Origin: Polyangium spumosum
GTDB taxonomy: Bacteria; Myxococcota_A; Polyangia; Polyangiales; Polyangiaceae
Length of the DNA: 64,000 nt
Assembly: GCF_009649845.1 (NCBI RefSeq)
Contig: NZ_WJIE01000008.1
Coordinates: 310,001 to 374,000 of the forward strand
Reading direction: 5' to 3'
Part shown: positions 1 to 64,000 of the stretch, one piece after another
How positions within the stretch are numbered: position 1 is the stretch's first letter
How the letters are laid out: the number at the start of each line of letters is the position of its first letter
Notes under the pieces: model-generated
Databases searched by the model: none
What the model was told of the DNA's origin: nothing
Seen by the model: only the letters and a program-made list of their open reading frames with translations
Made by a program: the position numbers and the translations under genes

Positions 1-2764
<2,764 letters not shown>

Positions 2765-2830
2765 GCGCGAAGCCGGATTCTGACCCGGGAGGCACCGGGA
2801 GCCAAGCGGCGGCGCGTGACGGGGAGGGGT

Positions 2831-3298
2831 TCAGGTTGTCGGGGGCTTCCTGCGCGGGCCGATGGCCATGAAGTCCACGACCGACTGGAGCTCGGCGGCG
2901 AGGTCGGGCATGCGTTCACCCATGGACGAGAGGACGCCGTAGTACGCGAGGAACGCCTCCCACGCCTCCGAGCCGGCCTGCAGCCCGGTGTCCTCGGCGA
3001 TCTGCAATGCGACGCGCAGCTCCTCCTCGATGGGCTGGAATTGCTTGGTGAGGGAGAGGTCGTTCTCGAGGCTGGCGAGGGAGATGGTCTTCAGGGAGAC
3101 GTTGTGCTTCTTCGCCAGGTCGATCACGCGCTGGATGTGTTGCTCCGCGCCCCTGCGCTGCCGGAGAGAGCGCTTGCGCTCCTCGACGGTGAGCGTGATC
3201 CCGTGCGCCTGGAGCTTCGCCACGATCTCCTTCACTTGCGAGAGCAAGAGGGCGTGCTCCTCGGGCGTCAGGAGCGTATCGCCGACTTTGTTGTCCAT
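2831..3298 (-). CDS. Small alpha-helical hypothetical protein downstream of a 22-bp repeat array
   Basis: This is a 155-aa protein with no recognised domain. It is mostly charged amphipathic helix, with a basic stretch at ~43-50 (ERKRSLRQRR), no signal peptide and no membrane segment, so it is probably cytoplasmic. The ATG at 3298 has a weak GAGGA about 11 nt upstream. The 5' side is a ~200-bp field of imperfect 22-bp repeats starting about 65 bp from the start codon. The same layout (repeat array, then a small helical protein gene) recurs at 32607-33828, although sequence similarity between the two proteins is not obvious by eye. Function unknown. Confidence 0.7.
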   Translation of the reverse strand: MDNKVGDTLLTPEEHALLLSQVKEIVAKLQAHGITLTVEERKRSLRQRRGAEQHIQRVIDLAKKHNVSLKTISLASLENDLSLTKQFQPIEEELRVALQIAEDTGLQAGSEAWEAFLAYYGVLSSMGERMPDLAAELQSVVDFMAIGPRRKPPTT

Positions 3299-3368
3299 GT
3301 TCGAAGGGTCCTCACTTTCAGGGGCAGGTTACCCCTCCTGGATGGGCGTTGCGAGCCTCTTGTACAGG

Positions 3369-3578
3369 CGATGGTTCGCCGATGATCGGCGGATGATCGG
3401 CGAGCGATCGGGGGATGGTTCGCCGATCACCGGGGAAGGATCGGCCATCGAGGGGCGAAGGATCGGTGACCGATCGGCGGATGATTCGCCGCCGATCGGC
3501 GGATGATTGGCTGATGATCGGCGGATGCTTGGCTGATGATCGGGGGATGCTTGGCTGATGATCGGGGGATGGTTGTCC
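3369..3578. repeat. Imperfect 22-bp tandem repeat array
   Basis: Five consecutive 22-bp units are clear at 3469-3490, 3491-3512, 3513-3534, 3535-3556 and 3557-3578. They share the core GATCGGNGGATGNTT. More degenerate GATCGGCGGATG/GATGATCGG fragments continue back to about 3369. There are no unique spacers, so this is not a CRISPR array, and the unit length excludes an in-frame coding repeat. This array and the hairpin beside it fill the gene-free stretch 3299-3637. Confidence 0.8.
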
Positions 3579-3611
3579 GGTGGGGGGTGGAAGCTCGATT
3601 GTCGGGTGGCG

Positions 3612-3628
3612 AAGCTCCGTGGGAGCTT
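3612..3628 (-). terminator. Hairpin after the 267-aa gene
   Basis: AAGCTCC-GTG-GGAGCTT forms a perfect 7-bp stem with a 3-nt loop, 10 nt past the stop codon at 3638 of the minus-strand gene. No T-tract follows, which is common in high-GC genomes. It also sits just 5' of the 22-bp array. Confidence 0.45.
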
Positions 3629-3637
3629 GCGTACGAC

Positions 3638-4441
3638 TCAATCGGGGATCTCGGGCGAGCCGGGCCAGGTGATGCCGACCTTTTGAAGCCTGCGCTGGAC
3701 GGCGTGCACGCGCTTCGGGTCGGGCGTGGGGTGAAGGAGCGTCTCGAGCTCGGCGGGGGTGAACTCCGTGGGGCCTTTCAGCCTTCGATCGACCACTGCG
3801 TCGATGATGGCGTGGGCGGGGGCGTCTTCTTTGCGGTTGTGGTTCGTCACGATCCACCCGGGGCGTGGATTGTACGATTCACACGACAGCGGTAAGAGGC
3901 GCCCGTCGTGGAGCAAGCCCCACGCGGCCAGGCGGGCGGCGCCGCAGGGCGACGGATCGTCGAAGAGCGTGCCGCCGACGCGATTGCCGTGAAGCCAGAA
4001 GCCCACGCCGGCCAGCTTCTCCCCATACACCACATCATCGTCTCTCGCCTCTCCCCTGGCGAGTTTGCCGACGGCCATCACGAACGCGGGCTCGAGCTCG
4101 GCGGGCAGCCCCGGCACGGCCCCGCGCACGTCGTCCGGGCCGCGGGTCACCGCGTCGAGCGAGAGGCCGAGCTGCTCGATCGGACCTTGCCCGGCCTGGT
4201 ACGCGAGGCCGACGACGCCTGCCTCGTTCCACGCCACGACCTCGTAGTCTCCTTCCAGGTTGACGTTGTAGATGGCGCCTCGTTGGAGGTCGCCCTCCCA
4301 CATCGCGCCCTCGGAGGCTGGATACCAAAAGCGCGAGATCCCCTCGAGCAGGTACTCCACGTACGCGCGCAGCGCGGCGCGCACGATGGCGTCTCGGTCG
4401 AAGACGAGGCGTCCGAAGTCACAGGTGACCCGTTCGATCAT
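3638..4441 (-). CDS. Hypothetical protein, possible immunity partner of the HNH lipoprotein
   Basis: This 267-aa protein has no signal peptide and no family I recognise. The sequence is rich in Trp, Gly and acidic residues, with an ordered N-terminal ~200 residues and a helical C-terminus ending near PGSPEIPD. It is the next gene after the HNH lipoprotein on the same strand, 66 nt downstream, with no clear promoter between, and is followed by a hairpin. The position fits an immunity or chaperone protein for the upstream nuclease-like lipoprotein, but that is inference from order alone. Confidence 0.75.
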   Translation of the reverse strand: MIERVTCDFGRLVFDRDAIVRAALRAYVEYLLEGISRFWYPASEGAMWEGDLQRGAIYNVNLEGDYEVVAWNEAGVVGLAYQAGQGPIEQLGLSLDAVTRGPDDVRGAVPGLPAELEPAFVMAVGKLARGEARDDDVVYGEKLAGVGFWLHGNRVGGTLFDDPSPCGAARLAAWGLLHDGRLLPLSCESYNPRPGWIVTNHNRKEDAPAHAIIDAVVDRRLKGPTEFTPAELETLLHPTPDPKRVHAVQRRLQKVGITWPGSPEIPD

Positions 4442-4507
4442 CGGTTTCGCCTAGACCTCGTGGGTCGCGGCGTCAACGCGGCTCGCCGCATGCGTCCGCC
4501 TACCGCG

Positions 4508-5488
4508 TCAAGGCGAGTAGGGCGGCACCTTGTTGATCTGATCCACCTCTTTGATCGGCGGGACCTTGTTCGTGAGATGTTGGTTGAGCCTCGTCGAGAT
4601 GACGGCCGCGTTTTTGTACGCGTTCGTGCCCCACCGGCAACCGCGCGGGTCCTTCCTGGGCACCACGTGGTGCACCTGCGCGCGATCCGGATCATTTTCG
4701 GGCGTGTTTTTATCAGCCGGATCCAGGAGGACGAGCTTCTCCGTGCACGTCGTCGGCTTGCAGTTCTCATCGTCGCAAGGCCACGTGAAGCCCGCGAGAT
4801 CGGAGTGGATCTTGCCGCCGTGCGCCTTGCGGTTGACCTCGAGGATCCACTTCCTCTGGCTCATGGTCTTGCCGTCGGCGCCGACCTGGCCGCTGGTACA
4901 GTTGAAGTCTTTCTCCGGCTTGACGGTCGTGACCTCGACCAGGTTCCGATACGGACCGTTCACCTCCGTCGGGACGGTCTTGATCTCGATGAGCGACGTC
5001 GCGAGCGGCGCGTCCTCGTAGGTGATCGGAATCTTGATCGCGGGATCCGGACCGACTTGCAGCGTGTAGTCACCGTTGCCGACGGGCTGACACTCGTAGC
5101 CTTCGTCGTACTCCGCATTCCCCGACACCTTGCCGATCTTCACGGCATCGGCGCACGCGGACTGCCAGGTCTTGTAGAAGCAGTTGAACGTGGGGATGGG
5201 GCCCGCGGACATGTAACAAGCGCTGCCGAACGCGGCGATGTACTCGCCCCGCAGCGCGCCGTTCTCCGTCGGGTTTCCCAGGAGCGGGATGCGGTACAGC
5301 ATGCACGGCTTCTGCATCGGCTCCGCGCATTCGGTCGGCTCGTCGAGCGGGGCTTCGGGGAGAGCCGCGCACGCATCGAGAGGCCCCGGATCGAGCGGGC
5401 CTCCGCACGCTCCCGTCATCCATGCCCCACCAAAGCCCAGCACCAGCACGCCCAGCACGGCCGAGCGGCGTCTCGTCATGGCTTGCAT
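4508..5488 (-). CDS. Lipoprotein with C-terminal HNH-type nuclease motif
   Basis: About 326 aa. A start at 5488 or 5479 gives a basic n-region (MTRRRS), a hydrophobic core and a lipobox ending TGAC. The longer frame up to 5581 would bury the signal and is rejected. The middle is Cys-rich. The C-terminal third carries KWILEVNRKAHGGKIHSDL followed by VHHVVPRKD and GTNAYKNAAVIS. The double His, the following Asn-containing segment and the R..N tail fit an HNH/His-Me finger nuclease of the polymorphic-toxin kind. Lipoprotein plus nuclease domain recalls the Myxococcus SitA toxins passed by outer-membrane exchange, with immunity encoded downstream. That comparison is inference; the HNH assignment rests on motif reading. 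Confidence 0.75.
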   Translation of the reverse strand: MQAMTRRRSAVLGVLVLGFGGAWMTGACGGPLDPGPLDACAALPEAPLDEPTECAEPMQKPCMLYRIPLLGNPTENGALRGEYIAAFGSACYMSAGPIPTFNCFYKTWQSACADAVKIGKVSGNAEYDEGYECQPVGNGDYTLQVGPDPAIKIPITYEDAPLATSLIEIKTVPTEVNGPYRNLVEVTTVKPEKDFNCTSGQVGADGKTMSQRKWILEVNRKAHGGKIHSDLAGFTWPCDDENCKPTTCTEKLVLLDPADKNTPENDPDRAQVHHVVPRKDPRGCRWGTNAYKNAAVISTRLNQHLTNKVPPIKEVDQINKVPPYSP

Positions 5489-5546
5489 GGAATGCAGAAT
5501 CGCGAGTTGCTCGGTCGGGCGACAAGGGAAAACGAACCCGGATGGC

Positions 5547-8642
<3,096 letters not shown>

Positions 8643-8647
8643 CGATC

Positions 8648-10027
8648 TCAGTCGGCGTCGCAGCAGCCGGCGCCGATGCTCTCCTTCAACGTCTCGGTCT
8701 TGAGCAGGAAGCTGCCCGTGGTGACGACGTCCTCGCCGGGACGAACGCCCTTGCGGATCTCGACGAGGTTGCCCACGCGTATGCCGAGCTCGACGCGCCG
8801 GGCTTCGTATTCGTCCTCCGCGAGCTTCACGAAGACGAGGTGCACGTCCTTCGCGCGCTGCACGGCCGCGTCGGGCAGGGTGACGCTCGCGCGCTCGGCG
8901 CCGACGTCCACACGCGCGCGGCCGAACATGTTGCCCCGCAAGGCCCCGTCCGCGTTCTCCAGCGGGACACGGGCACGCACGGTGCGCGTCGCGAGATCGA
9001 TCTGCGGGCTCAGGTACGTGATCTTCCCGCGGAACGTGCGCCCCGCGAGCCCGTCGACGTCGAGCGTCACGGATTGCCCCGCCGCGACGGCCGCGAGCTC
9101 GGCCTCGGGGACGTCGAGCTCCGCCCACATCGCGGACGTGTCGACGACCTCGAAGAGCATCTCTTCGAGCCCGACGAGCTTGCCCACGGTGGCGCTGCGC
9201 TGGGTCACGACGCCGTCGATCGGCGAGGTGAGCGTGTACGAGCCGCCCGCCCCGCCGCCCGCGCCGATGATGGAGAGCGCCGTGGCGAGCCCCGCTCGCT
9301 CGGCCCTGGCGGCTGCGAGCTCCTGCTCCGCCGCGAGCACGTCCTTCTCGGAGCTGAAGCCCGATTTCTGGAGCATGGTGAGGCGATCCAGGTTCTTCTG
9401 CGCGATGCCCACGCGCACCCGCGCGGCCTCGAGCTTGGAGCGATCCGCCCCGACCTCCGCGCTCTCGATGACGGCGAGCGGGTCCTTCTTTTTGACCTGC
9501 GAGCCGATGTCGACCTTCATCGCCCGCACGACGCCCGCCGCCCGCGCATTGAGGTGCGCGAGCCGCGTGGCGTCGTACGCGATCCGGGCCATGACGACGA
9601 CGCCGCCCGCGTTGTTTCGCTCTTCGGCCTTCACCGTCCGGATGCCCGCGAGCCGCGTGGTCTCCTTCGTCTTGAAGCGGACCTTGGTCCCGTCGGCAGG
9701 CGCGTCCGCCTCGGGGGCGCTCTTGCCGCTCACGTCGGCGGCGGGGCGTCCGCCACGTGTCGGGTGGCAGATGGGGCAAAACGACTCCGGAAAGCCGTGC
9801 TCGGCGCACCAGTCGCCCTTCGCCTGGAACACGGCCGCGAGCTTCGGGTGGCATTTGGGACAAACCACCTCGAGCACGCCGTGCGCGCAGAGCTTCCCTT
9901 CGCCGTCCGCCTTCGCCGACGTGGGCTGCGCGGAGCTCGCCGGAGGCGCGGAGGACGCGCTCGGATCTCGACCACACCCGGCGATCCCCAGGAGGAGCGC
10001 CAGGACGGTCACGAGGAGGGGACGCAC
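8648..10027 (-). CDS. CzcB-like membrane-fusion lipoprotein with N-terminal Cys-rich metal module
   Basis: 459 aa starting at GTG 10027, with AAGGGGAG placed inside the end of the upstream gene. A lipobox (IAGC) is followed by two Cys/His motifs: CAHGV..CPKCHP and DWCAEHGFPESFCPICHP. After them comes a standard adaptor: beta-barrel/lipoyl halves around RMKVDIGSQVKKKDP and TSPIDGVVTQRS, with a helical hairpin between them. The C-terminus ends GAGCCDAD, another possible thiol site. It would link the RND pump to an outer-membrane channel. The Cys-rich module is shared with the preceding small lipoprotein and probably binds metal (inference). Confidence 0.9.
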   Translation of the reverse strand: MRPLLVTVLALLLGIAGCGRDPSASSAPPASSAQPTSAKADGEGKLCAHGVLEVVCPKCHPKLAAVFQAKGDWCAEHGFPESFCPICHPTRGGRPAADVSGKSAPEADAPADGTKVRFKTKETTRLAGIRTVKAEERNNAGGVVVMARIAYDATRLAHLNARAAGVVRAMKVDIGSQVKKKDPLAVIESAEVGADRSKLEAARVRVGIAQKNLDRLTMLQKSGFSSEKDVLAAEQELAAARAERAGLATALSIIGAGGGAGGSYTLTSPIDGVVTQRSATVGKLVGLEEMLFEVVDTSAMWAELDVPEAELAAVAAGQSVTLDVDGLAGRTFRGKITYLSPQIDLATRTVRARVPLENADGALRGNMFGRARVDVGAERASVTLPDAAVQRAKDVHLVFVKLAEDEYEARRVELGIRVGNLVEIRKGVRPGEDVVTTGSFLLKTETLKESIGAGCCDAD

Positions 10028-10028
10028 C

Positions 10029-10394
10029 TCAGCTCCCCTTGGGAGGTCGAACGATCTTCAGGTCCGGGTTGCACTTCAAGCACTGCGACTCGGGCAGGCC
10101 GTGCTCGGCGCACCAGTCGCCCGTGGCCTTGAAGGCGGGGACGAGCTCGGGGTTGCACCGGGTGCATTGGGATTCGGGGACCGCATGCTCGCCGCACCAG
10201 TCCTCGTGCGAGCCGGGTTTGACGTTGCTCGGCGCGTGGGCGCCGTCCTGCTTCGCCGCGGTCGGCTCGGGCTTGGCCGTGGAGCCGGCGTCCTTGGAGC
10301 ACGCGGCGAGGGAGAGGGCGGCGAGGAGCAACACGCACACACGACGAGGTCCAGGGGTCTGCGTGGAGATCGCGGGAGCTCGGCGGGTCGTCAC
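10029..10394 (-). CDS. Small Cys-rich lipoprotein of the metal efflux operon
   Basis: 121 aa from GTG 10394. Longer frames would place ~70 basic residues before the signal. The signal peptide has a hydrophobic core CVLLLAALSLAAC with the lipobox Cys. The mature part carries two copies of a module DWCxEHxxPESQCxxCNP, matching that in the adjacent adaptor. The stop codon is one base from the adaptor start, so translation is coupled. It probably acts as a periplasmic metal-binding or metal-sensing lipoprotein feeding the pump (inference). Confidence 0.8.
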   Translation of the reverse strand: MTTRRAPAISTQTPGPRRVCVLLLAALSLAACSKDAGSTAKPEPTAAKQDGAHAPSNVKPGSHEDWCGEHAVPESQCTRCNPELVPAFKATGDWCAEHGLPESQCLKCNPDLKIVRPPKGS

Positions 10395-10504
10395 GGAGCG
10401 CGAGCCTAGCCGCAGGGGCGGAGCGCGTCCAGCGGGCCGCCGGGGGGGGCCGGAGCATCGACCGGATCCTCCCGGCCCCACGTCGTGATACCTTCGCCGG
10501 CGCC

Positions 10505-11206
10505 GTGCGTCGTATCTTGCTCTCGACCCAGGGGCGCGCCTTCTCGATTGCGTTTTCTTCGTTCGGGCTCGCGATGCTCGCGCCGCCGGCATTCCGCGGC
10601 GGGTTCGTCCCATTTCTGCTCTCGCCGCCCGGCCTCGTCGTCGTGGCCATCGGGCTCGTCATGCTGGGGCTCTCCGTCGAGGAGAGCGGCACCGTGCGGC
10701 GGATCCGGATCGGCGTGGCGCTCCGGCTCTTCGCGTTCGTGCTCGTCGCCGCGGCCGGGGCGTGGGCGTTCGCCTCGGGCGCGCTCGAATCGCCGCTCGC
10801 CATTTCAGGTTTTTTGCTTCACGGCGTCGGCCTGGCCGGCGCGGCGGTGGCTTTCGTGTTCGACAGGCGCGTGTTCGCCGATGTGCGCCACGGGCAAGCC
10901 GTCCGGCTGGAGAACATCTCCGTCGATTTCCTCTCGCTCCGCGCGCGCGGCCGTGACGTCACCATTCCCACGTCGTCGTTGCGGGGCGTCGCCCTCGCGC
11001 GGGACCTCGACGGGCGCGGCGTGCTCGTGCTCGTGCGGAGCCGCGACGACGTCGTGGGCGGCGGGGAGCTCTTGCCCTGGATCGCGACGACGCGTGAAGG
11101 CGAGACGTTCCTCCTCACCGAACACGAGGCCGGCCTCGACGCCGAGGTGCTCGCGACGCGCCTCTCCGAGGCCGCCGCGGCCGCGCAGGAGCGTGGTTAT
11201 CGCTAG
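10505..11206 (+). CDS. Four-TM hypothetical membrane protein
   Basis: 233 aa from GTG 10505. Four hydrophobic segments occupy the first ~125 residues (around FSIAFSSFGLAML, LVVVAIGLVMLGLS, RLFAFVLVAAAGAWAF and ISGFLLHGVGLAGAAVAFVF). A soluble ~105-residue tail looks like a small beta-rich (PH-like) domain: RLENISVDFLSLRARG and TIPTSSLRGVALAR. It is divergent from the metal efflux operon, and its last four bases overlap the convergent small gene. I recognise no family. Confidence 0.75.
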   Translation: MRRILLSTQGRAFSIAFSSFGLAMLAPPAFRGGFVPFLLSPPGLVVVAIGLVMLGLSVEESGTVRRIRIGVALRLFAFVLVAAAGAWAFASGALESPLAISGFLLHGVGLAGAAVAFVFDRRVFADVRHGQAVRLENISVDFLSLRARGRDVTIPTSSLRGVALARDLDGRGVLVLVRSRDDVVGGGELLPWIATTREGETFLLTEHEAGLDAEVLATRLSEAAAAAQERGYR

Positions 11207-11412
11207 CGGCGGAGGCGACGACCCCGGAGCACGCGCGTCAGATCCACCTGGCTGCCGTTCAAGCCGGCCATCGGATCGTTGTCGTCGCGGCCCGCGCGGC
11301 CGAGGTACCAGGACTTGTTTTCGCCACGCAGCCGCGCTTTTTGCTCCTCCACGGAGGCCTCCGAGCCCCCCTCGGGAGGTTCGTTGCGAACGGGGCGAAT
11401 ATGGGTGCTCAT
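11203..11412 (-). CDS. Short hypothetical protein
   Basis: A 69-aa polar protein beginning MSTHIRPVRNEPPEGG, without hydrophobic segments. The ATG at 11412 starts the plausible part; the frame further upstream overlaps the promoter side of the next gene. No clear Shine-Dalgarno. Its 3' end overlaps the convergent membrane-protein gene by 4 bp. Retained because the composition is not that of a GC-rich shadow frame, but it may be spurious. Confidence 0.45.
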   Translation of the reverse strand: MSTHIRPVRNEPPEGGSEASVEEQKARLRGENKSWYLGRAGRDDNDPMAGLNGSQVDLTRVLRGRRLRR

Positions 11413-11536
11413 CGGGGCCTCGGGCTCGTAGGGCGCGGCGAGGACAGCATCGGCTGGTTTCCGAGCGGCGTCAAGAAAAGCCCGCGCTTGACAGCGCGGA
11501 CGTCCTCGGCTCCCCTTCGCCGGGGAGGGCTCCCGC

Positions 11537-12220
11537 ATGGCCGTACAGTTGACCGGTTCGGAGGAATTCGCTTTCGCGCGTCGCTCCGTGGGGCCTTCGC
11601 GGCCTCCCGAGCGGCTCGCCAAGGTCTCGCGGGCGGGCACGCTCCGTTTCCGGGTCGACCGGTACGAGATCACGTTCGCCGACGGCTCCGAGCTCTCGGT
11701 GTACAACGAGAGCCTCGAATCCATGCTCGGGCTCGATGAGGACGAGGATCGCGGGATTTACGAGGCCGACAGCGTGGACACGGAGCCCGATGCGCTGCTC
11801 GAGCGGCTCTACGGGAGCGAGCAGAAGCTCCACGTGGGCCTCTTGTGTTCCCATTTCGAGTCGCGCTCGCCCGTGTCGATCGAGGTCCACGTGTACGTCG
11901 AATATCGGCTCACGCAGGACGACTGGGACGACATGCTCTCGTTCCTGAACGAGCGCCTGCCCGAGGAGGCTCCGCTCACCGTGGAGGAGATCGAGGGCTT
12001 CGACGTCGAGGCGATGATCTCCTTCGATCCCGAGGAGGACGAGCCCTCGCGCGAGGACGGGACGGGGTTCGTCATGTATTTCAAGGAGCAGGACGAAGAG
12101 GACGACGGATTGCCGCTGCTCGGGCTCTGCATCCTCGCGCACGCCGTCGTGCACGACATCGAATGCATGGACGTCGAGGAGGAGCCCCTCTACAGCCGCG
12201 TCCTCTGGCGCGCCGACTGA
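11537..12220 (+). CDS. Hypothetical acidic protein
   Basis: 227 aa. The ATG at 11537 follows GGGGAGG with good spacing. The sequence is strongly acidic (long D/E runs near residues 170-200), cytoplasmic in appearance, and has no motif I can assign. It ends about 85 bp before the large kinase gene on the same strand, so the two may share a promoter. Confidence 0.75.
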   Translation: MAVQLTGSEEFAFARRSVGPSRPPERLAKVSRAGTLRFRVDRYEITFADGSELSVYNESLESMLGLDEDEDRGIYEADSVDTEPDALLERLYGSEQKLHVGLLCSHFESRSPVSIEVHVYVEYRLTQDDWDDMLSFLNERLPEEAPLTVEEIEGFDVEAMISFDPEEDEPSREDGTGFVMYFKEQDEEDDGLPLLGLCILAHAVVHDIECMDVEEEPLYSRVLWRAD

Positions 12221-12305
12221 TCCAGGGCGTGGCCGCGGTTTGGCCCTGCCAAGCCGTGGGTATTTTGAACGGGACGGCGCAAACGCAGTATTCTCCCCGG
12301 CGCCG

Positions 12306-15300
12306 ATGTTGTCCGAAGACATCCAGATCGCGCTGTCGACCCTGTCGCGGCTCCACGCAGCAGAACCCGAGCTCGAACAGGCCGTGCGCGCGCACTTCCG
12401 GGCAGGCGGCGAGAGCGAAGCCGACAGGCGCGTGCTCCCCCAGGACGCGCGCGCCGCCGCAGAGCTCCTGCGCCGCGCGCTTCCGGAGCTGTCGCGCTCG
12501 GCCGAGGAGCTCGCCGCGCTCGCCGCGCTCTACGGCGAGCCGGCGGGCGAGGTGCTGCTCTCGTTCTGCGCGGCGAGCGCGTTCCGGCGCGACGTGCGGA
12601 TGGCGCCGATCCTCGTGGCGCTCGCCGAGTCGCTGGGCGTCGATCGGATCGTCGAGGCGGCGCGCGCGCGTGTCGTCGAGGGGCCGCTCGTCGACGCGCT
12701 CTCGTGCGTGCCGCTGCTCGGCGACGGGGCGGCGCTCGCGACGCCGGCGAACGCCGAGGCGCGCGCGCGGCTCGAGATCCTCGTCTGGGAGGCCGGGGCG
12801 AGCGCGCTCGAGGTCCCCGAGCTCGGACCATGGCTCTGGGGATCGGCCGAGACGTTCGAGCTGATGGTGCGTGGACCTGCGCACGGCGCGCTGCGCGGGC
12901 GTGTGCTCGCCGCGCGGTGCCTGGAGGTGAGCGTGCGCGGGATGCCGCGGACGACCGAGCCGGAGCTCGTCGGGCGCACGCTGCAGGTGCTCCAGCCGCT
13001 GCTCCTGCACCCCGAGCCGCTCGTCTGGGTGCACGCGGCGCGCGCGCTCGGCCGCCTCACGGGCGTGCTCGAGGAGCTGCAGGGCACGCTGCTCGACTGG
13101 GTGTTCGGCGCGTCGGTGGTCCTCAGGCAACGCGCGACGACGGCGTTCGCCTCGCTGCCGGCCGAGCGGCTCGCGTTCCTCGCCAGCCAGCTCGTGGCCA
13201 TCCTCGACTCGCGCGAGGAGGAGGCCTGGGTGCTGGCGGCGGTCGCCGCGGCGACGCCGTACCTCTTCTTCGAGCGCAAGACGCTCTGGGATCGCCTCGC
13301 GCGGCGGGTGCTCGAGGGCGACGGCGGCGCGATCGCGGCGCGCGCGCTCGCGCGAGGGCTCGCGACGCTCTTCCGCCGCGGCGTGGAGGATCCCGAGATC
13401 GAGGCCACGCTGCGGGCGCTGCGCGAGAAGGCGCGGTACGTGCGCGCCGCGTCGATCGACGAGACGCGCCGGTGGATCGAGGTCATCGCGGTGACGGACG
13501 TGATCGACCGGGCGGAGCGGGATCCGCTCGATCTCGAGCTCGGCCTGGAGAACCTGGTGCGCCTCGCCGCGCAGTACGACGACGAGGAGGCGGACGCTCG
13601 CGCCGCGCGTTTCGCCTCCTCGATCGCGTCATCGTTTCACGAGGCGCGCCGCATCGCGCTCGGATGGGGCAGGCTCCGGCAGCGGGCGGCCGCGCTGAAC
13701 GCGCTCGAGTCGACGGCGCGCGCGTTCGCGGTTCGCCTCTGGCGCCCGCTGCTCGCGACGCGGCCCACGGGCGTGCCCGTGGACGAGCCGGAGCTCGAGG
13801 AGACGTGGAAGACCCTCGCGCGCACGCCCGCGGAGATCATCGACCTCGTCGCGGAGCGGCGGCGCGGCGAGAAGACGGACGCGCAAGCGGATCTCGCGCT
13901 GGAGGTCGTGGCCGTGAGGCTCGGCGGGTATGCGCTCGACGCTTGCGGCGAGGACGACGAGCTCGGGCCGAAGCTCGGGGCGGCGGGCGTCGTCCGGCGA
14001 CACGGAGGGCCGCACCACGGCCAGCGCGGGCCCACGGCGCACGACACCTGCCTCTGGCTGCGCAAGCTCGAGGGGCTCGGCACGGGCTCGCGGGAGCTGC
14101 CTCCGGCGCTGAAGAACGCGCTCTCCGCGCTGCTCTGGCGGCTCGTGGACACGACACGTGGCACGGCGCTCGGCGAGGTCGACGACGTGCGCTGGCTCGG
14201 CCCGTTCGCGGCGTGGTGGGCGCTCGTCATCGATCGGCCGGCGATGTTGCGGCAGCTCGCGACCGCGCTGCCGATGATGTCCGCGAGCGCGCTCGCGCTC
14301 TGCTGCGAGCAAGCCGAGGCGCTACGCACGGCCGTCTCGTCGGCCCAGAGCGACGCGGGCTGGGCGTACCAGACCGAGGAGGCGCTCGTCGCGCTGCACG
14401 CGACGGACACCGAGCTCTCGCGGGCGCTCATGAAGCTCGCGATGGCGCTCGAGGACTTCGAGGAGGCGGCGGGGCCGAAGCCCGACCTCGAGCTCCGATG
14501 CATCCGGCTCGTCCTCGCCGGTGATCGATTGCAGGCCTCCCTCGCCGATCCCGTGAAGGCGCTGCACCCGGCGAGCGAGGACGACGACGACTCGCTCCCG
14601 CCGCGCACGACGCAGAACGCGCCCCGCGTGGCGGCGCTCGTGGCCCGCGCCATTCGCGCGCGGGAGCTCGGCATGCTCGACGTGTGGTTCGCGTCGCTCG
14701 GCCCCGTCGCGTCGGCGCTGCTCGAGGGCGCGGTGCGCGGCGCGATCCGGAGGACGCCGCCGCCGCCGCCCGCCCCGAAGAAAAAGGAGCCAAAATTCAT
14801 CGAGGGTTACGAGCTCGTCAAGGCGCTCGGCGAGGGCGGCATCGGGTCGGTGTGGCTCGTGCGCAAGCCCGGGGCCGATCGCCTCTTCGTGCTCAAGATC
14901 CCCAAGGCCGACGCGCTCGCCAGCGCCAACGAGTTCGAGCGCGCCGGGATCCTCGCGTCGTTCGTCGAGGAGGCCAACGCGCTCGCAGGGCTGTACCACC
15001 CGAACGTCGCCAACATCATCGATCGTGGCGTCTCGGAGGGCGCGCCGTTCCTGGTGCTCGAATACCTCATCGGCGCGGATCTCAAGCAATACGCCGCGGC
15101 GCGCCCGATGACGCTCTTCGAGCTCCGGCAGGTCGTGCTCGACGCGTGCGCGGGGCTCGCGGCGCTGCACGGCGCGGGGCTCGTGCATCGGGACATCAAG
15201 CCGGCGAACCTGTGGTTGCGGTTGCCGCTCGCGGGAGGGGAGCGGTTCGAGCCGGACAAGCACCGCGATCCCGGGCGTGTGCCGCCGCTGTCGACCGTGG

Positions 15301-15668
15301 TCATCGATTTCGGGATGGTGCGGGCGATCCGGGTCCCGCCCGAGGTCGGCGGGCGCTTCGTGGCGGGCACGCCCGGGTACATCGCGCCGGAGCAGGTGCT
15401 GGATCCGGTGGAGCTCGACCCGCGCGCGGACGTCTATTCGCTCGCCGGCACGATATACAACGTGACCACGGGCCGCTCGTTTTTCGACGAGCTCACCGGG
15501 CGCGACCGCATCCTCGCGCACATGCGCCTCGATCCATTCGACGATCCGGGGCGCCTGCGCGGGTTCCCGGCGGGGATCGCCAAGCTGCTCCGGGCCGCGA
15601 CCACGCGGGATCCGGCCGAGCGCCCCTCGCCCCTGGAGTTCGGCCGCGAGTTCGCCGCCGCGCTGTAG
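12306..15668 (+). CDS. Ser/Thr protein kinase with ~820-residue helical (HEAT-like) N-terminus
   Basis: 1120 aa from ATG 12306. The kinase domain is C-terminal, the reverse of the usual layout. The glycine loop LGEGGIGSVW is at ~840, the Lys in VLKIPK follows, HRDIKPANL is at ~961, then VIDFGMVR and GTPGYIAPEQ. Residues 1-820 are almost wholly alpha-helical, Ala/Leu/Arg-rich with recurring ~35-40 residue helix pairs, resembling an alpha-solenoid used for protein binding. A Pro-rich linker followed by KKKEPK separates the halves. No TM segment. The solenoid assignment is by composition and periodicity only. Confidence 0.88.
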   Translation: MLSEDIQIALSTLSRLHAAEPELEQAVRAHFRAGGESEADRRVLPQDARAAAELLRRALPELSRSAEELAALAALYGEPAGEVLLSFCAASAFRRDVRMAPILVALAESLGVDRIVEAARARVVEGPLVDALSCVPLLGDGAALATPANAEARARLEILVWEAGASALEVPELGPWLWGSAETFELMVRGPAHGALRGRVLAARCLEVSVRGMPRTTEPELVGRTLQVLQPLLLHPEPLVWVHAARALGRLTGVLEELQGTLLDWVFGASVVLRQRATTAFASLPAERLAFLASQLVAILDSREEEAWVLAAVAAATPYLFFERKTLWDRLARRVLEGDGGAIAARALARGLATLFRRGVEDPEIEATLRALREKARYVRAASIDETRRWIEVIAVTDVIDRAERDPLDLELGLENLVRLAAQYDDEEADARAARFASSIASSFHEARRIALGWGRLRQRAAALNALESTARAFAVRLWRPLLATRPTGVPVDEPELEETWKTLARTPAEIIDLVAERRRGEKTDAQADLALEVVAVRLGGYALDACGEDDELGPKLGAAGVVRRHGGPHHGQRGPTAHDTCLWLRKLEGLGTGSRELPPALKNALSALLWRLVDTTRGTALGEVDDVRWLGPFAAWWALVIDRPAMLRQLATALPMMSASALALCCEQAEALRTAVSSAQSDAGWAYQTEEALVALHATDTELSRALMKLAMALEDFEEAAGPKPDLELRCIRLVLAGDRLQASLADPVKALHPASEDDDDSLPPRTTQNAPRVAALVARAIRARELGMLDVWFASLGPVASALLEGAVRGAIRRTPPPPPAPKKKEPKFIEGYELVKALGEGGIGSVWLVRKPGADRLFVLKIPKADALASANEFERAGILASFVEEANALAGLYHPNVANIIDRGVSEGAPFLVLEYLIGADLKQYAAARPMTLFELRQVVLDACAGLAALHGAGLVHRDIKPANLWLRLPLAGGERFEPDKHRDPGRVPPLSTVVIDFGMVRAIRVPPEVGGRFVAGTPGYIAPEQVLDPVELDPRADVYSLAGTIYNVTTGRSFFDELTGRDRILAHMRLDPFDDPGRLRGFPAGIAKLLRAATTRDPAERPSPLEFGREFAAAL

Positions 15669-15669
15669 G

Positions 15670-16254
15670 TCACTCCGGAAGGACCGATATCGCGGCGAAG
15701 ATCACCTGCCCGTTCGTCTGCGCGTCGACGCGCACCTGATGCACGTTTCCGGCCCGGAAGGCCTCCAGCATTTCGTCGGGACCGAGCTGGAAGGAGCCGA
15801 CCGGGTCGTCATCGATGGGGTCGTCGTCCAGGAGCTCGACGGCGAGGCGCGTGGTCCCGTCGAAGGGGACGGCGCGGAAGGTGGGTGGACCCTGGAATTG
15901 CGGGGTGAAGGTATCTTCCTGGCCCGCGAGCACGACGGGCGCGGCCTCGATGGGCCCGAGGAGCGTCGCGCGCCCTTTCACGTCGGGTTTGTCGAGCGCG
16001 TCGTTCGCGGGCGCGGCGAGGGCCTTGGCGATCTCGACATAGGGCACGCGTCCGCGCAGCAGATTGCCGAAGAGGTCGATCTGGCTCGAATCGATCTGCC
16101 CGACGCCGTCCCACTTCTCGCCGCCGAATTTGCTGGGGGCGATCGTCACGCCGTGGAGCATGACGCGGCCCGAGGCGGGCAGTTCAGCGCTGGAGGCTGC
16201 GGGGGAGGGCCCGCAGCCGACGAGGAAAAGCGCGAGGAGGAGGAGCGAGCGCAT
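15670..16254 (-). CDS. Hypothetical lipoprotein
   Basis: 194 aa with a short signal peptide and lipobox LVGC. The mature sequence has a beta-rich character with an acidic cluster (DDDPIDDDPVGSF) that resembles the calcium loop region of C2-like folds, but I cannot assign it firmly. Its stop is 1 bp from the convergent kinase stop, so read-through from either side is possible. Confidence 0.75.
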   Translation of the reverse strand: MRSLLLLALFLVGCGPSPAASSAELPASGRVMLHGVTIAPSKFGGEKWDGVGQIDSSQIDLFGNLLRGRVPYVEIAKALAAPANDALDKPDVKGRATLLGPIEAAPVVLAGQEDTFTPQFQGPPTFRAVPFDGTTRLAVELLDDDPIDDDPVGSFQLGPDEMLEAFRAGNVHQVRVDAQTNGQVIFAAISVLPE

Positions 16255-16313
16255 GCGGGGCGAGGGTAGGGGGCTCGGCGAGGAGCGTCAACCTGCCCAT
16301 TCTCCCTCGGCGG

Positions 16314-16796
16314 TCACTTCTTCCGTCGATAGGTCTGGCTCATGACCTCGGACCACTTCCCGTCCTGGCCCAGCATCTCCGAGCGCAGGACGCGCTCGTC
16401 GTCGCTCTTCAGCTCGATGATGTCCTTGAACTTCGTCATCTTGTCCGGCGCAGAGAAATCCGGGCCCTCGGTGTGGAGCGTCAGCACCTTCTCCTCCGCG
16501 TCGAGCGTGCCGTTGTCATAGATCCACATGTATTCCATGAACGAGCCGATGAACGTCCCCACGAACGCCTTCTTCTGCGGGTCGTAGCCGAACGTCCACA
16601 GCATGTGCCCCGTGTCTCCGCCGGGCATCTCGCCGCGCGCCTCGCAGAGGACCCAGATGTCGCCCATCGGGCGCACGACCTCCGTGCCGGTGATCTTCAC
16701 GATCTTGCCGGGCTCCATCTCCATCTCGTGCTCGTACGTCCACTCGCCCACGAGCTTTTGCAGCCAACGATGTTCTTTCTTCGGTTCGGGCTTCAT
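16314..16796 (-). CDS. DUF1579-like protein
   Basis: 160 aa. The ATG at 16796 is preceded by GGAGGC, which rules out the in-frame TTG upstream. It opens with HRWLQKLVGEWTYE and includes MLWTFGYDPQKKAFVGTFI and a C-terminal SQTYRRKK. This matches the DUF1579 group of small lipocalin-like barrels, whose function is not established. It is a single gene, divergent from the GST. Confidence 0.8.
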   Translation of the reverse strand: MKPEPKKEHRWLQKLVGEWTYEHEMEMEPGKIVKITGTEVVRPMGDIWVLCEARGEMPGGDTGHMLWTFGYDPQKKAFVGTFIGSFMEYMWIYDNGTLDAEEKVLTLHTEGPDFSAPDKMTKFKDIIELKSDDERVLRSEMLGQDGKWSEVMSQTYRRKK

Positions 16797-16962
16797 CAAA
16801 GCCTCCTTCGTTCCCGGTCAAACCACGAGGCACGTTCGTCGTCAACCGAAGAATCGACGCCGGTCCGGCCAAACCGTGCTCTGCTCCGAGGGCGACGTGG
16901 TTCGCGCTGGCGCAAATCGTTCGCTCGACAGCGCGCCGACCCCATGGGATGGGTGCGAACCC

Positions 16963-17718
16963 ATGCAAAAGCAGAAACCCCGCCTCTATGGCATCCCGTT
17001 CTCCCCCTGGTCCGAGAAGGCCCGCTGGGCGCTCGATCATCACCGCATCGCCTACGAGAAGGTCGACCATCAGCTCTTGGTGGGCGACATCCGGCTCCGG
17101 ATCCTCCTCCGCAAGCCGACGGGGCGCGTCACCGTGCCCGTCCTCGACGACCGCGGCGTCCTCTTCACCGATTCGTTCGACATCGCCCGCCACGCCGACT
17201 CCATCGGCGCGGGGCCGAAGCTCTTCCCTGCGGGCCGGGAGGCCGAGATCGAGGCCTGGAATCGGCGCAGCGAGGCCGGGCTCGCGGCGCTGCGGGCCGC
17301 GATGATCCTCCGGGTCCTCGACGAGCCCGCGGCCGCGAAGGCCATGTTGCCGAAGGGGATCCCGGACGTGGTCGAGCCGCTGCTCCTGCTCGTCGGTCGC
17401 CGCGTGATGGAGCTCTTCGCCGCGAAATACGAGATGCGCAAGGGCGCAGCGTCGCACCGGGCCGTGGTCGAGGAGAACCTCGATGCGCTCGAAGAGGCGC
17501 TCGCGGGCGGGCGGAAGTATCTGATCGGCGACACATTTTCGTATGCGGACATCACCATGGCCCTCTTGCTCCAGATGGTGCGGCCGGTCGACAAGCGCTT
17601 CATGTCGGTCGGACCCGGGGGTCGCGAGGGCTGGAGCAACCCGGACCTCGCGGAGCGGTATGCAGCGCTCCTCGCGTGGCGTGACGAGCTCTACGAGAAG
17701 CACCGCAAGAGCGCGTGA
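16963..17718 (+). CDS. Glutathione S-transferase family protein
   Basis: 251 aa from ATG 16963. A thioredoxin-like N-terminal domain contains FSPWSEKARWAL (active-site Ser region) and the cis-Pro segment TVPVLDD followed by FTDSFDIARH. The helical C-terminal domain has the typical N-capping box GDTFSYADI. It is likely a cytoplasmic glutathione-dependent transferase or reductase; the substrate is unknown. Confidence 0.88.
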   Translation: MQKQKPRLYGIPFSPWSEKARWALDHHRIAYEKVDHQLLVGDIRLRILLRKPTGRVTVPVLDDRGVLFTDSFDIARHADSIGAGPKLFPAGREAEIEAWNRRSEAGLAALRAAMILRVLDEPAAAKAMLPKGIPDVVEPLLLLVGRRVMELFAAKYEMRKGAASHRAVVEENLDALEEALAGGRKYLIGDTFSYADITMALLLQMVRPVDKRFMSVGPGGREGWSNPDLAERYAALLAWRDELYEKHRKSA

Positions 17719-17839
17719 ACGTGCCCCTCGGGTGAAAGGGCCCCTGATCGGGCGACGGCCGCGTGCGGCGCCTCGGATCGGGTTGCGAGCGCGGCCGGGT
17801 TCCCGTAAGCTCCGGCACGCAGATACAGGAGGCGTACAT

Positions 17840-18223
17840 ATGGAACAGGTCATCGATTGCGGGAGCCTCGAGGAGGCGCGGAACAAGGCCGTGAAGAAGC
17901 TCGAGGAGCTGCTCGGCAGCTCGCTCGGGCCTTACGTGAAGGTCGTCGTCGGCAAGGACATGGGCGGCAGCTCCCCGCTCGCCGGCACCGAGGTCGGCGT
18001 CGAGTATCGTTCGAGCAAGGCATGGGGCCGGATCCGGCTCGACTTCGACCCGAACAAGGGACCCCATTACAACGTCGAGACGCGCTCGGAGGCCTGGGCG
18101 TTTTGCTTCCCCGCGAGCAGCCACGAGGGCGCCGGCGGCGCGTGGGCGTCCCTCGGCGAGGAGGAAAAGGCTGCCGTGCAGCAGTGGATGCGCGGCATCG
18201 GCCAGCGGCGCGGCACCCGCTGA
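17840..18223 (+). CDS. Hypothetical protein with toxin-like C-terminal motif
   Basis: 127 aa. The ATG at 17840 follows a strong AGGAGG. The segment RIRLDFDPNKGPHYNVE resembles the KGPHxNVE motif found in C-terminal domains of some polymorphic toxins, here as a free-standing small protein without a delivery domain. No signal peptide. It converges on the patatin gene, 14 bp apart. Function unassigned; the motif resemblance is weak. Confidence 0.7.
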   Translation: MEQVIDCGSLEEARNKAVKKLEELLGSSLGPYVKVVVGKDMGGSSPLAGTEVGVEYRSSKAWGRIRLDFDPNKGPHYNVETRSEAWAFCFPASSHEGAGGAWASLGEEEKAAVQQWMRGIGQRRGTR

Positions 18224-18237
18224 GCGCGCGGAGCCGG

Positions 18238-20421
18238 TCACGCCGCCTGCGACGCGGCGACCGTCCGCACGTCCCACCACGCCCCGATCGCGGGGGCCTT
18301 GGCTTCGACGGCCTCCTTCGCCGCATCCTCGAGGCTCCTCCGCTCCTCGGGCGTCAAATACCAGCTCAGGGCGGCTTCCTTGGTGAACTCGAACGTCACC
18401 TGCTGGAAGAAGTCCTCCCCGAACCTCTTTTCGAGGCGGAATCGCCTGGCGATGGCCTCGACCTGCTCGTCGTTGCGGAACCGCATCACGCTCTCCCGCG
18501 CCGAGAGCACGGCGGAGATGGGGGAGGTCACGCCTTCGAGGGCGCGCGTGATCCGATCGCTGAAGGCATTGCCCTCGGGCGCCGGTCTCTCGACGCCGTC
18601 GCGGATCTGCACGAGGAGGATGCCGCTCACGTTTTGCTCGATCCAGCTCGTCCGGAGGAGCTCGTCGAGCCAGCCGCAGGTGATGTTCACCCCGTAGTTG
18701 TCCCAGTATCCGGCATCCACGACCCGGCTGCGCGGCACGGTCGGCAGGGTGGCGGCGGGGGATACGAACGGAAAGGAAGCGCTCATGCGCGCCGCGGTCG
18801 CGAGGCGGAGGGTCGTCTTGAACGGCTCCGGGAAGAGCCGCCCGAGCTCGTACCCCGATCGCGAGTAAACGACCGTCGTCCCCTCCTCTCCGATCGCCGG
18901 CCCGTGCTGGACGAGTAACGGGTCCAGGCCGAGGTTCGAGACGAGCAGGCGTTTTCCTTTCTCGACGAGCATCGGGCTCCACACGAGCGAGGGGCACCAG
19001 CCGTCTTTTTCGTTGCGATCGAGGTCGGAGAGCTTCGTGCCGAGCGACGGCATGTTCTCCACGAAGGCATTCTCGAGCGCCGTCCCTCGATCGTGGAGCT
19101 CCTCGCGCGCGGAACCCTCCAGCCATGAAAGGACACGCGACGGCACGTCGCTGAACACGAGCGACGCCGCCACGCGTGAGAGGCACTCCTTGGCCACGTT
19201 CGCGACGAGCCAGTCCGCCCCGCCCTCCGTCGTGGACTCCTCCGGCGTGTTACCTTTGTGATACTCGGACGAACCTACCGTCTTCGCCGGGGCCTCGAGG
19301 GTCGAGGCCCAGTACGCCGCGCCCACCATCCCGCCGGACGCGCCGCTGATCATGCGGACGTGATAGGGGAACGCTCGGCGCTGATCCTCGTCGAGCTGCT
19401 TTTCGAGCGCGCGGAGGACGGCCGCGGTCCATACCGACGCGCGGATCCCGCCCCCGCTCGTGCAGACCAGCACGAGGGGCCGCTTGTGGCCGCTTTCGTC
19501 CGTCCAGCGGAACTCGCTCATCGTTCTGGGCAAGAGCCCCGCGCCGCTCGGGGCCGAGGCCTCGTAGTCCTCGAGGTGGCTATGCCGGCCGTCCGTGCAC
19601 CCGCGTTTGCATGGTCTCTGGGGGAGGTGCCGATAGGCGGTGAGCAGGTCCGTGAATCTGGCCCGGTATCGGTCGCGGCCCAGGGCGAAGAGCCCGAGCA
19701 GGGCCGCGCCGACGAGGAGCAACGAATGCCACTTCTCGAGCCAGTATACGAAGAAACCGTCGATCGCCCCGAGCAACGCGAGCACGACGCAGAGCCCGGC
19801 CGCCGCGGGGATCTTCTGCGCGCGAAAGCAGCTCGCCACGAGGTAAGCCACGCCCAGGATCACGAAGAAGGTCGCGGCATACACGTGCTCGTGAATCGCC
19901 AACCCTCGCCCGTCGAACGCGCTCCGGACGCGCGAGAGGAGGGCCTCGTTCGTGCCCCCGAAGATGAACCCCAGCGTGATGACGAGGCCCACCTCGGCGC
20001 CGAGCAGCGTGTACACGGACGTCCCGAGATCACGCAGGCGCCACTTTCCACGCAGGCCCCGCGAAAACAAGGAGACGGCGGCGACCGCCGCGACCACGCC
20101 CCAGAGCGCGCCGACGTAATTCAGGACGTCGAGCGGGATCCCTCGGCCTCGGGAGCGGTGAAGCTCGTCGGGCGAGACGAGATAACTCACGTAAAAGAGC
20201 TCGCTCGCGAGCAACGAGAGGGAAATCCCGATGGCGAGCTGCGCCCTGCGGCTCTGCCCCCGGAACAGGTACGGCAGCCCGAGGCCACGCCCGAGCTCGA
20301 AGAAGAGCATCCCGAGGACCAGCAAAAGGGCCCCGAGCAGGAGGAGGTGCCGCGAGAAGTCGAAGAGGACGACGAGCACCCACGGGGGCGAGGTGATGAA
20401 ATCGCGCAATGCCCCCATCAT
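18238..20421 (-). CDS. Membrane-anchored patatin-like phospholipase
   Basis: 727 aa. The ATG at 20421 overlaps the stop of the upstream gene (ATGA), fixing the start. The first ~270 residues hold about seven hydrophobic segments, then a soluble lipase: the oxyanion loop GGGIRAS at ~318, the nucleophile elbow GASGG at ~358, and the catalytic Asp in VVDAGYWDNYG at ~568. This is the Ser-Asp dyad of patatins, with DAG in place of DGG/A. It probably cleaves phospholipids from within the membrane. Coupling to a SIR2-fold gene suggests that it is the membrane-damaging effector of a two-gene defence system (inference). Confidence 0.88.
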   Translation of the reverse strand: MMGALRDFITSPPWVLVVLFDFSRHLLLLGALLLVLGMLFFELGRGLGLPYLFRGQSRRAQLAIGISLSLLASELFYVSYLVSPDELHRSRGRGIPLDVLNYVGALWGVVAAVAAVSLFSRGLRGKWRLRDLGTSVYTLLGAEVGLVITLGFIFGGTNEALLSRVRSAFDGRGLAIHEHVYAATFFVILGVAYLVASCFRAQKIPAAAGLCVVLALLGAIDGFFVYWLEKWHSLLLVGAALLGLFALGRDRYRARFTDLLTAYRHLPQRPCKRGCTDGRHSHLEDYEASAPSGAGLLPRTMSEFRWTDESGHKRPLVLVCTSGGGIRASVWTAAVLRALEKQLDEDQRRAFPYHVRMISGASGGMVGAAYWASTLEAPAKTVGSSEYHKGNTPEESTTEGGADWLVANVAKECLSRVAASLVFSDVPSRVLSWLEGSAREELHDRGTALENAFVENMPSLGTKLSDLDRNEKDGWCPSLVWSPMLVEKGKRLLVSNLGLDPLLVQHGPAIGEEGTTVVYSRSGYELGRLFPEPFKTTLRLATAARMSASFPFVSPAATLPTVPRSRVVDAGYWDNYGVNITCGWLDELLRTSWIEQNVSGILLVQIRDGVERPAPEGNAFSDRITRALEGVTSPISAVLSARESVMRFRNDEQVEAIARRFRLEKRFGEDFFQQVTFEFTKEAALSWYLTPEERRSLEDAAKEAVEAKAPAIGAWWDVRTVAASQAA

Positions 20422-22040
20422 CCGGGCGTCCTCGGCCACCCGAGCCGGTGGAGCAGCGCCTCCAGGTGTTTCCACGCAGGCGCCGCCTTCACCGACGGAT
20501 CACGATCGATCTCGTCCAGGAAATGCTGCAATTTCTCGGCGAGGCCACGCTCGGACGTGCTCAAGGCGCCCTCGAAGCGCGGGTGCAAGAGGTACGCGGT
20601 CGTCCCCGTCCGCGCGAGCAAGCTGTCGAGGAAGAGCTCCAGCCGCCGCGCGGCCTCGGCCCAGGCTCTATCGCTCTCCTCGCCCCCGCCCGTCGGGGGA
20701 GACGTCGATTGCATGTTCACCCAGTCGAGATCCTTGCCCCAGAGGCTCTGCTCGAGCGGCGACGAGAAGAGCGACAGGGCCGTGCCGAACCGGTCCACGG
20801 GCGAGCTCGCCTCGGCCTTCGCGGGGACCCGCGCGCGCCGGACGGCGTCCGCGATCCGGTGGAAATTGTCGTCCCGAAGCGAGAAGCCGATGAAGAGCAT
20901 GTGGCGCATCAAGAGCAGCGCTTGCACGATCCCCGCGAGGGCCTGCCGGCGCAGGTCGTACCGCATGTAATCCTCGCGGGTGAGGACGATGTTATCGGGA
21001 TCCGTCACGCAGCCGTGCATCTTGAGCAGCCAGCGCGAGGCGCCCGATCGTGGCTCGTGGGGCAGCACCGAGACCGTCCTGCCGGCGGCCTGCGACGCGC
21101 GCTCGAAGAGGGTATCGTAATTCGTCGTGATGACCTCCCTCGCGGGCAGCGCCGCGAGCAGCGCGTGCGACAGCGCATACCCGTGCACCCGGGAGAACGC
21201 CTCCGCGATCCGCTGCCCGAGGACCCGCTTCGTGGCTTGCGCAGGCTGGCTCGTCTCCATCCGCAGCTCGATGGCGCGGGCTTGATCGAGCGCCCCGAGC
21301 TCGCGCAGCGCCCCGAGCTCGGCCTCGTTCATCCCTGCCTCCCGCGCGAGATCCCGGAGCAGCCCTCCCCAGTCCGGCAAGCCGGCATTTTTGCTGACGC
21401 CCGCGCCGACGAAGAGCACGAGGTCCCCATTCCCGGCGGTGAGCGCGAGCTGCTCTCCCATGCGCCAGAGGTGCTCGTCGAGGCCGGGCCAGGCGGCGGG
21501 ATCGGCCCCGCGTAATGCCTGCGCGGACGCATACGTGAGCTCGTCATTGGTCACGAGCGCGATGTCCACGTCCTTCGCGGCCGCCAGCCTTTGCAGGGCC
21601 GGGACGAGCGCGCGCACGACGTCTCCGGTCCAGTGGCGCTTGCCGCCATACCTCGTGCCGATGACCGGCAGGGCGAGCAGGTGCTTGGCGCGCCCATTAC
21701 GCGGAGGTGAGCCATTGTCGCGCAGATCGTCCGTCACCCGCTCGATGAACTGCTCGGCGCCGGCGACGAACCAGGAGACGTCCGTGCTCGGCACGGCCCC
21801 GACATTGCCGACCCACGGGCGGGGGAGCCGCTCGTCCCAATCCACGACCTTCAAGACGCGCTGCTTCCCCCGCCGCCATTCCTCGGTGGGATCGGCCCAG
21901 CGCAGCTTCGCGCGATCGAGGTGGCCGAACGAGCGCGTCCAGCTCCGCGAGGGGACCGCGTCGATGTCACAAGGCACGAGCCAGGCGTCACAGCAGAGCT
22001 GCGTGAGGTCGCCATGTACGATGAAGAGGTGGCCGCTCAT
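20418..22040 (-). CDS. Macro-like/SIR2 fusion protein
   Basis: 540 aa. The ATG at 22040 has GGGAGAG upstream; the longer frame to 22079 lacks a site. Residues 1-~170 resemble a macro domain: IVHGDLTQLCCDAWLVPCD matches the usual GDIT..DAIVN start, and ALPVIGTRYGGKR the phosphate loop. Residues ~205-400 are a SIR2-type NAD fold: FVGAGVSKNAGLPDW, TTNYDTLFE (~308), KMHGCV (~338) and LFIGFSLRDDNF. The Asn and His needed for NAD cleavage are present. It likely hydrolyses NAD or binds an ADP-ribose signal. It is the first gene of the pair with the patatin. The SIR2 call is firm; the macro call is moderate. Confidence 0.88.
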   Translation of the reverse strand: MSGHLFIVHGDLTQLCCDAWLVPCDIDAVPSRSWTRSFGHLDRAKLRWADPTEEWRRGKQRVLKVVDWDERLPRPWVGNVGAVPSTDVSWFVAGAEQFIERVTDDLRDNGSPPRNGRAKHLLALPVIGTRYGGKRHWTGDVVRALVPALQRLAAAKDVDIALVTNDELTYASAQALRGADPAAWPGLDEHLWRMGEQLALTAGNGDLVLFVGAGVSKNAGLPDWGGLLRDLAREAGMNEAELGALRELGALDQARAIELRMETSQPAQATKRVLGQRIAEAFSRVHGYALSHALLAALPAREVITTNYDTLFERASQAAGRTVSVLPHEPRSGASRWLLKMHGCVTDPDNIVLTREDYMRYDLRRQALAGIVQALLLMRHMLFIGFSLRDDNFHRIADAVRRARVPAKAEASSPVDRFGTALSLFSSPLEQSLWGKDLDWVNMQSTSPPTGGGEESDRAWAEAARRLELFLDSLLARTGTTAYLLHPRFEGALSTSERGLAEKLQHFLDEIDRDPSVKAAPAWKHLEALLHRLGWPRTPG

Positions 22041-22220
22041 CGAGCTCTCCCGATCCTGCCGGATTGTACCGGAAACCACGCGCTCGAGGAAGCTCGTTCC
22101 TCCACGTCTGTCCTTCCTCGTCCTCGCCTGTCAGGAAAAACTTGACGCCGCGGCCCGACTCCTCCGAGCCTATGGGGTCGCTTTCGGCGACCCCGCTCCT
22201 TTCTTTTTGAAGAGGTGGCC
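22041..22220. promoter_or_regulatory. Divergent promoter region between the SIR2 operon and the lipoprotein gene
   Basis: 180 bp without a supported ORF separates two divergent genes, so promoters for both must lie here. No clear -35/-10 pair or operator was recognised. Confidence 0.35.
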
Positions 22221-25200
22221 GTGAGAAGAAGTACAAGGTTCGATTCATCGTTGAGGTTTCTGGCATCTCTCGCGACAGCGGCGATGCTCACCGCGGGCTC
22301 GGGGGCGCTCTCCGGCTGCTCGGACGACGCTCCGGGAGGTACGGGAGGTACGGGAGGTCAAGCAGGCGGCGGCGGCAACAACCAGGGCGGCAGCGGCAAC
22401 CAGGGCGGCCAGGGCGGCCAGGGCGGCAGCATGGCCGAGTGCGCTGCGGCCGACGAATGCCCGGGGGCCGACACCGACTGCGCGACCCGCACCTGCGACG
22501 GCGGCGTCTGCGGCTTCACGTACGCGCCCCAGGGCACGGCGACGACCGATCAGTCGTCCGGCGATTGCAAGCAGAGCGTCTGCGACGGCCAGGGCGAGGT
22601 CACGAGCGTCGAGGACCCGACCGACGTGCTCGATGACGCAAACCCCTGCACCGAGGACACCTGCAACGGCGACACGCCCACGAACGAGAACCTCGCGATC
22701 GGCACGGCCTGCGACGTCGACGGCGGGAAGGTCTGCGACGGCGAGGGCAAGTGCGTCGAGTGCACCGATCCGGGCGAGTGCACGAGCGGCGTCTGCACGG
22801 AGAACACGTGCGTGCCGCCCACGTGTACGGACACCGTGAAGAACGGCAGCGAGACCGACGTCGACTGCGGCGGCCCGGACTGCTTGCCCTGCGACGACAC
22901 GCTCGTCTGCGTCGAGGCGACGGACTGCAAGAGCGGGGTCTGCACGGACGGCACCTGCGCCGCGCCGATCTGCGACGATACGGTCGAGAACGGCGAGGAG
23001 ACCGACGTGGACTGCGGCGGCCCTTCCTGCTCGCCCTGCGGCCCCGACAAGGGCTGCGTCGTCGACGGTGATTGCGTGGGCGGCACCTGCTCGGGCTCGA
23101 TCTGCGTGCCGACCTGCACGGACGGCGAGAAAAACGCGAACGAGACCGACGCCGACTGCGGCGGCCCGCTCTGCCAGAAGTGCGAGGCGACGCAGACGTG
23201 CTCGATCGACGCGGACTGCGTGAGCGACGTCTGCGCGGCCGGCGTCTGCGCCGCGCCGAGCTGCGACGACGGCAAGCAAAACGGCGACGAGACCGGCATG
23301 GACTGCGGCGGCCCGACGTGTGGCCCCTGCGGCGACGGCCTCGGCTGCGCCGGCAACACCGACTGCGTGAGCGGCGTCTGCACCGGCAACGTCTGCCAGG
23401 CGGCCGTGTGCGGCGACGGCGTGAAGAACGGCGTCGAGGAGTGCGACGACGGCAACCAGGACGACACCGACGCGTGCCCGTCGACCTGCAAGCTCGCGGC
23501 GTGCGGCGACACGTTCGTGCAGGCCGGCGTCGAGGAGTGCGACGACGGCAACCAGAGCAACACCGACGCGTGTCCGTCGACCTGCAAGGTCGCGACGTGT
23601 GGCGATACGTTCGTGCAGATCGGCGTCGAGGACTGCGACGACGGCAACCAGAGCAACACCGACGCGTGCGTCGAAGGCTGTAAGTTTGCGGCGTGTGGCG
23701 ACGCGTTCGTGGAGGCCGGCGTCGAGGCGTGCGACGACGGCAACCAGGACAACACCGACGCGTGCCTGTCGAGCTGCACGGCGGCGACGTGTGGTGACGC
23801 GTTCGTGCAGGTCGGCGTCGAGCAATGCGACGACGGCAACCAGGACAACACCGACGGCTGCGTCACGGGCTGCTTGCTGCCGACGTGCGGCGACGGCTTC
23901 AAGCAGGCGGGCGTCGAGCAATGCGACGACGGCAACACGGCCGCCGGCGATTGTTGCGCCCCGGGCTGCACGGTCGAGGCCGGCTGCGAGCTCGAGCCGA
24001 ACAGCACCTGCGCCACGGCGCAGGCGCCCGTCGCGGCGCCGGTGACGATCAACGGCGCGATCACGCCGATCGGCGATCAGGACTTCTTCGCCTTCACCGT
24101 GCCCGCGACGGCGGATCTCAAGATCGAGACCTTCGAGGGCGCGCTGGGCGCCTGCCCGAGCGCCGACACGGTCATCCAGTTCCGCGGCGCGGACTGCACG
24201 ACGGTGATCACCTCCGATGATCAGGACGGCATCAATAGCTGCTCGATGCTCGACTCGACCATCGACGCCGCGATGCGGCGCGTCGCCCCGGGCACGTATT
24301 ACGTGCGCGTCGAGGACTGGCTGAACGACGGCACGATCCCGGGCTACCTGCTCGACATCTCGTTCAACGCGCTCTGCGGCGACGGCGTGAAGCAGGGCTC
24401 GGAGATGTGCGACGACGGGAACGTGGCGAACGGCGACGGCTGCGCCTCGAACTGCACGATCGAGGCGACGCCCGAGGTGGAGCCGAACGACACCTGCGCC
24501 GCGGCGACGGGCCCGTTCGTGGTGCCGCAGGACGCGAACGGCCTGCTCCTCACGGGCGCGATCACGCCGGTGGGCGACGACGACTGGTTCGCCTTCACGC
24601 TGCCCGGCACGGCGGACGTGCACATCGAGACGTACGACATGAACGGCCCCGGCACGTGCGCCTCGGTCGACACGGTGATCCAGCTCTACTCCGACTGCGC
24701 GACGCCGCTCGGACCGGAGCAGGACCAGGGGGCGATCGGCAACTGCTCGAGGATCGACCCGAACATCAACACCTACGCGCGCAAGCTGCCTGCGGGGACG
24801 TACCGCGTGAAGGTGATCGACTACCTCGAGGACACCGTCATCGCCGGCTACAAGCTGCAGGTGAAGCTCACGGCGCTCTGCGGCAACGGCGTCGTCGAGG
24901 GCACCGAGGAGTGCGACGGCAGCCCGGGCTGCACCGCGACCTGCGAGACGATCAAGGAGACGGTCTGCAACGACGGCATCGACGACGACGGCGACGGCAA
25001 CGTCGACTGCGCCGACGCGGAATGCGCGTTCGCCTGCAGCGTGCCGTGCGGCGCGGGCGAGACGCTCGTGGCCTTCGGCTCGACGGACACGCCCATGGCC
25101 ATCCCCGACGAGGACTTCACGACGAGCACGATCAACGTGCCCGTCCCGGGGACCGTGACGCGCGCGGTGGTGCGGCTCAACATCGCCCACACGTGGGCCG

Positions 25201-25490
25201 CGGACGTCGACGTGTCGCTCTCGTCGCCGGCAGGCACGCTCATCGACCTGACGAGCGACAACGGCTCGTCCGACGACAACTACACGAACACGATCCTCGA
25301 CGACACCTGCGCGAACCCCATCGCGTCGGGGACGGCGCCGTTCACCGGTTGTTATTCGCCCGAGACGCCGCTCACCACGTTCAACGGGCAAGCGTCCGCA
25401 GGCGCGTGGCAGCTCGCCGTGGCCGACGACGAGGCGGCCATCGTAGGCACGCTGAACAACTGGTCACTCGCGCTCTGCGTGGCGCCCTGA
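22221..25490 (+). CDS. Myxobacterial Cys-repeat lipoprotein with PPC and P domains
   Basis: About 1089 aa. The GTG at 22221 fits the SD AGAGG better than the GTG at 22215. Signal peptide with lipobox LSGC, then a Gly/Gln linker. Four repeats of the type NGxETDxDCGGPxCxPC are followed by six of CGDxFxxxGVExCDDGN (myxobacterial cysteine-rich repeats), then two PPC-like beta domains (each containing QDFFAFT or DDWFAFT) separated by two more repeats. The C-terminal ~125 residues match a proprotein-convertase P domain (WAADVDVSLSSPAGT, SAGAWQLAVADD, LNNWSLALC). No protease catalytic domain is present, so it is probably a surface adhesion or binding protein. Confidence 0.9.
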   Translation: MRRSTRFDSSLRFLASLATAAMLTAGSGALSGCSDDAPGGTGGTGGQAGGGGNNQGGSGNQGGQGGQGGSMAECAAADECPGADTDCATRTCDGGVCGFTYAPQGTATTDQSSGDCKQSVCDGQGEVTSVEDPTDVLDDANPCTEDTCNGDTPTNENLAIGTACDVDGGKVCDGEGKCVECTDPGECTSGVCTENTCVPPTCTDTVKNGSETDVDCGGPDCLPCDDTLVCVEATDCKSGVCTDGTCAAPICDDTVENGEETDVDCGGPSCSPCGPDKGCVVDGDCVGGTCSGSICVPTCTDGEKNANETDADCGGPLCQKCEATQTCSIDADCVSDVCAAGVCAAPSCDDGKQNGDETGMDCGGPTCGPCGDGLGCAGNTDCVSGVCTGNVCQAAVCGDGVKNGVEECDDGNQDDTDACPSTCKLAACGDTFVQAGVEECDDGNQSNTDACPSTCKVATCGDTFVQIGVEDCDDGNQSNTDACVEGCKFAACGDAFVEAGVEACDDGNQDNTDACLSSCTAATCGDAFVQVGVEQCDDGNQDNTDGCVTGCLLPTCGDGFKQAGVEQCDDGNTAAGDCCAPGCTVEAGCELEPNSTCATAQAPVAAPVTINGAITPIGDQDFFAFTVPATADLKIETFEGALGACPSADTVIQFRGADCTTVITSDDQDGINSCSMLDSTIDAAMRRVAPGTYYVRVEDWLNDGTIPGYLLDISFNALCGDGVKQGSEMCDDGNVANGDGCASNCTIEATPEVEPNDTCAAATGPFVVPQDANGLLLTGAITPVGDDDWFAFTLPGTADVHIETYDMNGPGTCASVDTVIQLYSDCATPLGPEQDQGAIGNCSRIDPNINTYARKLPAGTYRVKVIDYLEDTVIAGYKLQVKLTALCGNGVVEGTEECDGSPGCTATCETIKETVCNDGIDDDGDGNVDCADAECAFACSVPCGAGETLVAFGSTDTPMAIPDEDFTTSTINVPVPGTVTRAVVRLNIAHTWAADVDVSLSSPAGTLIDLTSDNGSSDDNYTNTILDDTCANPIASGTAPFTGCYSPETPLTTFNGQASAGAWQLAVADDEAAIVGTLNNWSLALCVAP

Positions 25491-25509
25491 AGCGCTGACC
25501 CACCCGATA

Positions 25510-25538
25510 ACCCGGCGCTGCGATACGTGGCGCCGGGT
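25510..25538 (+). terminator. Hairpin after the Cys-repeat lipoprotein
   Basis: A perfect 9-bp inverted repeat ACCCGGCGC/GCGCCGGGT with an 11-nt loop lies 20 bp past the stop codon. It is stable, with no T-tract. Confidence 0.5.
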
Positions 25539-25646
25539 CATCTCTCGCCCTGCTCCGAGCAAACCTCCTCATTTGTCACGCACGCGGCTCGTTCGCGTGT
25601 CCGCAAATCTTGTCCCCCGAATGACCCCTCCGTGTATCCTCCCCTC

Positions 25647-27587
25647 GTGCGCGACCGAACCGATGAACACTTCGTGAACCGCATCGAGGGAACGTCGATC
25701 GCGTCGGACATGCGCCCCGGTGTCTCGTACCGGGTCGAGCGGGTCATTGGTGACGGCGGCATGTCGCTCGCGTTTTTCGCGCTTCGTATTGCCCCCGATG
25801 GTCAAACACCGGTCGTCCTCAAGATCCTCCGCCCGCAGATGATCCACAGCACGGATCGGGCTGCCTTGCTCGCCGTCCAGAAAGAGGCCGTCGCGCTGGG
25901 CCGCCTGAACGAGCGATTGCCACCTGCGCCGTTCGTCGTCCGCCTGGTGGATACCGGCACGCTGCGCCTCCCCTACGGGCTCGAGACGCTCGCCGTCCCG
26001 TGGCTCGCGATCGAATACGTGCACGGCGGCGCCGAAGGGACCACGCTGGAGGAGCGTATGGCCCGCGCTGTCGATCGGACGGGCCATGCGTTCGATCCCG
26101 ACCGGGCAGCCCACGCGATCGAGTGCCTCGCGCAGGGCCTCCACGCCATCCACGAGGTCGGCGTGATCCACCGGGACATCAAGCCCGGCAACGTGCTCTG
26201 TTGCGGCTTCGGCGCCGAGGAGATCTTCAAGATCGCCGATTTCGGCATCGCTCGCCCCGCCGGAATGACGGCCACCTTCGGCGCCATGCTCGTCGGCACG
26301 CCGGGGTACGCCGCTCCCGAGCAGCTCCTCGTGCGCACGGTGGGGCCGTACAGCGACGTGTTCGCCCTGGCCGCGGTCGTCTATTACATCCTCACGGGCG
26401 AGGAGTACTTCCATTTCGAGTTTCCCTCCGAGTACCCGACGGTCGTCCAGAGGGCCCCGCGGAGGCGGCTCGAGGACGCTGGGTGGCTTCATCCGGACCT
26501 CCGCGCGCGCCCCGACGCTTGCGCCGCCATCGACGCGGCCCTCGCCCGCGCCACGGCGTTCCGGGAGCAGGAGCGGCCCGCGAATCCGCGTCTGCTCGCG
26601 CAGATGATCGCCCCGTCGCTCCGGCATGGCGGCGGGCCGATTTCGCGCTCGGCGCCCCGCAGGCACAGGAGCCTGCTCCAGGACCTCTCGCCTCAGGAGA
26701 TCCGTGTCTTCTCGACGAGGCGCGCCCCCGACGACGAACGCATCGTCCGCGCGGTCGCCTGGGACGGCGACGGGCGCTGCCTGGCCGTCACCTCGGAGGG
26801 GCTCGCCTTCTGGGATGGCTTCGATTTCCGCGCGGTGGCCGCGCCCGAGCCCCTCTCGCCCCAGGGCATCCATTTCGTGCTCCGCCTGGACGCGGGGCGG
26901 TGGCTCGTCGGCGGTGACGGCGCCACGGCCGCGCTCTGCACGAGCGCGGGCACCTCGAAGATCCTCGTCGGGCCGGATCCCGAGGTGCGCTTCGTGCTCG
27001 CGAGTGGCGACGTCGACGACCTCGCGGTGCTCGTGGGTGTACGCAAGGACGAACCGCCGACGCTGCATTGCCTCGTCGGTGGCCGATGGCTGAAGCCCGC
27101 CTCTCTGAGCCGCGCTGCCTCGGTCACGTCGCTCTCGAGGCTCGACGACCGGCGCTGGCTCGTGACGGGCCGGACCTTCGACGCGGACGGGTTCGCCGCC
27201 ATTTACGACCCGCTCGGCTGGGAGGTGCGTCGCGTCAAGGCGCCCTCCTGCCGCGCCTACCTGGCCTCCGCGACGCGCAGCGACGCCGCGCTCGGCATCA
27301 TCGTCGGGGCGGCCGGCAATGCCGTGCGTTTCGAGGGCCGGCGGAGCACGGCCAGCGTGATCGGGGGCGCGCCGGACCTCTCCGCGGCCGCGATCGACGA
27401 GGCCGGGCGCGTGTGGGTCGGGAGCGCCGGCGCGTTATGGGTGCAGCCCCCGGGGGCGGCGCGATGGGACGACGCGCACCGCGTGGGGTGGGAGACGCCA
27501 TTCATCAGCATCTTCGCCCACTCCGGCCGGGTCATGGCCATGAGCGCCGACGGCGGCATCCTCGAGGGACGCCCCACCTTCGGTTGA
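25647..27587 (+). CDS. Ser/Thr protein kinase with beta-propeller-like C-terminus
   Basis: 646 aa from GTG 25647; ATG 25710 is an alternative that still keeps the whole kinase domain, and neither has a good SD. The N-terminal kinase reads IGDGGMSLAFF, VVLKIL, HRDIKPGNV (~178), IADFGIARP and GTPGYAAPEQ. From ~residue 350 onward the protein is beta-rich, with repeated blocks such as RWLVGGDGATAAL, RWLVTGRTFDADG and AGRVWVGSAGALWV, consistent with a propeller sensor. No TM helix. It is followed in the same direction by another kinase 127 bp downstream. Confidence 0.85.
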   Translation: MRDRTDEHFVNRIEGTSIASDMRPGVSYRVERVIGDGGMSLAFFALRIAPDGQTPVVLKILRPQMIHSTDRAALLAVQKEAVALGRLNERLPPAPFVVRLVDTGTLRLPYGLETLAVPWLAIEYVHGGAEGTTLEERMARAVDRTGHAFDPDRAAHAIECLAQGLHAIHEVGVIHRDIKPGNVLCCGFGAEEIFKIADFGIARPAGMTATFGAMLVGTPGYAAPEQLLVRTVGPYSDVFALAAVVYYILTGEEYFHFEFPSEYPTVVQRAPRRRLEDAGWLHPDLRARPDACAAIDAALARATAFREQERPANPRLLAQMIAPSLRHGGGPISRSAPRRHRSLLQDLSPQEIRVFSTRRAPDDERIVRAVAWDGDGRCLAVTSEGLAFWDGFDFRAVAAPEPLSPQGIHFVLRLDAGRWLVGGDGATAALCTSAGTSKILVGPDPEVRFVLASGDVDDLAVLVGVRKDEPPTLHCLVGGRWLKPASLSRAASVTSLSRLDDRRWLVTGRTFDADGFAAIYDPLGWEVRRVKAPSCRAYLASATRSDAALGIIVGAAGNAVRFEGRRSTASVIGGAPDLSAAAIDEAGRVWVGSAGALWVQPPGAARWDDAHRVGWETPFISIFAHSGRVMAMSADGGILEGRPTFG

Positions 27588-27714
27588 GCTCTGCCGATCC
27601 GGCCAAGACGCACGTTTGCGAGTCTCCACACGCACGCGGGCCAGAAACCTGGCCTACTCGCTGGCCAGGAGAGTAGTCTATCGATCCGAGCTCACGAACG
27701 AGGAGACGAGCACC

Positions 27715-30222
27715 GTGGCGACGAAGCGACGTCCGCATGCACCCGCCTCGCAAGATCCGATGGGCAACCCGGATGTGGCGGCGTTCCGGGACGGGTCGTT
27801 CCCCGAGCCGGAGGTGTCCTCGGAGCGCACGGCGCACCTCGTGACATTCTCGCCTGGCATCGTGATCGCCGGCAAGTTCGCCTTGCAGCGCATGATCGCG
27901 GCAGGGTCGATGGGGACCGTGTTCGAGGCCCGGGACACGTTCGTCGAGCGCAACGTCGCGCTGAAGCTCATGCACCCGCACCTGGCGAGTGATCCGGAGC
28001 TCGTCGCCAGGTTCCGCCGCGAGGCGCAGGCCGCCGCGCGGATCCAGCATCCGAACGTGGTGACCGTCCTCGAGGTCGGCAAGCGGCGGGACGGCACGTT
28101 TTACATCGTCCACGAGCTGCTCGCGGGGCGCACGTTGCGCCACGTCCTCGAGACGAACCCCCGCCGCGCCGTCGGCGAGATCCTCTCGATTGCGCTGCCG
28201 ATCATGGGCGGGCTCGCCGCCGCGCATGCTTGCGGCATCGTTCACCGGGACATCAAGCCGGAGAACATCATCCTCTCCGTGACGCCTTCGGGCGAGCTCG
28301 TCCCGAAGATCGTCGATTTCGGCATCGCGAAGATGTCATCCCAGGAGGGCGGCAAGAAGGGGCTGACGCATTTCGGTATGATCATGGGCACGCCCCATTA
28401 CATGGCGCCCGAGCAGGCGCTGGGCGGCTCGGTGGACATGCGCACGGACATCTGGGCCATGGGGGCCATGCTCTTCGAGATGTTCACGGGCGCGCCTCCC
28501 TTCGACGGGGACACGCCGGAGGAGGTCTTGCGGAAGGTCGTCGCCGAGGAGCCTCCGCGTCTCTCCTCCCTCGCGCCGGAGGCGGCGCCCTTCGCCGAGG
28601 TCATCCATCGGGCGCTGAAGAAGAACCCTGCGGACCGCCCGCCGACGATGGAGATCTTCACCGAAGCGCTGCTCGGCGCGAGCCAGGGCGGGCACCGCCC
28701 GCTGTTCGTGACGTCGATCGAGGCGACGGACCAGATCACGCTGAAGATCACGATGAACCCCATGCCGCCGCTGTCGGCGCTGGAGAGCGAGGATCGGGCG
28801 TCGTTGCCGCCGGTCGAGGAGGAGCCGGAGCCCCCCACGTTGCGCGTCTCGATGACCTCGCTCGAGCCCCCGCACGCGCAGGGGCGCGCGCGGCTCGGGC
28901 AATCGGAGATGGAGTGGCGCGCGGCCGACACGATCACCGTGCCCTACGAGGCCGATCGGGCCGCCGAGGCGGAGCGGCTCCTCAGCGTCAACGCGCTCCG
29001 GGACGCGATCGAGCGCGCGCGCGTGGCGATGTCCACCCGTGACGTGAGCCCGGACGTCGGCGCGCGGATGTCGCTCGTGGAGGCGATCGCGCGGTGCTGG
29101 CTCGGGGAGTACGAGAGCGCCGCGAACGCCGCGCATCAGGCGCTTGTCCACTTCGAACGTGGCACCACCGGCTGGCACGCGGCGCTCGGCCACCACCTCA
29201 TCGCCAATGGTCACCTCGGGCGCAAGACGGTGATCAGCGTATCGGCGAAGGAGCTCACGGCGCTCGAGGACCAGGGCGAGGCGACGAATCCAGCGCACGT
29301 CGTCTCGTGCTGCCGGCTGGTCCTGTTCGCGGTGCGCCTCGGGCAGGTGCGGCTCGCGGAGCGCTCGCTCGAGCAGGCGCTGCGGCACGCGGGGCGCCCG
29401 GGGGACGCGGGGCCTTTCGTCGCCGCGTGGCTGAACGTCGCGCGGGGGGAGCTGTCGCTGCACCGGGGCGATCTGACGGCATACCTCCAGCGCGTGCAAT
29501 CGGCGGCGGAGCTGTTCACGAGCGCGAGCGACCTTCGCAACTCGTGCTTGCAGCGCGCGAACGTGGGCAATGCATTGCTCCTGCTCGGCGCGTACGAGCA
29601 GGCCGTGACGGTGTTGCGGGAGAGCATCGGCGTGGCGGAGCCGATGCAGCTCGCGCTCGTGGCGGGCGCGAAGGCGAACCTCGGGCTCGCGCTCGCGTAC
29701 ATCGGTGGTCTCGACGAGGGGATCGTGATGACGAACGAGGCGCTCGGGCAGTTCCGAAAGCAGCGTAACGCGCGGGCCGAGGCGACCGCGCTCGTGTATC
29801 TGTCGCGCATGCACGTGATGAAGAAGCGGCTCGGGGAGGCGGCGGTCATGGCGGAGGAGGCGGCGCGGCTCGCGGAGGGGATCCCGGCCGTGCGAGCGCA
29901 TGCGCTCGCGATGCAAGCGAGCATCGAGCTCGCGAATCAGCGCGCGTCGGTGGCGCTGGATCGGGCGAGCCAGGCGATGGACATCCTGAAGGGCCTCTCG
30001 GGGGTGGAGGAGGGGGAGTCGCTGATCCGGCTGGCGCACGCGGCCGCATTGCAGGCGACGGGGCGGACATCGGACGCAAAGCGCCGCGTCGAGGAGGCGC
30101 GCGCGGGGCTGATGACGAAGGCGAAGCGGATCGGCGACGAGCGCTGGCGGCAGGTGTTTCTGCAGAACGATCCGGACAACGCGCAGCTCATGCGCCTGGC
30201 GAAGAAGTTGCTCGGCCATTGA
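27715..30222 (+). CDS. Ser/Thr protein kinase with C-terminal TPR region
   Basis: 835 aa from GTG 27715, 9 nt after AGGAG. The kinase domain covers residues ~45-330: the loop IAAGSMGTVFEA, VALKLM, HRDIKPENI (~177), VDFGIAKM and GTPHYMAPEQ. After a Pro-rich linker the C-terminal ~400 residues form helix pairs with TPR periodicity (for example YEQAVTVLRESIGVAEP, GLDEGIVMTNEALGQF, RLGEAAVMAEEAARLA). This is a common myxobacterial kinase type, with the TPRs presumably docking partner proteins. Confidence 0.9.
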   Translation: MATKRRPHAPASQDPMGNPDVAAFRDGSFPEPEVSSERTAHLVTFSPGIVIAGKFALQRMIAAGSMGTVFEARDTFVERNVALKLMHPHLASDPELVARFRREAQAAARIQHPNVVTVLEVGKRRDGTFYIVHELLAGRTLRHVLETNPRRAVGEILSIALPIMGGLAAAHACGIVHRDIKPENIILSVTPSGELVPKIVDFGIAKMSSQEGGKKGLTHFGMIMGTPHYMAPEQALGGSVDMRTDIWAMGAMLFEMFTGAPPFDGDTPEEVLRKVVAEEPPRLSSLAPEAAPFAEVIHRALKKNPADRPPTMEIFTEALLGASQGGHRPLFVTSIEATDQITLKITMNPMPPLSALESEDRASLPPVEEEPEPPTLRVSMTSLEPPHAQGRARLGQSEMEWRAADTITVPYEADRAAEAERLLSVNALRDAIERARVAMSTRDVSPDVGARMSLVEAIARCWLGEYESAANAAHQALVHFERGTTGWHAALGHHLIANGHLGRKTVISVSAKELTALEDQGEATNPAHVVSCCRLVLFAVRLGQVRLAERSLEQALRHAGRPGDAGPFVAAWLNVARGELSLHRGDLTAYLQRVQSAAELFTSASDLRNSCLQRANVGNALLLLGAYEQAVTVLRESIGVAEPMQLALVAGAKANLGLALAYIGGLDEGIVMTNEALGQFRKQRNARAEATALVYLSRMHVMKKRLGEAAVMAEEAARLAEGIPAVRAHALAMQASIELANQRASVALDRASQAMDILKGLSGVEEGESLIRLAHAAALQATGRTSDAKRRVEEARAGLMTKAKRIGDERWRQVFLQNDPDNAQLMRLAKKLLGH

Positions 30223-30456
30223 CGGAGTCCTTCGCCGTCACCCCGAATGCCCGCCGCATGCCTCCCATAACGCCACAGGCCGAGGGTGCCGCTCAGGTTG
30301 AGGCCACGCGGGGTCGTGCAAGAAAGGAGCACCAAGCCCTTCCGCATCACTTCGATGCACCACGTCCGCGCCTCCTCGGACGCCTTGTTTCCCATCGTCA
30401 CCCTCTGCCCAACCACCCCACCGTACCCGGAGAACGGATCGGCAGGCGCTTGCGGC

Positions 30457-31197
30457 TCAACCGCCTGCGAGCGCCACCGCGTCGGGACCGGCTGGGAAAC
30501 GGAGCTTCCCTGTCGAATCGTTCGCGGCACGCCACACCACCTCGGCCACGTCGGACGCGCTCGTCACGGCTGCCGGCTGCGCAAAAGAAGCGAAGATGCG
30601 CTCTGCGAAGGGCGCGTACGCCTCGGGGATCAGCCCTTCCATGCGGGCTCCCCCATTGCTCGTGAAGCTCGTGCTCGGACAATAGCCCGGCTCGACCAGC
30701 TTCACCCGCACGTTGAATGCCTCGAGTTCGAACGCGAGCGACGCGGTGAACCCTTCGATGGCCATCTTGCTCGCCGTGTACGCAGCCACGAGCGGCATCG
30801 GCGCCAGCGTCGCGCTCGAGGTCACGTTCACGATCACCCCCGATTTTTGCGCGCGGAACTGAGGCAGCACGGCCTGCGTCATTGCCATCACGCCGAAGGT
30901 GTTGGTCTCGAATACGTCGCGCACCGTGGTCATCGGCGTGACCTCGAAGGCCCCCAGGAGCCCGATGCCCGCGTTGTTGACGAGCACGTCGATGGGCCCA
31001 CTCGTTTCGAGCGCAGCCGCGATACGCTCGGGCTTCGTCACATCGAGCGAAACCACCCGCAGCCGGTCCGAGCGGGGCAGAACGTCCTCGCGTGGCGTTC
31101 GCATGGTGGCGACCACGTTCCAGCCCTGCGCGTGGAAGTGGCGCGCGGTCTCGAGGCCATAACCAGAAGAGCAACCCGTGATGAGCACCGTCTTCAT
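30457..31197 (-). CDS. Short-chain dehydrogenase/reductase
   Basis: 246 aa. The ATG at 31197 has AAGGAG 5 nt upstream. Rossmann-fold features: the N-terminal TGCSSGYG cofactor loop, the NNAG motif (VLVNNAGIG), the catalytic Ser in NVTSSAT, and YTASK. A classical SDR, NAD(P)-dependent, probably acting on a small carbonyl or alcohol. It is divergent from an AraC regulator 109 bp away, which is likely its controller. Confidence 0.9.
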   Translation of the reverse strand: MKTVLITGCSSGYGLETARHFHAQGWNVVATMRTPREDVLPRSDRLRVVSLDVTKPERIAAALETSGPIDVLVNNAGIGLLGAFEVTPMTTVRDVFETNTFGVMAMTQAVLPQFRAQKSGVIVNVTSSATLAPMPLVAAYTASKMAIEGFTASLAFELEAFNVRVKLVEPGYCPSTSFTSNGGARMEGLIPEAYAPFAERIFASFAQPAAVTSASDVAEVVWRAANDSTGKLRFPAGPDAVALAGG

Positions 31198-31306
31198 GTC
31201 GGCTCCTTTGCCGCGATGAGCGCGGCGTTCATGGGTGGGAATGTACTTCCGGCGAGCCGGACGATCTACCATGGAGGGTCCATAATTTATTTGCTAGAGT
31301 CCGGTG
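31198..31306. promoter_or_regulatory. AT-rich divergent promoter region, SDR/AraC
   Basis: A 109-bp divergent spacer with an unusually AT-rich patch (CATAATTTATTTG at 31281-31293) in a GC-rich background. CATAAT is a reasonable -10 for the AraC-side gene. No clear inverted-repeat operator. Confidence 0.45.
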
Positions 31307-32242
31307 ATGAACGACCCTCTCTCGGAGGTCATCGCGCTGCTTCAGCCCCGCACCGTGTTTTCGAAGCGCATCAGCGGCGCCGGTCGCTGGGGGGTTCGTT
31401 ATTCGGACTTCGGCCAGCCGAGCTTCTGTGCCGTGCTGGAGGGCCGCTGCCGTCTCGCTGTCGACGGCCAGCGTGTCCTGACGCTCGAAGCAGGCGACTT
31501 CGTACTCTTGCCGGCGACGCCGGGCTTCATCATGTCGGGCTTCGAACCGGTGACGCCCGAGCGCATCGACCCCAAGGTCACGCCCGCGCCAGCGGGTGAA
31601 GTCCGCCATGGCACGCGTGGTGGACCCCCCGACGTGCGGCTGCTCGGGGGCTTTTTCGTCTTCGACTCGTCTGACGCGGCTCTCTTTGTGTCGCTGCTGC
31701 CGGCGCTGGTTCACGTGCGTGGTGTCGAGCGGCTTTCGGTCCTGGTGCGGCTCGTCGGCGATGAATCGAACGAGCAGAGATCAGGCCGCGATCTCGTGCT
31801 TACGCGGCTCGTGGAGATCCTGCTCATCGAAGCGTTGCGATCGACGTCGGGCGACGATGCGCCTCCGGGGCTCCTGCGCGGGCTCTCCGATGCGCGTCTC
31901 GCGCCAGCGATACGGCAAATGCACGGTCAGCTCGCGCGCCCGTGGACGGTGGCAAAGCTCGCGAAGACGGCCGCGCTCTCGCGCTCGGCATTCTTCGAGC
32001 GTTTTACCCGCACCGTGGGCCTGCCGCCGATGGAATATCTGCTCGCCTGGCGGATGGCCGTCGCGAGGGATCTGCTACGCCGCCACGGCCTCGGAATCGC
32101 CGAGGTCGCCGAGCGCGTCGGTTACGGCTCGTCGAGCACCTTCAGCACTGCGTTCAGCCGCCACGTGGGCCAGCCTCCGGGCCGTTATGCGCGCACGGGC
32201 GGCGCTGGACCCTGTCGTGCGAGCGCGTCGACGACTTGCTGA
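31307..32242 (+). CDS. AraC-family transcriptional regulator with cupin domain
   Basis: 311 aa from ATG 31307 (an in-frame GTG lies directly before it). The N-terminal cupin carries AVLEGRCRLAVDGQ and LEAGDFVLLPATPGF. The two C-terminal helix-turn-helix motifs lie in WTVAKLAKTAALSRSAFFERF and IAEVAERVGYGSSSTFSTAF. This resembles the cupin_6/AraC regulators that control neighbouring oxidoreductases, and it probably regulates the divergent SDR gene. Confidence 0.88.
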   Translation: MNDPLSEVIALLQPRTVFSKRISGAGRWGVRYSDFGQPSFCAVLEGRCRLAVDGQRVLTLEAGDFVLLPATPGFIMSGFEPVTPERIDPKVTPAPAGEVRHGTRGGPPDVRLLGGFFVFDSSDAALFVSLLPALVHVRGVERLSVLVRLVGDESNEQRSGRDLVLTRLVEILLIEALRSTSGDDAPPGLLRGLSDARLAPAIRQMHGQLARPWTVAKLAKTAALSRSAFFERFTRTVGLPPMEYLLAWRMAVARDLLRRHGLGIAEVAERVGYGSSSTFSTAFSRHVGQPPGRYARTGGAGPCRASASTTC

Positions 32243-32247
32243 TCGTC

Positions 32248-32443
32248 CCGTATACAGCACCTCGCCCGCGGCGACGAGGAACTGCCCCGTGAGCACGTTG
32301 TCCTCGATGACGACGTAGAAGAAGCCGATATCGAGCGTCTGGAAGTGGACCTGGTTGTCGCCGGGCAGCTCCGTCGTCGAGGCCCCTGCGCCGGAGAGCA
32401 CGAGGCTCGTCGAGCCCCCGCACTTCGGTACCGTCAACGCCAT
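32248..32443 (-). pseudogene. C-terminal remnant of an unknown gene
   Basis: The minus-strand frame reads as a plausible protein tail: VHFQTLDIGFFYVVIEDN then LTGQFLVAAGEVLYTG. It then runs into sequence antisense to the AraC gene. The tail resembles the ends of metallophosphoesterase-like proteins (beta strand, then FLDxxGxVL). No intact 5' part exists on its upstream side, so I read it as a truncated relic. Low confidence. Confidence 0.28.
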
Positions 32444-32492
32444 CCGATGGATTCAGCCTGGATTTCGCGTGACCAACGCGCTTGAAGGAGGC

Positions 32493-32546
32493 GCTCGGCG
32501 CGGGTACACCAGGGTTTGGATGACAACTCGCGCACCCGCGCCGAGC
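32493..32546. other. Long perfect inverted repeat (13-bp arms)
   Basis: GCTCGGCGCGGGT at 32493-32505 pairs exactly with ACCCGCGCCGAGC at 32534-32546 across a 28-nt loop. It lies about 250 bp after the AraC stop and just before the 21-bp repeat array. It could be a terminator for AraC, or a structured element belonging to the array locus. Confidence 0.5.
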
Positions 32547-32606
32547 ACCCGTAAGGTGCGACGAGACGTGGCCGGAATACGCACCAGGGGGCGCAAAGGG
32601 GGCGCG

Positions 32607-33035
32607 TGAAGTCCCCACGCCCCCCGGAAAGCCCGCGTGATGCCGCGAGAGGTCCAGGCATGGCGTCACGCGAGTCCAAGCGCTGGTATATCGACTTCAC
32701 GCGACCGCGACCCAGGACCAGGCGCCTGCCTCGAGAAACCCAGGCATCCCTTCAAACGCCACAGACGCCCCCGCCCGAACCACGCGCGCACCGTCGCTGA
32801 AGTCCAACCGTGCGGCCGTCATCTCCGGCCGACCCGCTCGTGAACCTCACGCGACCCCACCCCAGGTCCACGCGCCCCCTCGTGAACCGCACGCGCCACC
32901 GCGTGATCTCCATCACGTCCCGGCCCCAACCGCACGCGCTACCGAGTCAACTACACGCGCCCTTGGCCCAGGTCCACACGCCGCCCCGTCAGGTCCGCGC
33001 GCCTCCACCCTGGACACACGTACGCCACCTCATGT
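32607..33035. repeat. Imperfect 21-bp direct repeat array
   Basis: Degenerate units of 21 bp with an ACGCGCC core. ACG core positions at 32849, 32870, 32891, 32934, 32955, 32976 and 32997 keep the 21-bp register, and a typical unit is GTGAACCGCACGCGCCACC plus two bases. Weaker units extend back to about 32607, roughly 20 in all. There are no unique spacers and no supported ORF. With the hairpin and the gene relic this fills the gene-free stretch 32243-33066. Confidence 0.75.
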
Positions 33036-33066
33036 AGCGTGCCTACCTCACGGGAGGACGTTCCAC

Positions 33067-33828
33067 ATGACGCTTGATCTGAACACCTTTCCCCCCGAAG
33101 CTCGCGCGGCCTTCATCAAGGACGGTGAGCGGTTCGGCTCCGAGGACACGCTGGAGCAGGCGAATCAGACGCTCAATGCGTATCTGGCGCACGGCTCGAA
33201 GCTCGTTGCATTCGGCTTCGCGCCGGAAGACGCCGCCGAGCTGAAGGACGCGCGGGACGCGCTGATCGAGGCGGGCGTCGGGCGCGAGGCAAAGCGGACG
33301 AGCAAGAAGATCGATACGGTCGCGCACGCGACGGCGATGCGGGACGGACAGGGGGTGCGATTGCGCGCGCGATCGGTGCTCGCCGGAACGAAGCGTGTGC
33401 TCTTGCTTTCGGGGAACACCGAGGCCGTGAAGAAAATCGAGGTCCTGCTCGATAGCGAGTCGGCGGCGGCCGAGGACGCCGAAGGGCTGGCCAAGCAGCT
33501 CGATGCCCTGCGCGCCGTTCTGAAGGAGCCTGCCGTCGCAGACGCCGCGAAGAACCGAGGTGGTCCGCAAGCGCTCCTCGATCTCGAAGCGAAGGCGGCG
33601 GCGCTGCGTGACGCAGCGAAGGCGAAGGCAGAGCCACGGGGAACGCCGGTCGAGACCGAGACGCTGGACCTCATCGACGGGATCATCGTGAGCCTGACGC
33701 GAACGGCGCGCGAAGCGGCGGATGCGGCGGCGAGGGAACTCGCGGAGCCGGCGATTGCGACGGCGTTCGAGCTGTCGGCGCTGTACAAGCGGCGGGGGAA
33801 GAAAAAGCCGGAAGAGCAGGGCGGGTGA
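33067..33828 (+). CDS. Alpha-helical hypothetical protein downstream of a 21-bp repeat array
   Basis: 253 aa. The ATG at 33067 has GGGAGG 9 nt upstream. It is almost entirely helical, Ala/Glu/Lys-rich, with a basic C-terminus (YKRRGKKKPEEQ) and no signal or TM segment. The start codon is ~30 bp from the end of the repeat array, repeating the layout at 2831-3578. Its stop lies 4 bp from the convergent helicase stop at 33833. No known family recognised. Confidence 0.75.
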   Translation: MTLDLNTFPPEARAAFIKDGERFGSEDTLEQANQTLNAYLAHGSKLVAFGFAPEDAAELKDARDALIEAGVGREAKRTSKKIDTVAHATAMRDGQGVRLRARSVLAGTKRVLLLSGNTEAVKKIEVLLDSESAAAEDAEGLAKQLDALRAVLKEPAVADAAKNRGGPQALLDLEAKAAALRDAAKAKAEPRGTPVETETLDLIDGIIVSLTRTAREAADAAARELAEPAIATAFELSALYKRRGKKKPEEQGG

Positions 33829-33832
33829 TCGG

Positions 33833-36800
33833 TCAATCCTTCGAGGCGAGGGCCACTTTCACGAGCAGGATGGCCCAGCCTGTATCGATGTAACGCGTCG
33901 AGCCCTTCGACGTGCCTTCCAGGTACCGCAAGCGGTGAACGAGTTCCTCCTGGAGCCGGCGCGGATCTTCGTTCACCTCGGAGAGCGCGGTGAGGACCCA
34001 ACCGATATCCGTGAGCGACACCGTCCGTTCCTCGAATCCACCCGGCCCGCCGTCGATACGCAGTCCACCTCGCTTCGCAGGTCCCACGAGCCGAAATTTC
34101 CTTTCGTCGCGCTCGATGATCGAGCCCACCCCCTTCTTGCGAAGCAGATCCTCGACGAGACGACGAGCCCGATCTTCGACGGATCGAGGCAATGTGCGCG
34201 ATGCCTCCCGGCCCCCTCCCAGCGTACGGAAGGTCGGTAGATCGATTCCCGCGCACGCCCACAGGCCATCCTCCTCGATGAAGCGGGCGACGCCGGCGTA
34301 ACGCCATGTCGCCCCCTCTGGCGCCCGCGTCAGCACGAACGCCGTCTCACCCGGTCGCGGTTCGATGCCCGGGAAACGGATCCGATCCGGCGCCACGAGC
34401 CTTCCCTTCTCCTCGATGAACAGAAACAGGTGACCATCCACCCGTCCGCTCCGTGGAGGCTCCGAGAGGCCGAAGGCTTCCGCAAGCCCTTCATCCTCGA
34501 TGGTCGCGCCGACCGGTGGCCCGAGCGATTCGGGCTTCACCATTTCCACAAGGGCGGCGATGAGCACGGTATCAGCCGTGGCGTCGATGGCGGGGAAAGC
34601 ATGGTTCTCTGATCGCAAGATCCACCGCCCGTCATCCTGAACGACGCGCTTGACCAGATGACTCGCGCCGAGCTGTGAATCCGGCACCTCGACCAGCGCG
34701 ATCTTGCCATGGATCGCTTCCCGGGATTGCCCCCGCGCAAAGCGCAACACGAGCCAGTCGCCATCACGAATGGGCTCCTTGCCGCCATTCATGGATTCGC
34801 CCGTGGCCCGGACAGCGAACAAGCCTTCGCCACGCGCCTTCGTTGGTAACCGGACCTCCTCGCCTTCGGGTGCCAGCGCGATCGGATCCCGAGCGGCTCC
34901 CGCGGCTGCGCGCAGCGTGGGGAAGGCAAGGAGAACACCACGCTCGGAAGCCTCGATTCTCGGCTCATCCGGTTCTACCCACAGGTCACCTCTGGGAGAA
35001 CGGGAGAAACGGACCCGGAAATTCGTCCCGGGCTTTCCCGCGGCCAAGCCGAACCAGCGCCGCATGAGATCCGGCAACTCGTTTCGCTGCGAGCCAAGGG
35101 GACGCGCAACATTGCAGAACTGCTGCTGGAACGAGAACTGCCACGTAACACCGTCCGACAATCGAACGTCCTGAAAACCAAAGGGAAGGTCCGGCCGCTT
35201 TTCGCGGGAGGGAAGCTTCAGGATGGGATCACGCTTGTTCCAGGTGACCTTCGCCGTGAACGAGACGCGGGAAACGTACTCCGTTCGACGCGCGCGGTAC
35301 ATCGCGAGCCGGTAGTCGACGAGTTCACGCACCATGGACGTGAGCGCTTCTTCGGCGCCTGGCGGGCAGGGGATCCGTGAGACGAACCGATCGCCTTCCA
35401 GCGCGAAGAATCGTTTGCCCGGCCCGCTCGTCCAGGCGGCGATCGGGTTCATCCGCCAGTACGCGGTGAACCGGCGCATGTCGGGAGCATGTACATCGGG
35501 GAAATCGGTCACGCCTTCCATATCGCGCAGCAGCTCGGGGGACCGTGCCATGGTGGCGAAACTTCTATGCGCGAGGTCGAGGAGGGGGAGTCCGTCTCGA
35601 AGCGCGTCGGCCTCGAGCAACGCCTCCAGGGTCACCATCTTGTAGCACTTGCTCATGGGGGTGACTTCGAGTTCGCGGAGGAAGTCGCCCGCCACGGCAA
35701 GGACGCGCTTCTCCGCGTCGTCGAGGTCGCCCATGGCGGCCACGAAGTCGAAGAAGCTCCCGTGGGCATCACGGAGACTCTTGAGGCCGTATCCCATGCG
35801 ATATAGCTCGCCTGCGAGGGGCCTTCGCCCCCAGGCCTCACGATGATCGCGGTACGCTTGCTCCGCCGGGCTTCCGCCCTGCGGCGGAAGTAGCTTGACC
35901 AGAAGATCCTTGGCTTCGAGTTCCAGATCGATGGTGCAACCGGGCGCCATTCTCGCGACCTGCTTGCCCTCCAGGAAGTCGCGCAGGCTCGTGGGCTCCG
36001 GGCCGAGTGAGATCAGCGTGCGCACGCGCTCCAGGAAGACGCGGTGATTGCCCACGAAATCCAGGGCGACGAGCCGCGTCTTCCCGTCGGTGGAGCGAAG
36101 ACCACGACCGAGCTGCTGAAGAAAGACGACCGGAGACTCCGTCGGGCGGAGCATCACCACGCGATCGATGGCCGGGATGTCGATACCTTCGTTGAAGAGA
36201 TCGACCGTGCAAAGGGCGTCCAGCGTCCCGTCGAGGAGCCCAGCAATGGCACTCTCACGCGCGGCCGAGGTCGGCCCCGAATGGACGGCGGCCACGCGAA
36301 CGCCCTGCTTCGCGAGGAACGCGCAAGCATGATCGGCGTGGCGGATGGAGCAGCAGAACACGAGCGTGCGCTCGCCCGGATGCTCCTGCCAGGCGCGGAA
36401 CATCCGTTCGAGCCGACCGTCCGTGTCGATGGCCTGTTCGAGCGCCTCGGGATCGAAGCGACGATTGCGGAATGGGATGGCGTCGTAATTCGTATCGTCC
36501 TTCAGCCCGAAGTAGGCGAAGGGCACGAGCAGACCGCGCTGGATCCCCACGCCGATGTCGGCCCGGTAGGCGACGTGGTCGTCGAAGAGCCCCACCACGT
36601 CCGCGCCGTCCGCTCGTTCCGGAGTGGCGGTGAGCCCGAGGAGAAAGCGTGGCTTCAGCCGATCGATGATGCTGCGATAACTCGGCGCGGTGCCGTGGTG
36701 AACCTCGTCGACGATGACATAGTCGAACCCCTCGGGCGCGAGGCGCGCGAGGTGCTCCGGGCGGGAGAGCTTCTGGATGGAGGCGAATACGATGTCGCCT

Positions 36801-38089
36801 CCGAGGTCGTCCTTGTCGCCGACGAACCAACCAAAACGAACGCGCGCATCGCGGAGCTGACGTCGGAAGGTATTCGCTGCCTGCACGAGGAGCTCTTCTC
36901 GGTGAGCGAGAAGAAGAACGCGGGGGCGGTTCCCGTGTACCTTGGCAAAGGCCGCGACATCGAACGCTGCAAGCCACGTCTTGCCGAGGCCCGTCGCCAG
37001 GACACAAAGCGCGCGATTGCGCCCCTCGGCACGCGATTGTGCGAGGGCGGCCAGAGCTTCCCGCTGGATGGGATGCGGATCGGGCGGTAGCGCCTTCGCG
37101 TCGTCGTCTTCCTCGCCGGGAGGCAGGGCGAAGACGGGGGCCTCTCGGGCACGACGTGCATAGTCAGCAATCCAATCGGCCGTGAGCGGGACGGCCGCGG
37201 CCCAACATTGCTCGTAAGCATCGATGATGGCCTGATACGCAACCCGATCGCGGTGACGATCCACGCGAAGGTTCCACTCGACCCCTGTGCGCAGCGCGGT
37301 ATGGGAGAGATTGCTCGATCCGACGAACGCTGCGCCGAAATCAGGCCCCTCGAAACGCCAGGACTTGGGGTGGAAGGAGCGGACGCCTTCGGGCAGGCGC
37401 TCCACTTCGACGATCCGGGCCTCGAAACGTCCGGGGGACGAGCCCTCGGGTGCAATACGTGCTTCCCAGGCGTCCATCCAGTCCCGTAGCTTTGCGAGGG
37501 CCTCGCTCTGGGTGATGTTGAGGTAATCGCCCGTGACGAGTCGGACGCGCGCGCCACGCGAAAGGGCGCCGGAGACATGGGCCTCGAGCAGGCTGACGCC
37601 GCTCTGCTGAACGAACGCTGCGAGGATGGCGATATCGGAGGCTCGCCGGAAGAGAGGATCGATGTGCCGGAGGAACGGGTCGACCTTGCCGCCACGGGTG
37701 AGGGGGTCGGGCCGGTTCTCCAGATAGTTCCCTTTGCCGGGAATGACATGCCGCACGCCGCCGCGCGGGTCGTCGACATCGCCGCGATACCGCGGAATGA
37801 CGTGCACGTGCAGGTGCATGACCGTCTGGCCTGCGGCCTCGCCCGCATTGATGCCGATGTTATAGCCGTCCGGGGAGTGCTCCGCGTCGAGCTTGCGCTT
37901 GACCTCGTCGACGAGCTGGAAGATGGCCGCCTGCTCCTCGGGGGTCGCCTCGAACCAGGTTGCAATGAGCCGGCGCGGGATGACGAGGGTGTGGCCGGGG
38001 CTCACCGGGTAGAGGTCGGGGACCGCGAAGGCGAGGGGATTGCTCGCGATCCAATGGGAAGGCGGGATTCCGAGGAAGGGGGAGGACAC
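33833..38089 (-). CDS. HIT-PLD-helicase-S24 fusion protein, copy 1
   Basis: 1418 aa, GTG start. Domain order: a HIT domain (~1-110) with HLHVHVIPR at 92-100; a PLD-type nuclease (~130-310) with FHPKSW and GSSNLS; a DEAD/DEAH helicase (~335-750) with ATGLGKT, DEVHHG, GLTATPE and QQLGRGLR; a long central region; then a LexA/S24 fold with Ser in GESMNGG (~1098) and Lys in LVKRVV (~1146). The final ~200 residues are unassigned. PLD plus helicase recalls type IV restriction enzymes such as SauUSI and HKD-helicase proteins, so DNA restriction is likely (inference). It has a same-length paralogue at 52222-56478. The gene lies 77 bp after the YYEF-type gene. Confidence 0.9.
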   Translation of the reverse strand: MSSPFLGIPPSHWIASNPLAFAVPDLYPVSPGHTLVIPRRLIATWFEATPEEQAAIFQLVDEVKRKLDAEHSPDGYNIGINAGEAAGQTVMHLHVHVIPRYRGDVDDPRGGVRHVIPGKGNYLENRPDPLTRGGKVDPFLRHIDPLFRRASDIAILAAFVQQSGVSLLEAHVSGALSRGARVRLVTGDYLNITQSEALAKLRDWMDAWEARIAPEGSSPGRFEARIVEVERLPEGVRSFHPKSWRFEGPDFGAAFVGSSNLSHTALRTGVEWNLRVDRHRDRVAYQAIIDAYEQCWAAAVPLTADWIADYARRAREAPVFALPPGEEDDDAKALPPDPHPIQREALAALAQSRAEGRNRALCVLATGLGKTWLAAFDVAAFAKVHGNRPRVLLLAHREELLVQAANTFRRQLRDARVRFGWFVGDKDDLGGDIVFASIQKLSRPEHLARLAPEGFDYVIVDEVHHGTAPSYRSIIDRLKPRFLLGLTATPERADGADVVGLFDDHVAYRADIGVGIQRGLLVPFAYFGLKDDTNYDAIPFRNRRFDPEALEQAIDTDGRLERMFRAWQEHPGERTLVFCCSIRHADHACAFLAKQGVRVAAVHSGPTSAARESAIAGLLDGTLDALCTVDLFNEGIDIPAIDRVVMLRPTESPVVFLQQLGRGLRSTDGKTRLVALDFVGNHRVFLERVRTLISLGPEPTSLRDFLEGKQVARMAPGCTIDLELEAKDLLVKLLPPQGGSPAEQAYRDHREAWGRRPLAGELYRMGYGLKSLRDAHGSFFDFVAAMGDLDDAEKRVLAVAGDFLRELEVTPMSKCYKMVTLEALLEADALRDGLPLLDLAHRSFATMARSPELLRDMEGVTDFPDVHAPDMRRFTAYWRMNPIAAWTSGPGKRFFALEGDRFVSRIPCPPGAEEALTSMVRELVDYRLAMYRARRTEYVSRVSFTAKVTWNKRDPILKLPSREKRPDLPFGFQDVRLSDGVTWQFSFQQQFCNVARPLGSQRNELPDLMRRWFGLAAGKPGTNFRVRFSRSPRGDLWVEPDEPRIEASERGVLLAFPTLRAAAGAARDPIALAPEGEEVRLPTKARGEGLFAVRATGESMNGGKEPIRDGDWLVLRFARGQSREAIHGKIALVEVPDSQLGASHLVKRVVQDDGRWILRSENHAFPAIDATADTVLIAALVEMVKPESLGPPVGATIEDEGLAEAFGLSEPPRSGRVDGHLFLFIEEKGRLVAPDRIRFPGIEPRPGETAFVLTRAPEGATWRYAGVARFIEEDGLWACAGIDLPTFRTLGGGREASRTLPRSVEDRARRLVEDLLRKKGVGSIIERDERKFRLVGPAKRGGLRIDGGPGGFEERTVSLTDIGWVLTALSEVNEDPRRLQEELVHRLRYLEGTSKGSTRYIDTGWAILLVKVALASKD

Positions 38090-38166
38090 GAGGGCTGGGC
38101 GGAGGATACACGACGCAGTTGAGGACGGGAACAGGCTGGTGAAGCCGGGCGCCGAAAGACCGCGCT

Positions 38167-39309
38167 CTACAGGCCGGCCTTCGAGATCCGAACCATGAGC
38201 GTTGCTTTGCGCGCATGCCGCGCCCGAAAAGCCTGCAGCAACGTCTGGAAGTCGCCCGCTCCCGATCGCGCGGCAAGATCACGAAGGTCCACGAGAACCC
38301 CCACCGCTGCAACGTAGTTCTTGGACTGTTTGGTCGCGACGAGCGTCTCGACATTCAACCAGAGCTGCTTCTCCTTGCCCGCCAGCGCGCCCAGATGCTT
38401 CGCCCGCTCGCGCGCCGCTTGTCGCTGCCGCCGGTCCGCCTCGGCAGCCGCTTTTCGTTCGGCGTTCTGCCTACGCTCCACGGCGTGCCTCTCGGCGATA
38501 CGGCGAATCTCGCCGATGGTTCGTCGTTGCGGCGCCGCCATACTCGTCTTCGCCGGATCGTGGTCCTGCACGAACCGACGATGAAGCTCCGCCGACACGG
38601 ACAGCGTGTCCTCGGCGAACAAGCGGGCGAGCCACGTATCCTTCTCGGCCGGCGGGAGCGTCGCGAGCCAAGCCCTCAGCTCTTTTCGGCCGGGCGATAG
38701 GAGCGACATCTGCGCGCTCGTCTCCGCGGCGGCACGAAGCAGATCCGGGTCGATACGCAGGAACTCGACCAACGCATCGAGCGAAGCGCTGAGTTGCCCC
38801 AGCCCTGGCGGCACGGGCGGCTCCGGCTCCTCATCGTCGAGCTCGTCGGCCTGCACGGCGAGCAACCAGCCGAGGTACAGCGCCCTACGATCGCCGCGAG
38901 CGAGCTCCGCGCGAAGTGCGATCAGAGGAGATAGAATGCCCTCACCGGAGTCCCAATCTTCTCCCTCGTCGTCCTCCGAGGCGAAGGTGAGGACGACCTG
39001 GTCTTTGTTCTTGCGCGCCGTCAGGCTGTTTCTCGAGCAATACGGACGCACATCGGCGAGGTCGAGGACCTTCGAAGGCAGGCGTACTTTGAACACGTGC
39101 GTGCCCCAGTTCGCGAGATACAGGAACGCGTCGAAGTAGCGGAACATCCACGCGTCTTCGTCGCCCTTGAAGTTCCCCCACTCGTAATGGTTGACGAAGC
39201 TCGTTGGCGTGATGCGGGCACGCGTCGAGTACGAACGGAGCTCGGCCATCTCCTTTTCGGTGAGAGATCTATCGATAGCCTGAAATTCATAATACTGATA
39301 CTCACTCAT
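38167..39309 (-). CDS. Conserved hypothetical protein of the YYEFQAIDR type
   Basis: 380 aa. The ATG at 39309 has AGGAGC 7 nt upstream; the longer frame adds unlikely sequence. It starts MSEYQYYEFQAIDRSLTEKE and includes WGNFKGDEDAWMFRYFDAFL and YLANWGTHVFKVRLP. The C-terminal half is a charged coiled-coil (RRQNAERKAAAEADRRQRQ). This is a widely distributed family usually found beside SWIM zinc-finger proteins; no SWIM gene is present here. Function unknown. It is likely co-transcribed with the helicase 77 bp downstream. Confidence 0.8.
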   Translation of the reverse strand: MSEYQYYEFQAIDRSLTEKEMAELRSYSTRARITPTSFVNHYEWGNFKGDEDAWMFRYFDAFLYLANWGTHVFKVRLPSKVLDLADVRPYCSRNSLTARKNKDQVVLTFASEDDEGEDWDSGEGILSPLIALRAELARGDRRALYLGWLLAVQADELDDEEPEPPVPPGLGQLSASLDALVEFLRIDPDLLRAAAETSAQMSLLSPGRKELRAWLATLPPAEKDTWLARLFAEDTLSVSAELHRRFVQDHDPAKTSMAAPQRRTIGEIRRIAERHAVERRQNAERKAAAEADRRQRQAARERAKHLGALAGKEKQLWLNVETLVATKQSKNYVAAVGVLVDLRDLAARSGAGDFQTLLQAFRARHARKATLMVRISKAGL

Positions 39310-39467
39310 TACATTCGCTCCTGCGATGCTGCGATCCAGCCCGGTGCGGGAACCAAGAGCGGCGCCGGGCGCCCCCACGGGATGGGCAACGGGATCGCCG
39401 TGCGGCAGAGGACATCGCGCTCCTGGATCGCATGTTCCGCGCCAAACCGCAAGAAGGGACAAACCTT

Positions 39468-39745
39468 TCGCTACGGGTCCGTGGCACCCGCGCGGACGAG
39501 GCTTCTTTCAGGGGCAGGCTCCTGGATCTCGAGCTGCTCGGGCGACATCCCTCGCGCGAGGCGGAGATCTCGGAGCCGTGCACCTAGCTTGGCGACAACC
39601 GGGTGCAACAGCAGGACGCCGGCGAGCTCGGGGATGCGGAGCTACCGGATGACGTCGTTCACCTCCGCGATGGGCGTGCGATGACGCCGTGGCGGCTCTT
39701 TCGGCTCTGCCACCGATGGCGACGGCCTGATGGTCGACTGTTCTG
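39468..39745 (-). pseudogene. Degenerate ORF with internal TAG
   Basis: The minus frame reads coherently through one TAG (near 39645): PRRHRTPIAEVNDVIR, stop, then LRIPELAGVLLLHPVVAK and LGARLRDLRLARGMSPEQLE, ending at a stop near 39468. The second part resembles a helix-turn-helix start (LGARLRxLRxARGxSxEQL). It lies between the YYEF gene and the tRNA scar. With the scar and 11-bp repeats this accounts for the gene-free stretch 39310-39972. Tentative. Confidence 0.3.
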
Positions 39746-39755
39746 GCTAGTTAGG

Positions 39756-39784
39756 TGGTGGGTCGACAGGGACTCGAACCCTTT
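39756..39784 (-). other. tRNA 3'-end fragment, probable attachment-site scar
   Basis: Read on the minus strand: TTCGAGT loop, CCCTG stem, TCGACCC acceptor strand, A discriminator, CCA. This is exactly the geometry of a tRNA T-arm plus acceptor end. The preceding bases do not supply a 5' acceptor (GGGTCGA), D-arm or anticodon arm, so it is only the 3' end. Such 3' fragments are what tyrosine-integrase elements leave at one junction after inserting into a tRNA gene. Confidence 0.6.
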
Positions 39785-39911
39785 GTGCAGCAATCATCCA
39801 AGTCGGCGATGGTGCTCGTCTTTTTGGCGCAAGGGTTCGAGATCCTTGGCGATTGTGGCAGGCGGGGAGGCCGCGTGCGTCGCGCGTGTCCCCGGGAGTC
39901 GACCGGCGTCA

Positions 39912-39944
39912 TGGAACAGTTTTGGAACAGGTTTGGAACAGGTC
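39912..39944. repeat. Three 11-bp direct repeats (TGGAACAG)
   Basis: TGGAACAG recurs at 39912, 39923 and 39934 with an exact 11-bp step and variable filler (TTT, GTT, GTC). The array lies 130 bp from the tRNA scar and 30 bp before the ParB-like gene. It could be integrase arm sites, iterons, or a ParB-like binding site. Confidence 0.65.
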
Positions 39945-39972
39945 GGGGACGGGGACGAAGGGCAGGTCGCTG

Positions 39973-41802
39973 ATGAAAGCTGAACGCAAGCAGGGCACGC
40001 GACGAGGCGAGAGCGTGATCAGGAGCGAGCGCGATGCGCTCATCATCGACGAGGAGCTTCAGGCGTTGATTCCGCGCCTGTCGGCGGAGGAGCTCGCGCA
40101 GCTCGAGCAAAACCTCCTCGCCGAAGGATGCCGCGAGAAGCTCATCGCCTGGGACGACGGGCGGCAGAAGCGCCTGCTCGATGGGCACAACCGGCTGGTG
40201 ATCTGCAAGCGGCATGGGCTGGCGTACGAGGTCGAATGCATCTCCTTGCCGGATCGTGAAGCGGCGATCCAGTGGATGCTGAAACATCAGCTCGGGCGCA
40301 GGAACCTGACGCGGGAGGCGATGAGCTACCTGCGAGGGCGGATGTACCTCTGCGCGAAGCGCCAAGGCGCGCGAACGGATCTGACTTCTGGGCAGAGTGT
40401 CCAGAGGTCGACGACGGCTGAGTTGATCGCCGCGCAGCACAAGGTCGACGAGAAGACGATCCGGCGAGACGCGCGGTTCGCGGAGGAGCTTGACGAGTTC
40501 GCCGAGGTGTGCGGGGCGCAGATCAAGAACGAGGTGTTGGCGCGGGAAGCGCGGATCACGCGCAAGGATGTGCCTCGGTTGATCGCGCTGGAGAAGGCGT
40601 CGCGCGAGCAGGTGGTCGCTGGTGTTCGAGGGGGTGCCAAGGCGTCGGTGCTGCTGCGCGAGATCGAGCGCAGTGGTGGAGAGGAGACGCAGCGAGAGCG
40701 CAGGAAGTCCGAGGATGCGGCGGGCAGCATGAGCGCTGCGCTCGAGCATCTGGAGAAGGCGGTGGGGATCCTCCGCGGCTTGGAAGCGGCGTCAGGCTCC
40801 GAGGAGATCCTCAAGCGGATCGACACAGAGGTGCAGGTCCTCTCGAAGGAGATCGAGCGGCATCGGGTCGCGCTGCAGCGTCCTGAGACGCTGCGCGTGG
40901 ATGTCTTCGCAGCCGTTCAGGTGGTGTTCGAACTCGAGAGCGAGGGGATCTTGAAGCCGCCGCTGATGACGGGGGCAGATGCCTTGCTCGCGGATCCCGC
41001 GGATCGGCATGCGCTTCGCAGGCAACTCGCGGAGGTGAAGAGGATGAGCGCCAGGCGCACGGGACGGGCTTCGAGCGGCTCGAGCCTCGGGCGCAGTGCG
41101 AGTCCCGCGAACGATGTCGTGACCACGAGCGGCGGCAGGCTCCTGTCCTGGAAGACGTTCAACACGATCCGGTGGTATCTTGCACGGCAGCAGCCGACAA
41201 TGGAGCGCATCTACAATGCCTGCGGAGAGACGCGCGTGGAGAGCCCGGCGGATGCGCGGATCTGCGAGAAGATCGACCGGTTTCTCGAGAGCGTTGGTCC
41301 CCAAATCATCGACGACAGCTTCTCGTACACTGATTACCTCGAGGCACACTGCGCCGATCGACAGGCGTATCAGGACGCCCTACGAGTGATGGGCCAAGAG
41401 ATCCTCGCGTACGTACGGGCGCTGAATCGATCCCCGGCCCAGAGCCTCCAGGGCTTGCAGAACTACTCCGCACGATCGCAGCCCACGCAAGTGCGCACCG
41501 GGGCCGCATCCGGAGCCGGAAGGAAAAGGGCAGTGGCGCCCCCGGCCGTGTCGCGCAATGGCGCCGGTGGAGCGCCGTCAGGGAGCGTGCTGAACGGACC
41601 GGCTGCGAGCGACCGACCGAGAACACCGCCGATCGAGTCGATCAACGTGCGAGACGAGGTCTGTGTCCTCCTTGCCGAGTACCTGCATGGTACCTTGCCG
41701 AGCCCCGCCCACGTCATGGCGGCGATTCAGACGAAGAACTGGCCGCCGGAGACGATCCAGGCCGCGCAAGAGCAGGCGCGGCAGGTGCTCCCGCCCGGGT
41801 GA
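39973..41802 (+). CDS. ParB-like nuclease/partition-family protein
   Basis: 609 aa from ATG 39973. Residues ~15-100 resemble a ParB N-terminal domain, with LDGHNRLVICK (~70) at the place of the usual DGxHR box. A helical DNA-binding section follows (LTREAMSYLRGRMY, EKTIRRDARFAEEL). Then come a coiled-coil, a ~130-residue unknown helical domain and a Pro/Ser/Ala-rich linker. Such orphan ParB-like proteins are common on integrated elements, which fits the tRNA scar upstream. It is translationally coupled (TGATG) to the phosphatase gene. Partition activity is not shown. Confidence 0.75.
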   Translation: MKAERKQGTRRGESVIRSERDALIIDEELQALIPRLSAEELAQLEQNLLAEGCREKLIAWDDGRQKRLLDGHNRLVICKRHGLAYEVECISLPDREAAIQWMLKHQLGRRNLTREAMSYLRGRMYLCAKRQGARTDLTSGQSVQRSTTAELIAAQHKVDEKTIRRDARFAEELDEFAEVCGAQIKNEVLAREARITRKDVPRLIALEKASREQVVAGVRGGAKASVLLREIERSGGEETQRERRKSEDAAGSMSAALEHLEKAVGILRGLEAASGSEEILKRIDTEVQVLSKEIERHRVALQRPETLRVDVFAAVQVVFELESEGILKPPLMTGADALLADPADRHALRRQLAEVKRMSARRTGRASSGSSLGRSASPANDVVTTSGGRLLSWKTFNTIRWYLARQQPTMERIYNACGETRVESPADARICEKIDRFLESVGPQIIDDSFSYTDYLEAHCADRQAYQDALRVMGQEILAYVRALNRSPAQSLQGLQNYSARSQPTQVRTGAASGAGRKRAVAPPAVSRNGAGGAPSGSVLNGPAASDRPRTPPIESINVRDEVCVLLAEYLHGTLPSPAHVMAAIQTKNWPPETIQAAQEQARQVLPPG

Positions 41803-42329
41803 TGGCCGCTCAGGCACATGACGAGGAGGACGGGCCGAAAGAAAACGCTCCAACTTGCCTTTCGGCCAAGCAACGCGGTAACACCTTCCGCGTGGAGATC
41901 TTCATCTACAGCCGCGGCGCTGTCGAGCGGGTTCCGCCGCACGACGTCCCCCACGTGATCGTCTCGATCACGTCGAGCGAGGCGGATCGAGCTCGGATCC
42001 CCGAGTCTCCACACTGTCGGGCTCTTCTCCGCCTTGCGTTCGCCGACGCGGACGCGAAGTCGGAGTCCATTCCCGAAGAATCGCTCTTCTCGCGAGCGCA
42101 CGCCCGCGCCATCTGGGATCTCGTCGATGAGCACCTCCCGCACATCGAACGGCTGGTCGTCCATTGCGATGCTGGAATGTGCCGCTCGCCGGCCGTGGCC
42201 GCTGCCGTCGCGAAGGTGCTGACGGGCGATGATACCGAGTACTTTCGTCGATATCGGCCGAATATGCGGGTGTACCGGACGATGCTGGAGACGTATTACG
42301 AAGAGAGGGCGGGCGGGGAGGCGTCGTGA
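41802..42329 (+). CDS. Small tyrosine-phosphatase-like protein
   Basis: 175 aa. The ATG at 41802 overlaps the stop of the ParB-like gene. The signature VVHCDAGMCRSP at ~120-131 is the HC(x5)R P-loop of the tyrosine/dual-specificity phosphatase superfamily. An Asp-rich segment precedes it, but a general-acid Asp cannot be assigned. The N-terminus (FRVEIFIYSRGAVERVPPHDVPH) fits the family of short phage/plasmid phosphatases. The coupled expression suggests a joint function with the ParB-like protein. Confidence 0.8.
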   Translation: MAAQAHDEEDGPKENAPTCLSAKQRGNTFRVEIFIYSRGAVERVPPHDVPHVIVSITSSEADRARIPESPHCRALLRLAFADADAKSESIPEESLFSRAHARAIWDLVDEHLPHIERLVVHCDAGMCRSPAVAAAVAKVLTGDDTEYFRRYRPNMRVYRTMLETYYEERAGGEAS

Positions 42330-42386
42330 GCGTCCAAGCGCTGGGCTACGCGCGTGTCCTGGCAGCTCTAAGTGATTGGTGGTGAT

Positions 42387-42400
42387 GGGCTCCGGAGCCC
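42387..42400. terminator. 14-bp perfect palindrome between convergent genes
   Basis: GGGCTCCGGAGCCC lies in the 128-bp gap between the phosphatase stop and the convergent lipoprotein stop. It is a candidate bidirectional terminator core, without a T-tract. Confidence 0.3.
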
Positions 42401-42457
42401 GTGCTCCGCGCGCACTGGAGGACTCCTCAGCGCCGCACTTAGATCTTGAACCGCTCG

Positions 42458-42667
42458 TTATACTAACCACCCAAGATGACCACGGTCCCGGGCCGCGGAG
42501 GAGGGCGGGGCAGGGGGATCCGCCGAGGAAGTATTCGTGGCCGAAGGCGCGGCGGGCGAGCCGAGGGCCTTGCTCTCGGCGAACTCTTGTTGCGGCGGCG
42601 CCGGGTCGTCATGGCAACACGCCGAGAGGAGCGCGAGCCATGTCATGAGAGAGGGCGTGCGCGTCAT
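42458..42667 (-). CDS. Short lipoprotein
   Basis: 69 aa. The ATG at 42667 has GGAGG at good spacing. MTRTPSLMTWLALLSACC gives a short signal with lipobox LSAC, and the mature part is Pro/Ala/Ser-rich. It begins 45 bp after McrC on the same strand, an unusual tail gene for a restriction operon. No family recognised. Confidence 0.5.
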   Translation of the reverse strand: MTRTPSLMTWLALLSACCHDDPAPPQQEFAESKALGSPAAPSATNTSSADPPAPPSSAARDRGHLGWLV

Positions 42668-42712
42668 CCCGTCCTCCGGAGGAAGACCGCAGGACGGAGC
42701 GAAGATTCCGGC

Positions 42713-44026
42713 TTAATCTGGATCCACAGCGAACCCGAGCGCCTCGATCAGCCGAGAACACGCAGGACCTTTCGCCCCCTCGCGGAGCTCCGCGAGCACC
42801 CTGACGATGGGCAACGAGATTACCAAAAGCTCCGCCGCGGTGACCGTCTGCGCGTCACGCACCAGCACTCGAGCAGGTGGTTCCAGCTTATCCGTCGAGG
42901 CAGGATGTACGAGCAGCGCCCGTCGGGGACATGGATGCCGACCGTGGCCATAGGCATACAGGAACGCCTGGTAGAGATCACCGGTTTCTACGGCACCCGT
43001 CCCGAGCAACTTGTACTTGGCATCGATCGGCAGCAGCAAGCGCTCGCCGTCCGTTCTCTCGACGACGATGTCGGGGACTACGTTGGCGTACGTACGACTC
43101 TCGTCTCCGTTCCACAGTATAGACCCGTTCGACCGCTGGTAACGGACATGGCATGGGCGCCCGGCCAATAGCTCCTCGACGAGCCGCCACACGAAGCGCT
43201 CGAACAGCCGGTTCATGTCCATCATGAAGGCGAAGGAGCTCGTCTCACCGCCACCGATCACGTCGTCGACGCCCAGTCCCTCGAGGATGATGCGCGACAC
43301 CTCATGGGCGTCTCGATAATGCTCGTTCACGCGGTGGTAGCTCATCCCCTCGAGCAACGTCTTGGAATCTACTCCTTCCGTCGAGCAGACCTCCTTGAAT
43401 ACATCATTTGCATGCCGAACTCGTCGACGGACGTTGGGATGGTCCGCCCGCCGCGCGCACGAGGCGAGCGCCAGCGCGAGAAGTTTGTTCTCCGGGATGT
43501 CCTGGTCGCGCTCGTCGAAGCGGCACTCGACACGATCGACACGCCCGTATCGGCGAAGAATCTGGCGATCCACGAGGATCCGACCACGCACTACGCCGAG
43601 GTCCTCTTCCCGCTCGACGTAATCCGAGAGGATGCCTCGCCGGATCACGTGCTCGGACGCCTCGGCGAGAAGAAGCGCGAACAGGTCGAACAGGTGCGTG
43701 CCAGATGCGTCCAGGGATCCAATACCCGCGGTGCGTCGCAGCGCATCGATGCCCGTCGTGCGCTCGATCATCTCCACGAGTCCGTGATGCCCACCAGCCG
43801 CTTTCGGCACGATATGAAGATCAAACTGCTCGAAGCGGACGAGCCCCACCCACGCGAGCGCCCGGACGCGCACCTTGCCTCGCCACACGTCGATCTCGAG
43901 GCGCCTGTCCGCCCCCTTCGCGAGCGCGTCGGCGAGATCCCAGTCTGCGCGCGAGAGCTCCACGCCGTCGATCTCGCGTGACTCCCACTCCTTGATGGTC
44001 ACCACGCAGTGGGGAGCTCGACTCAT
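42713..44026 (-). CDS. mcrC: McrC-like subunit of McrBC restriction system
   Basis: 437 aa. The start overlaps the McrB stop (ATGA), as is usual for mcrBC. The N-terminus is beta-rich (VTIKEWESREIDGVEL); the centre carries VVRGRILVDRQILRR. The C-terminal PD-(D/E)xK nuclease has VVPDIVVE (~317) and LPIDAKYKLL (~337). In the known system McrC supplies the endonuclease subunit cut-activated by McrB translocation on modified DNA. Confidence 0.92.
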   Translation of the reverse strand: MSRAPHCVVTIKEWESREIDGVELSRADWDLADALAKGADRRLEIDVWRGKVRVRALAWVGLVRFEQFDLHIVPKAAGGHHGLVEMIERTTGIDALRRTAGIGSLDASGTHLFDLFALLLAEASEHVIRRGILSDYVEREEDLGVVRGRILVDRQILRRYGRVDRVECRFDERDQDIPENKLLALALASCARRADHPNVRRRVRHANDVFKEVCSTEGVDSKTLLEGMSYHRVNEHYRDAHEVSRIILEGLGVDDVIGGGETSSFAFMMDMNRLFERFVWRLVEELLAGRPCHVRYQRSNGSILWNGDESRTYANVVPDIVVERTDGERLLLPIDAKYKLLGTGAVETGDLYQAFLYAYGHGRHPCPRRALLVHPASTDKLEPPARVLVRDAQTVTAAELLVISLPIVRVLAELREGAKGPACSRLIEALGFAVDPD

Positions 44027-46167
44027 GCACCGCTCTGCGAGGTCGGCGAGAGCGCGAGCCTCAATGCCTCGATCAGGTCGTCGGCCTTCGACAGGTACTC
44101 GTGATTCAGGGTGCGCGCATCAGGGACGAGCTTGTTGCCGATGTACTTCGCCAGCCTGGAATAGTCATCGTAGCAATACTCTTGCAGCAACGGCAGGATG
44201 TCCTGACGGAATCGTCGAGCGAACACCTCCGGATCGTCGATCGCCCGATCGCCGTCGAGGAGGTAGGCATGGCCGATCTGCTTCTCCCGCCCCTCGTTTG
44301 CCGCGATGCGCCTGTTCAGCTCCTCGAGAAATACATCGAGTGCGAGTCCGTTCACGCTCGTGCCCTGAAGGACCTCGGGCTCCGGCATGCACTCGATGAA
44401 GCCGAACCGGCGCCGCAAGGCGGCGTCGAGCAGCTTGATGCTTCGATCGGCCGTGTTCATCGTGCCCAAGATGTAGACATTCGGCGGGATCGCGAAGCTC
44501 TCCTTGCTCTGGGGCAGCGTGATGGTGAGGCCCCGCTTGTCTTTTTCCAGCAGCGTGATGAGCTCGCCGAAGACCTTTGCGAGGTTGGCCCGGTTGATCT
44601 CGTCGACGAGCACGAGAAACCGCCGGCTCGGCTGTGCCGCGGCGTCGCGGCAGATGCGCTTGAAGACGCCATCTTCGAGCTTCAGGCTGAGCGTTCCGGT
44701 CGACGTGGGCGCGGGGCGGAAGCCTTCGATGAAATCCTCGTAGCTGTACGAGGGATGGAACGTCAGGCGAGTCAGCGGAGCGGACCCTGGCTGCTGCTCG
44801 GCGAGGCGTGGGGCCGCGAGGCGTCCCTCCTCGGCCCGGAAGCGCTCGGCATCCGCGAGCACGAGGTGCGCGTCGGCCGCGCCGCTGTGCTGCAATAGCC
44901 ACCACACTGCGAAACGGCGAGCGAGGTAAGTCTTTCCCGTTCCCGGCGGACCATAAAGAATGACTTGCCCCTTGTGCTCCAGCGCTGCGCTGAGCTCAAG
45001 GAAAGTGTCGTCCACCCGCGGGGGAGGCATGGTCGTCGGCGGCCCGCCCTGTTTGCTGATGATGGTCGTGTAGAGCGCCGGCGGTATCGGGTCGACCGTC
45101 GTCAAGCCCCAGCGCGGCTGCGACGGGATGTCCTTCGCATAACTCGTATCCCATTTGACGCGGACGGTGTGCTTGAACTCGGGGCGCTCCGGTCTCAGCT
45201 CGTAGCCCGGCTCGATCACCTGACCGACCGCCAGGACCTTCGACTGCCCCTTGTTCGCGACCACGATATCGCCGGGCTCGAGCTCCATCAACGTCCAGAG
45301 CTCTTTGGCTTTTTGCGTCAGCTTGCTCTTGTTCCCGTTATAGAGAGAAGAAAAACGCTCGCTGAAGGCAGCGCGGAAGGACTCTTTCGAATCATACTCA
45401 CGCAGGTCGCCGACCTCGTCCCAGCCGACGCAGATGTAGCCCCCCTGCAAACACGCCTCCCAGAACTTCGCTTGCTCTCCGGGGGCGATCTTCACGACCA
45501 TTCGCGACTCCCTCGGGTCGGCCCACGTGTAGAGGAAGCTCCCGATCTCCGTGGTCGTCCAGCCGTCGAAGCGACCTCGTTCGCGCAAGGCTGCGAGCAG
45601 CGCTCGATTCAGGCCGACCGTGCGCAGGTTGCCGTCCTCGGCCTCCGGCCGCCCGAGCAGCCGCAGGAAATGGCGCAGGTGCTCCCTGGAGGCGACGTTG
45701 AGAATCTCTTCGGGGAAGTAGACGTGCAGCGCCTTGCACCGAAGGGCGGCCCCGCCTTCGAGCGCACCGAGCTCGTCAATGGCTTGCCAATCACCCATCT
45801 TCGCCAGCTCGAACGCGCGGACGAAGGCCGCGCGCACCTGCTCCCACGCCTCCTCCTCGTCCCGGTACTTCTCGTCGTGGTACCACCCGAGGCTGCCCTT
45901 GCGCTTGTAGATCAGGTGCTTGCTCGCGTTTCCACCTCGAATGCTTCCGAGGGCCGGCGTCCCCCATTCCATCCACCAGCAAAAGCTTTCTTGAGGTTTT
46001 CCCTGCCCCAGGGCGTAGCGCTCGAGGGGCATCGACGGCCAGCGATCGAGCGGGAAGCGATCGAGCATCGCGGAGCGCTGTTGCCGCACAGCAGCGGCGG
46101 CTTCGCTGGTGGAGGATCGGTGGAAGGAGGAAAGCGCCTCCTCGAGAGACGGGCGGGCAGCGTCCAT
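44023..46167 (-). CDS. mcrB: McrB-like GTPase/AAA subunit with EVE/PUA-like reader
   Basis: 714 aa from ATG 46167. Residues ~1-180 are a variable N-terminus. Residues ~210-360 resemble an EVE/PUA-like base-reading fold (FWEACLQGGYICVGWDEVGDL, then GDIVVANKGQSKVLAVG). The AAA+ part has Walker A LYGPPGTGKT (~407), LVDEINRANLAKVFGEL (~525), and the McrB hallmark GTMNTADRSIKLLDAALRRRF (~570-590). It would recognise modified cytosine or similar bases and translocate DNA using GTP. The start lies 34 bp after the nitrilase-NACHT stop, suggesting co-transcription. Confidence 0.92.
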   Translation of the reverse strand: MDAARPSLEEALSSFHRSSTSEAAAAVRQQRSAMLDRFPLDRWPSMPLERYALGQGKPQESFCWWMEWGTPALGSIRGGNASKHLIYKRKGSLGWYHDEKYRDEEEAWEQVRAAFVRAFELAKMGDWQAIDELGALEGGAALRCKALHVYFPEEILNVASREHLRHFLRLLGRPEAEDGNLRTVGLNRALLAALRERGRFDGWTTTEIGSFLYTWADPRESRMVVKIAPGEQAKFWEACLQGGYICVGWDEVGDLREYDSKESFRAAFSERFSSLYNGNKSKLTQKAKELWTLMELEPGDIVVANKGQSKVLAVGQVIEPGYELRPERPEFKHTVRVKWDTSYAKDIPSQPRWGLTTVDPIPPALYTTIISKQGGPPTTMPPPRVDDTFLELSAALEHKGQVILYGPPGTGKTYLARRFAVWWLLQHSGAADAHLVLADAERFRAEEGRLAAPRLAEQQPGSAPLTRLTFHPSYSYEDFIEGFRPAPTSTGTLSLKLEDGVFKRICRDAAAQPSRRFLVLVDEINRANLAKVFGELITLLEKDKRGLTITLPQSKESFAIPPNVYILGTMNTADRSIKLLDAALRRRFGFIECMPEPEVLQGTSVNGLALDVFLEELNRRIAANEGREKQIGHAYLLDGDRAIDDPEVFARRFRQDILPLLQEYCYDDYSRLAKYIGNKLVPDARTLNHEYLSKADDLIEALRLALSPTSQSGA

Positions 46168-46201
46168 GCAACGGCAAGAGAACCGTACGCCGCCGGACGT
46201 G

Positions 46202-49200
46202 TCAAGCCTTCCTGCAATACCCGAGCTGCGCCAATGCTGCCTCGGCGTCGTCACCCGACAGGTCGCCCGCAAGCGCGGCAGTCACCCGTTCGGGCCGATG
46301 AAGCGCTTCTCGGAGCCCGCCCAGCGGGACGTAGAGCCGCGCCCGAGAACCAGGCAGTGGAGCAAATGCGATCCGGAAGTCGTCCGCCGATCCATCCACG
46401 AATTCGCAATATCCGCCGGGCGTGCGCAAGAGCGCTCCGCCCGCGCCTTCCGTGACGGTCACGAGAGGATGGGGGCGACCTGGATCCCAGACGCAGGCCA
46501 CCCCGGCTTCGTCGACGCTCGCGAGGCGGGAGCCGTCGGGGCTCCATTCGAGCAGCCAGACCCGAGCTTCGTGGCTCCGCACGACGCTCTTCACCTCGAG
46601 CGTCTCGCCGTACAGAAACGAGATCCTGCCATCCTCGTGGCCGGCTGCGGCGAATCTTCCTCGTGGTTGGAAGCGGAGGCTCCAGACCTCGCGCAGCCGC
46701 GTTCCTCGACTTCTCGCGTCGCTCCCGGGCGCCCACGCCCACCATTCGTCGTCGTGATCCACGAATAGGATGTCCCCGCCGACCCTGTCCCAATCCCATG
46801 TCCAAACGGTCTTGGCCCGCCGACGCTCGCCCTCCATCGGCGCGTCGTCTCCTCGCCGGAGCAAGGTCAAGCCGAATGGATCGGCGACCGCCAACATCTC
46901 GCCGCTGCTGTCCAGGATCATTCGTGCTGGGGTTCGGTAGCGCTCCCATGGCCAGGAAGCGATCGGCGCCCCCGTCACGGCATCCCAGAGATAGAAACGA
47001 TTGCCAGCCGCCCGAGCTCCTGCCAAGAGCTGATCCTCGTGCCGTATCAGGAGTGGTGCCTGCTCCAGAGCCGGTGACAAAACGCAGGCGGCGCCGAGCG
47101 GCTGGCCGTCGACGTCCCCAATGGCGACGTTCCTGGTTCGTCCCCGACACGCGATACCTCTCGAGGATCGGGCCCAGGAAACGAGATCGAAGGCCCCTCG
47201 TGGCGCCCTCCTCCACGTGGACAATCGTACGCCCCTCTCGTGATCCCAGATCTCCACCGCTGCCCCGAAGGACGCGATCTTCGACTCTTCGTGGGTCCAG
47301 GTCACCCCCGCGGGTCGCTCCGGGCCGGATTCCAAGTCGAAGCGAGAGAGCTCCTGCCGTGCCTCCACGTCCCATACTCGGACGGTGCCGCCGCCGGCGG
47401 AGACCCCAGCGATACGTGCCCCGCTCGGCGAAAAGAACAAGCGCTCGAAGCCGAGCTCGGGCGTGAGCAAAGGGCGAATGACGCGTTTCCTCGACACTTC
47501 CAGGAAATGAAGAAACGAGTCCCCTGCCGAGAAGGCAAGCACGTCGTCGGTCGGGTGGAATGCCATGGATCGAAGAGGAGTCCCCCTCGGATCCGCATGG
47601 AACGTCCACGGCCCTCCCTGCGCAAACGCCCAGACCACCCCGATCCCGCTCGCGTACGAGACCGCGAGGGATCCCCCATTGCGGGAGAACGCCATCTCGA
47701 TCACAGGCGCGTTTATCGAATCGAGCGCCGCGACATCCTCCCCGGAAGACAGGCTTACGACCCGGATGCGCCCATCTTCCTCGGAGACCGCTACCCGTGT
47801 TCCACTCGGGTCGACGGCGATACAGGTAAAGCGCCCGCCGATCGTCTGGAGGGCCTGGAGATCGCGGAGGCGAACCGCTCGCATCGCTCCTTCGGGGTCG
47901 AGCGCGACCACGACATCCGCTGAAGACGCCCAGCGGATGTTGGATTCGTCTTGCGCGGGAAGCGCTGCGGGGAGGTATGCGAGGCAGCGCTGCGTGTGGA
48001 CGTCGAAGACGAAGAGGTCTCCGCGGTGCGTCACCATGGCCAGGCGCCCGCCGTCGGGGCCGAAAGAGACAGACAACAGACGCGCCGGGGCCTCCTTGCT
48101 GGGGACATCGGCGGCAGGCTCGATCCGATCCCATGCGACGTCCGCTGGCGTTGCGCCGGCATCCGCTTCGAGCCCCTCGGAGCCCGGAGCCATCCACGCG
48201 AGCGCGTCCACGCCCTTCAAGGACGCGCCGCCGAAGCGACATCCCACCCACATCGACTGCCGGAGGCACGCGTGATCGAGCCGGGCTCCCTCGAGGGTGG
48301 CTCCAGACGCGGTGACGAGCGTAAAATCGGTTTCTTCGGCCAGCACGCTCCGCAAATTCGCGCTGTCGAGCCGGGCGCCTCGCAAGAGCGCTCCGCGCAG
48401 AGTGGCCCCCTCCAGATTCGCGCCTTCGAGATCGGCGGAGCAGAGGTTCGCCCCATCGAGCTTCGCTGCCACGAGCCGAGCGCTGCGAAGATCTTCGCCC
48501 ACCAGCGATACCCCGCGGAGGCCTGCCTTCTCCGGGATCCAGCCCCCCTTGTCGCCACGGAGCCGCGCGAGCTTCACGAGCAAGCGCACGGCATTCGCTG
48601 CGGCATCCGCGGCCGACGAGGGATCCTGACTACGCGCGGTGCCTCGACCAGCCAGCCAGCGGCGAACGTGATTGACGAATGGCGATCCGAGCAGACCTCG
48701 CTCCCCGACGAGGATCTCGTCAATGAACCCGATCACCTCGCGGGTGAGAGGTTTTACCGAAAGGACTGATGGTAGATCGTGCGGCTCGCTCTCCGCGGCG
48801 TGCACGATGGCAGACGCGAGGAAATATTCTTGAAACGACTTATGCGCGAATCGGAAGCGGTCGCCGGTGTCGGCGGGCTGTCGGACGAGAAACATGCCGC
48901 CCGTCGTCTCGAGTACCTCCGCGGTTCGTGGGACATGGTCGAAGAAGTGCGGAGGGAAGACTTCGTGGAGTAGACGCCGGAGCGTCTCCAGCGCGACACC
49001 AGGCTCTCCGCTCCGCCAGGTTTCAACGGCGATGGTCTCGGCGAGGAGTCGCTTCTGCTCCGTCGTGAAGATCTCCGGCTCCGGGCCGCGCGCCTGCCGG
49101 AGCCAGCGCCGGAGGCAAGCTTCGTAAAGATCGCCGCGGCGCACGACCTGCCCGCCGAGAAGCTCGTTTCGGGTGGCGATGATCATCGCGAGGAGAATGG

Positions 49201-52048
49201 GGCGACGGCATAACTCCTCCAGGTCGTAGGTGGCCTGGATCCGCTCCCAGAGCGCCTCGGCGCTGTCCGGGTCCTCGACCACCGCGACGAGGAGCGCGCG
49301 GACCTGCTCGTCGGAGAAGAAGCGCAGCTCGAACCTGCGCGCCATCGTCGGTCCGCCGAGGGACGCCGTGAGCGCCCGCTCGAGGGCCTTGTGCATTTCG
49401 CCTTCGGTCGGGAAGTAATGGTCCCGCGACGACAGGACGATACGCCCATCATGCTCGGCCGTGTCGAAGATGTCCGTCAGACGCTGCGGCAGCTCGGAGG
49501 CCGTGACGCGGGTCGCCATCTCGTCGAACCCGTCGAAGACCGGGAAAAACCGGCCCGAGCGGATGACGAGGCGGAGGGCCGCGCGATTCTCCGGAGTATC
49601 GGGGAGCCGAGCAGCCTCGAGGAGCTGGGCCCTCGGCGACTTGGCCGAGCTGCCGGCCAGATCGACGAGCAGAGGACGCGGCCCCTCGGGCGCGTCCCAT
49701 AACTCGAGCGCCCATTCGGCGAGCAGCGTGGATTTGCCGGATCCGTACTCGCCGAGGATGATCGCAGCCTTGAGCTCGGGTCCCATCCCGCGCGGACGAG
49801 CGCTGAGCCACCCCGCGAGGGCCGAACGCGCGGGCTCGATCACGGTCTCGCGGCGAGCGGTGCTTCCGTCGTACGAAACGTGCTCGTGCGCGAGGCTTGG
49901 CTCGACGAAGTGCCCATCGACATCCGAGAGGCGTCGCTCCCGAAGCGCGCGTACGGCCTCGCGGGCCCCCTGAAACCGCGCGAGGATCGCCGCGAACCGC
50001 CGCCCGAACGCCTCATCGTCGACGACCTCGAAGCCCTCGATGTCCATTCCCCACTCCTCGAACGCCTCGCGGAGCGGGTCGTGGGAGGCCTCGTCGAGTC
50101 GCGCGGAGTGCCTCTCCTCCGTGGCCTCGGGGTCGTCCTCGAATTCGTCCTCGTCTCCGGGATTCGTTTCAGGGCGACGCCGCAGGATACGATATGTCGG
50201 CTCGTACGTCGCCAACCAGAGCTTCTGGTTGCGCCGAACGAGCAGGAAGATCTTGCCGCCTTTGAACGTGACGCCCGGCCTGCGCCACCTCACCATGCTC
50301 GTGCCGTGCATGATCCAAACAGTCTGAACGACCACGGCTGCCACGGGCTCGTCGCCCTCCGCGGCGAGCAGGTTGGAGAACGCCGTCGCGGAGTGCGCGG
50401 CGTGCATTCTGATGATCCCCATGAGAAACCGGGCTTTCCCGTCTTCGTCCGGCGCATGCTCGCTGCGCGGCAGCTCTGGATCGAATTTGATATACGGGAA
50501 GATCTGAGCCAATTCTCGCTCGGAGATACGCGGCTCGAGGTCCTGCGCCCGGCGCCGGATGATCAGGCTCACGCCGTTCGTCGCGGTCAAGTTTTTTCCG
50601 TAATAATCGGCTGGAGAGGGTTCGCCGTCGACACGGCCACGGACCAACCGTTTCTCCTTCTCGACCTCGGCCTGCGCCTCTTCCACGAGCGTAGGCATTC
50701 GCACGCGCGACGCCTCGTCGAGGAGCTTCGCGACCTTCGCCCCGAGCGCCGGAGTCTGCGCGAGCCAGCGCACCACCACTTCCTTGGTCGCCGTGAGGTG
50801 CGCCGCTCGCAAGATGTCCATCGGCAACACCGTCGGATGCAGGGGAAGCTCACAGGCGAGTTGCGCCACCACTTCGTTGCTCGGGATATACCTCGCGTCC
50901 TCCAGCAATCGATCGAGGCGCTCCTTGCGCGTCGGCGTCGCCGCGTCGCGCACCTGCTCGAGGAGAGCGCGATGCGCGTGGATGTGTCGGAGCGCGTCGT
51001 CGAGCTCGAGACCACTCTCCGGGTCGAGGATCTCGCCGAGCGCGAGGCCCCAATCCGAATACTTCTTTGTGAGCGGCCACGCCTTGTAGACCAGGGTCGC
51101 CGCGGCCTCCGGCCGCACCGGGCGCGTCTTCGCATACCGCGTCGAGCCGCCCGGCCGCTCGTACCCGAGGTCGATCTCCGCGACGAGGAGCCCTTCCTCC
51201 CGGGGCCGCAGGCACCCGGGCTTCTGGGGGTAGGGGAGGAGCTCCGAATGCCGCTCCTCGTCCACGAAGAAGGCCGTCCCCCCGCCGCTCGCGTGGTCGG
51301 CGTAAAGGACCGGCCGGCCATACCGCCTGGCCTCTTCCCACGCCTTGGCCTGAAACTCGGGAATCGAATGTGCGGAGGTCCAGCTCGGCACGGCGAGGAA
51401 GCGGCATGCGGACAGCTTCTTCGCGACGTGCTCCTGGTAGAGAGGGCTCTCGCGATGGAGAAAATCGAGACAGATGAGCACGCCCATGGGGCCGGGAAAC
51501 CCTTCGGGCATCGGGACAGGCGCCCATGCGTCACCGGGCTCGATCTCCTCGTGGACCGCGGCCGCCGGGTGGAGCTTCGGGACGAGCGCGAGAATGCGGC
51601 CGGCGTGAAGGACGGGCGCGACGGCTTGGCCGAGCTTTGGAAGGGTGTCCTTGGTGCAGCCCAGGTCCTCGTACACCCCGCTGTGAAGCCCCTCGCGCTC
51701 GACCCGGTGGGTCCCTGCGACGACGACCATCGGGCCGGCTGTCTGCGCGAGGGGCGCGAGGATGTCCCACGGGACGCTGTACTCCGGCAGGACGACGATC
51801 TTCACCTCCCAGGAGCGGCACGTCTGGAGGATGCTGTCGAGGCGAGCGAGGAGCTGAGCGCAATAGGCTTCTCGAACCCGCAGGCGCAAGTCCTCGAAGC
51901 GACGGCGCACCTCCGGCGGGATGTCGCTGCTCACGGGCAGGAACGGCGTGATGCCGCCGGGATCCTCGAGCGGACTGCGAAACTGCGCGAACAACGCAGG
52001 ATGGTAGTCGAGCTGGACAACGGCGACCCGGACGAACGCGCTCTCCAT
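46202..52048 (-). CDS. Nitrilase-NACHT-pentapeptide-WD40 STAND protein
   Basis: 1948 aa from ATG 52048. Residues 1-~330 are a nitrilase (CN-hydrolase) domain with an apparently complete triad: E89 in VVLPEYS, K158 in VPKLHP, C193 in LICLDF. A ~400-residue linker region follows. The NACHT NTPase has Walker A GEYGSGKST (~769) and Walker B FDGFDEM (~841). Pentapeptide repeats (A(D/N)LxG type) lie at ~1176-1272, then a WD40 propeller to the C-terminus. This is the tripartite plan of STAND immune receptors: effector, switch, sensor. Flanking defence genes support an antiviral role (inference). A nitrilase effector is unusual. Confidence 0.9.
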   Translation of the reverse strand: MESAFVRVAVVQLDYHPALFAQFRSPLEDPGGITPFLPVSSDIPPEVRRRFEDLRLRVREAYCAQLLARLDSILQTCRSWEVKIVVLPEYSVPWDILAPLAQTAGPMVVVAGTHRVEREGLHSGVYEDLGCTKDTLPKLGQAVAPVLHAGRILALVPKLHPAAAVHEEIEPGDAWAPVPMPEGFPGPMGVLICLDFLHRESPLYQEHVAKKLSACRFLAVPSWTSAHSIPEFQAKAWEEARRYGRPVLYADHASGGGTAFFVDEERHSELLPYPQKPGCLRPREEGLLVAEIDLGYERPGGSTRYAKTRPVRPEAAATLVYKAWPLTKKYSDWGLALGEILDPESGLELDDALRHIHAHRALLEQVRDAATPTRKERLDRLLEDARYIPSNEVVAQLACELPLHPTVLPMDILRAAHLTATKEVVVRWLAQTPALGAKVAKLLDEASRVRMPTLVEEAQAEVEKEKRLVRGRVDGEPSPADYYGKNLTATNGVSLIIRRRAQDLEPRISERELAQIFPYIKFDPELPRSEHAPDEDGKARFLMGIIRMHAAHSATAFSNLLAAEGDEPVAAVVVQTVWIMHGTSMVRWRRPGVTFKGGKIFLLVRRNQKLWLATYEPTYRILRRRPETNPGDEDEFEDDPEATEERHSARLDEASHDPLREAFEEWGMDIEGFEVVDDEAFGRRFAAILARFQGAREAVRALRERRLSDVDGHFVEPSLAHEHVSYDGSTARRETVIEPARSALAGWLSARPRGMGPELKAAIILGEYGSGKSTLLAEWALELWDAPEGPRPLLVDLAGSSAKSPRAQLLEAARLPDTPENRAALRLVIRSGRFFPVFDGFDEMATRVTASELPQRLTDIFDTAEHDGRIVLSSRDHYFPTEGEMHKALERALTASLGGPTMARRFELRFFSDEQVRALLVAVVEDPDSAEALWERIQATYDLEELCRRPILLAMIIATRNELLGGQVVRRGDLYEACLRRWLRQARGPEPEIFTTEQKRLLAETIAVETWRSGEPGVALETLRRLLHEVFPPHFFDHVPRTAEVLETTGGMFLVRQPADTGDRFRFAHKSFQEYFLASAIVHAAESEPHDLPSVLSVKPLTREVIGFIDEILVGERGLLGSPFVNHVRRWLAGRGTARSQDPSSAADAAANAVRLLVKLARLRGDKGGWIPEKAGLRGVSLVGEDLRSARLVAAKLDGANLCSADLEGANLEGATLRGALLRGARLDSANLRSVLAEETDFTLVTASGATLEGARLDHACLRQSMWVGCRFGGASLKGVDALAWMAPGSEGLEADAGATPADVAWDRIEPAADVPSKEAPARLLSVSFGPDGGRLAMVTHRGDLFVFDVHTQRCLAYLPAALPAQDESNIRWASSADVVVALDPEGAMRAVRLRDLQALQTIGGRFTCIAVDPSGTRVAVSEEDGRIRVVSLSSGEDVAALDSINAPVIEMAFSRNGGSLAVSYASGIGVVWAFAQGGPWTFHADPRGTPLRSMAFHPTDDVLAFSAGDSFLHFLEVSRKRVIRPLLTPELGFERLFFSPSGARIAGVSAGGGTVRVWDVEARQELSRFDLESGPERPAGVTWTHEESKIASFGAAVEIWDHERGVRLSTWRRAPRGAFDLVSWARSSRGIACRGRTRNVAIGDVDGQPLGAACVLSPALEQAPLLIRHEDQLLAGARAAGNRFYLWDAVTGAPIASWPWERYRTPARMILDSSGEMLAVADPFGLTLLRRGDDAPMEGERRRAKTVWTWDWDRVGGDILFVDHDDEWWAWAPGSDARSRGTRLREVWSLRFQPRGRFAAAGHEDGRISFLYGETLEVKSVVRSHEARVWLLEWSPDGSRLASVDEAGVACVWDPGRPHPLVTVTEGAGGALLRTPGGYCEFVDGSADDFRIAFAPLPGSRARLYVPLGGLREALHRPERVTAALAGDLSGDDAEAALAQLGYCRKA

Positions 52049-52221
52049 GTGCGGGCAGGGTAGCGCATCACGAGGGCGTCCGGCTGCCCGCTCGCGTCGG
52101 TTCTGGGAGGCCTCCCCCGACGAGCACCACCCGATGGATCCAATCCACCTCTCTGCGCCCTCGTCACGCCAAGCCCCAGCGTGAGCCGGTGCGTCGGACG
52201 CCGACGCGGATTGGAACTCGC

Positions 52222-55200
52222 TCAGCCCTTCGTGGCGAGCGCCTCTTTCACGAGCAGGATGGCCCACCCCGTGTCGATGTACCGCGTCGACCCCTTCGAC
52301 GTGCCCTCCAGGTATCGCTGCCGGTGCACGAGCTCCTCGTCGAGCCGGCGAGGGTCATCGTTCACCTCGGAAAGCGCAGCGAGGACCCACCCGATATCCG
52401 TCAGGGATACCGTGCGCTCCTCGAATCCACCGGGCCCGCCGTCGATACGCAGACCACCTCGCTTCGCAGGCCCGACGATCCGGAAGCGCTTTCCTTCCCG
52501 CTCGACGACGGCTCCGGCTCCCTTCTCGTGGAGGAGATCCTCGACAAGACGACGAGCCCGCTCCTCGATGGATCGAGGGAGCGTGCGAGAAGCCTCGCGA
52601 CCTTCCCCGAGTGCCCGAAACGTCGGAAGATCGATTCCCGCACACGCCCAGGCCCCATCGTCCTCCATGAAACGGGCGACGCCTGCATACCGCCATGCCT
52701 CGGAACCGTCGGCCCGCGTCAGCACGAACGCCGTTTCGCCGGGCCGCCGCTCGATGCCGGGGAACCGGATCCGATCCGGCGCCACGAGCCTGCCTTTTTC
52801 TTCGATGAGCAGGAATAGATGCCCGTCGATCCGGCCGGTTCGCGGAGGCCCCGAGATCCCGAACGCCTCCGCGAGCTTTTCCTCCTCGATGGTCGCTCCG
52901 ACCTCGGGTCCGAGCGCTTCGGGCTTGACCACCTCCACAAGCATCGCGATGGGCACCATGTGGGCCGTGGCGTCGATGGCAGGAAAGGCATGGTTCTCCG
53001 AGCGCAAGACCCACCGCGCGTCATCCTGAACGACGCGCTTGACAAGGTAACTCGCACCGAGCTGAGGATCTTGTACTTCGACCAGCGCGATCTTGCCCTT
53101 GATTCCTTCCCGGGACTGCCCCCGTGCAAACCGCATCACGAGCCAGTCTCCATCACGAATGGGCTCCTTGCCGCCGAACATGGAATCGCCCGTCGCGCGT
53201 ACGGCGAACCAGCCTTCTCCACGCGCCTTCGTCGGCAGCCGGACTTGCTCGCCTTCGGGGGCGAGCGCAATCGGGTTCCGGGCCGCCCCCGCGGCTGCGA
53301 GCAGCGTGGGGAACGCGGGGAGCGTGCCCCGAACGGTGCTCGCCGCAGCGCGTGGCTCTTCCGGTTCCACCCAGAGATCACCCTTGGGAGAACGCGAGAA
53401 ACGAATCCGAAAATTCGTCCCGGGGTGCCCCGCAGCCAGGCCAAACCAGCGCCTCAAAAGATCCGGTAGCTCGTTCCGCTGCGATCCAAGGGGGCGCGCA
53501 ACATTGCAGAACTGCTGCTGGAACGAGAACTGCCACGTAACTCCGTCCGGCAGTCGCACGTCCTGAAAACCGGAGGGAAGGTCGGGCCATTGCTCGCGGG
53601 AGGGGAGCTTCAGGATGGGATCACGCTTGTTCCAGGTGACCTTCGCCGTGAACGAGACACCGGAGACGTAGTCGTTTCGCCGCGCGCGGTACATGGCGAG
53701 CCGGTAGTCGACGATCTCACGCACCATGGCCGAAAGTACTTCTTCCGCGCCTGGGGGGCAGGGGATCCGCGAGACGAACCGGTCCCCTTCCAGTGCGAAG
53801 AATCGCTTGCCCGGCCCGCTCGTCCAGGCGGCAATCGGGTTGATCCGCCAGTACGCGGCGAACCGGCGCATGTCCGGGTCATGTACATCGGGGAAATCGG
53901 TCACGCCTTCCAGATCGCGCAGAAGCTCGGGGGACCGTGCCATGATCATATAGCTTCTTCGCGCGAGCTCGGGAACGGCGAGCCCATCCCGAAGCGCATC
54001 GGCCTCGAGCAATGCCTCCAGGGTCACCATCTTGTAGCATTTGCTCATCCGCGTGTCCTCGAGCTCCCGGAGAAACTCCTCGGCCACGTCGAGCACGCGT
54101 TTCTCGACCTCGTCGAGATCACCCATGGCGGCGACGAAATGGTAGAATCCCCCATACGCGTCCCGTATCTTCTTAAGGCCGTAGCCCATGCGATACAGCT
54201 CGCCAGCGAGGGGCCTTTGCCCCCGGACCTCACGAAGATCGCGATACGCCTGCTCTGCCGGGCTTCCGCCCTGCGGCGGGAGCAACTTTGCCAGAAGCTC
54301 CTTGGCTTCGAGCTCGAGGTCGATGATACAGCCAGGGGCCATCCTCGCGGCCTGCTCGTCCTCCAGGAAGTCGCGCAGGCTCGTGGGCTCCGGGCCGAGC
54401 GAGATCAGCGTGCGTACCCGCTCCAGGAACACCCGGTGATTGCCCACGAAATCGAGGACGACGAGGCGCGTCTTCCCATCGGTGGAGCGAAGGCCCCGGC
54501 CGAGCTGCTGAAGAAAGACGACCGGAGACTCCGTCGGGCGGAGCATCACGACGCGGTCGATGGCCGGAATGTCGATGCCTTCGTTGAAGAGGTCCACGGT
54601 GCAGAGCGCGTCGAGCGTCCCATCGACGATCCCCGCAATGGCACCCTCTCGCGACGCCGAGGTCGGACCCGAATGGACGGCGGCCGCGCGAATGCCCTGC
54701 GCCACGAGGAACGCGCAAGCATGGTCGGCGTGGCGAATGGAGCAACAGAAGACGAGCGTGCGCTTCCCTGCATGCTCCTGCCAGGCGCGGAACATCCGTT
54801 CGATCCGAGCGTCCGTGTCGACGGCTTGCTCCAGCGCCTCGGGATCGAAGCGACGATTGCGGAACGGGATGGCGTTGTAATTCGTATCGTCCTTCAGGCC
54901 GAAGTAGGCGAAGGGCACGAGCAGGCCGCGCTGGATCCCCACGCCGATGTCGGCGCGGTAGGCCACGTGGTCATCGAAGAGCCCCGCCACGTCTGCGCCA
55001 TCGGCTCGTTCCGGGGTGGCTGTGAGTCCAAGGAGAAAGCGTGGCTTCAGCCTATCGATGATGCTCCGGTAACTTGGCGCTGTGCCGTGATGGACTTCGT
55101 CGACGATGACGTAGTCGAACCCATCGGTGGCGAGGCGCGCGAGGTGCTCCGGGCGAGAGAGCTTCTGGATGGACGCGAGGACGAGGTCTCCTTCGAGGTC

Positions 55201-56478
55201 GCCCTTGTCGCCGACGAACCATCCAAAGCGAACGCGTGCATCGCGGAGCTGACGTCGAAAGGTACTTGCTGCTTGCAGGAGCAGCTCTTCTCGGTGAGCG
55301 AGAAGAAGAACGCGGGGGCGTTTGCCGTGTACCTCGCCGAAAGCCGCGACATCGAACGCCGCGAGCCATGTCTTGCCGAGGCCCGTCGCCAGGACACAGA
55401 GCGCGCGATTGCGCCCGGCGGCACGTGACCGTGCGAGGGCGGCCAGAGCTTCCCGCTGGATGGGGTGCGGCTGGGGCGGCGGCGCCTTCGACTCGTCATC
55501 TTCCTCTCCCGGGGGTAGCGTGAAGACAGGCGTCTCTCGGGCCCGCCGTGCATAGTCTGCGACCCAATCGGCCGTGAGCGGAATGGCGGCGGTCCACCAC
55601 TGCTCGTAAGCATCGACGATGGCCTGATACGCAGCTCGGTCACGGTGACGGTCCACGCGAACGTTCCACTCGACGCCCGTGCGCAGCGCGGCATGCGAAA
55701 GATTGCTCGATCCGACGAAAGCTGCGCCGAAGTTAGGGCCCTCGAAACGCCATGACTTGGGGTGGAAGGACCGGACGCCCTCGGGTAAGCGCACCCCTTC
55801 GACGATCCGGGCCTCGAAGCATCCGGGGGACGAGCCATCCGCAGTGATGCGTGCCTCCCAGGTGTCCATCCAGTCACGGAGCTTTGCGAGGGCCTCGCTC
55901 TGGGTGATGTTGAGGTAATCGCCCGTGATGAGTCGGACGCGGGCGCCGCGCGAGAGGGCGCCGGCGACATGGGCCTCGAGCAAGCTGACGCCGCTCTGCT
56001 GAACGAACGCCGCGAGAATGGCGATATCCGTGGCTCGCCGGAAGAGGGGATCGATGTGCCGGAGAAATGGGTCGACCTTGCCGCCACGGGTGAGGGGATC
56101 GGGCCGCTGTTCCAGGTAATTGCCTTTGCCTGGGATGACGTGCCGCACGCCGCCGCGGGGATCGTCGACGTCGCCGCGATAACGAGGGATGACGTGCACG
56201 TGCATGTGCATGACGGTCTGCCCTGCGGCTTCACCTGCATTGATACCGATGTTGTAGCCGTCCGGGGAGAGCTCCGCGTCGATCTTGCGCTTGACCTCGT
56301 CGACGAGCTGGAAGATGGCCGCCTGCTCCTCGGGTGTCGCATCGAACCAGGTCGCGATGAGCCGGCGCGGGATGACGAGGGTGTGACCGGGGCTCACCGG
56401 GTAGAGGTCGGGGACCGCGAACGCGAGGGCGTTGCTTGCGAGCCAGGACGACGATGAAATCTCCAGGAACGGGGACAC
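52222..56478 (-). CDS. HIT-PLD-helicase-S24 fusion protein, copy 2
   Basis: 1418 aa, GTG start, the same length and domain order as copy 1 with most residues identical. HIT with HMHVHVIPR, PLD with FHPKSW/GSSNLS, helicase with ATGLGKT/DEVHHG, S24 with GDSMFGG and LVKRVV are all intact. Differences cluster in the first 20 residues, the linker at ~330 and the region around residue 1060. Conservation of every catalytic motif in both copies argues that both are functional. It is the first gene of a minus-strand run continuing into nitrilase-NACHT (173 bp gap), McrB and McrC. Confidence 0.9.
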   Translation of the reverse strand: MSPFLEISSSSWLASNALAFAVPDLYPVSPGHTLVIPRRLIATWFDATPEEQAAIFQLVDEVKRKIDAELSPDGYNIGINAGEAAGQTVMHMHVHVIPRYRGDVDDPRGGVRHVIPGKGNYLEQRPDPLTRGGKVDPFLRHIDPLFRRATDIAILAAFVQQSGVSLLEAHVAGALSRGARVRLITGDYLNITQSEALAKLRDWMDTWEARITADGSSPGCFEARIVEGVRLPEGVRSFHPKSWRFEGPNFGAAFVGSSNLSHAALRTGVEWNVRVDRHRDRAAYQAIVDAYEQWWTAAIPLTADWVADYARRARETPVFTLPPGEEDDESKAPPPQPHPIQREALAALARSRAAGRNRALCVLATGLGKTWLAAFDVAAFGEVHGKRPRVLLLAHREELLLQAASTFRRQLRDARVRFGWFVGDKGDLEGDLVLASIQKLSRPEHLARLATDGFDYVIVDEVHHGTAPSYRSIIDRLKPRFLLGLTATPERADGADVAGLFDDHVAYRADIGVGIQRGLLVPFAYFGLKDDTNYNAIPFRNRRFDPEALEQAVDTDARIERMFRAWQEHAGKRTLVFCCSIRHADHACAFLVAQGIRAAAVHSGPTSASREGAIAGIVDGTLDALCTVDLFNEGIDIPAIDRVVMLRPTESPVVFLQQLGRGLRSTDGKTRLVVLDFVGNHRVFLERVRTLISLGPEPTSLRDFLEDEQAARMAPGCIIDLELEAKELLAKLLPPQGGSPAEQAYRDLREVRGQRPLAGELYRMGYGLKKIRDAYGGFYHFVAAMGDLDEVEKRVLDVAEEFLRELEDTRMSKCYKMVTLEALLEADALRDGLAVPELARRSYMIMARSPELLRDLEGVTDFPDVHDPDMRRFAAYWRINPIAAWTSGPGKRFFALEGDRFVSRIPCPPGAEEVLSAMVREIVDYRLAMYRARRNDYVSGVSFTAKVTWNKRDPILKLPSREQWPDLPSGFQDVRLPDGVTWQFSFQQQFCNVARPLGSQRNELPDLLRRWFGLAAGHPGTNFRIRFSRSPKGDLWVEPEEPRAAASTVRGTLPAFPTLLAAAGAARNPIALAPEGEQVRLPTKARGEGWFAVRATGDSMFGGKEPIRDGDWLVMRFARGQSREGIKGKIALVEVQDPQLGASYLVKRVVQDDARWVLRSENHAFPAIDATAHMVPIAMLVEVVKPEALGPEVGATIEEEKLAEAFGISGPPRTGRIDGHLFLLIEEKGRLVAPDRIRFPGIERRPGETAFVLTRADGSEAWRYAGVARFMEDDGAWACAGIDLPTFRALGEGREASRTLPRSIEERARRLVEDLLHEKGAGAVVEREGKRFRIVGPAKRGGLRIDGGPGGFEERTVSLTDIGWVLAALSEVNDDPRRLDEELVHRQRYLEGTSKGSTRYIDTGWAILLVKEALATKG

Positions 56479-56685
56479 GCAGCGTGAAGAGTAAGCGAAC
56501 GGGGCAGGTTAGGGCAGAGAATTGCAGAGGAACGAGCGTCTCGCTCGGGTTGGCGCGCGTCTCCGTGCTGGGGTACACGGGGCCGCCCACGAAGTCCTCG
56601 GACCCCCGGAGCGTCGTCTGCCCCGCGCGCTCGGGGTCAGCCACACTGTTGCATCGATGGCGCATCCTGGTGGAAGATCGAGGCG
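56479..56685. promoter_or_regulatory. Divergent promoter region between two defence operons
   Basis: 207 bp between the GTG of helicase copy 2 and the ATG of the DUF6361-like gene. It contains an inverted repeat CGAGCG-TCT-CGCTCG at 56533-56547, a candidate operator or hairpin. No -35/-10 pair could be fixed. Confidence 0.4.
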
Positions 56686-58041
56686 ATGGCGCGGAAGACG
56701 CTCCGGGCAGAGGCAGTCCCCTTCGGCTGGGTGGAGATCTCCGACGCCGCCCTGCAGCGACTCCGTCGCGAGCTGGAGCAGAAGGGGCAAGGGGTGGTGG
56801 ACGAGATGGGCGTGCTCGCGATCCACACCGGGTACGCGGACCACTTCTTTCCGGGCACCTCGGTGCTCCAGACCCGTGCGCGCTACCTCTTTTTCGTATG
56901 CTGGAACTTCCTCTGGCTGGCCCGCCAGCGCGGCATCACGGCGGCGAACCTCGCCAAGCGCAAGGACGAAGCAGATCTTTGGGTGACCCGCAACCTCGTC
57001 GCGACCCAGAAACCGGCCGCATCCCCGGGGGGGACCGGACCCGACATGCAGGGCATCATCGGTGTGAACGTGTTTTACGAGAAACCACCGCGACTCCCAG
57101 CGCAGCGGGTGGACTTCGTCTACTGGACGGCCCTCCGGCGGTGGGGCTTCTACCGCAGCCGTACCGCGTACGATCGCGCGCAGCTGTTCCGTCGCTGGCG
57201 CGGGGCTGCTATCGGTCGGGTTGGCGAGGCCGTGGACGAGGGCCAGGACGACACGATTCGCGCCGAGCGGCTAGCGGAGTTCATGGTTCCGACAGCCCCG
57301 ACCGATTGGCAAAAAGAAGAGTGCAGCGGGCTCACCTTCGAATTGACTGGTCCGGAGGCTCGCTGGCTGCAAGAGCGGCTCCTTTCGCTCGACGAGGTCG
57401 CCGAGGGCCCGCGTCTCCTCGCAAAGGCGGCCGAGCTCTGCGCGCAGACACCACCTCGCATGGACCCCGACGCGCGTCCCTGGGATGATCCGCTCGCCGT
57501 GGAAGCGGCAAGAGCCGCCCGGCAATCCGACCGCCTGGAGCGCGCGCGCCAGGCATCGGCGCTCGCGTACTACGTTCGCGCGATTTACGGGGCGCTCGTC
57601 GAGTGGGTCGTCGAAGTCACCGCCCGAACACACCGCGATGTTCCGCTCCGCCATTACCGTGATCGGCTCGCTGACCTCGCCGGCAACCGCAGTGTGCGTG
57701 ACGCATCCCTCGCGATGTCGCTGCCGGACCTTTATACGGACGTGCCGCGGATCCCCAGCCGCTTGCGCCGCGCCCTGGAGCACGTGCAGGGGGGCCTCCG
57801 CAGGATCGCGCAGGGCGAGGACGCCGAGGCGGTCTTCATGAACGAAGACACGCACCGCCTGTTCGAGGCTGTCGAGCGCGACCGGAAAGGGGCGCGGGCG
57901 CGCCTCACACGCACCGACCAGGGGGCAGCGCGACGGGTGGGATTCGGGCCCGACACCGTCGGCGTGTACGATCTCGACTACCGCTGGGGCCGGGTGCGCT
58001 CTCTGCTGTGGGATCTCCACCGGGGCCTCGCACGCCCATGA
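56686..58041 (+). CDS. DUF6361-like protein, first gene of helicase operon
   Basis: 451 aa from ATG 56686. The start pattern FGWVEISDAALQRLR, then HFFPGTSVLQTRARYLFFV, matches the DUF6361 group (WVDFSE..., FPGTSTIQTRARYFLF). No catalytic motif is evident. The rest is helical, with Trp/Arg-rich segments. It overlaps the PLD gene by ATGA. Members are seen beside PLD and helicase genes in defence islands; the role within the complex is unknown. Confidence 0.82.
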   Translation: MARKTLRAEAVPFGWVEISDAALQRLRRELEQKGQGVVDEMGVLAIHTGYADHFFPGTSVLQTRARYLFFVCWNFLWLARQRGITAANLAKRKDEADLWVTRNLVATQKPAASPGGTGPDMQGIIGVNVFYEKPPRLPAQRVDFVYWTALRRWGFYRSRTAYDRAQLFRRWRGAAIGRVGEAVDEGQDDTIRAERLAEFMVPTAPTDWQKEECSGLTFELTGPEARWLQERLLSLDEVAEGPRLLAKAAELCAQTPPRMDPDARPWDDPLAVEAARAARQSDRLERARQASALAYYVRAIYGALVEWVVEVTARTHRDVPLRHYRDRLADLAGNRSVRDASLAMSLPDLYTDVPRIPSRLRRALEHVQGGLRRIAQGEDAEAVFMNEDTHRLFEAVERDRKGARARLTRTDQGAARRVGFGPDTVGVYDLDYRWGRVRSLLWDLHRGLARP

Positions 58042-59831
58042 ATCAGCCTACGCTCGGTTTGCTCGAGAAGCTGCGGCCTCCGTCGGGGTTCCGAACGGAA
58101 GCTGCGCTCGGCGCTACCTACTCCGCCGACCTCCTGACCTGCATGGCCGTCCTGACGACCCTGGACGGCGGTGAGGGCGAGCGGGTTCAATATGGCCGCG
58201 TCGAGGCTTTCCGTGCCCTCGATCGCCTTCGCGACAAGGTCCGCATCTGCCATCAGGCGGGCCGCGTGAGCCGCCGTGACGGCTCGAAATACCCCTCCCT
58301 GGCGCTGCTCGACCGGGTGCTCGTGCCCATCCGGGTCCCCGGGCGCGGCTCGTTCCATCCGAAGGTGTGGATCGTACGTCAGGTGGACGGAGAGGGCCAC
58401 GAGCGGTTTGTCCTCATCGTCAGCTCCCGCAATATCACCACCTCGACCGACTGGGACCTCGGCATTGTCATCGAGGGGATGCTGGGAGGAGCTGGCAAGG
58501 CGCTGCCACGGGTCAGGGAATTCGCCCAGCATGCGCTAACACTCGCTGGCGAGCCCGCGCGGATCGAGACGTTCGGCAAGCTGGACGACGTACGGTGGAC
58601 AGTGACACCGCCTATCAAGGAGATGGCGTTCGACTTCCAGAAGGGGGGCGAGGTGCCACAGCAGCTCCATCCCGCGTGGAGCGGCTTCGACGCGCGACCT
58701 TCACGCGTGCTGCTGCTCTCACCGTTCATCGACGCTCGTATGGTCGGCGAGGCTGCGAAGCGCTGGAGCAGCGCGCCGAAGCGGAGGCTCGTCGCGGGCC
58801 CAGAGGGGCTCCTGTGCGTCGCGCTCGGGCCCAAGTGCGAGGCGCTCCGGGCGCTCGAGCCGCGCCAGATCGTCGCCGCGCCCGAGGCGCCCGAGCCCGC
58901 GGAAGACGAGACCGGCGCCGAAAGTGAGGATGAGATCGAGCATGTGCGCGCCCTCCACGCCAAGGTGATCGCCATCGATGACGGCCGGCGCGGCACGGTC
59001 ATTCTCGGCAGCAACAACCTGACGGGTCCGGGCTGGTGCGGCGGCAGCACCGAGGCATTCGTGCGCCTCGTCGGGCCGGCGGCGCTCTGCGATCCGTTGT
59101 GGGATTGGGCCACCGCGGAGGCGCAAGACTTCGACTTTCCGGCGCCGGGCACGCCGCCACCTGAGCCGCCGATCCTCGAAAAGGTCAAGGACGAACTGCA
59201 TGCCGTGTCATTCCGGCTGGAGGAGGCCGGCGCGCATGCGCCTTCCCGTCTGGTGATGCTCGATCCCCCGGCGCTCGAGCTCCCGGACGGTATTCGCATG
59301 GAAGTCGCGCGTTACACGATGCCGGGCCAGGCGACGCTTTTTCCGACAGGCGCGAGCACCGTGACGCTCCCCGGCTGTACGACCGCGCTGAGGACACGCT
59401 TCATTGTCTGTACCCTTCGCCAGGGTGACGAGAAAACGTCCTGGATCGCAGCGGCCGATCTGGAGCCGCCCGTCGACGAGGAGAGGGACCGCGCCCTCGT
59501 CGCGCGGCTCCTCGGGGTCCGCGAGTTTCTCGCCTATCTCCAATCCCTCCGCGCCGACGAGGCCATTACGGGGAGCGTCGAGGGCGCGCTCGAGGGCGAC
59601 GCGCCGGAGGAGACGCAGCAGCACGGGCGCGCGGCGCTCGACGGGGGCGTACACCTCGAGGAGCTTTTACGTCAGCTCGTCAAGGCGCCCGACGCGTTCG
59701 ATGAGATGGACCGCGCCGTCCAGCGGTACGGCGAGCTGATCAAGCGCGGCCAGATCCCCGAGGACGAGCGCGTGCTGCTCTCTCGGTTCCTCGAAGCCTG
59801 GGCAGCCATCCGCGAGGCATTCCGGCCATGA
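58038..59831 (+). CDS. Phospholipase D-like nuclease
   Basis: 597 aa. The ATG at 58038 overlaps the previous stop. Two HKD half-sites: SFHPKVWIV with SSRNIT at ~105-135, and ALHAKVIAID with LGSNNLT at ~306-325. This is the paired HxK...N pattern of the PLD superfamily. It would act as the nuclease of the operon. An acidic linker (~285-300) separates the halves, and the C-terminal ~170 residues are helical and unassigned. It is coupled to the helicase by another ATGA overlap. Confidence 0.88.
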   Translation: MNQPTLGLLEKLRPPSGFRTEAALGATYSADLLTCMAVLTTLDGGEGERVQYGRVEAFRALDRLRDKVRICHQAGRVSRRDGSKYPSLALLDRVLVPIRVPGRGSFHPKVWIVRQVDGEGHERFVLIVSSRNITTSTDWDLGIVIEGMLGGAGKALPRVREFAQHALTLAGEPARIETFGKLDDVRWTVTPPIKEMAFDFQKGGEVPQQLHPAWSGFDARPSRVLLLSPFIDARMVGEAAKRWSSAPKRRLVAGPEGLLCVALGPKCEALRALEPRQIVAAPEAPEPAEDETGAESEDEIEHVRALHAKVIAIDDGRRGTVILGSNNLTGPGWCGGSTEAFVRLVGPAALCDPLWDWATAEAQDFDFPAPGTPPPEPPILEKVKDELHAVSFRLEEAGAHAPSRLVMLDPPALELPDGIRMEVARYTMPGQATLFPTGASTVTLPGCTTALRTRFIVCTLRQGDEKTSWIAAADLEPPVDEERDRALVARLLGVREFLAYLQSLRADEAITGSVEGALEGDAPEETQQHGRAALDGGVHLEELLRQLVKAPDAFDEMDRAVQRYGELIKRGQIPEDERVLLSRFLEAWAAIREAFRP

Positions 59832-62800
59832 CCACGTCACCGTCGTCGCAGAAGGGGCGCAAGCCATTCCAGGAGGCGACCGTGCGCCACGCGGTCGCGC
59901 GGCTCCGCGATCCTGCGGGCTCGCGGCGATTCCTCGTCGCCGACGAGGTCGGGCTCGGAAAGACCCTCGTCGCGCAAGGTATTCTCCAGCACCTCGCGAC
60001 CGGCCCACGACCGCTCAATGTCTTTTACGTCTGCTCGAGCCTCACGATCGCGAACCAGAACCGCGATAGTCTGTTGGAGGTCCTGCCCGAATCCGAGCGC
60101 AAAACAGCGTCGGTGAACGTCGATCGGCCGACCCTGCTCCCCTGGACCAACCCGCCGGCGAGCAATCGTTTCACGTTGTGCACGCTCACCCCGGGGACGC
60201 TCCCGATCAAGGGCTCCTCGCGCGGGCGTGTAGATGAGCGCGCATCCATCTGGTGCCTCCTCCGCGAGGGGCTTCCGCACGCCGGGGAGAGGGAGCTCGA
60301 AGCGCTCGAGGAGAAGCTGAAGCTTGTCCAGGATCCCACATGGAGGACCGCCGTCGATCCACGCTCCAGTGGTCCGATGCTCCAGAGGATGCGCGACCTC
60401 GCCGCCCCTTTCCTGACGGAAGTGCGCACGCTGCTACGGTTGCCAGGAGCGAACGATCGCGCGGTCGCAAAGGCGCTTCTGCACCGCTTCGACGACGATC
60501 TCTACGGTACGGTTCAGGCGCTACGCAAGCGGCTCGGTCGCCTCGGTCTCCAGAAGTTACGACCCGACCTCGTCATCCTCGACGAGTTCCAGCGCTTCTT
60601 CGAGATCCTGGAGCCTTTTCGCGGAACGGCTGACGACGCCACACAGCCGCCCCCTCCGACCGAGGACGAAGCGCCCGCCGACACGGACGAAGACGAGGAC
60701 GCCAATGGCCTGCTCCGCCTCCTCTTGGACGCGCGAGGGGAGGAGGCTGGCCCGGCGATCCTACTGCTCTCGGCGACCCCCTATCGTCCGCCTGCCGGTG
60801 GCATCGATGGCGCGGGGCTCGGCCATTACGAGCAGTTCTTCCGGCTGCTGGAATTCCTTCATGGTGCCCAGGCGAAGATTGAGGTTCCCGCACTTCGCAC
60901 GCTGTTCCGGCGTTATGGAACGCTCCTCCGCGAAGCGTCTCCCGGGGAAACCGAGGTCCTCCAGCTGCGGGACGATATCCAGGATCGCCTATTTCGCGTG
61001 ATAGCACGCACCGAGCGCGCTGGCCTCCTCGGCGCCGATGCTCGCTCGACGGCCCCCGAGCGGCGGCCCGTCGGGCTACACGCGGACGACGTACGCATCT
61101 ATCGTCACCTCTGGGCCTCAGCCAGCGAGGAGGATCAGAGCGCCGTGACGCCCTACTGGAGCTCGATTCCTTATCCACTTCAGATGATGGATCAGGGCTA
61201 TCTGCTCCAAAAGCGCGCCCGTCCAGCCCCCCTTGTCGCGTCCTCCGAGCGCACGCTACTCCTTCGCGCTCGTCAGGTGCGCCGCTACGAGGATCTCGCG
61301 CCGCCGCACCCGCGCATGCGCACCCTGCTCGATGAAGTGGGCGGTCCCTTGCTCGGGCTTCCCTGGCTTCCGCCGTCGTTGCCCTGGTGGCCGCTCGACG
61401 GACGCTTCCGCGAAGCCGCGGACCAGGCGAGCCGGACGGGAGGACTTTCGAAAGTCCTGCTCTTTTCACGCTTCCGCGCCGTGCCGCGCGCAGTCGCGTC
61501 GCTCCTCAGTTACGAATCCGAGCGGCGCGTGTATGCCGAGGCCCGCGATCGCGGTCGGAGCTACGACTACAACGCGCGCCGCCGGGGCGGTCGCGACGAA
61601 GAAGGGACGCCGGAGCCCGATCTCGAGGCGCTCCCGGCCCCGTCGTTCAACTGGCAATCGCGGCAGCGGGAGACCGGCGAGCGCGACCTCGACCACGCGT
61701 TGCTCAGCCTCTTCATCCCCGCGCCCCGCCTCGGCGAGATTGGCGACCCGCAGCGGATCGCCGGGTTCGCGCGCGGCGATCTTCGCCGCAGCGACGCCAT
61801 CGAAGCCGTGCTCGCAGAATTGCAGAGATGCTTGGCAGGGCAGGGGAGCGAGGTGCGGGTCCGGCAGGGCGGTCGCCCCGGCCAGGCCTGGCGCGCGCTG
61901 ATTTGCCTGGAGAGAAGGCACGAGCCGACGTGGCCGCTCTTTCGTGAGGCACTCGAAGGCTGGGCCGATCAGACGAAGAACCAGGTCGCCAAGGCGGTCG
62001 TGCGCACCTGGCTCCGCGAGGCGCAGACCGCGGGCGCGCTGGGGCGGGAGCCGATATCGATCACCGAGAACGATCTCGAGGAGCTCGCGGAGCTCGCGCT
62101 CGTGGGGCCCGGCGTGGTGCTTCACCGGGCGTCAAAGCGGGTGTTCGGCAGCGCATGCGACGCCAGGTTGCGCATGCGCCGTTCGGTCGACATCGCGCTC
62201 GGCGCCCTGCGCACATACCTCGACGAACCCGAGTTTCACCTCACGCTTGCCGTCCGCGGGCGCGCCACGCTCAACCACCCGGACAACGTGCGCAAGGCCA
62301 TCTGGCACGGCAACTTCGAGGCCGTGCTCGACGAGTATTTCGCCATCCACGCCGGGCTCGGCGCGCAGCACATCGATCCCGGGCGGGAGCGCAAAGCGCT
62401 CGATGCCCTGGAGCAAGCGCTCGCCATTCGTGTCTCGAGCATTCAGGCCAAGAGCCTTGAAGGGACAGATGCCCCGGCGTTCCGGCTGCGCTGCCACGCC
62501 GCCATGCCTTTCGGACTCTCGCCGGAAAAGGAGGAGCGGTCCGACGACGACCGCCCGGAGACACGCCCGGATGCCCTCCGTCAGGCATACAATTCGCCCT
62601 TTCGTCCCTTCGTGCTGGCGACGACATCCATCGGACAGGAAGGGCTCGACTTCCATGTCTACTGCGATCGCCTGGTGCATTGGGACCTGCCTTCGTCGCC
62701 GGTGGACCTCGAGCAGCGTGACGGCCGGATCAATCGTTACGGCGGTCTCGCGATCCGGAAGGTCCTGGCGCGGCCCTACGCCGAGCATGTCGCCCCGATT

Positions 62801-63151
62801 CCGGTGGAGGGCAGCCCTTGGCTCGCCCTTTCGCGCTCCCTTCCGGAAACGTGCGAGGGCATGGCGCCTTGGTGGGGCACGGAGGGGGCGGTCATCCGCC
62901 GGAGCGTCTTCCTCCCGCCGCTCGCCCGACAGGAGGGCGAGCTCGATCGCCTCCTCGCCAGCCTGTCGCATTATCGCCTCGCGCTCGGCCAGTCCGATCC
63001 GGAGCAACTTCTCCGGGCGCTCCACCGTCGGCTCGAGGGCGCCGGCACGGAGGAGGCGCGCGCCGCCCTCCATGCCTGGCTGCGGGAAGCGCAGATCGAC
63101 CTCGCGCCCGTTCGCCGGGGCCCGCCGCCCGAGGAGGGGCCGCTCTCATAG
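59828..63151 (+). CDS. SNF2-type superfamily 2 helicase of the defence operon
   Basis: 1107 aa. The ATG at 59828 overlaps the PLD stop. Motif I is VADEVGLGKT (~38-47), motif II is ILDEFQRF (~250), and motif III is LLLSATPYRP (~314). After a long insertion, the second RecA lobe carries VLATTSIGQEGLDFH (~930) and LEQRDGRINRYG (~962). The DEVGLGKT and QRDGR(I/A)xR forms are those of SNF2/RapA-like translocases as in DISARM DrmD-like proteins. It would move along DNA and present it to the PLD partner (inference). The 3' end overlaps the convergent AIPR gene by 6 bp. Confidence 0.9.
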   Translation: MTTSPSSQKGRKPFQEATVRHAVARLRDPAGSRRFLVADEVGLGKTLVAQGILQHLATGPRPLNVFYVCSSLTIANQNRDSLLEVLPESERKTASVNVDRPTLLPWTNPPASNRFTLCTLTPGTLPIKGSSRGRVDERASIWCLLREGLPHAGERELEALEEKLKLVQDPTWRTAVDPRSSGPMLQRMRDLAAPFLTEVRTLLRLPGANDRAVAKALLHRFDDDLYGTVQALRKRLGRLGLQKLRPDLVILDEFQRFFEILEPFRGTADDATQPPPPTEDEAPADTDEDEDANGLLRLLLDARGEEAGPAILLLSATPYRPPAGGIDGAGLGHYEQFFRLLEFLHGAQAKIEVPALRTLFRRYGTLLREASPGETEVLQLRDDIQDRLFRVIARTERAGLLGADARSTAPERRPVGLHADDVRIYRHLWASASEEDQSAVTPYWSSIPYPLQMMDQGYLLQKRARPAPLVASSERTLLLRARQVRRYEDLAPPHPRMRTLLDEVGGPLLGLPWLPPSLPWWPLDGRFREAADQASRTGGLSKVLLFSRFRAVPRAVASLLSYESERRVYAEARDRGRSYDYNARRRGGRDEEGTPEPDLEALPAPSFNWQSRQRETGERDLDHALLSLFIPAPRLGEIGDPQRIAGFARGDLRRSDAIEAVLAELQRCLAGQGSEVRVRQGGRPGQAWRALICLERRHEPTWPLFREALEGWADQTKNQVAKAVVRTWLREAQTAGALGREPISITENDLEELAELALVGPGVVLHRASKRVFGSACDARLRMRRSVDIALGALRTYLDEPEFHLTLAVRGRATLNHPDNVRKAIWHGNFEAVLDEYFAIHAGLGAQHIDPGRERKALDALEQALAIRVSSIQAKSLEGTDAPAFRLRCHAAMPFGLSPEKEERSDDDRPETRPDALRQAYNSPFRPFVLATTSIGQEGLDFHVYCDRLVHWDLPSSPVDLEQRDGRINRYGGLAIRKVLARPYAEHVAPIPVEGSPWLALSRSLPETCEGMAPWWGTEGAVIRRSVFLPPLARQEGELDRLLASLSHYRLALGQSDPEQLLRALHRRLEGAGTEEARAALHAWLREAQIDLAPVRRGPPPEEGPLS

Positions 63152-64000
63152 TCCCTGCTTGGTCCAGCCGTATTTCTCCTCCGCCACCTCCACGCAGCGC
63201 GCGTAGAGGGCCTTGGTCCGGAGGAAGCTGAGGCGCTCAGCGTCGAGCTGCTCCTTGTATTTCGGATCAGCGACCGCCTCGCGGATCACGTGCCGCACCT
63301 TAGACACGCCGAGCGAAAGTAGCTCCTGCGTGAAGTCGGCCTCGACCGTCAACGTGGTCCCGAAACCTTCGAGCCATGCCGTGAGCTTCGCCTGGTTCAG
63401 CACGCCCTGCACGAGCAGCGCCCAGAGCAGGTTCTTCGCGCGCGGGACGTACCAGTAGCCCTTGCCGGCCCCATCGATCTCCCGCGCGACCTTGTTCAAG
63501 CGGTATTGGATCTTGTAGGCGAGCAGAATACGGCGTGCGTCGGTCTTGAGGTACTTCTCGGCGAAACACGAGCGGTACTGGCTCTCGGATTCGAATACCT
63601 CGTTGAGCCGAGACATTCGATCCACCTCGCCCTGTGCCGCGAGGAAGGTCCGCGCCAGGCGCCGTATCTCCATCGCTCGACGATGGCTCGGCTCGAAGCC
63701 TTGCTCGAGCAATTCCTCCTCCGAGAGGCTCGCGAAGAGCCTCTCCTGCCGCTCATACAAGAGCCCGTCGAGCTCGTCGCGGAACTTGTCCTGGAACTCG
63801 AGCTGGATAGGGTCGCTGGCGCGGAGGTTGACCGGATCGACGGGGTTCTGGCGGTTCGTGTTGATGGTGACGGCCGTAATGAAGGACGGCTGGGCGTGGG
63901 TCACAATTTTGGCCAGGACGCGGACCTCCTCCAGTCGGTCTGCTTGCTCGGCGGGTGCCTTAGCAAATTCGGAGCTCTCGACGAACTTCGTCAGGCTCGT
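63146..64000 (-). CDS. AIPR-type abortive-infection protein (5' part beyond window)
   Basis: The frame is open to the right edge, so only the C-terminal 284 residues are seen; an internal GTG at 63904 is not the true start. The segment ITAVTINTNRQNPVDPVNLR then LRASDPIQLEFQ with LLYERQE matches AIPR (abortive infection phage resistance) proteins, where (T)NxQNxV and a following acidic/aromatic segment are conserved. It ends in a helical tail with AEEKYGWTKQGL. Its presence extends the defence island past the window. Confidence 0.82.
   Translation of the reverse strand, partial: TSLTKFVESSEFAKAPAEQADRLEEVRVLAKIVTHAQPSFITAVTINTNRQNPVDPVNLRASDPIQLEFQDKFRDELDGLLYERQERLFASLSEEELLEQGFEPSHRRAMEIRRLARTFLAAQGEVDRMSRLNEVFESESQYRSCFAEKYLKTDARRILLAYKIQYRLNKVAREIDGAGKGYWYVPRAKNLLWALLVQGVLNQAKLTAWLEGFGTTLTVEADFTQELLSLGVSKVRHVIREAVADPKYKEQLDAERLSFLRTKALYARCVEVAEEKYGWTKQGL

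What the first reader, a model, noticed from the sequence alone, without database searches (positions are those of the whole stretch)
33833..38089. Fusion of HIT, PLD, helicase and LexA-like S24 domains
PLD plus helicase suggests modification-dependent restriction. The HIT domain (nucleotide hydrolase/transferase) and the S24 domain with Ser-Lys dyad are unusual partners. Self-cleavage triggered by DNA damage or RecA, as in LexA or UmuD, could switch the enzyme on or release the C-terminal part.
Basis: partly seen in the sequence, partly recalled or inferred. Interest (0 to 1): 0.75.

Follow-up and report, generated by a model that had tools for sequence, protein, structure and literature searches.

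The report
Restriction enzyme with built-in self-cutting switch
This bacterial gene encodes a predicted DNA-destroying defence enzyme whose DNA motor is joined to its DNA-reading end through a module that looks fully equipped to cut itself, as the DNA-damage sensor LexA does, so DNA damage may directly switch the enzyme's activity.

Summary
Window 33833-38089(-) is a 1418-aa ORF: HIT, PLD nuclease, SF2 helicase, helical coupler, B3-like domain (predicted), LexA-type S24 domain, and a compact SRA-like C-terminal region (weak fold evidence). A paralogue 87% identical lies at 52222-56478(-). The core resembles the type IV restriction enzyme SauUSI (PDB 7clg, E 2e-73; PADLOC mREase_IV, E 4e-89).

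In 51 S24 domains of the family the scissile pair A/C-G is kept in 50, the serine in 49, and the lysine in 45 of 49 scorable. These are among the most conserved columns. The predicted S24 fold matches lambda CI and LexA, including RecA-filament complexes (Z 15-16). Where a reader domain follows S24, the predicted cut lies between motor and reader.

HIT is part of the family core. Relatives without S24 often have a neighbouring SprT-like protease gene, never both, but phylogeny leaves that association untested.

Best reading: a SauUSI-like nuclease with an in-cis, probably RecA-stimulated self-cleavage switch, more likely a fail-safe off-switch. Cleavage, trigger, direction and substrate are inferred. 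I found no description of this architecture in the papers searched.

The parts
33833..38089 (-). whole gene, 1418 aa: HIT-PLD-SF2 helicase-coupler-B3-like-S24-SRA-like/C-terminal region
37784..38062 (-). HIT domain (residues 10-102), triad HLHVH at 37802-37816 intact
   Evidence: Pfam HIT E 4.9e-24; the three His invariant in 24 relatives; codons checked
37160..37672 (-). PLD-type nuclease (about residues 140-310), catalytic HPK at 37364-37372
   Evidence: PLDc_2 weak; motif invariant in relatives; SauUSI and mREase_IV match
36005..37087 (-). SF2 helicase-like ATPase (about residues 335-695): GLGKT, DEVHH, LTATP, QQLGRG
   Evidence: ResIII and Helicase_C; motifs aligned
35285..35992 (-). alpha-helical coupler (about residues 700-935)
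   Evidence: AlphaFold model mostly helical here; SauUSI has a helical coupler in the same place (PMC7913695)
34955..35272 (-). predicted B3-like DNA-binding domain (residues 940-1045)
   Evidence: VIA Z about 7 to plant B3 domains and 6.8 to NgoAVII R-protein 4rct; no sequence-level hit
34898..34903 (-). predicted scissile bond Ala1063-Gly1064
   Evidence: A/C-G in 50 of 51 S24 domains; codons checked
34526..34942 (-). LexA/UmuD/CI-type S24 self-cleavage domain
   Evidence: Pfam Peptidase_S24 E 2.5e-11; VIA Z 16.4 to 8gmu, about 15 to LexA
34793..34795 (-). predicted nucleophile Ser1099
   Evidence: Ser in 49 of 51
34649..34651 (-). predicted general base Lys1147
   Evidence: Lys in 45 of 49, Arg in 4
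34235..34507 (-). compact SRA-like domain (residues 1195-1285), candidate modified-base reader
   Evidence: AlphaFold pLDDT 92.7; best VIA matches are SRA or SRA-like, Z 4.4-5.9, below the reliable range; weak collinear profile match to DUF3427, E 0.06
33836..34204 (-). C-terminal alpha/beta region (residues 1296-1418), no known relative found
52222..56478 (-). paralogue, 1418 aa, 87% identical, same domains; scissile AG, Ser and Lys all present

Best explanation
The gene encodes an ATP-dependent, SauUSI-like nuclease that very probably acts against invading DNA. A PLD nuclease (as in SauUSI, expected to work as a dimer) is driven by an SF2 translocase, and B3-like and SRA-like domains contact and read the DNA. 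A LexA-type S24 domain sits at the coupler/reader junction. The most likely trigger is the RecA-ssDNA filament that forms when host DNA is broken, including breaks the enzyme itself makes. Shown: architecture, conservation, predicted fold. Inferred: cleavage, RecA trigger, off direction, target. Rough odds: self-cleaves 0.75; RecA or ssDNA stimulated if it cleaves 0.65; off rather than on 0.6. The confidence figure is for the whole chain, a little above the product of these odds because the steps are not independent.
For: Similarity to SauUSI (7clg, E 2e-73) and PADLOC mREase_IV (E 4e-89). The S24 model matches lambda CI bound to RecA (8gmu, Z 16.4), LexA bound to RecA (8gms, Z 14.9) and the hyper-cleavable CI fragment that contains its cleavage site, with aligned ranges that include the cleavage-site region. 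Scissile A/C-G 50/51, Ser 49/51, Lys 45/49; these columns are among the most conserved of the domain. P1 is Ala in 36 and Cys in 14; Ala is the P1 residue of E. coli LexA and Cys that of UmuD (general knowledge). In L058 the scissile pair, Ser and Lys are all lost together, as if they work as one unit, while its genome-mate L059 keeps all three. Where a reader follows S24, of the CT or the DUF3427 type, the cut lies between motor and reader. SauUSI's reader activates its ATPase (PMC7913695). Defence-island setting: McrBC-like pair, NACHT-WD40 protein, complete Azaca set. Patchy distribution: 39/377, 11/392, 6/347, 1/240, 6/299 and 4/296 genomes in six phyla (query part and threshold differ between the first and the others). 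Precedent for proteolytic control of restriction: ClpXP on HsdR (PMC11109961).
Against: No cleavage data. No SOS box found: the myxobacterial consensus I recalled has no exact match in the whole genome and no site near either gene, so the motif itself may be wrong for this organism. A planctomycete subgroup ends with S24 and has no reader after it, so cutting there cannot remove a reader. Three gammaproteobacterial members have Arg for Lys. The LexA-like IrvR self-cleaves without RecA (PMC7101444). [quoted passage not shown] The SRA-like call rests on Z under 6.
Confidence: 0.4

Rival explanations
1. On-switch. The intact protein is held inactive by the S24 part; RecA-triggered self-cleavage frees a complete HIT-PLD-motor-B3 nuclease, as UmuD cleavage activates UmuD'. 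Runaway cutting would then act as abortive infection.
For: The N-terminal product is the same in all S24 architectures and keeps nuclease, motor and B3-like domain. In the planctomycete subgroup only the S24 domain is removed. UmuD is the precedent (general knowledge).
Against: In most S24 members the cut removes a putative reader that, in SauUSI, activates the motor.
Confidence: 0.22
2. Constitutive maturation. S24 cuts itself without RecA soon after synthesis and the two pieces stay together, or the reader is released as routine processing.
For: IrvR autocleaves constitutively and without RecA (PMC7101444). All cleavage residues are present.
Against: Most known LexA-like proteins need RecA, and the predicted fold is closest to CI and LexA, including their RecA complexes.
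Confidence: 0.13
3. DNA-repair machine rather than restriction enzyme. HIT (aprataxin-like), PLD (TDP1-like), a helicase and, in relatives, a SprT-like protease recall factors that clean DNA ends and DNA-protein crosslinks; S24 would link it to the SOS response.
For: HIT is conserved with its triad. SprT-like neighbours occur in relatives without S24.
Against: Much closer to SauUSI than to repair enzymes, patchy distribution, DUF3427/SRA-like readers, defence-island setting, and repeated pairing with a full SauUSI-like gene.
Confidence: 0.1
4. S24 is a non-cleaving structural or dimerisation domain.
For: S24 domains dimerise in LexA and CI (general knowledge). L182-184 carry Arg for Lys and L058 has lost all catalytic parts.
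Against: The cleavage-site and catalytic residues, not just fold residues, are among the most conserved columns.
Confidence: 0.08

Closest known systems
SauUSI (Staphylococcus aureus type IV restriction enzyme, PDB 7clg)
   Same: PLD nuclease, SF2 ATPase, helical coupler and C-terminal reader in the same order; sequence match E 2e-73 over residues 225-684
   Different: SauUSI has no HIT, no B3-like domain and no S24; its reader is a full DUF3427/SRA domain, here replaced by a compact SRA-like region
LexA / UmuD / lambda CI self-cleaving S24 domain
   Same: fold (Z 12-16), A/C-G scissile pair, Ser-Lys dyad
   Different: fused inside a 1418-aa nuclease-translocase rather than to a repressor or polymerase subunit; cleavage not demonstrated
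CglI / NgoAVII ATP-dependent restriction enzymes
   Same: nuclease protein with a B3-type DNA-binding domain working with a helicase-like ATPase
   Different: two separate proteins plus a methyltransferase; no HIT, S24 or SRA-like part
Restriction alleviation of EcoKI by ClpXP
   Same: proteolysis of a translocating restriction enzyme as protection from self-damage (PMC11109961)
   Different: an outside protease and SOS-independent; here the protease would be part of the enzyme
Azaca ZacB
   Same: weak shared PLD region; Azaca lies next to the paralogue
   Different: a three-gene system without HIT or S24

Membership tests
SauUSI-type (type IV, PLD-helicase) restriction enzymes | PLD nuclease motif HxK...GSxN | tested here: met
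   HPK and GSSN invariant in 24 relatives; PLDc_2 alone is below cut-off in this protein
SauUSI-type (type IV, PLD-helicase) restriction enzymes | SF2 helicase-like ATPase motifs after the nuclease | tested here: met
SauUSI-type (type IV, PLD-helicase) restriction enzymes | alpha-helical coupler after the ATPase | tested here: met
   AlphaFold model, residues about 690-930 mostly helical; prediction only
SauUSI-type (type IV, PLD-helicase) restriction enzymes | C-terminal SRA (DUF3427) target recognition domain | tested here: inconclusive
   no Pfam hit; predicted SRA-like by VIA Z 4.4-5.9 and profile E 0.06; true DUF3427 present in relatives such as L066
SauUSI-type (type IV, PLD-helicase) restriction enzymes | ATP-dependent cleavage of modified DNA | not testable with these tools
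   needs purified protein
LexA/UmuD/CI self-cleaving proteins (S24) | S24 fold | tested here: met
LexA/UmuD/CI self-cleaving proteins (S24) | Ala/Cys-Gly scissile bond upstream of the serine | tested here: met
   Ala1063-Gly1064, Gly 35 residues before Ser1099; 50 of 51 relatives
LexA/UmuD/CI self-cleaving proteins (S24) | Ser-Lys catalytic dyad | tested here: met
   Ser 49/51, Lys 45/49
LexA/UmuD/CI self-cleaving proteins (S24) | RecA-stimulated self-cleavage | not testable with these tools
   needs purified protein and RecA
HIT superfamily | H-phi-H-phi-H-phi-phi triad | tested here: met
   HLHVHVI at residues 92-98; triad His invariant in 24 relatives
B3 DNA-binding domains | B3 fold | tested here: inconclusive
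   many B3 matches at Z 6-7, below the reliable range, in a multidomain model; no sequence match

The most novel reading that the evidence does not exclude
A widespread class of restriction enzymes carries its own damage-sensing protease: a LexA-type module that RecA filaments cause to cut itself, switching DNA shredding, with an SprT-like protease taking that role in trans in relatives that lack S24. That would couple the DNA-damage signal to restriction without transcription.
Probability: 0.3. Interest if true: 0.85.

Novelty: new variant of a known kind. Interest (0 to 1): 0.7.

Why it matters
How nucleases that shred DNA are kept from killing their own cell is an open question for type IV systems, which have no protective methyltransferase. 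A self-cleavage switch inside the enzyme would be a direct answer, would link RecA to restriction after translation, and would be testable with one purified protein and three point mutants. It would also extend LexA-type control from repressors and UmuD to a defence enzyme.

Tried and rejected
SOS box: the myxobacterial consensus (recalled from memory) and a CTGT-N-ACAG pattern gave nothing near either gene and chance-level counts overall; uninformative rather than negative. Mobile-element origin: four partial plasmid matches, and phage matches to PLD-helicase or helicase parts, none covering 80% of the query. Mutual exclusion of S24 and SprT: 0 of 43 against 8 of 33, but independent pairs on the tree have no power (p = 1), so it is reported as suggestive only. 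Known family for residues 1296-1418: none found by sequence or fold; not proof of a new fold. B3-like profile against PDB sequences: none. Conserved gene neighbours of the window gene: none convincing; relatives show SauUSI-like and SprT-like neighbours. Literature: no paper found that describes the S24 or HIT fusion, but the library lacks most subscription journals.
Full report
OBSERVATION. The ORF 33833-38089(-) is 1418 aa and holds HIT, ResIII/Helicase_C and Peptidase_S24 domains above Pfam cut-offs, with PLDc_2 below its cut-off in this protein. The PLD assignment is secured by the family motif HPK...GSSN...EWN, invariant in 24 relatives, and by matches to SauUSI (PDB 7clg, E 2e-73, residues 225-684) and PADLOC mREase_IV (E 4e-89, residues 150-731). 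That 7clg is SauUSI is my reading of the entry (a 953-aa 'Putative helicase', the length given for SauUSI in PMC7913695). The predicted catalytic residues are Ser1099 and Lys1147, with a LexA-like Ala1063-Gly1064 in front.

A SECOND COPY. A search of the genome with the S24 family found a second hit in the window, 52222-56478(-), again 1418 aa, 87% identical, with the same domains and catalytic residues. Between the copies lie a McrBC-like pair (42713-46272) and a NACHT-pentapeptide-WD40 protein (46202-52267); beyond the second copy is a complete Azaca set, ZacA/B/C (56686-63151). dN/dS between the copies is 0.14 overall and 0.09-0.16 in every domain, S24 included, so both are under purifying selection.

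ANATOMY. AlphaFold on residues 690-1418 (20 sequences, pLDDT 84, pTM 0.53) shows a helical coupler (about 690-930), a beta domain (940-1045) and the S24 domain. Foldseek and VIA place the S24 domain with lambda CI bound to RecA (8gmu, Z 16.4), LexA (Z about 15) and UmuD' (Z about 12), with aligned ranges that include the cleavage-site region. The beta domain matches plant B3 domains and the NgoAVII R-protein at Z about 7; this is below the reliable range, although nearly all rows covering that part are B3 domains. A separate model of the last 224 residues (pLDDT 92.7, pTM 0.85) finds SRA or SRA-like domains as its best matches (ScoMcrA, PvuRts1I, SUVH6, SUVH5, UHRF1/Np95), at Z 4.4-5.9 only; Foldseek alone gives nothing significant. 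A profile comparison with the DUF3427 regions of relatives aligns collinearly but weakly (E 0.06). I therefore call it SRA-like, not SRA. Residues 1296-1418 have no relative that I could find.

FAMILY. Profile searches over loci from the genome search and genome contigs show a HIT-PLD-helicase-B3 core with changing C-termini: S24 plus CT (myxobacteria, some planctomycetes and at least one genome of the acidobacterial set), S24 plus DUF3427 (for example Mycolicibacterium, some Myxococcales), S24 at the end (planctomycetes), DUF3427 without S24, and others. Members in the Pseudomonadota set (L182-184) lack HIT; one (L182) has what looks like a methyltransferase in its place. In several other genomes a stand-alone HIT gene lies next to a PLD-helicase gene (L112, L124, L132, L139, L149, L151), so the fusion reflects a wider partnership. 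A full SauUSI-like gene (PLD-helicase-DUF3427) is adjacent in six loci (L051, L064, L067, L080, L087, L172), in convergent, divergent and tandem arrangements.

CONSERVATION TEST. In 51 aligned S24 domains: Gly1064 50/51; P1 residue Ala 36, Cys 14, Thr 1; Ser1099 49/51; Lys1147 45/49, Arg in the other four. These columns rank among the best conserved of the domain. The exceptions are informative. L058 has lost the scissile pair, Ser, Lys and also the HIT triad, while its genome-mate L059 keeps the S24 parts. L182-L184, which lack HIT, have Arg for Lys. L093 looks like a degraded gene. That S24 activity seems to fade where HIT is gone is an observation on few lineages.

SPRT NEIGHBOURS. In nine loci without S24 (L071, L099, L105, L106, L107, L109, L176, L178, L179) a gene directly upstream, often overlapping, encodes an SprT-like metallopeptidase (Pfam E about 1e-16 for the three scanned; the others by a local profile). 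No S24 member has one: 0 of 43 against 8 of 33 on the tree. All SprT cases fall in one S24-less clade, and the independent-pairs test has no power. The idea that proteolysis is a constant element of the system, in cis or in trans, is attractive but untested. In L088 a separate ORF for the catalytic part of an S24 domain follows the main gene; it resembles the planctomycete type and may be a remnant of domain exchange.

MECHANISM. In SauUSI the C-terminal reader recognises modified DNA and that activates the motor (PMC7913695). Here the predicted cut lies between motor/B3 and S24/reader, so self-cleavage would uncouple them. I favour an off-switch driven by RecA filaments: a nuclease that makes breaks would produce the very signal that disarms it. 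Proteolytic disarming of a translocating restriction enzyme has a precedent in ClpXP on HsdR, although that is not an SOS function (PMC11109961). An on-switch like UmuD remains possible, and fits the planctomycete members, where only S24 itself is removed. RecA-independent cleavage also has a precedent in IrvR (PMC7101444). HIT function is unknown; nucleotide or adenylated-end hydrolysis is a guess.

LIMITS. Everything about cleavage, trigger, direction and substrate is inference. The SOS-box search relied on a motif from memory and proves nothing. Several contigs are metagenome-derived and some genes are cut or frameshifted. Tree supports are SH-aLRT from a short search. Domain profiles used to sort architectures were built from the family itself, so faint or divergent S24 domains may be missed. 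The literature library is incomplete.

Noticed in passing
window 52222-56478(-): Second copy of the same gene, 87% identical, in the same defence island.
   Followed up: yes
window 56686-63151(+): Complete Azaca defence set: ZacA (E 6e-71), ZacB (8e-94), ZacC (4e-240).
   Followed up: partly
window 42713-46272(-): McrBC-like pair: McrBC-family protein (Pfam E 4e-47) and an AAA_5 ATPase protein.
   Followed up: partly
window 46202-52267(-): 2021-aa protein with a weak NACHT match, pentapeptide repeats and WD40 propellers.
   Followed up: no
L071, L099, L105, L106, L107, L109, L176, L178, L179: SprT-like metallopeptidase gene directly upstream of relatives that lack S24.
   Followed up: partly
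L182:3244-7101: Relative whose N-terminus looks like a SAM methyltransferase in place of HIT, followed by PLD-helicase-S24-DUF3427 with Arg for the catalytic Lys.
   Followed up: partly
L112, L124, L132, L139, L149, L151: Stand-alone HIT genes beside PLD-helicase genes.
   Followed up: partly
L051, L064, L067, L080, L087, L172: Full SauUSI-like gene next to the HIT-PLD-helicase-S24 gene, in different orientations.
   Followed up: partly
L088:13564-13923: Separate ORF holding only the catalytic part of an S24 domain, just after a relative that otherwise lacks S24.
   Followed up: partly
L086 and L093 (Sorangium cellulosum): HIT joined to or overlapping C-terminal remnants, apparently degraded copies of the gene.
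   Followed up: no
window 38167-39462(-): 431-aa ORF of unknown family, about 77 bases upstream on the same strand; may share a transcript with the gene.
   Followed up: no

Follow-up and report, generated by a model that had tools for sequence, protein, structure and literature searches.

A predicted nitrilase-superfamily domain in the effector position of a NACHT-WD40 protein from a Polyangium spumosum defence island

Introduction

Could a nitrilase serve as the effector of a bacterial NLR-like immune receptor? The question is raised by one gene in the window, a 64,000-nucleotide stretch of the Polyangium spumosum genome (contig NZ_WJIE01000008.1, positions 310,001 to 374,000). A first-pass annotation, made from the sequence alone, had read this gene as a STAND receptor with a nitrilase effector. 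We examined the domains of the protein, their conservation among homologues, the domains that occupy the same position in related NACHT proteins, and the genomic neighbourhood.

Results

Domain layout of the window protein

The gene encodes, as the first-pass annotation had proposed, a single 1948-aa protein with nitrilase, NACHT, pentapeptide and WD40 regions, a layout borne out in one frame by Pfam, a structure model and profile matches (Table 1). Pfam recognised the pentapeptide repeats (E 1e-14) and the WD40 repeats (E 3e-15), and among the best 25 of 37 matches at E<=1 it recognised no enzyme domain besides the NTPase. The protein thus has the tripartite layout of an N-terminal effector-type domain, a central NTPase and C-terminal repeats.

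Table 1. Coordinates of the nitrilase-NACHT gene, its domains, its neighbours and genes associated with its homologues. Positions without a prefix refer to the window; residues are those of the window protein.
Feature	Position	Strand	Basis or remark
Nitrilase-NACHT-pentapeptide-WD40 gene	46202..52048	-	1948 aa; frame unbroken from ATG at 52048 to stop at 46202; same start position in homologues
Nitrilase-fold domain, residues 1-305	51134..52048	-	AlphaFold2 models and PDB comparison, Z ~20
Catalytic E89 (predicted)	51782..51784	-	kept in 19/19
Catalytic K158 (predicted)	51575..51577	-	kept in 18/19
Catalytic nucleophile C193 (predicted)	51470..51472	-	kept in 17/19
Helical extension, residues 306-430	50759..51133	-	conserved alongside nitrilase in NACHT and non-NACHT relatives
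Fast-evolving linker, residues 431-735	49844..50758	-	no NA-iREase3 resemblance found
NACHT NTPase and following helical/winged-helix region, residues 736-1165	48554..49843	-	Pfam (sub-threshold), profile matches
Walker A GEYGSGKS, residues 766-773	49730..49753	-	
Walker B VFDGFDE, residues 837-843	49520..49540	-	
Pentapeptide repeats, residues ~1170-1290	48179..48541	-	Pfam
WD40 propeller region, residues ~1312-1866, presumed sensor	46451..48115	-	Pfam
Upstream neighbour: HIT-PLD-ResIII helicase-S24 protein, type IV restriction-like	52222..56478	-	
Downstream neighbour: McrB-like AAA_5 protein	44023..46167	-	first ATG 34 nt past the stop
McrC (PF10117)	42713..44026	-	
ZacA-ZacB-ZacC defence system	56686..63151	+	
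Downstream partner genes of AAA-tailed members	L019:11513-13459, L024:14010-16067, L029:16571-18526		mutually homologous
NACHT-free nitrilase-module proteins, ~2300 aa	L022:3382-11456, L054:5523-13402		342-aa gene follows each

The nitrilase domain and its active site

In a comparison of an AlphaFold2 model of residues 1-740 with the PDB, residues 1-305 matched nitrilases and amidases with Z scores of 19-20. The alignments of this predicted model to many nitrilase-superfamily members at Z of about 20 span 215-230 residues, and Foldseek on predicted models agreed with the nitrilase fold (probability 1.00). A separate model of residues 1-433 (pLDDT 79.6, pTM 0.86) again gave nitrilase-type matches. 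For residues 306-740 there was no solved-structure match among the matches listed, a list filled by one domain, which does not imply novelty.

The glutamate, lysine and cysteine named by the first-pass annotation are present in the translation at E89 (in LPEYS), K158 (in VPKLH) and C193 (in ICLDF). That annotation would have given up its reading if homologues consistently lacked this triad; it is complete in 17 of 19 aligned sequences, the exceptions being L024, without the lysine and cysteine, and L056, without the cysteine. The active-site loops of the model are partly of low confidence, and candidates for the second glutamate of the superfamily's catalytic tetrad would lie near E167/E168, beside one such loop.

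Sequence profiles recognise the domain poorly. CN_hydrolase was absent among the best 25 of 37 Pfam matches (E<=1) of the whole protein and remained unmatched at E<=1 when residues 1-433 were scanned alone; across the family its profile matched three of seven members, with a best E of 0.014, below confidence. The fold and triad being present, we attribute this miss to likely divergence. A single-sequence search of PDB chains gave no match for the nitrilase region, and a family profile of the region reached NitA in the PDB (E 8e-4). The PADLOC matches to the domain were all weak and were to defence models, namely RT_UG29 (residues 4-179, within the nitrilase), CARF-nitrilase and UG5-nitrilase. 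No reverse transcriptase family appeared among the best 25 of 37 Pfam matches (E<=1) of the window protein. Searched across the class, the RT_UG29 model matched the common domain at its front and hence yielded no comparison nitrilases, and a model search of the class found no CARF-nitrilase. Together the structure model and the triad confirm residues 1-305 as a predicted nitrilase-superfamily domain despite the Pfam miss.

The NACHT domain and the linker

The Pfam NACHT match of the window protein is sub-threshold, at 18.8 bits against a cut-off of 26.7. The protein has a Walker A motif, GEYGSGKS, and its VFDGFDE fits the NACHT-type Walker B pattern (hhhDGFDE). Profile A5, built on the NACHT region, found as its best solved relatives 5irl (E 3.4e-8) and NLRC4 (E 5.5e-6). 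We take 5irl to be rabbit NOD2, although the record itself is titled 'uncharacterized protein'. At the level of sequence, these Walker motifs and the NOD2/NLRC4 profile matches confirm the assignment of residues 736-1165 to NACHT. We also considered the linker as an NA-iREase3 domain, which precedes NACHT in relatives, and this was unsupported (hhalign probability 0.1).

Distribution and architectures of the homologues

The genome of P. spumosum holds one copy of the nitrilase-NACHT gene. Searches with the single protein matched 8 of 379 genomes of the phylum, the window's own included, and a profile matched 15 of 318 genomes of the class. An alignment query scanned against contigs of about 85,000 species returned eight loci, unlike a single-protein query, which found no related loci. 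All organism-named loci of the scan are from Myxococcota (Polyangium fumosum, Enhygromyxa salina, Archangium violaceum, Hyalangium versicolor and MAGs), and absence elsewhere is weak evidence because short peptide patterns underlie the scan. Plasmid, phage and IMG/VR collections contained no relatives at the sensitivity used.

A nitrilase and a NACHT Walker A occur together in ten proteins, the window's included. The first-pass annotation had proposed a search for homologues of the same domain order, and the nine other proteins, all from Myxococcota, share the nitrilase-NACHT order; given this recurrence, the fusion is not due to chance. Four of the relatives (L020, L021, L023 and L028) are cut by contig ends and have incomplete C-termini. 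The Polyangium relatives L018 and L025 bear an extra C-terminal SIR2, assigned by Pfam in L018; L025 aligns to L018, and its C-terminus matches a separate SIR2 gene of the window. The product of that window gene (20418-22079) resembles ThsA of Thoeris in addition to matching the SIR2 tail of these Polyangium relatives. In P. fumosum the full gene is followed immediately downstream by a second, broken copy of the nitrilase start (L025:16538-17301).

In L019, L029 and L024 the extra C-terminal module is a P-loop AAA, and a partner gene lies downstream. A calcineurin-like phosphoesterase domain was found in the partners of L024 and L029, to which the L019 partner is homologous. L024, with its triad lysine and cysteine lost, retains NACHT and has no WD40 match. 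Near-identical WD40 arrays of 126-bp repeats occur in L020 (17422-18718; 10.3 copies, 95%) and L029 (13739-15175; 11.4 copies, 90%); the window gene has no such repeats, its WD40 repeats being degenerate.

A second group (L022, L051, L053, L054 and the cut L052) carries the module of residues 1-430 on an unrelated, NACHT-free body of about 1900 aa that has no Walker A. The 342-aa gene that follows the L022 protein is ParA/CbiA-like, and the L022 protein itself has no Pfam matches. The NACHT-free protein and its 342-aa companion possibly form a second type of system. L055-L058 are further divergent members.

The effector position and selection on the nitrilase

Ten distant NACHT relatives found with profile A5 (L085-L094) carry diverse N-terminal domains. 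These are CHAT in L085, from the window's own genome, and L086; TIR in L087 and L090; a nucleoside-phosphorylase superfamily domain in L088, L092 and L093 and, more weakly, in L089 and L094; and a calcineurin-like phosphoesterase in L091. NA-iREase3 precedes NACHT in nine of the ten. CHAT and TIR count among the recognised types of effector (PMC10907252), and bNACHT proteins carry their effector N-terminally (PMC12169576). Because the effectors of these related proteins are N-terminal, the nitrilase occupies what is, by comparison, the predicted effector position, which supports the STAND receptor with a nitrilase effector put forward in the first-pass annotation.

Across six pairwise comparisons the nitrilase was the most conserved domain in four, tied for first in L020/L029 and was behind NACHT in L028/L029, with dN/dS of 0.25-0.34, and the linker was the least conserved region or among the least. 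Judged by these comparisons, the nitrilase is under purifying selection. Between L018:3985-10518 and L025:10001-16537, nucleotide identity is about 98% at the nitrilase end, 61-74% in the WD40 region and 92% at the SIR2 end. Either the enzyme ends have been kept while the sensor diverged, or the middle may have been exchanged by recombination.

Genomic neighbourhood

The window gene sits in a defence island of type IV restriction-like genes, McrBC and Zac, and not in a metabolic operon away from defence genes, a location that the first-pass annotation had held would count against it. GC content is 66.2% over 33.8-63.2 kb, against 69.6% over the first 31 kb of the window. Two 1418-aa HIT-PLD-helicase-S24 proteins (33833-38089 and 52222-56478), 87% identical and on the same strand, lie about 14 kb apart; recombination between this pair could involve the intervening island. 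Defence genes were also found near L025 (PDC-S48), L022 (an SNF2 helicase of DpdE/ZorD type) and L053 (Septu PtuA). Among the neighbours tested of L018, L020, L023, L028 and L057, none was recognised as a known defence gene.

Discussion

We consider it probable that the product of the window gene is an immune receptor of the bacterial NLR-like (STAND/NACHT) kind whose effector belongs to the nitrilase superfamily, and in which a sensor would trigger oligomerisation and the active nitrilase would attack an amide metabolite. The predicted fold of residues 1-305, the conservation of the triad, the NACHT identity, the recurring architecture, the effector position and the defence-island context support this reading. 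From these we infer the trigger, activation by oligomerisation, catalysis, abortive infection and an antiphage function as follows. The WD40/pentapeptide C-terminus would sense an invader protein or the damage it causes. NTP-bound NACHT domains would then oligomerise, and their ring would gather the N-terminal nitrilases into the multimer usually needed for nitrilase activity, with the conserved helical extension, placed where a lid or an oligomer interface would lie, perhaps serving as one of these. Nitrilases generally need homo-oligomers, and the DRT1 nitrilase is gated by its oligomer state and a C-terminal lid (PMC13275509). Finally, the C193-K158-E89 site would hydrolyse the amide (or nitrile) of an essential metabolite or yield a toxic product, and growth would stop or the cell would die before the phage spreads.

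The substrate can only be guessed at, as NAD+/nicotinamide or another amide. NAD+/nicotinamide would be the first candidate because SIR2 co-occurs in two relatives and because 5ny7, an amidase structure among the matches to the nitrilase model, is nicotinamide-bound. SIR2 domains in defence are typically NAD+ consumers. The nitrilase need not be the sole effector, since some relatives bear extra C-terminal enzymes (SIR2, AAA).

It could be asked whether the nitrilase is an effector at all, or instead a structural or ligand-binding domain with a sensory or regulatory role, the effector lying in the linker, in a partner gene or in the SIR2 or AAA of relatives. L024 would fit such a role, having lost the triad and retained NACHT along with a C-terminal AAA and an AAA-phosphoesterase partner gene, as would the SIR2 of L018 and L025. 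However, 17 of 19 sequences, among them every NACHT member except L024, retain the triad, the domain appears to be under purifying selection, and Pfam recognises no other enzyme besides the NTPase in the window protein; we regard this role as improbable. We give very little credence to an amidase with a metabolic or regulatory function, under NACHT control and unrelated to conflict. The nitrilase superfamily is mostly metabolic, but the defence-island location, the patchy presence (8 of 379 genomes of the phylum by single protein, 15 of 318 of the class by profile) and the swapping of effectors among NACHT relatives all argue against it.

In a multicellular soil predator, the same machine might instead serve to recognise kin or non-self, or to bring about programmed death. 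In Podospora, the NACHT-WD40 receptors het-d/het-e act in allorecognition and have WD40 repeats with high internal conservation (PMC12222747, PMC2873952). HET-D/HET-E resemble the present family in their NACHT-WD40 order and in the highly similar WD40 repeats of some relatives, the near-identical arrays of L020 and L029, but they have another N-terminal domain and act in fungal allorecognition rather than in a bacterial defence-island context. The finding of the family in Myxococcota only, among the genomes and contigs scanned, and the Polyangium orthologues L018 and L025, conserved at both ends and divergent in the middle, would also suit such a role. Against it stand the degenerate WD40 repeats of the window copy and its location amid restriction, McrBC and Zac genes; we hold allorecognition to be unlikely, though the strongest of these alternatives to an antiphage receptor.

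In the open-access literature searched, with subscription papers outside its scope, we found no published nitrilase-STAND protein. The part of the first-pass annotation that named the nitrilase as effector is supported, with the qualification that phage defence already includes nitrilase effectors: the DRT1 nitrilase mutation C1116A abolishes immunity (PMC13275509), and the UG5 RT-nitrilase is validated in phage defence (PMC9122126). The novelty lies in pairing a known class of receptor with an effector new to it, nitrilase effectors being already known from class 3 DRTs (DRT1, UG5). Those proteins share a nitrilase domain with the window protein, and DRT models are among its PADLOC matches, but their nitrilase is C-terminal and controlled by a reverse transcriptase and DNA adducts, whereas here it is N-terminal, with NACHT and with no RT found. 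bNACHT25 (PMC12169576) likewise has an N-terminal effector, a central NACHT and a C-terminal sensor, but combines a PD-(D/E)XK nuclease with an NCH1 C-terminus in place of the nitrilase and pentapeptide-WD40. A further comparison is with bacterial Swarozyc and the TEP1/NWD-type DUF4062-NACHT-WD40 proteins (PMC13174449, a preprint). In TEP1 a metabolite-hydrolysing domain likewise precedes NACHT and WD40, at the position of the APAF-1 CARD; DUF4062 is a TIR-like NADase, in contrast to the predicted nitrilase here.

More tentatively, and with somewhat more doubt than belief, we suggest that the nitrilase and its helical extension form a portable effector of a myxobacterial conflict-system family. 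Its carriers would be NACHT-WD40 receptors and, separately, a large protein that lacks NACHT and has a ParA-like NTPase as its partner. The module would halt infected cells by an amide hydrolysis new to immunity.

The authors of the DRT1 study describe nitrilases as uncommon in antiphage defence and the substrate of their nitrilase as unknown (PMC13275509). A second, independently controlled nitrilase family would offer a further way of finding that substrate, since its presumed activating domain, NACHT, differs and is easily mutated. If our reading is true, amide or nitrile hydrolysis would add a chemically distinct effector to bacterial NLR-like receptors. It would also extend the parallel with APAF-1/TEP1-type receptors, in which the executioner or its recruiter occupies the slot before the NTPase.
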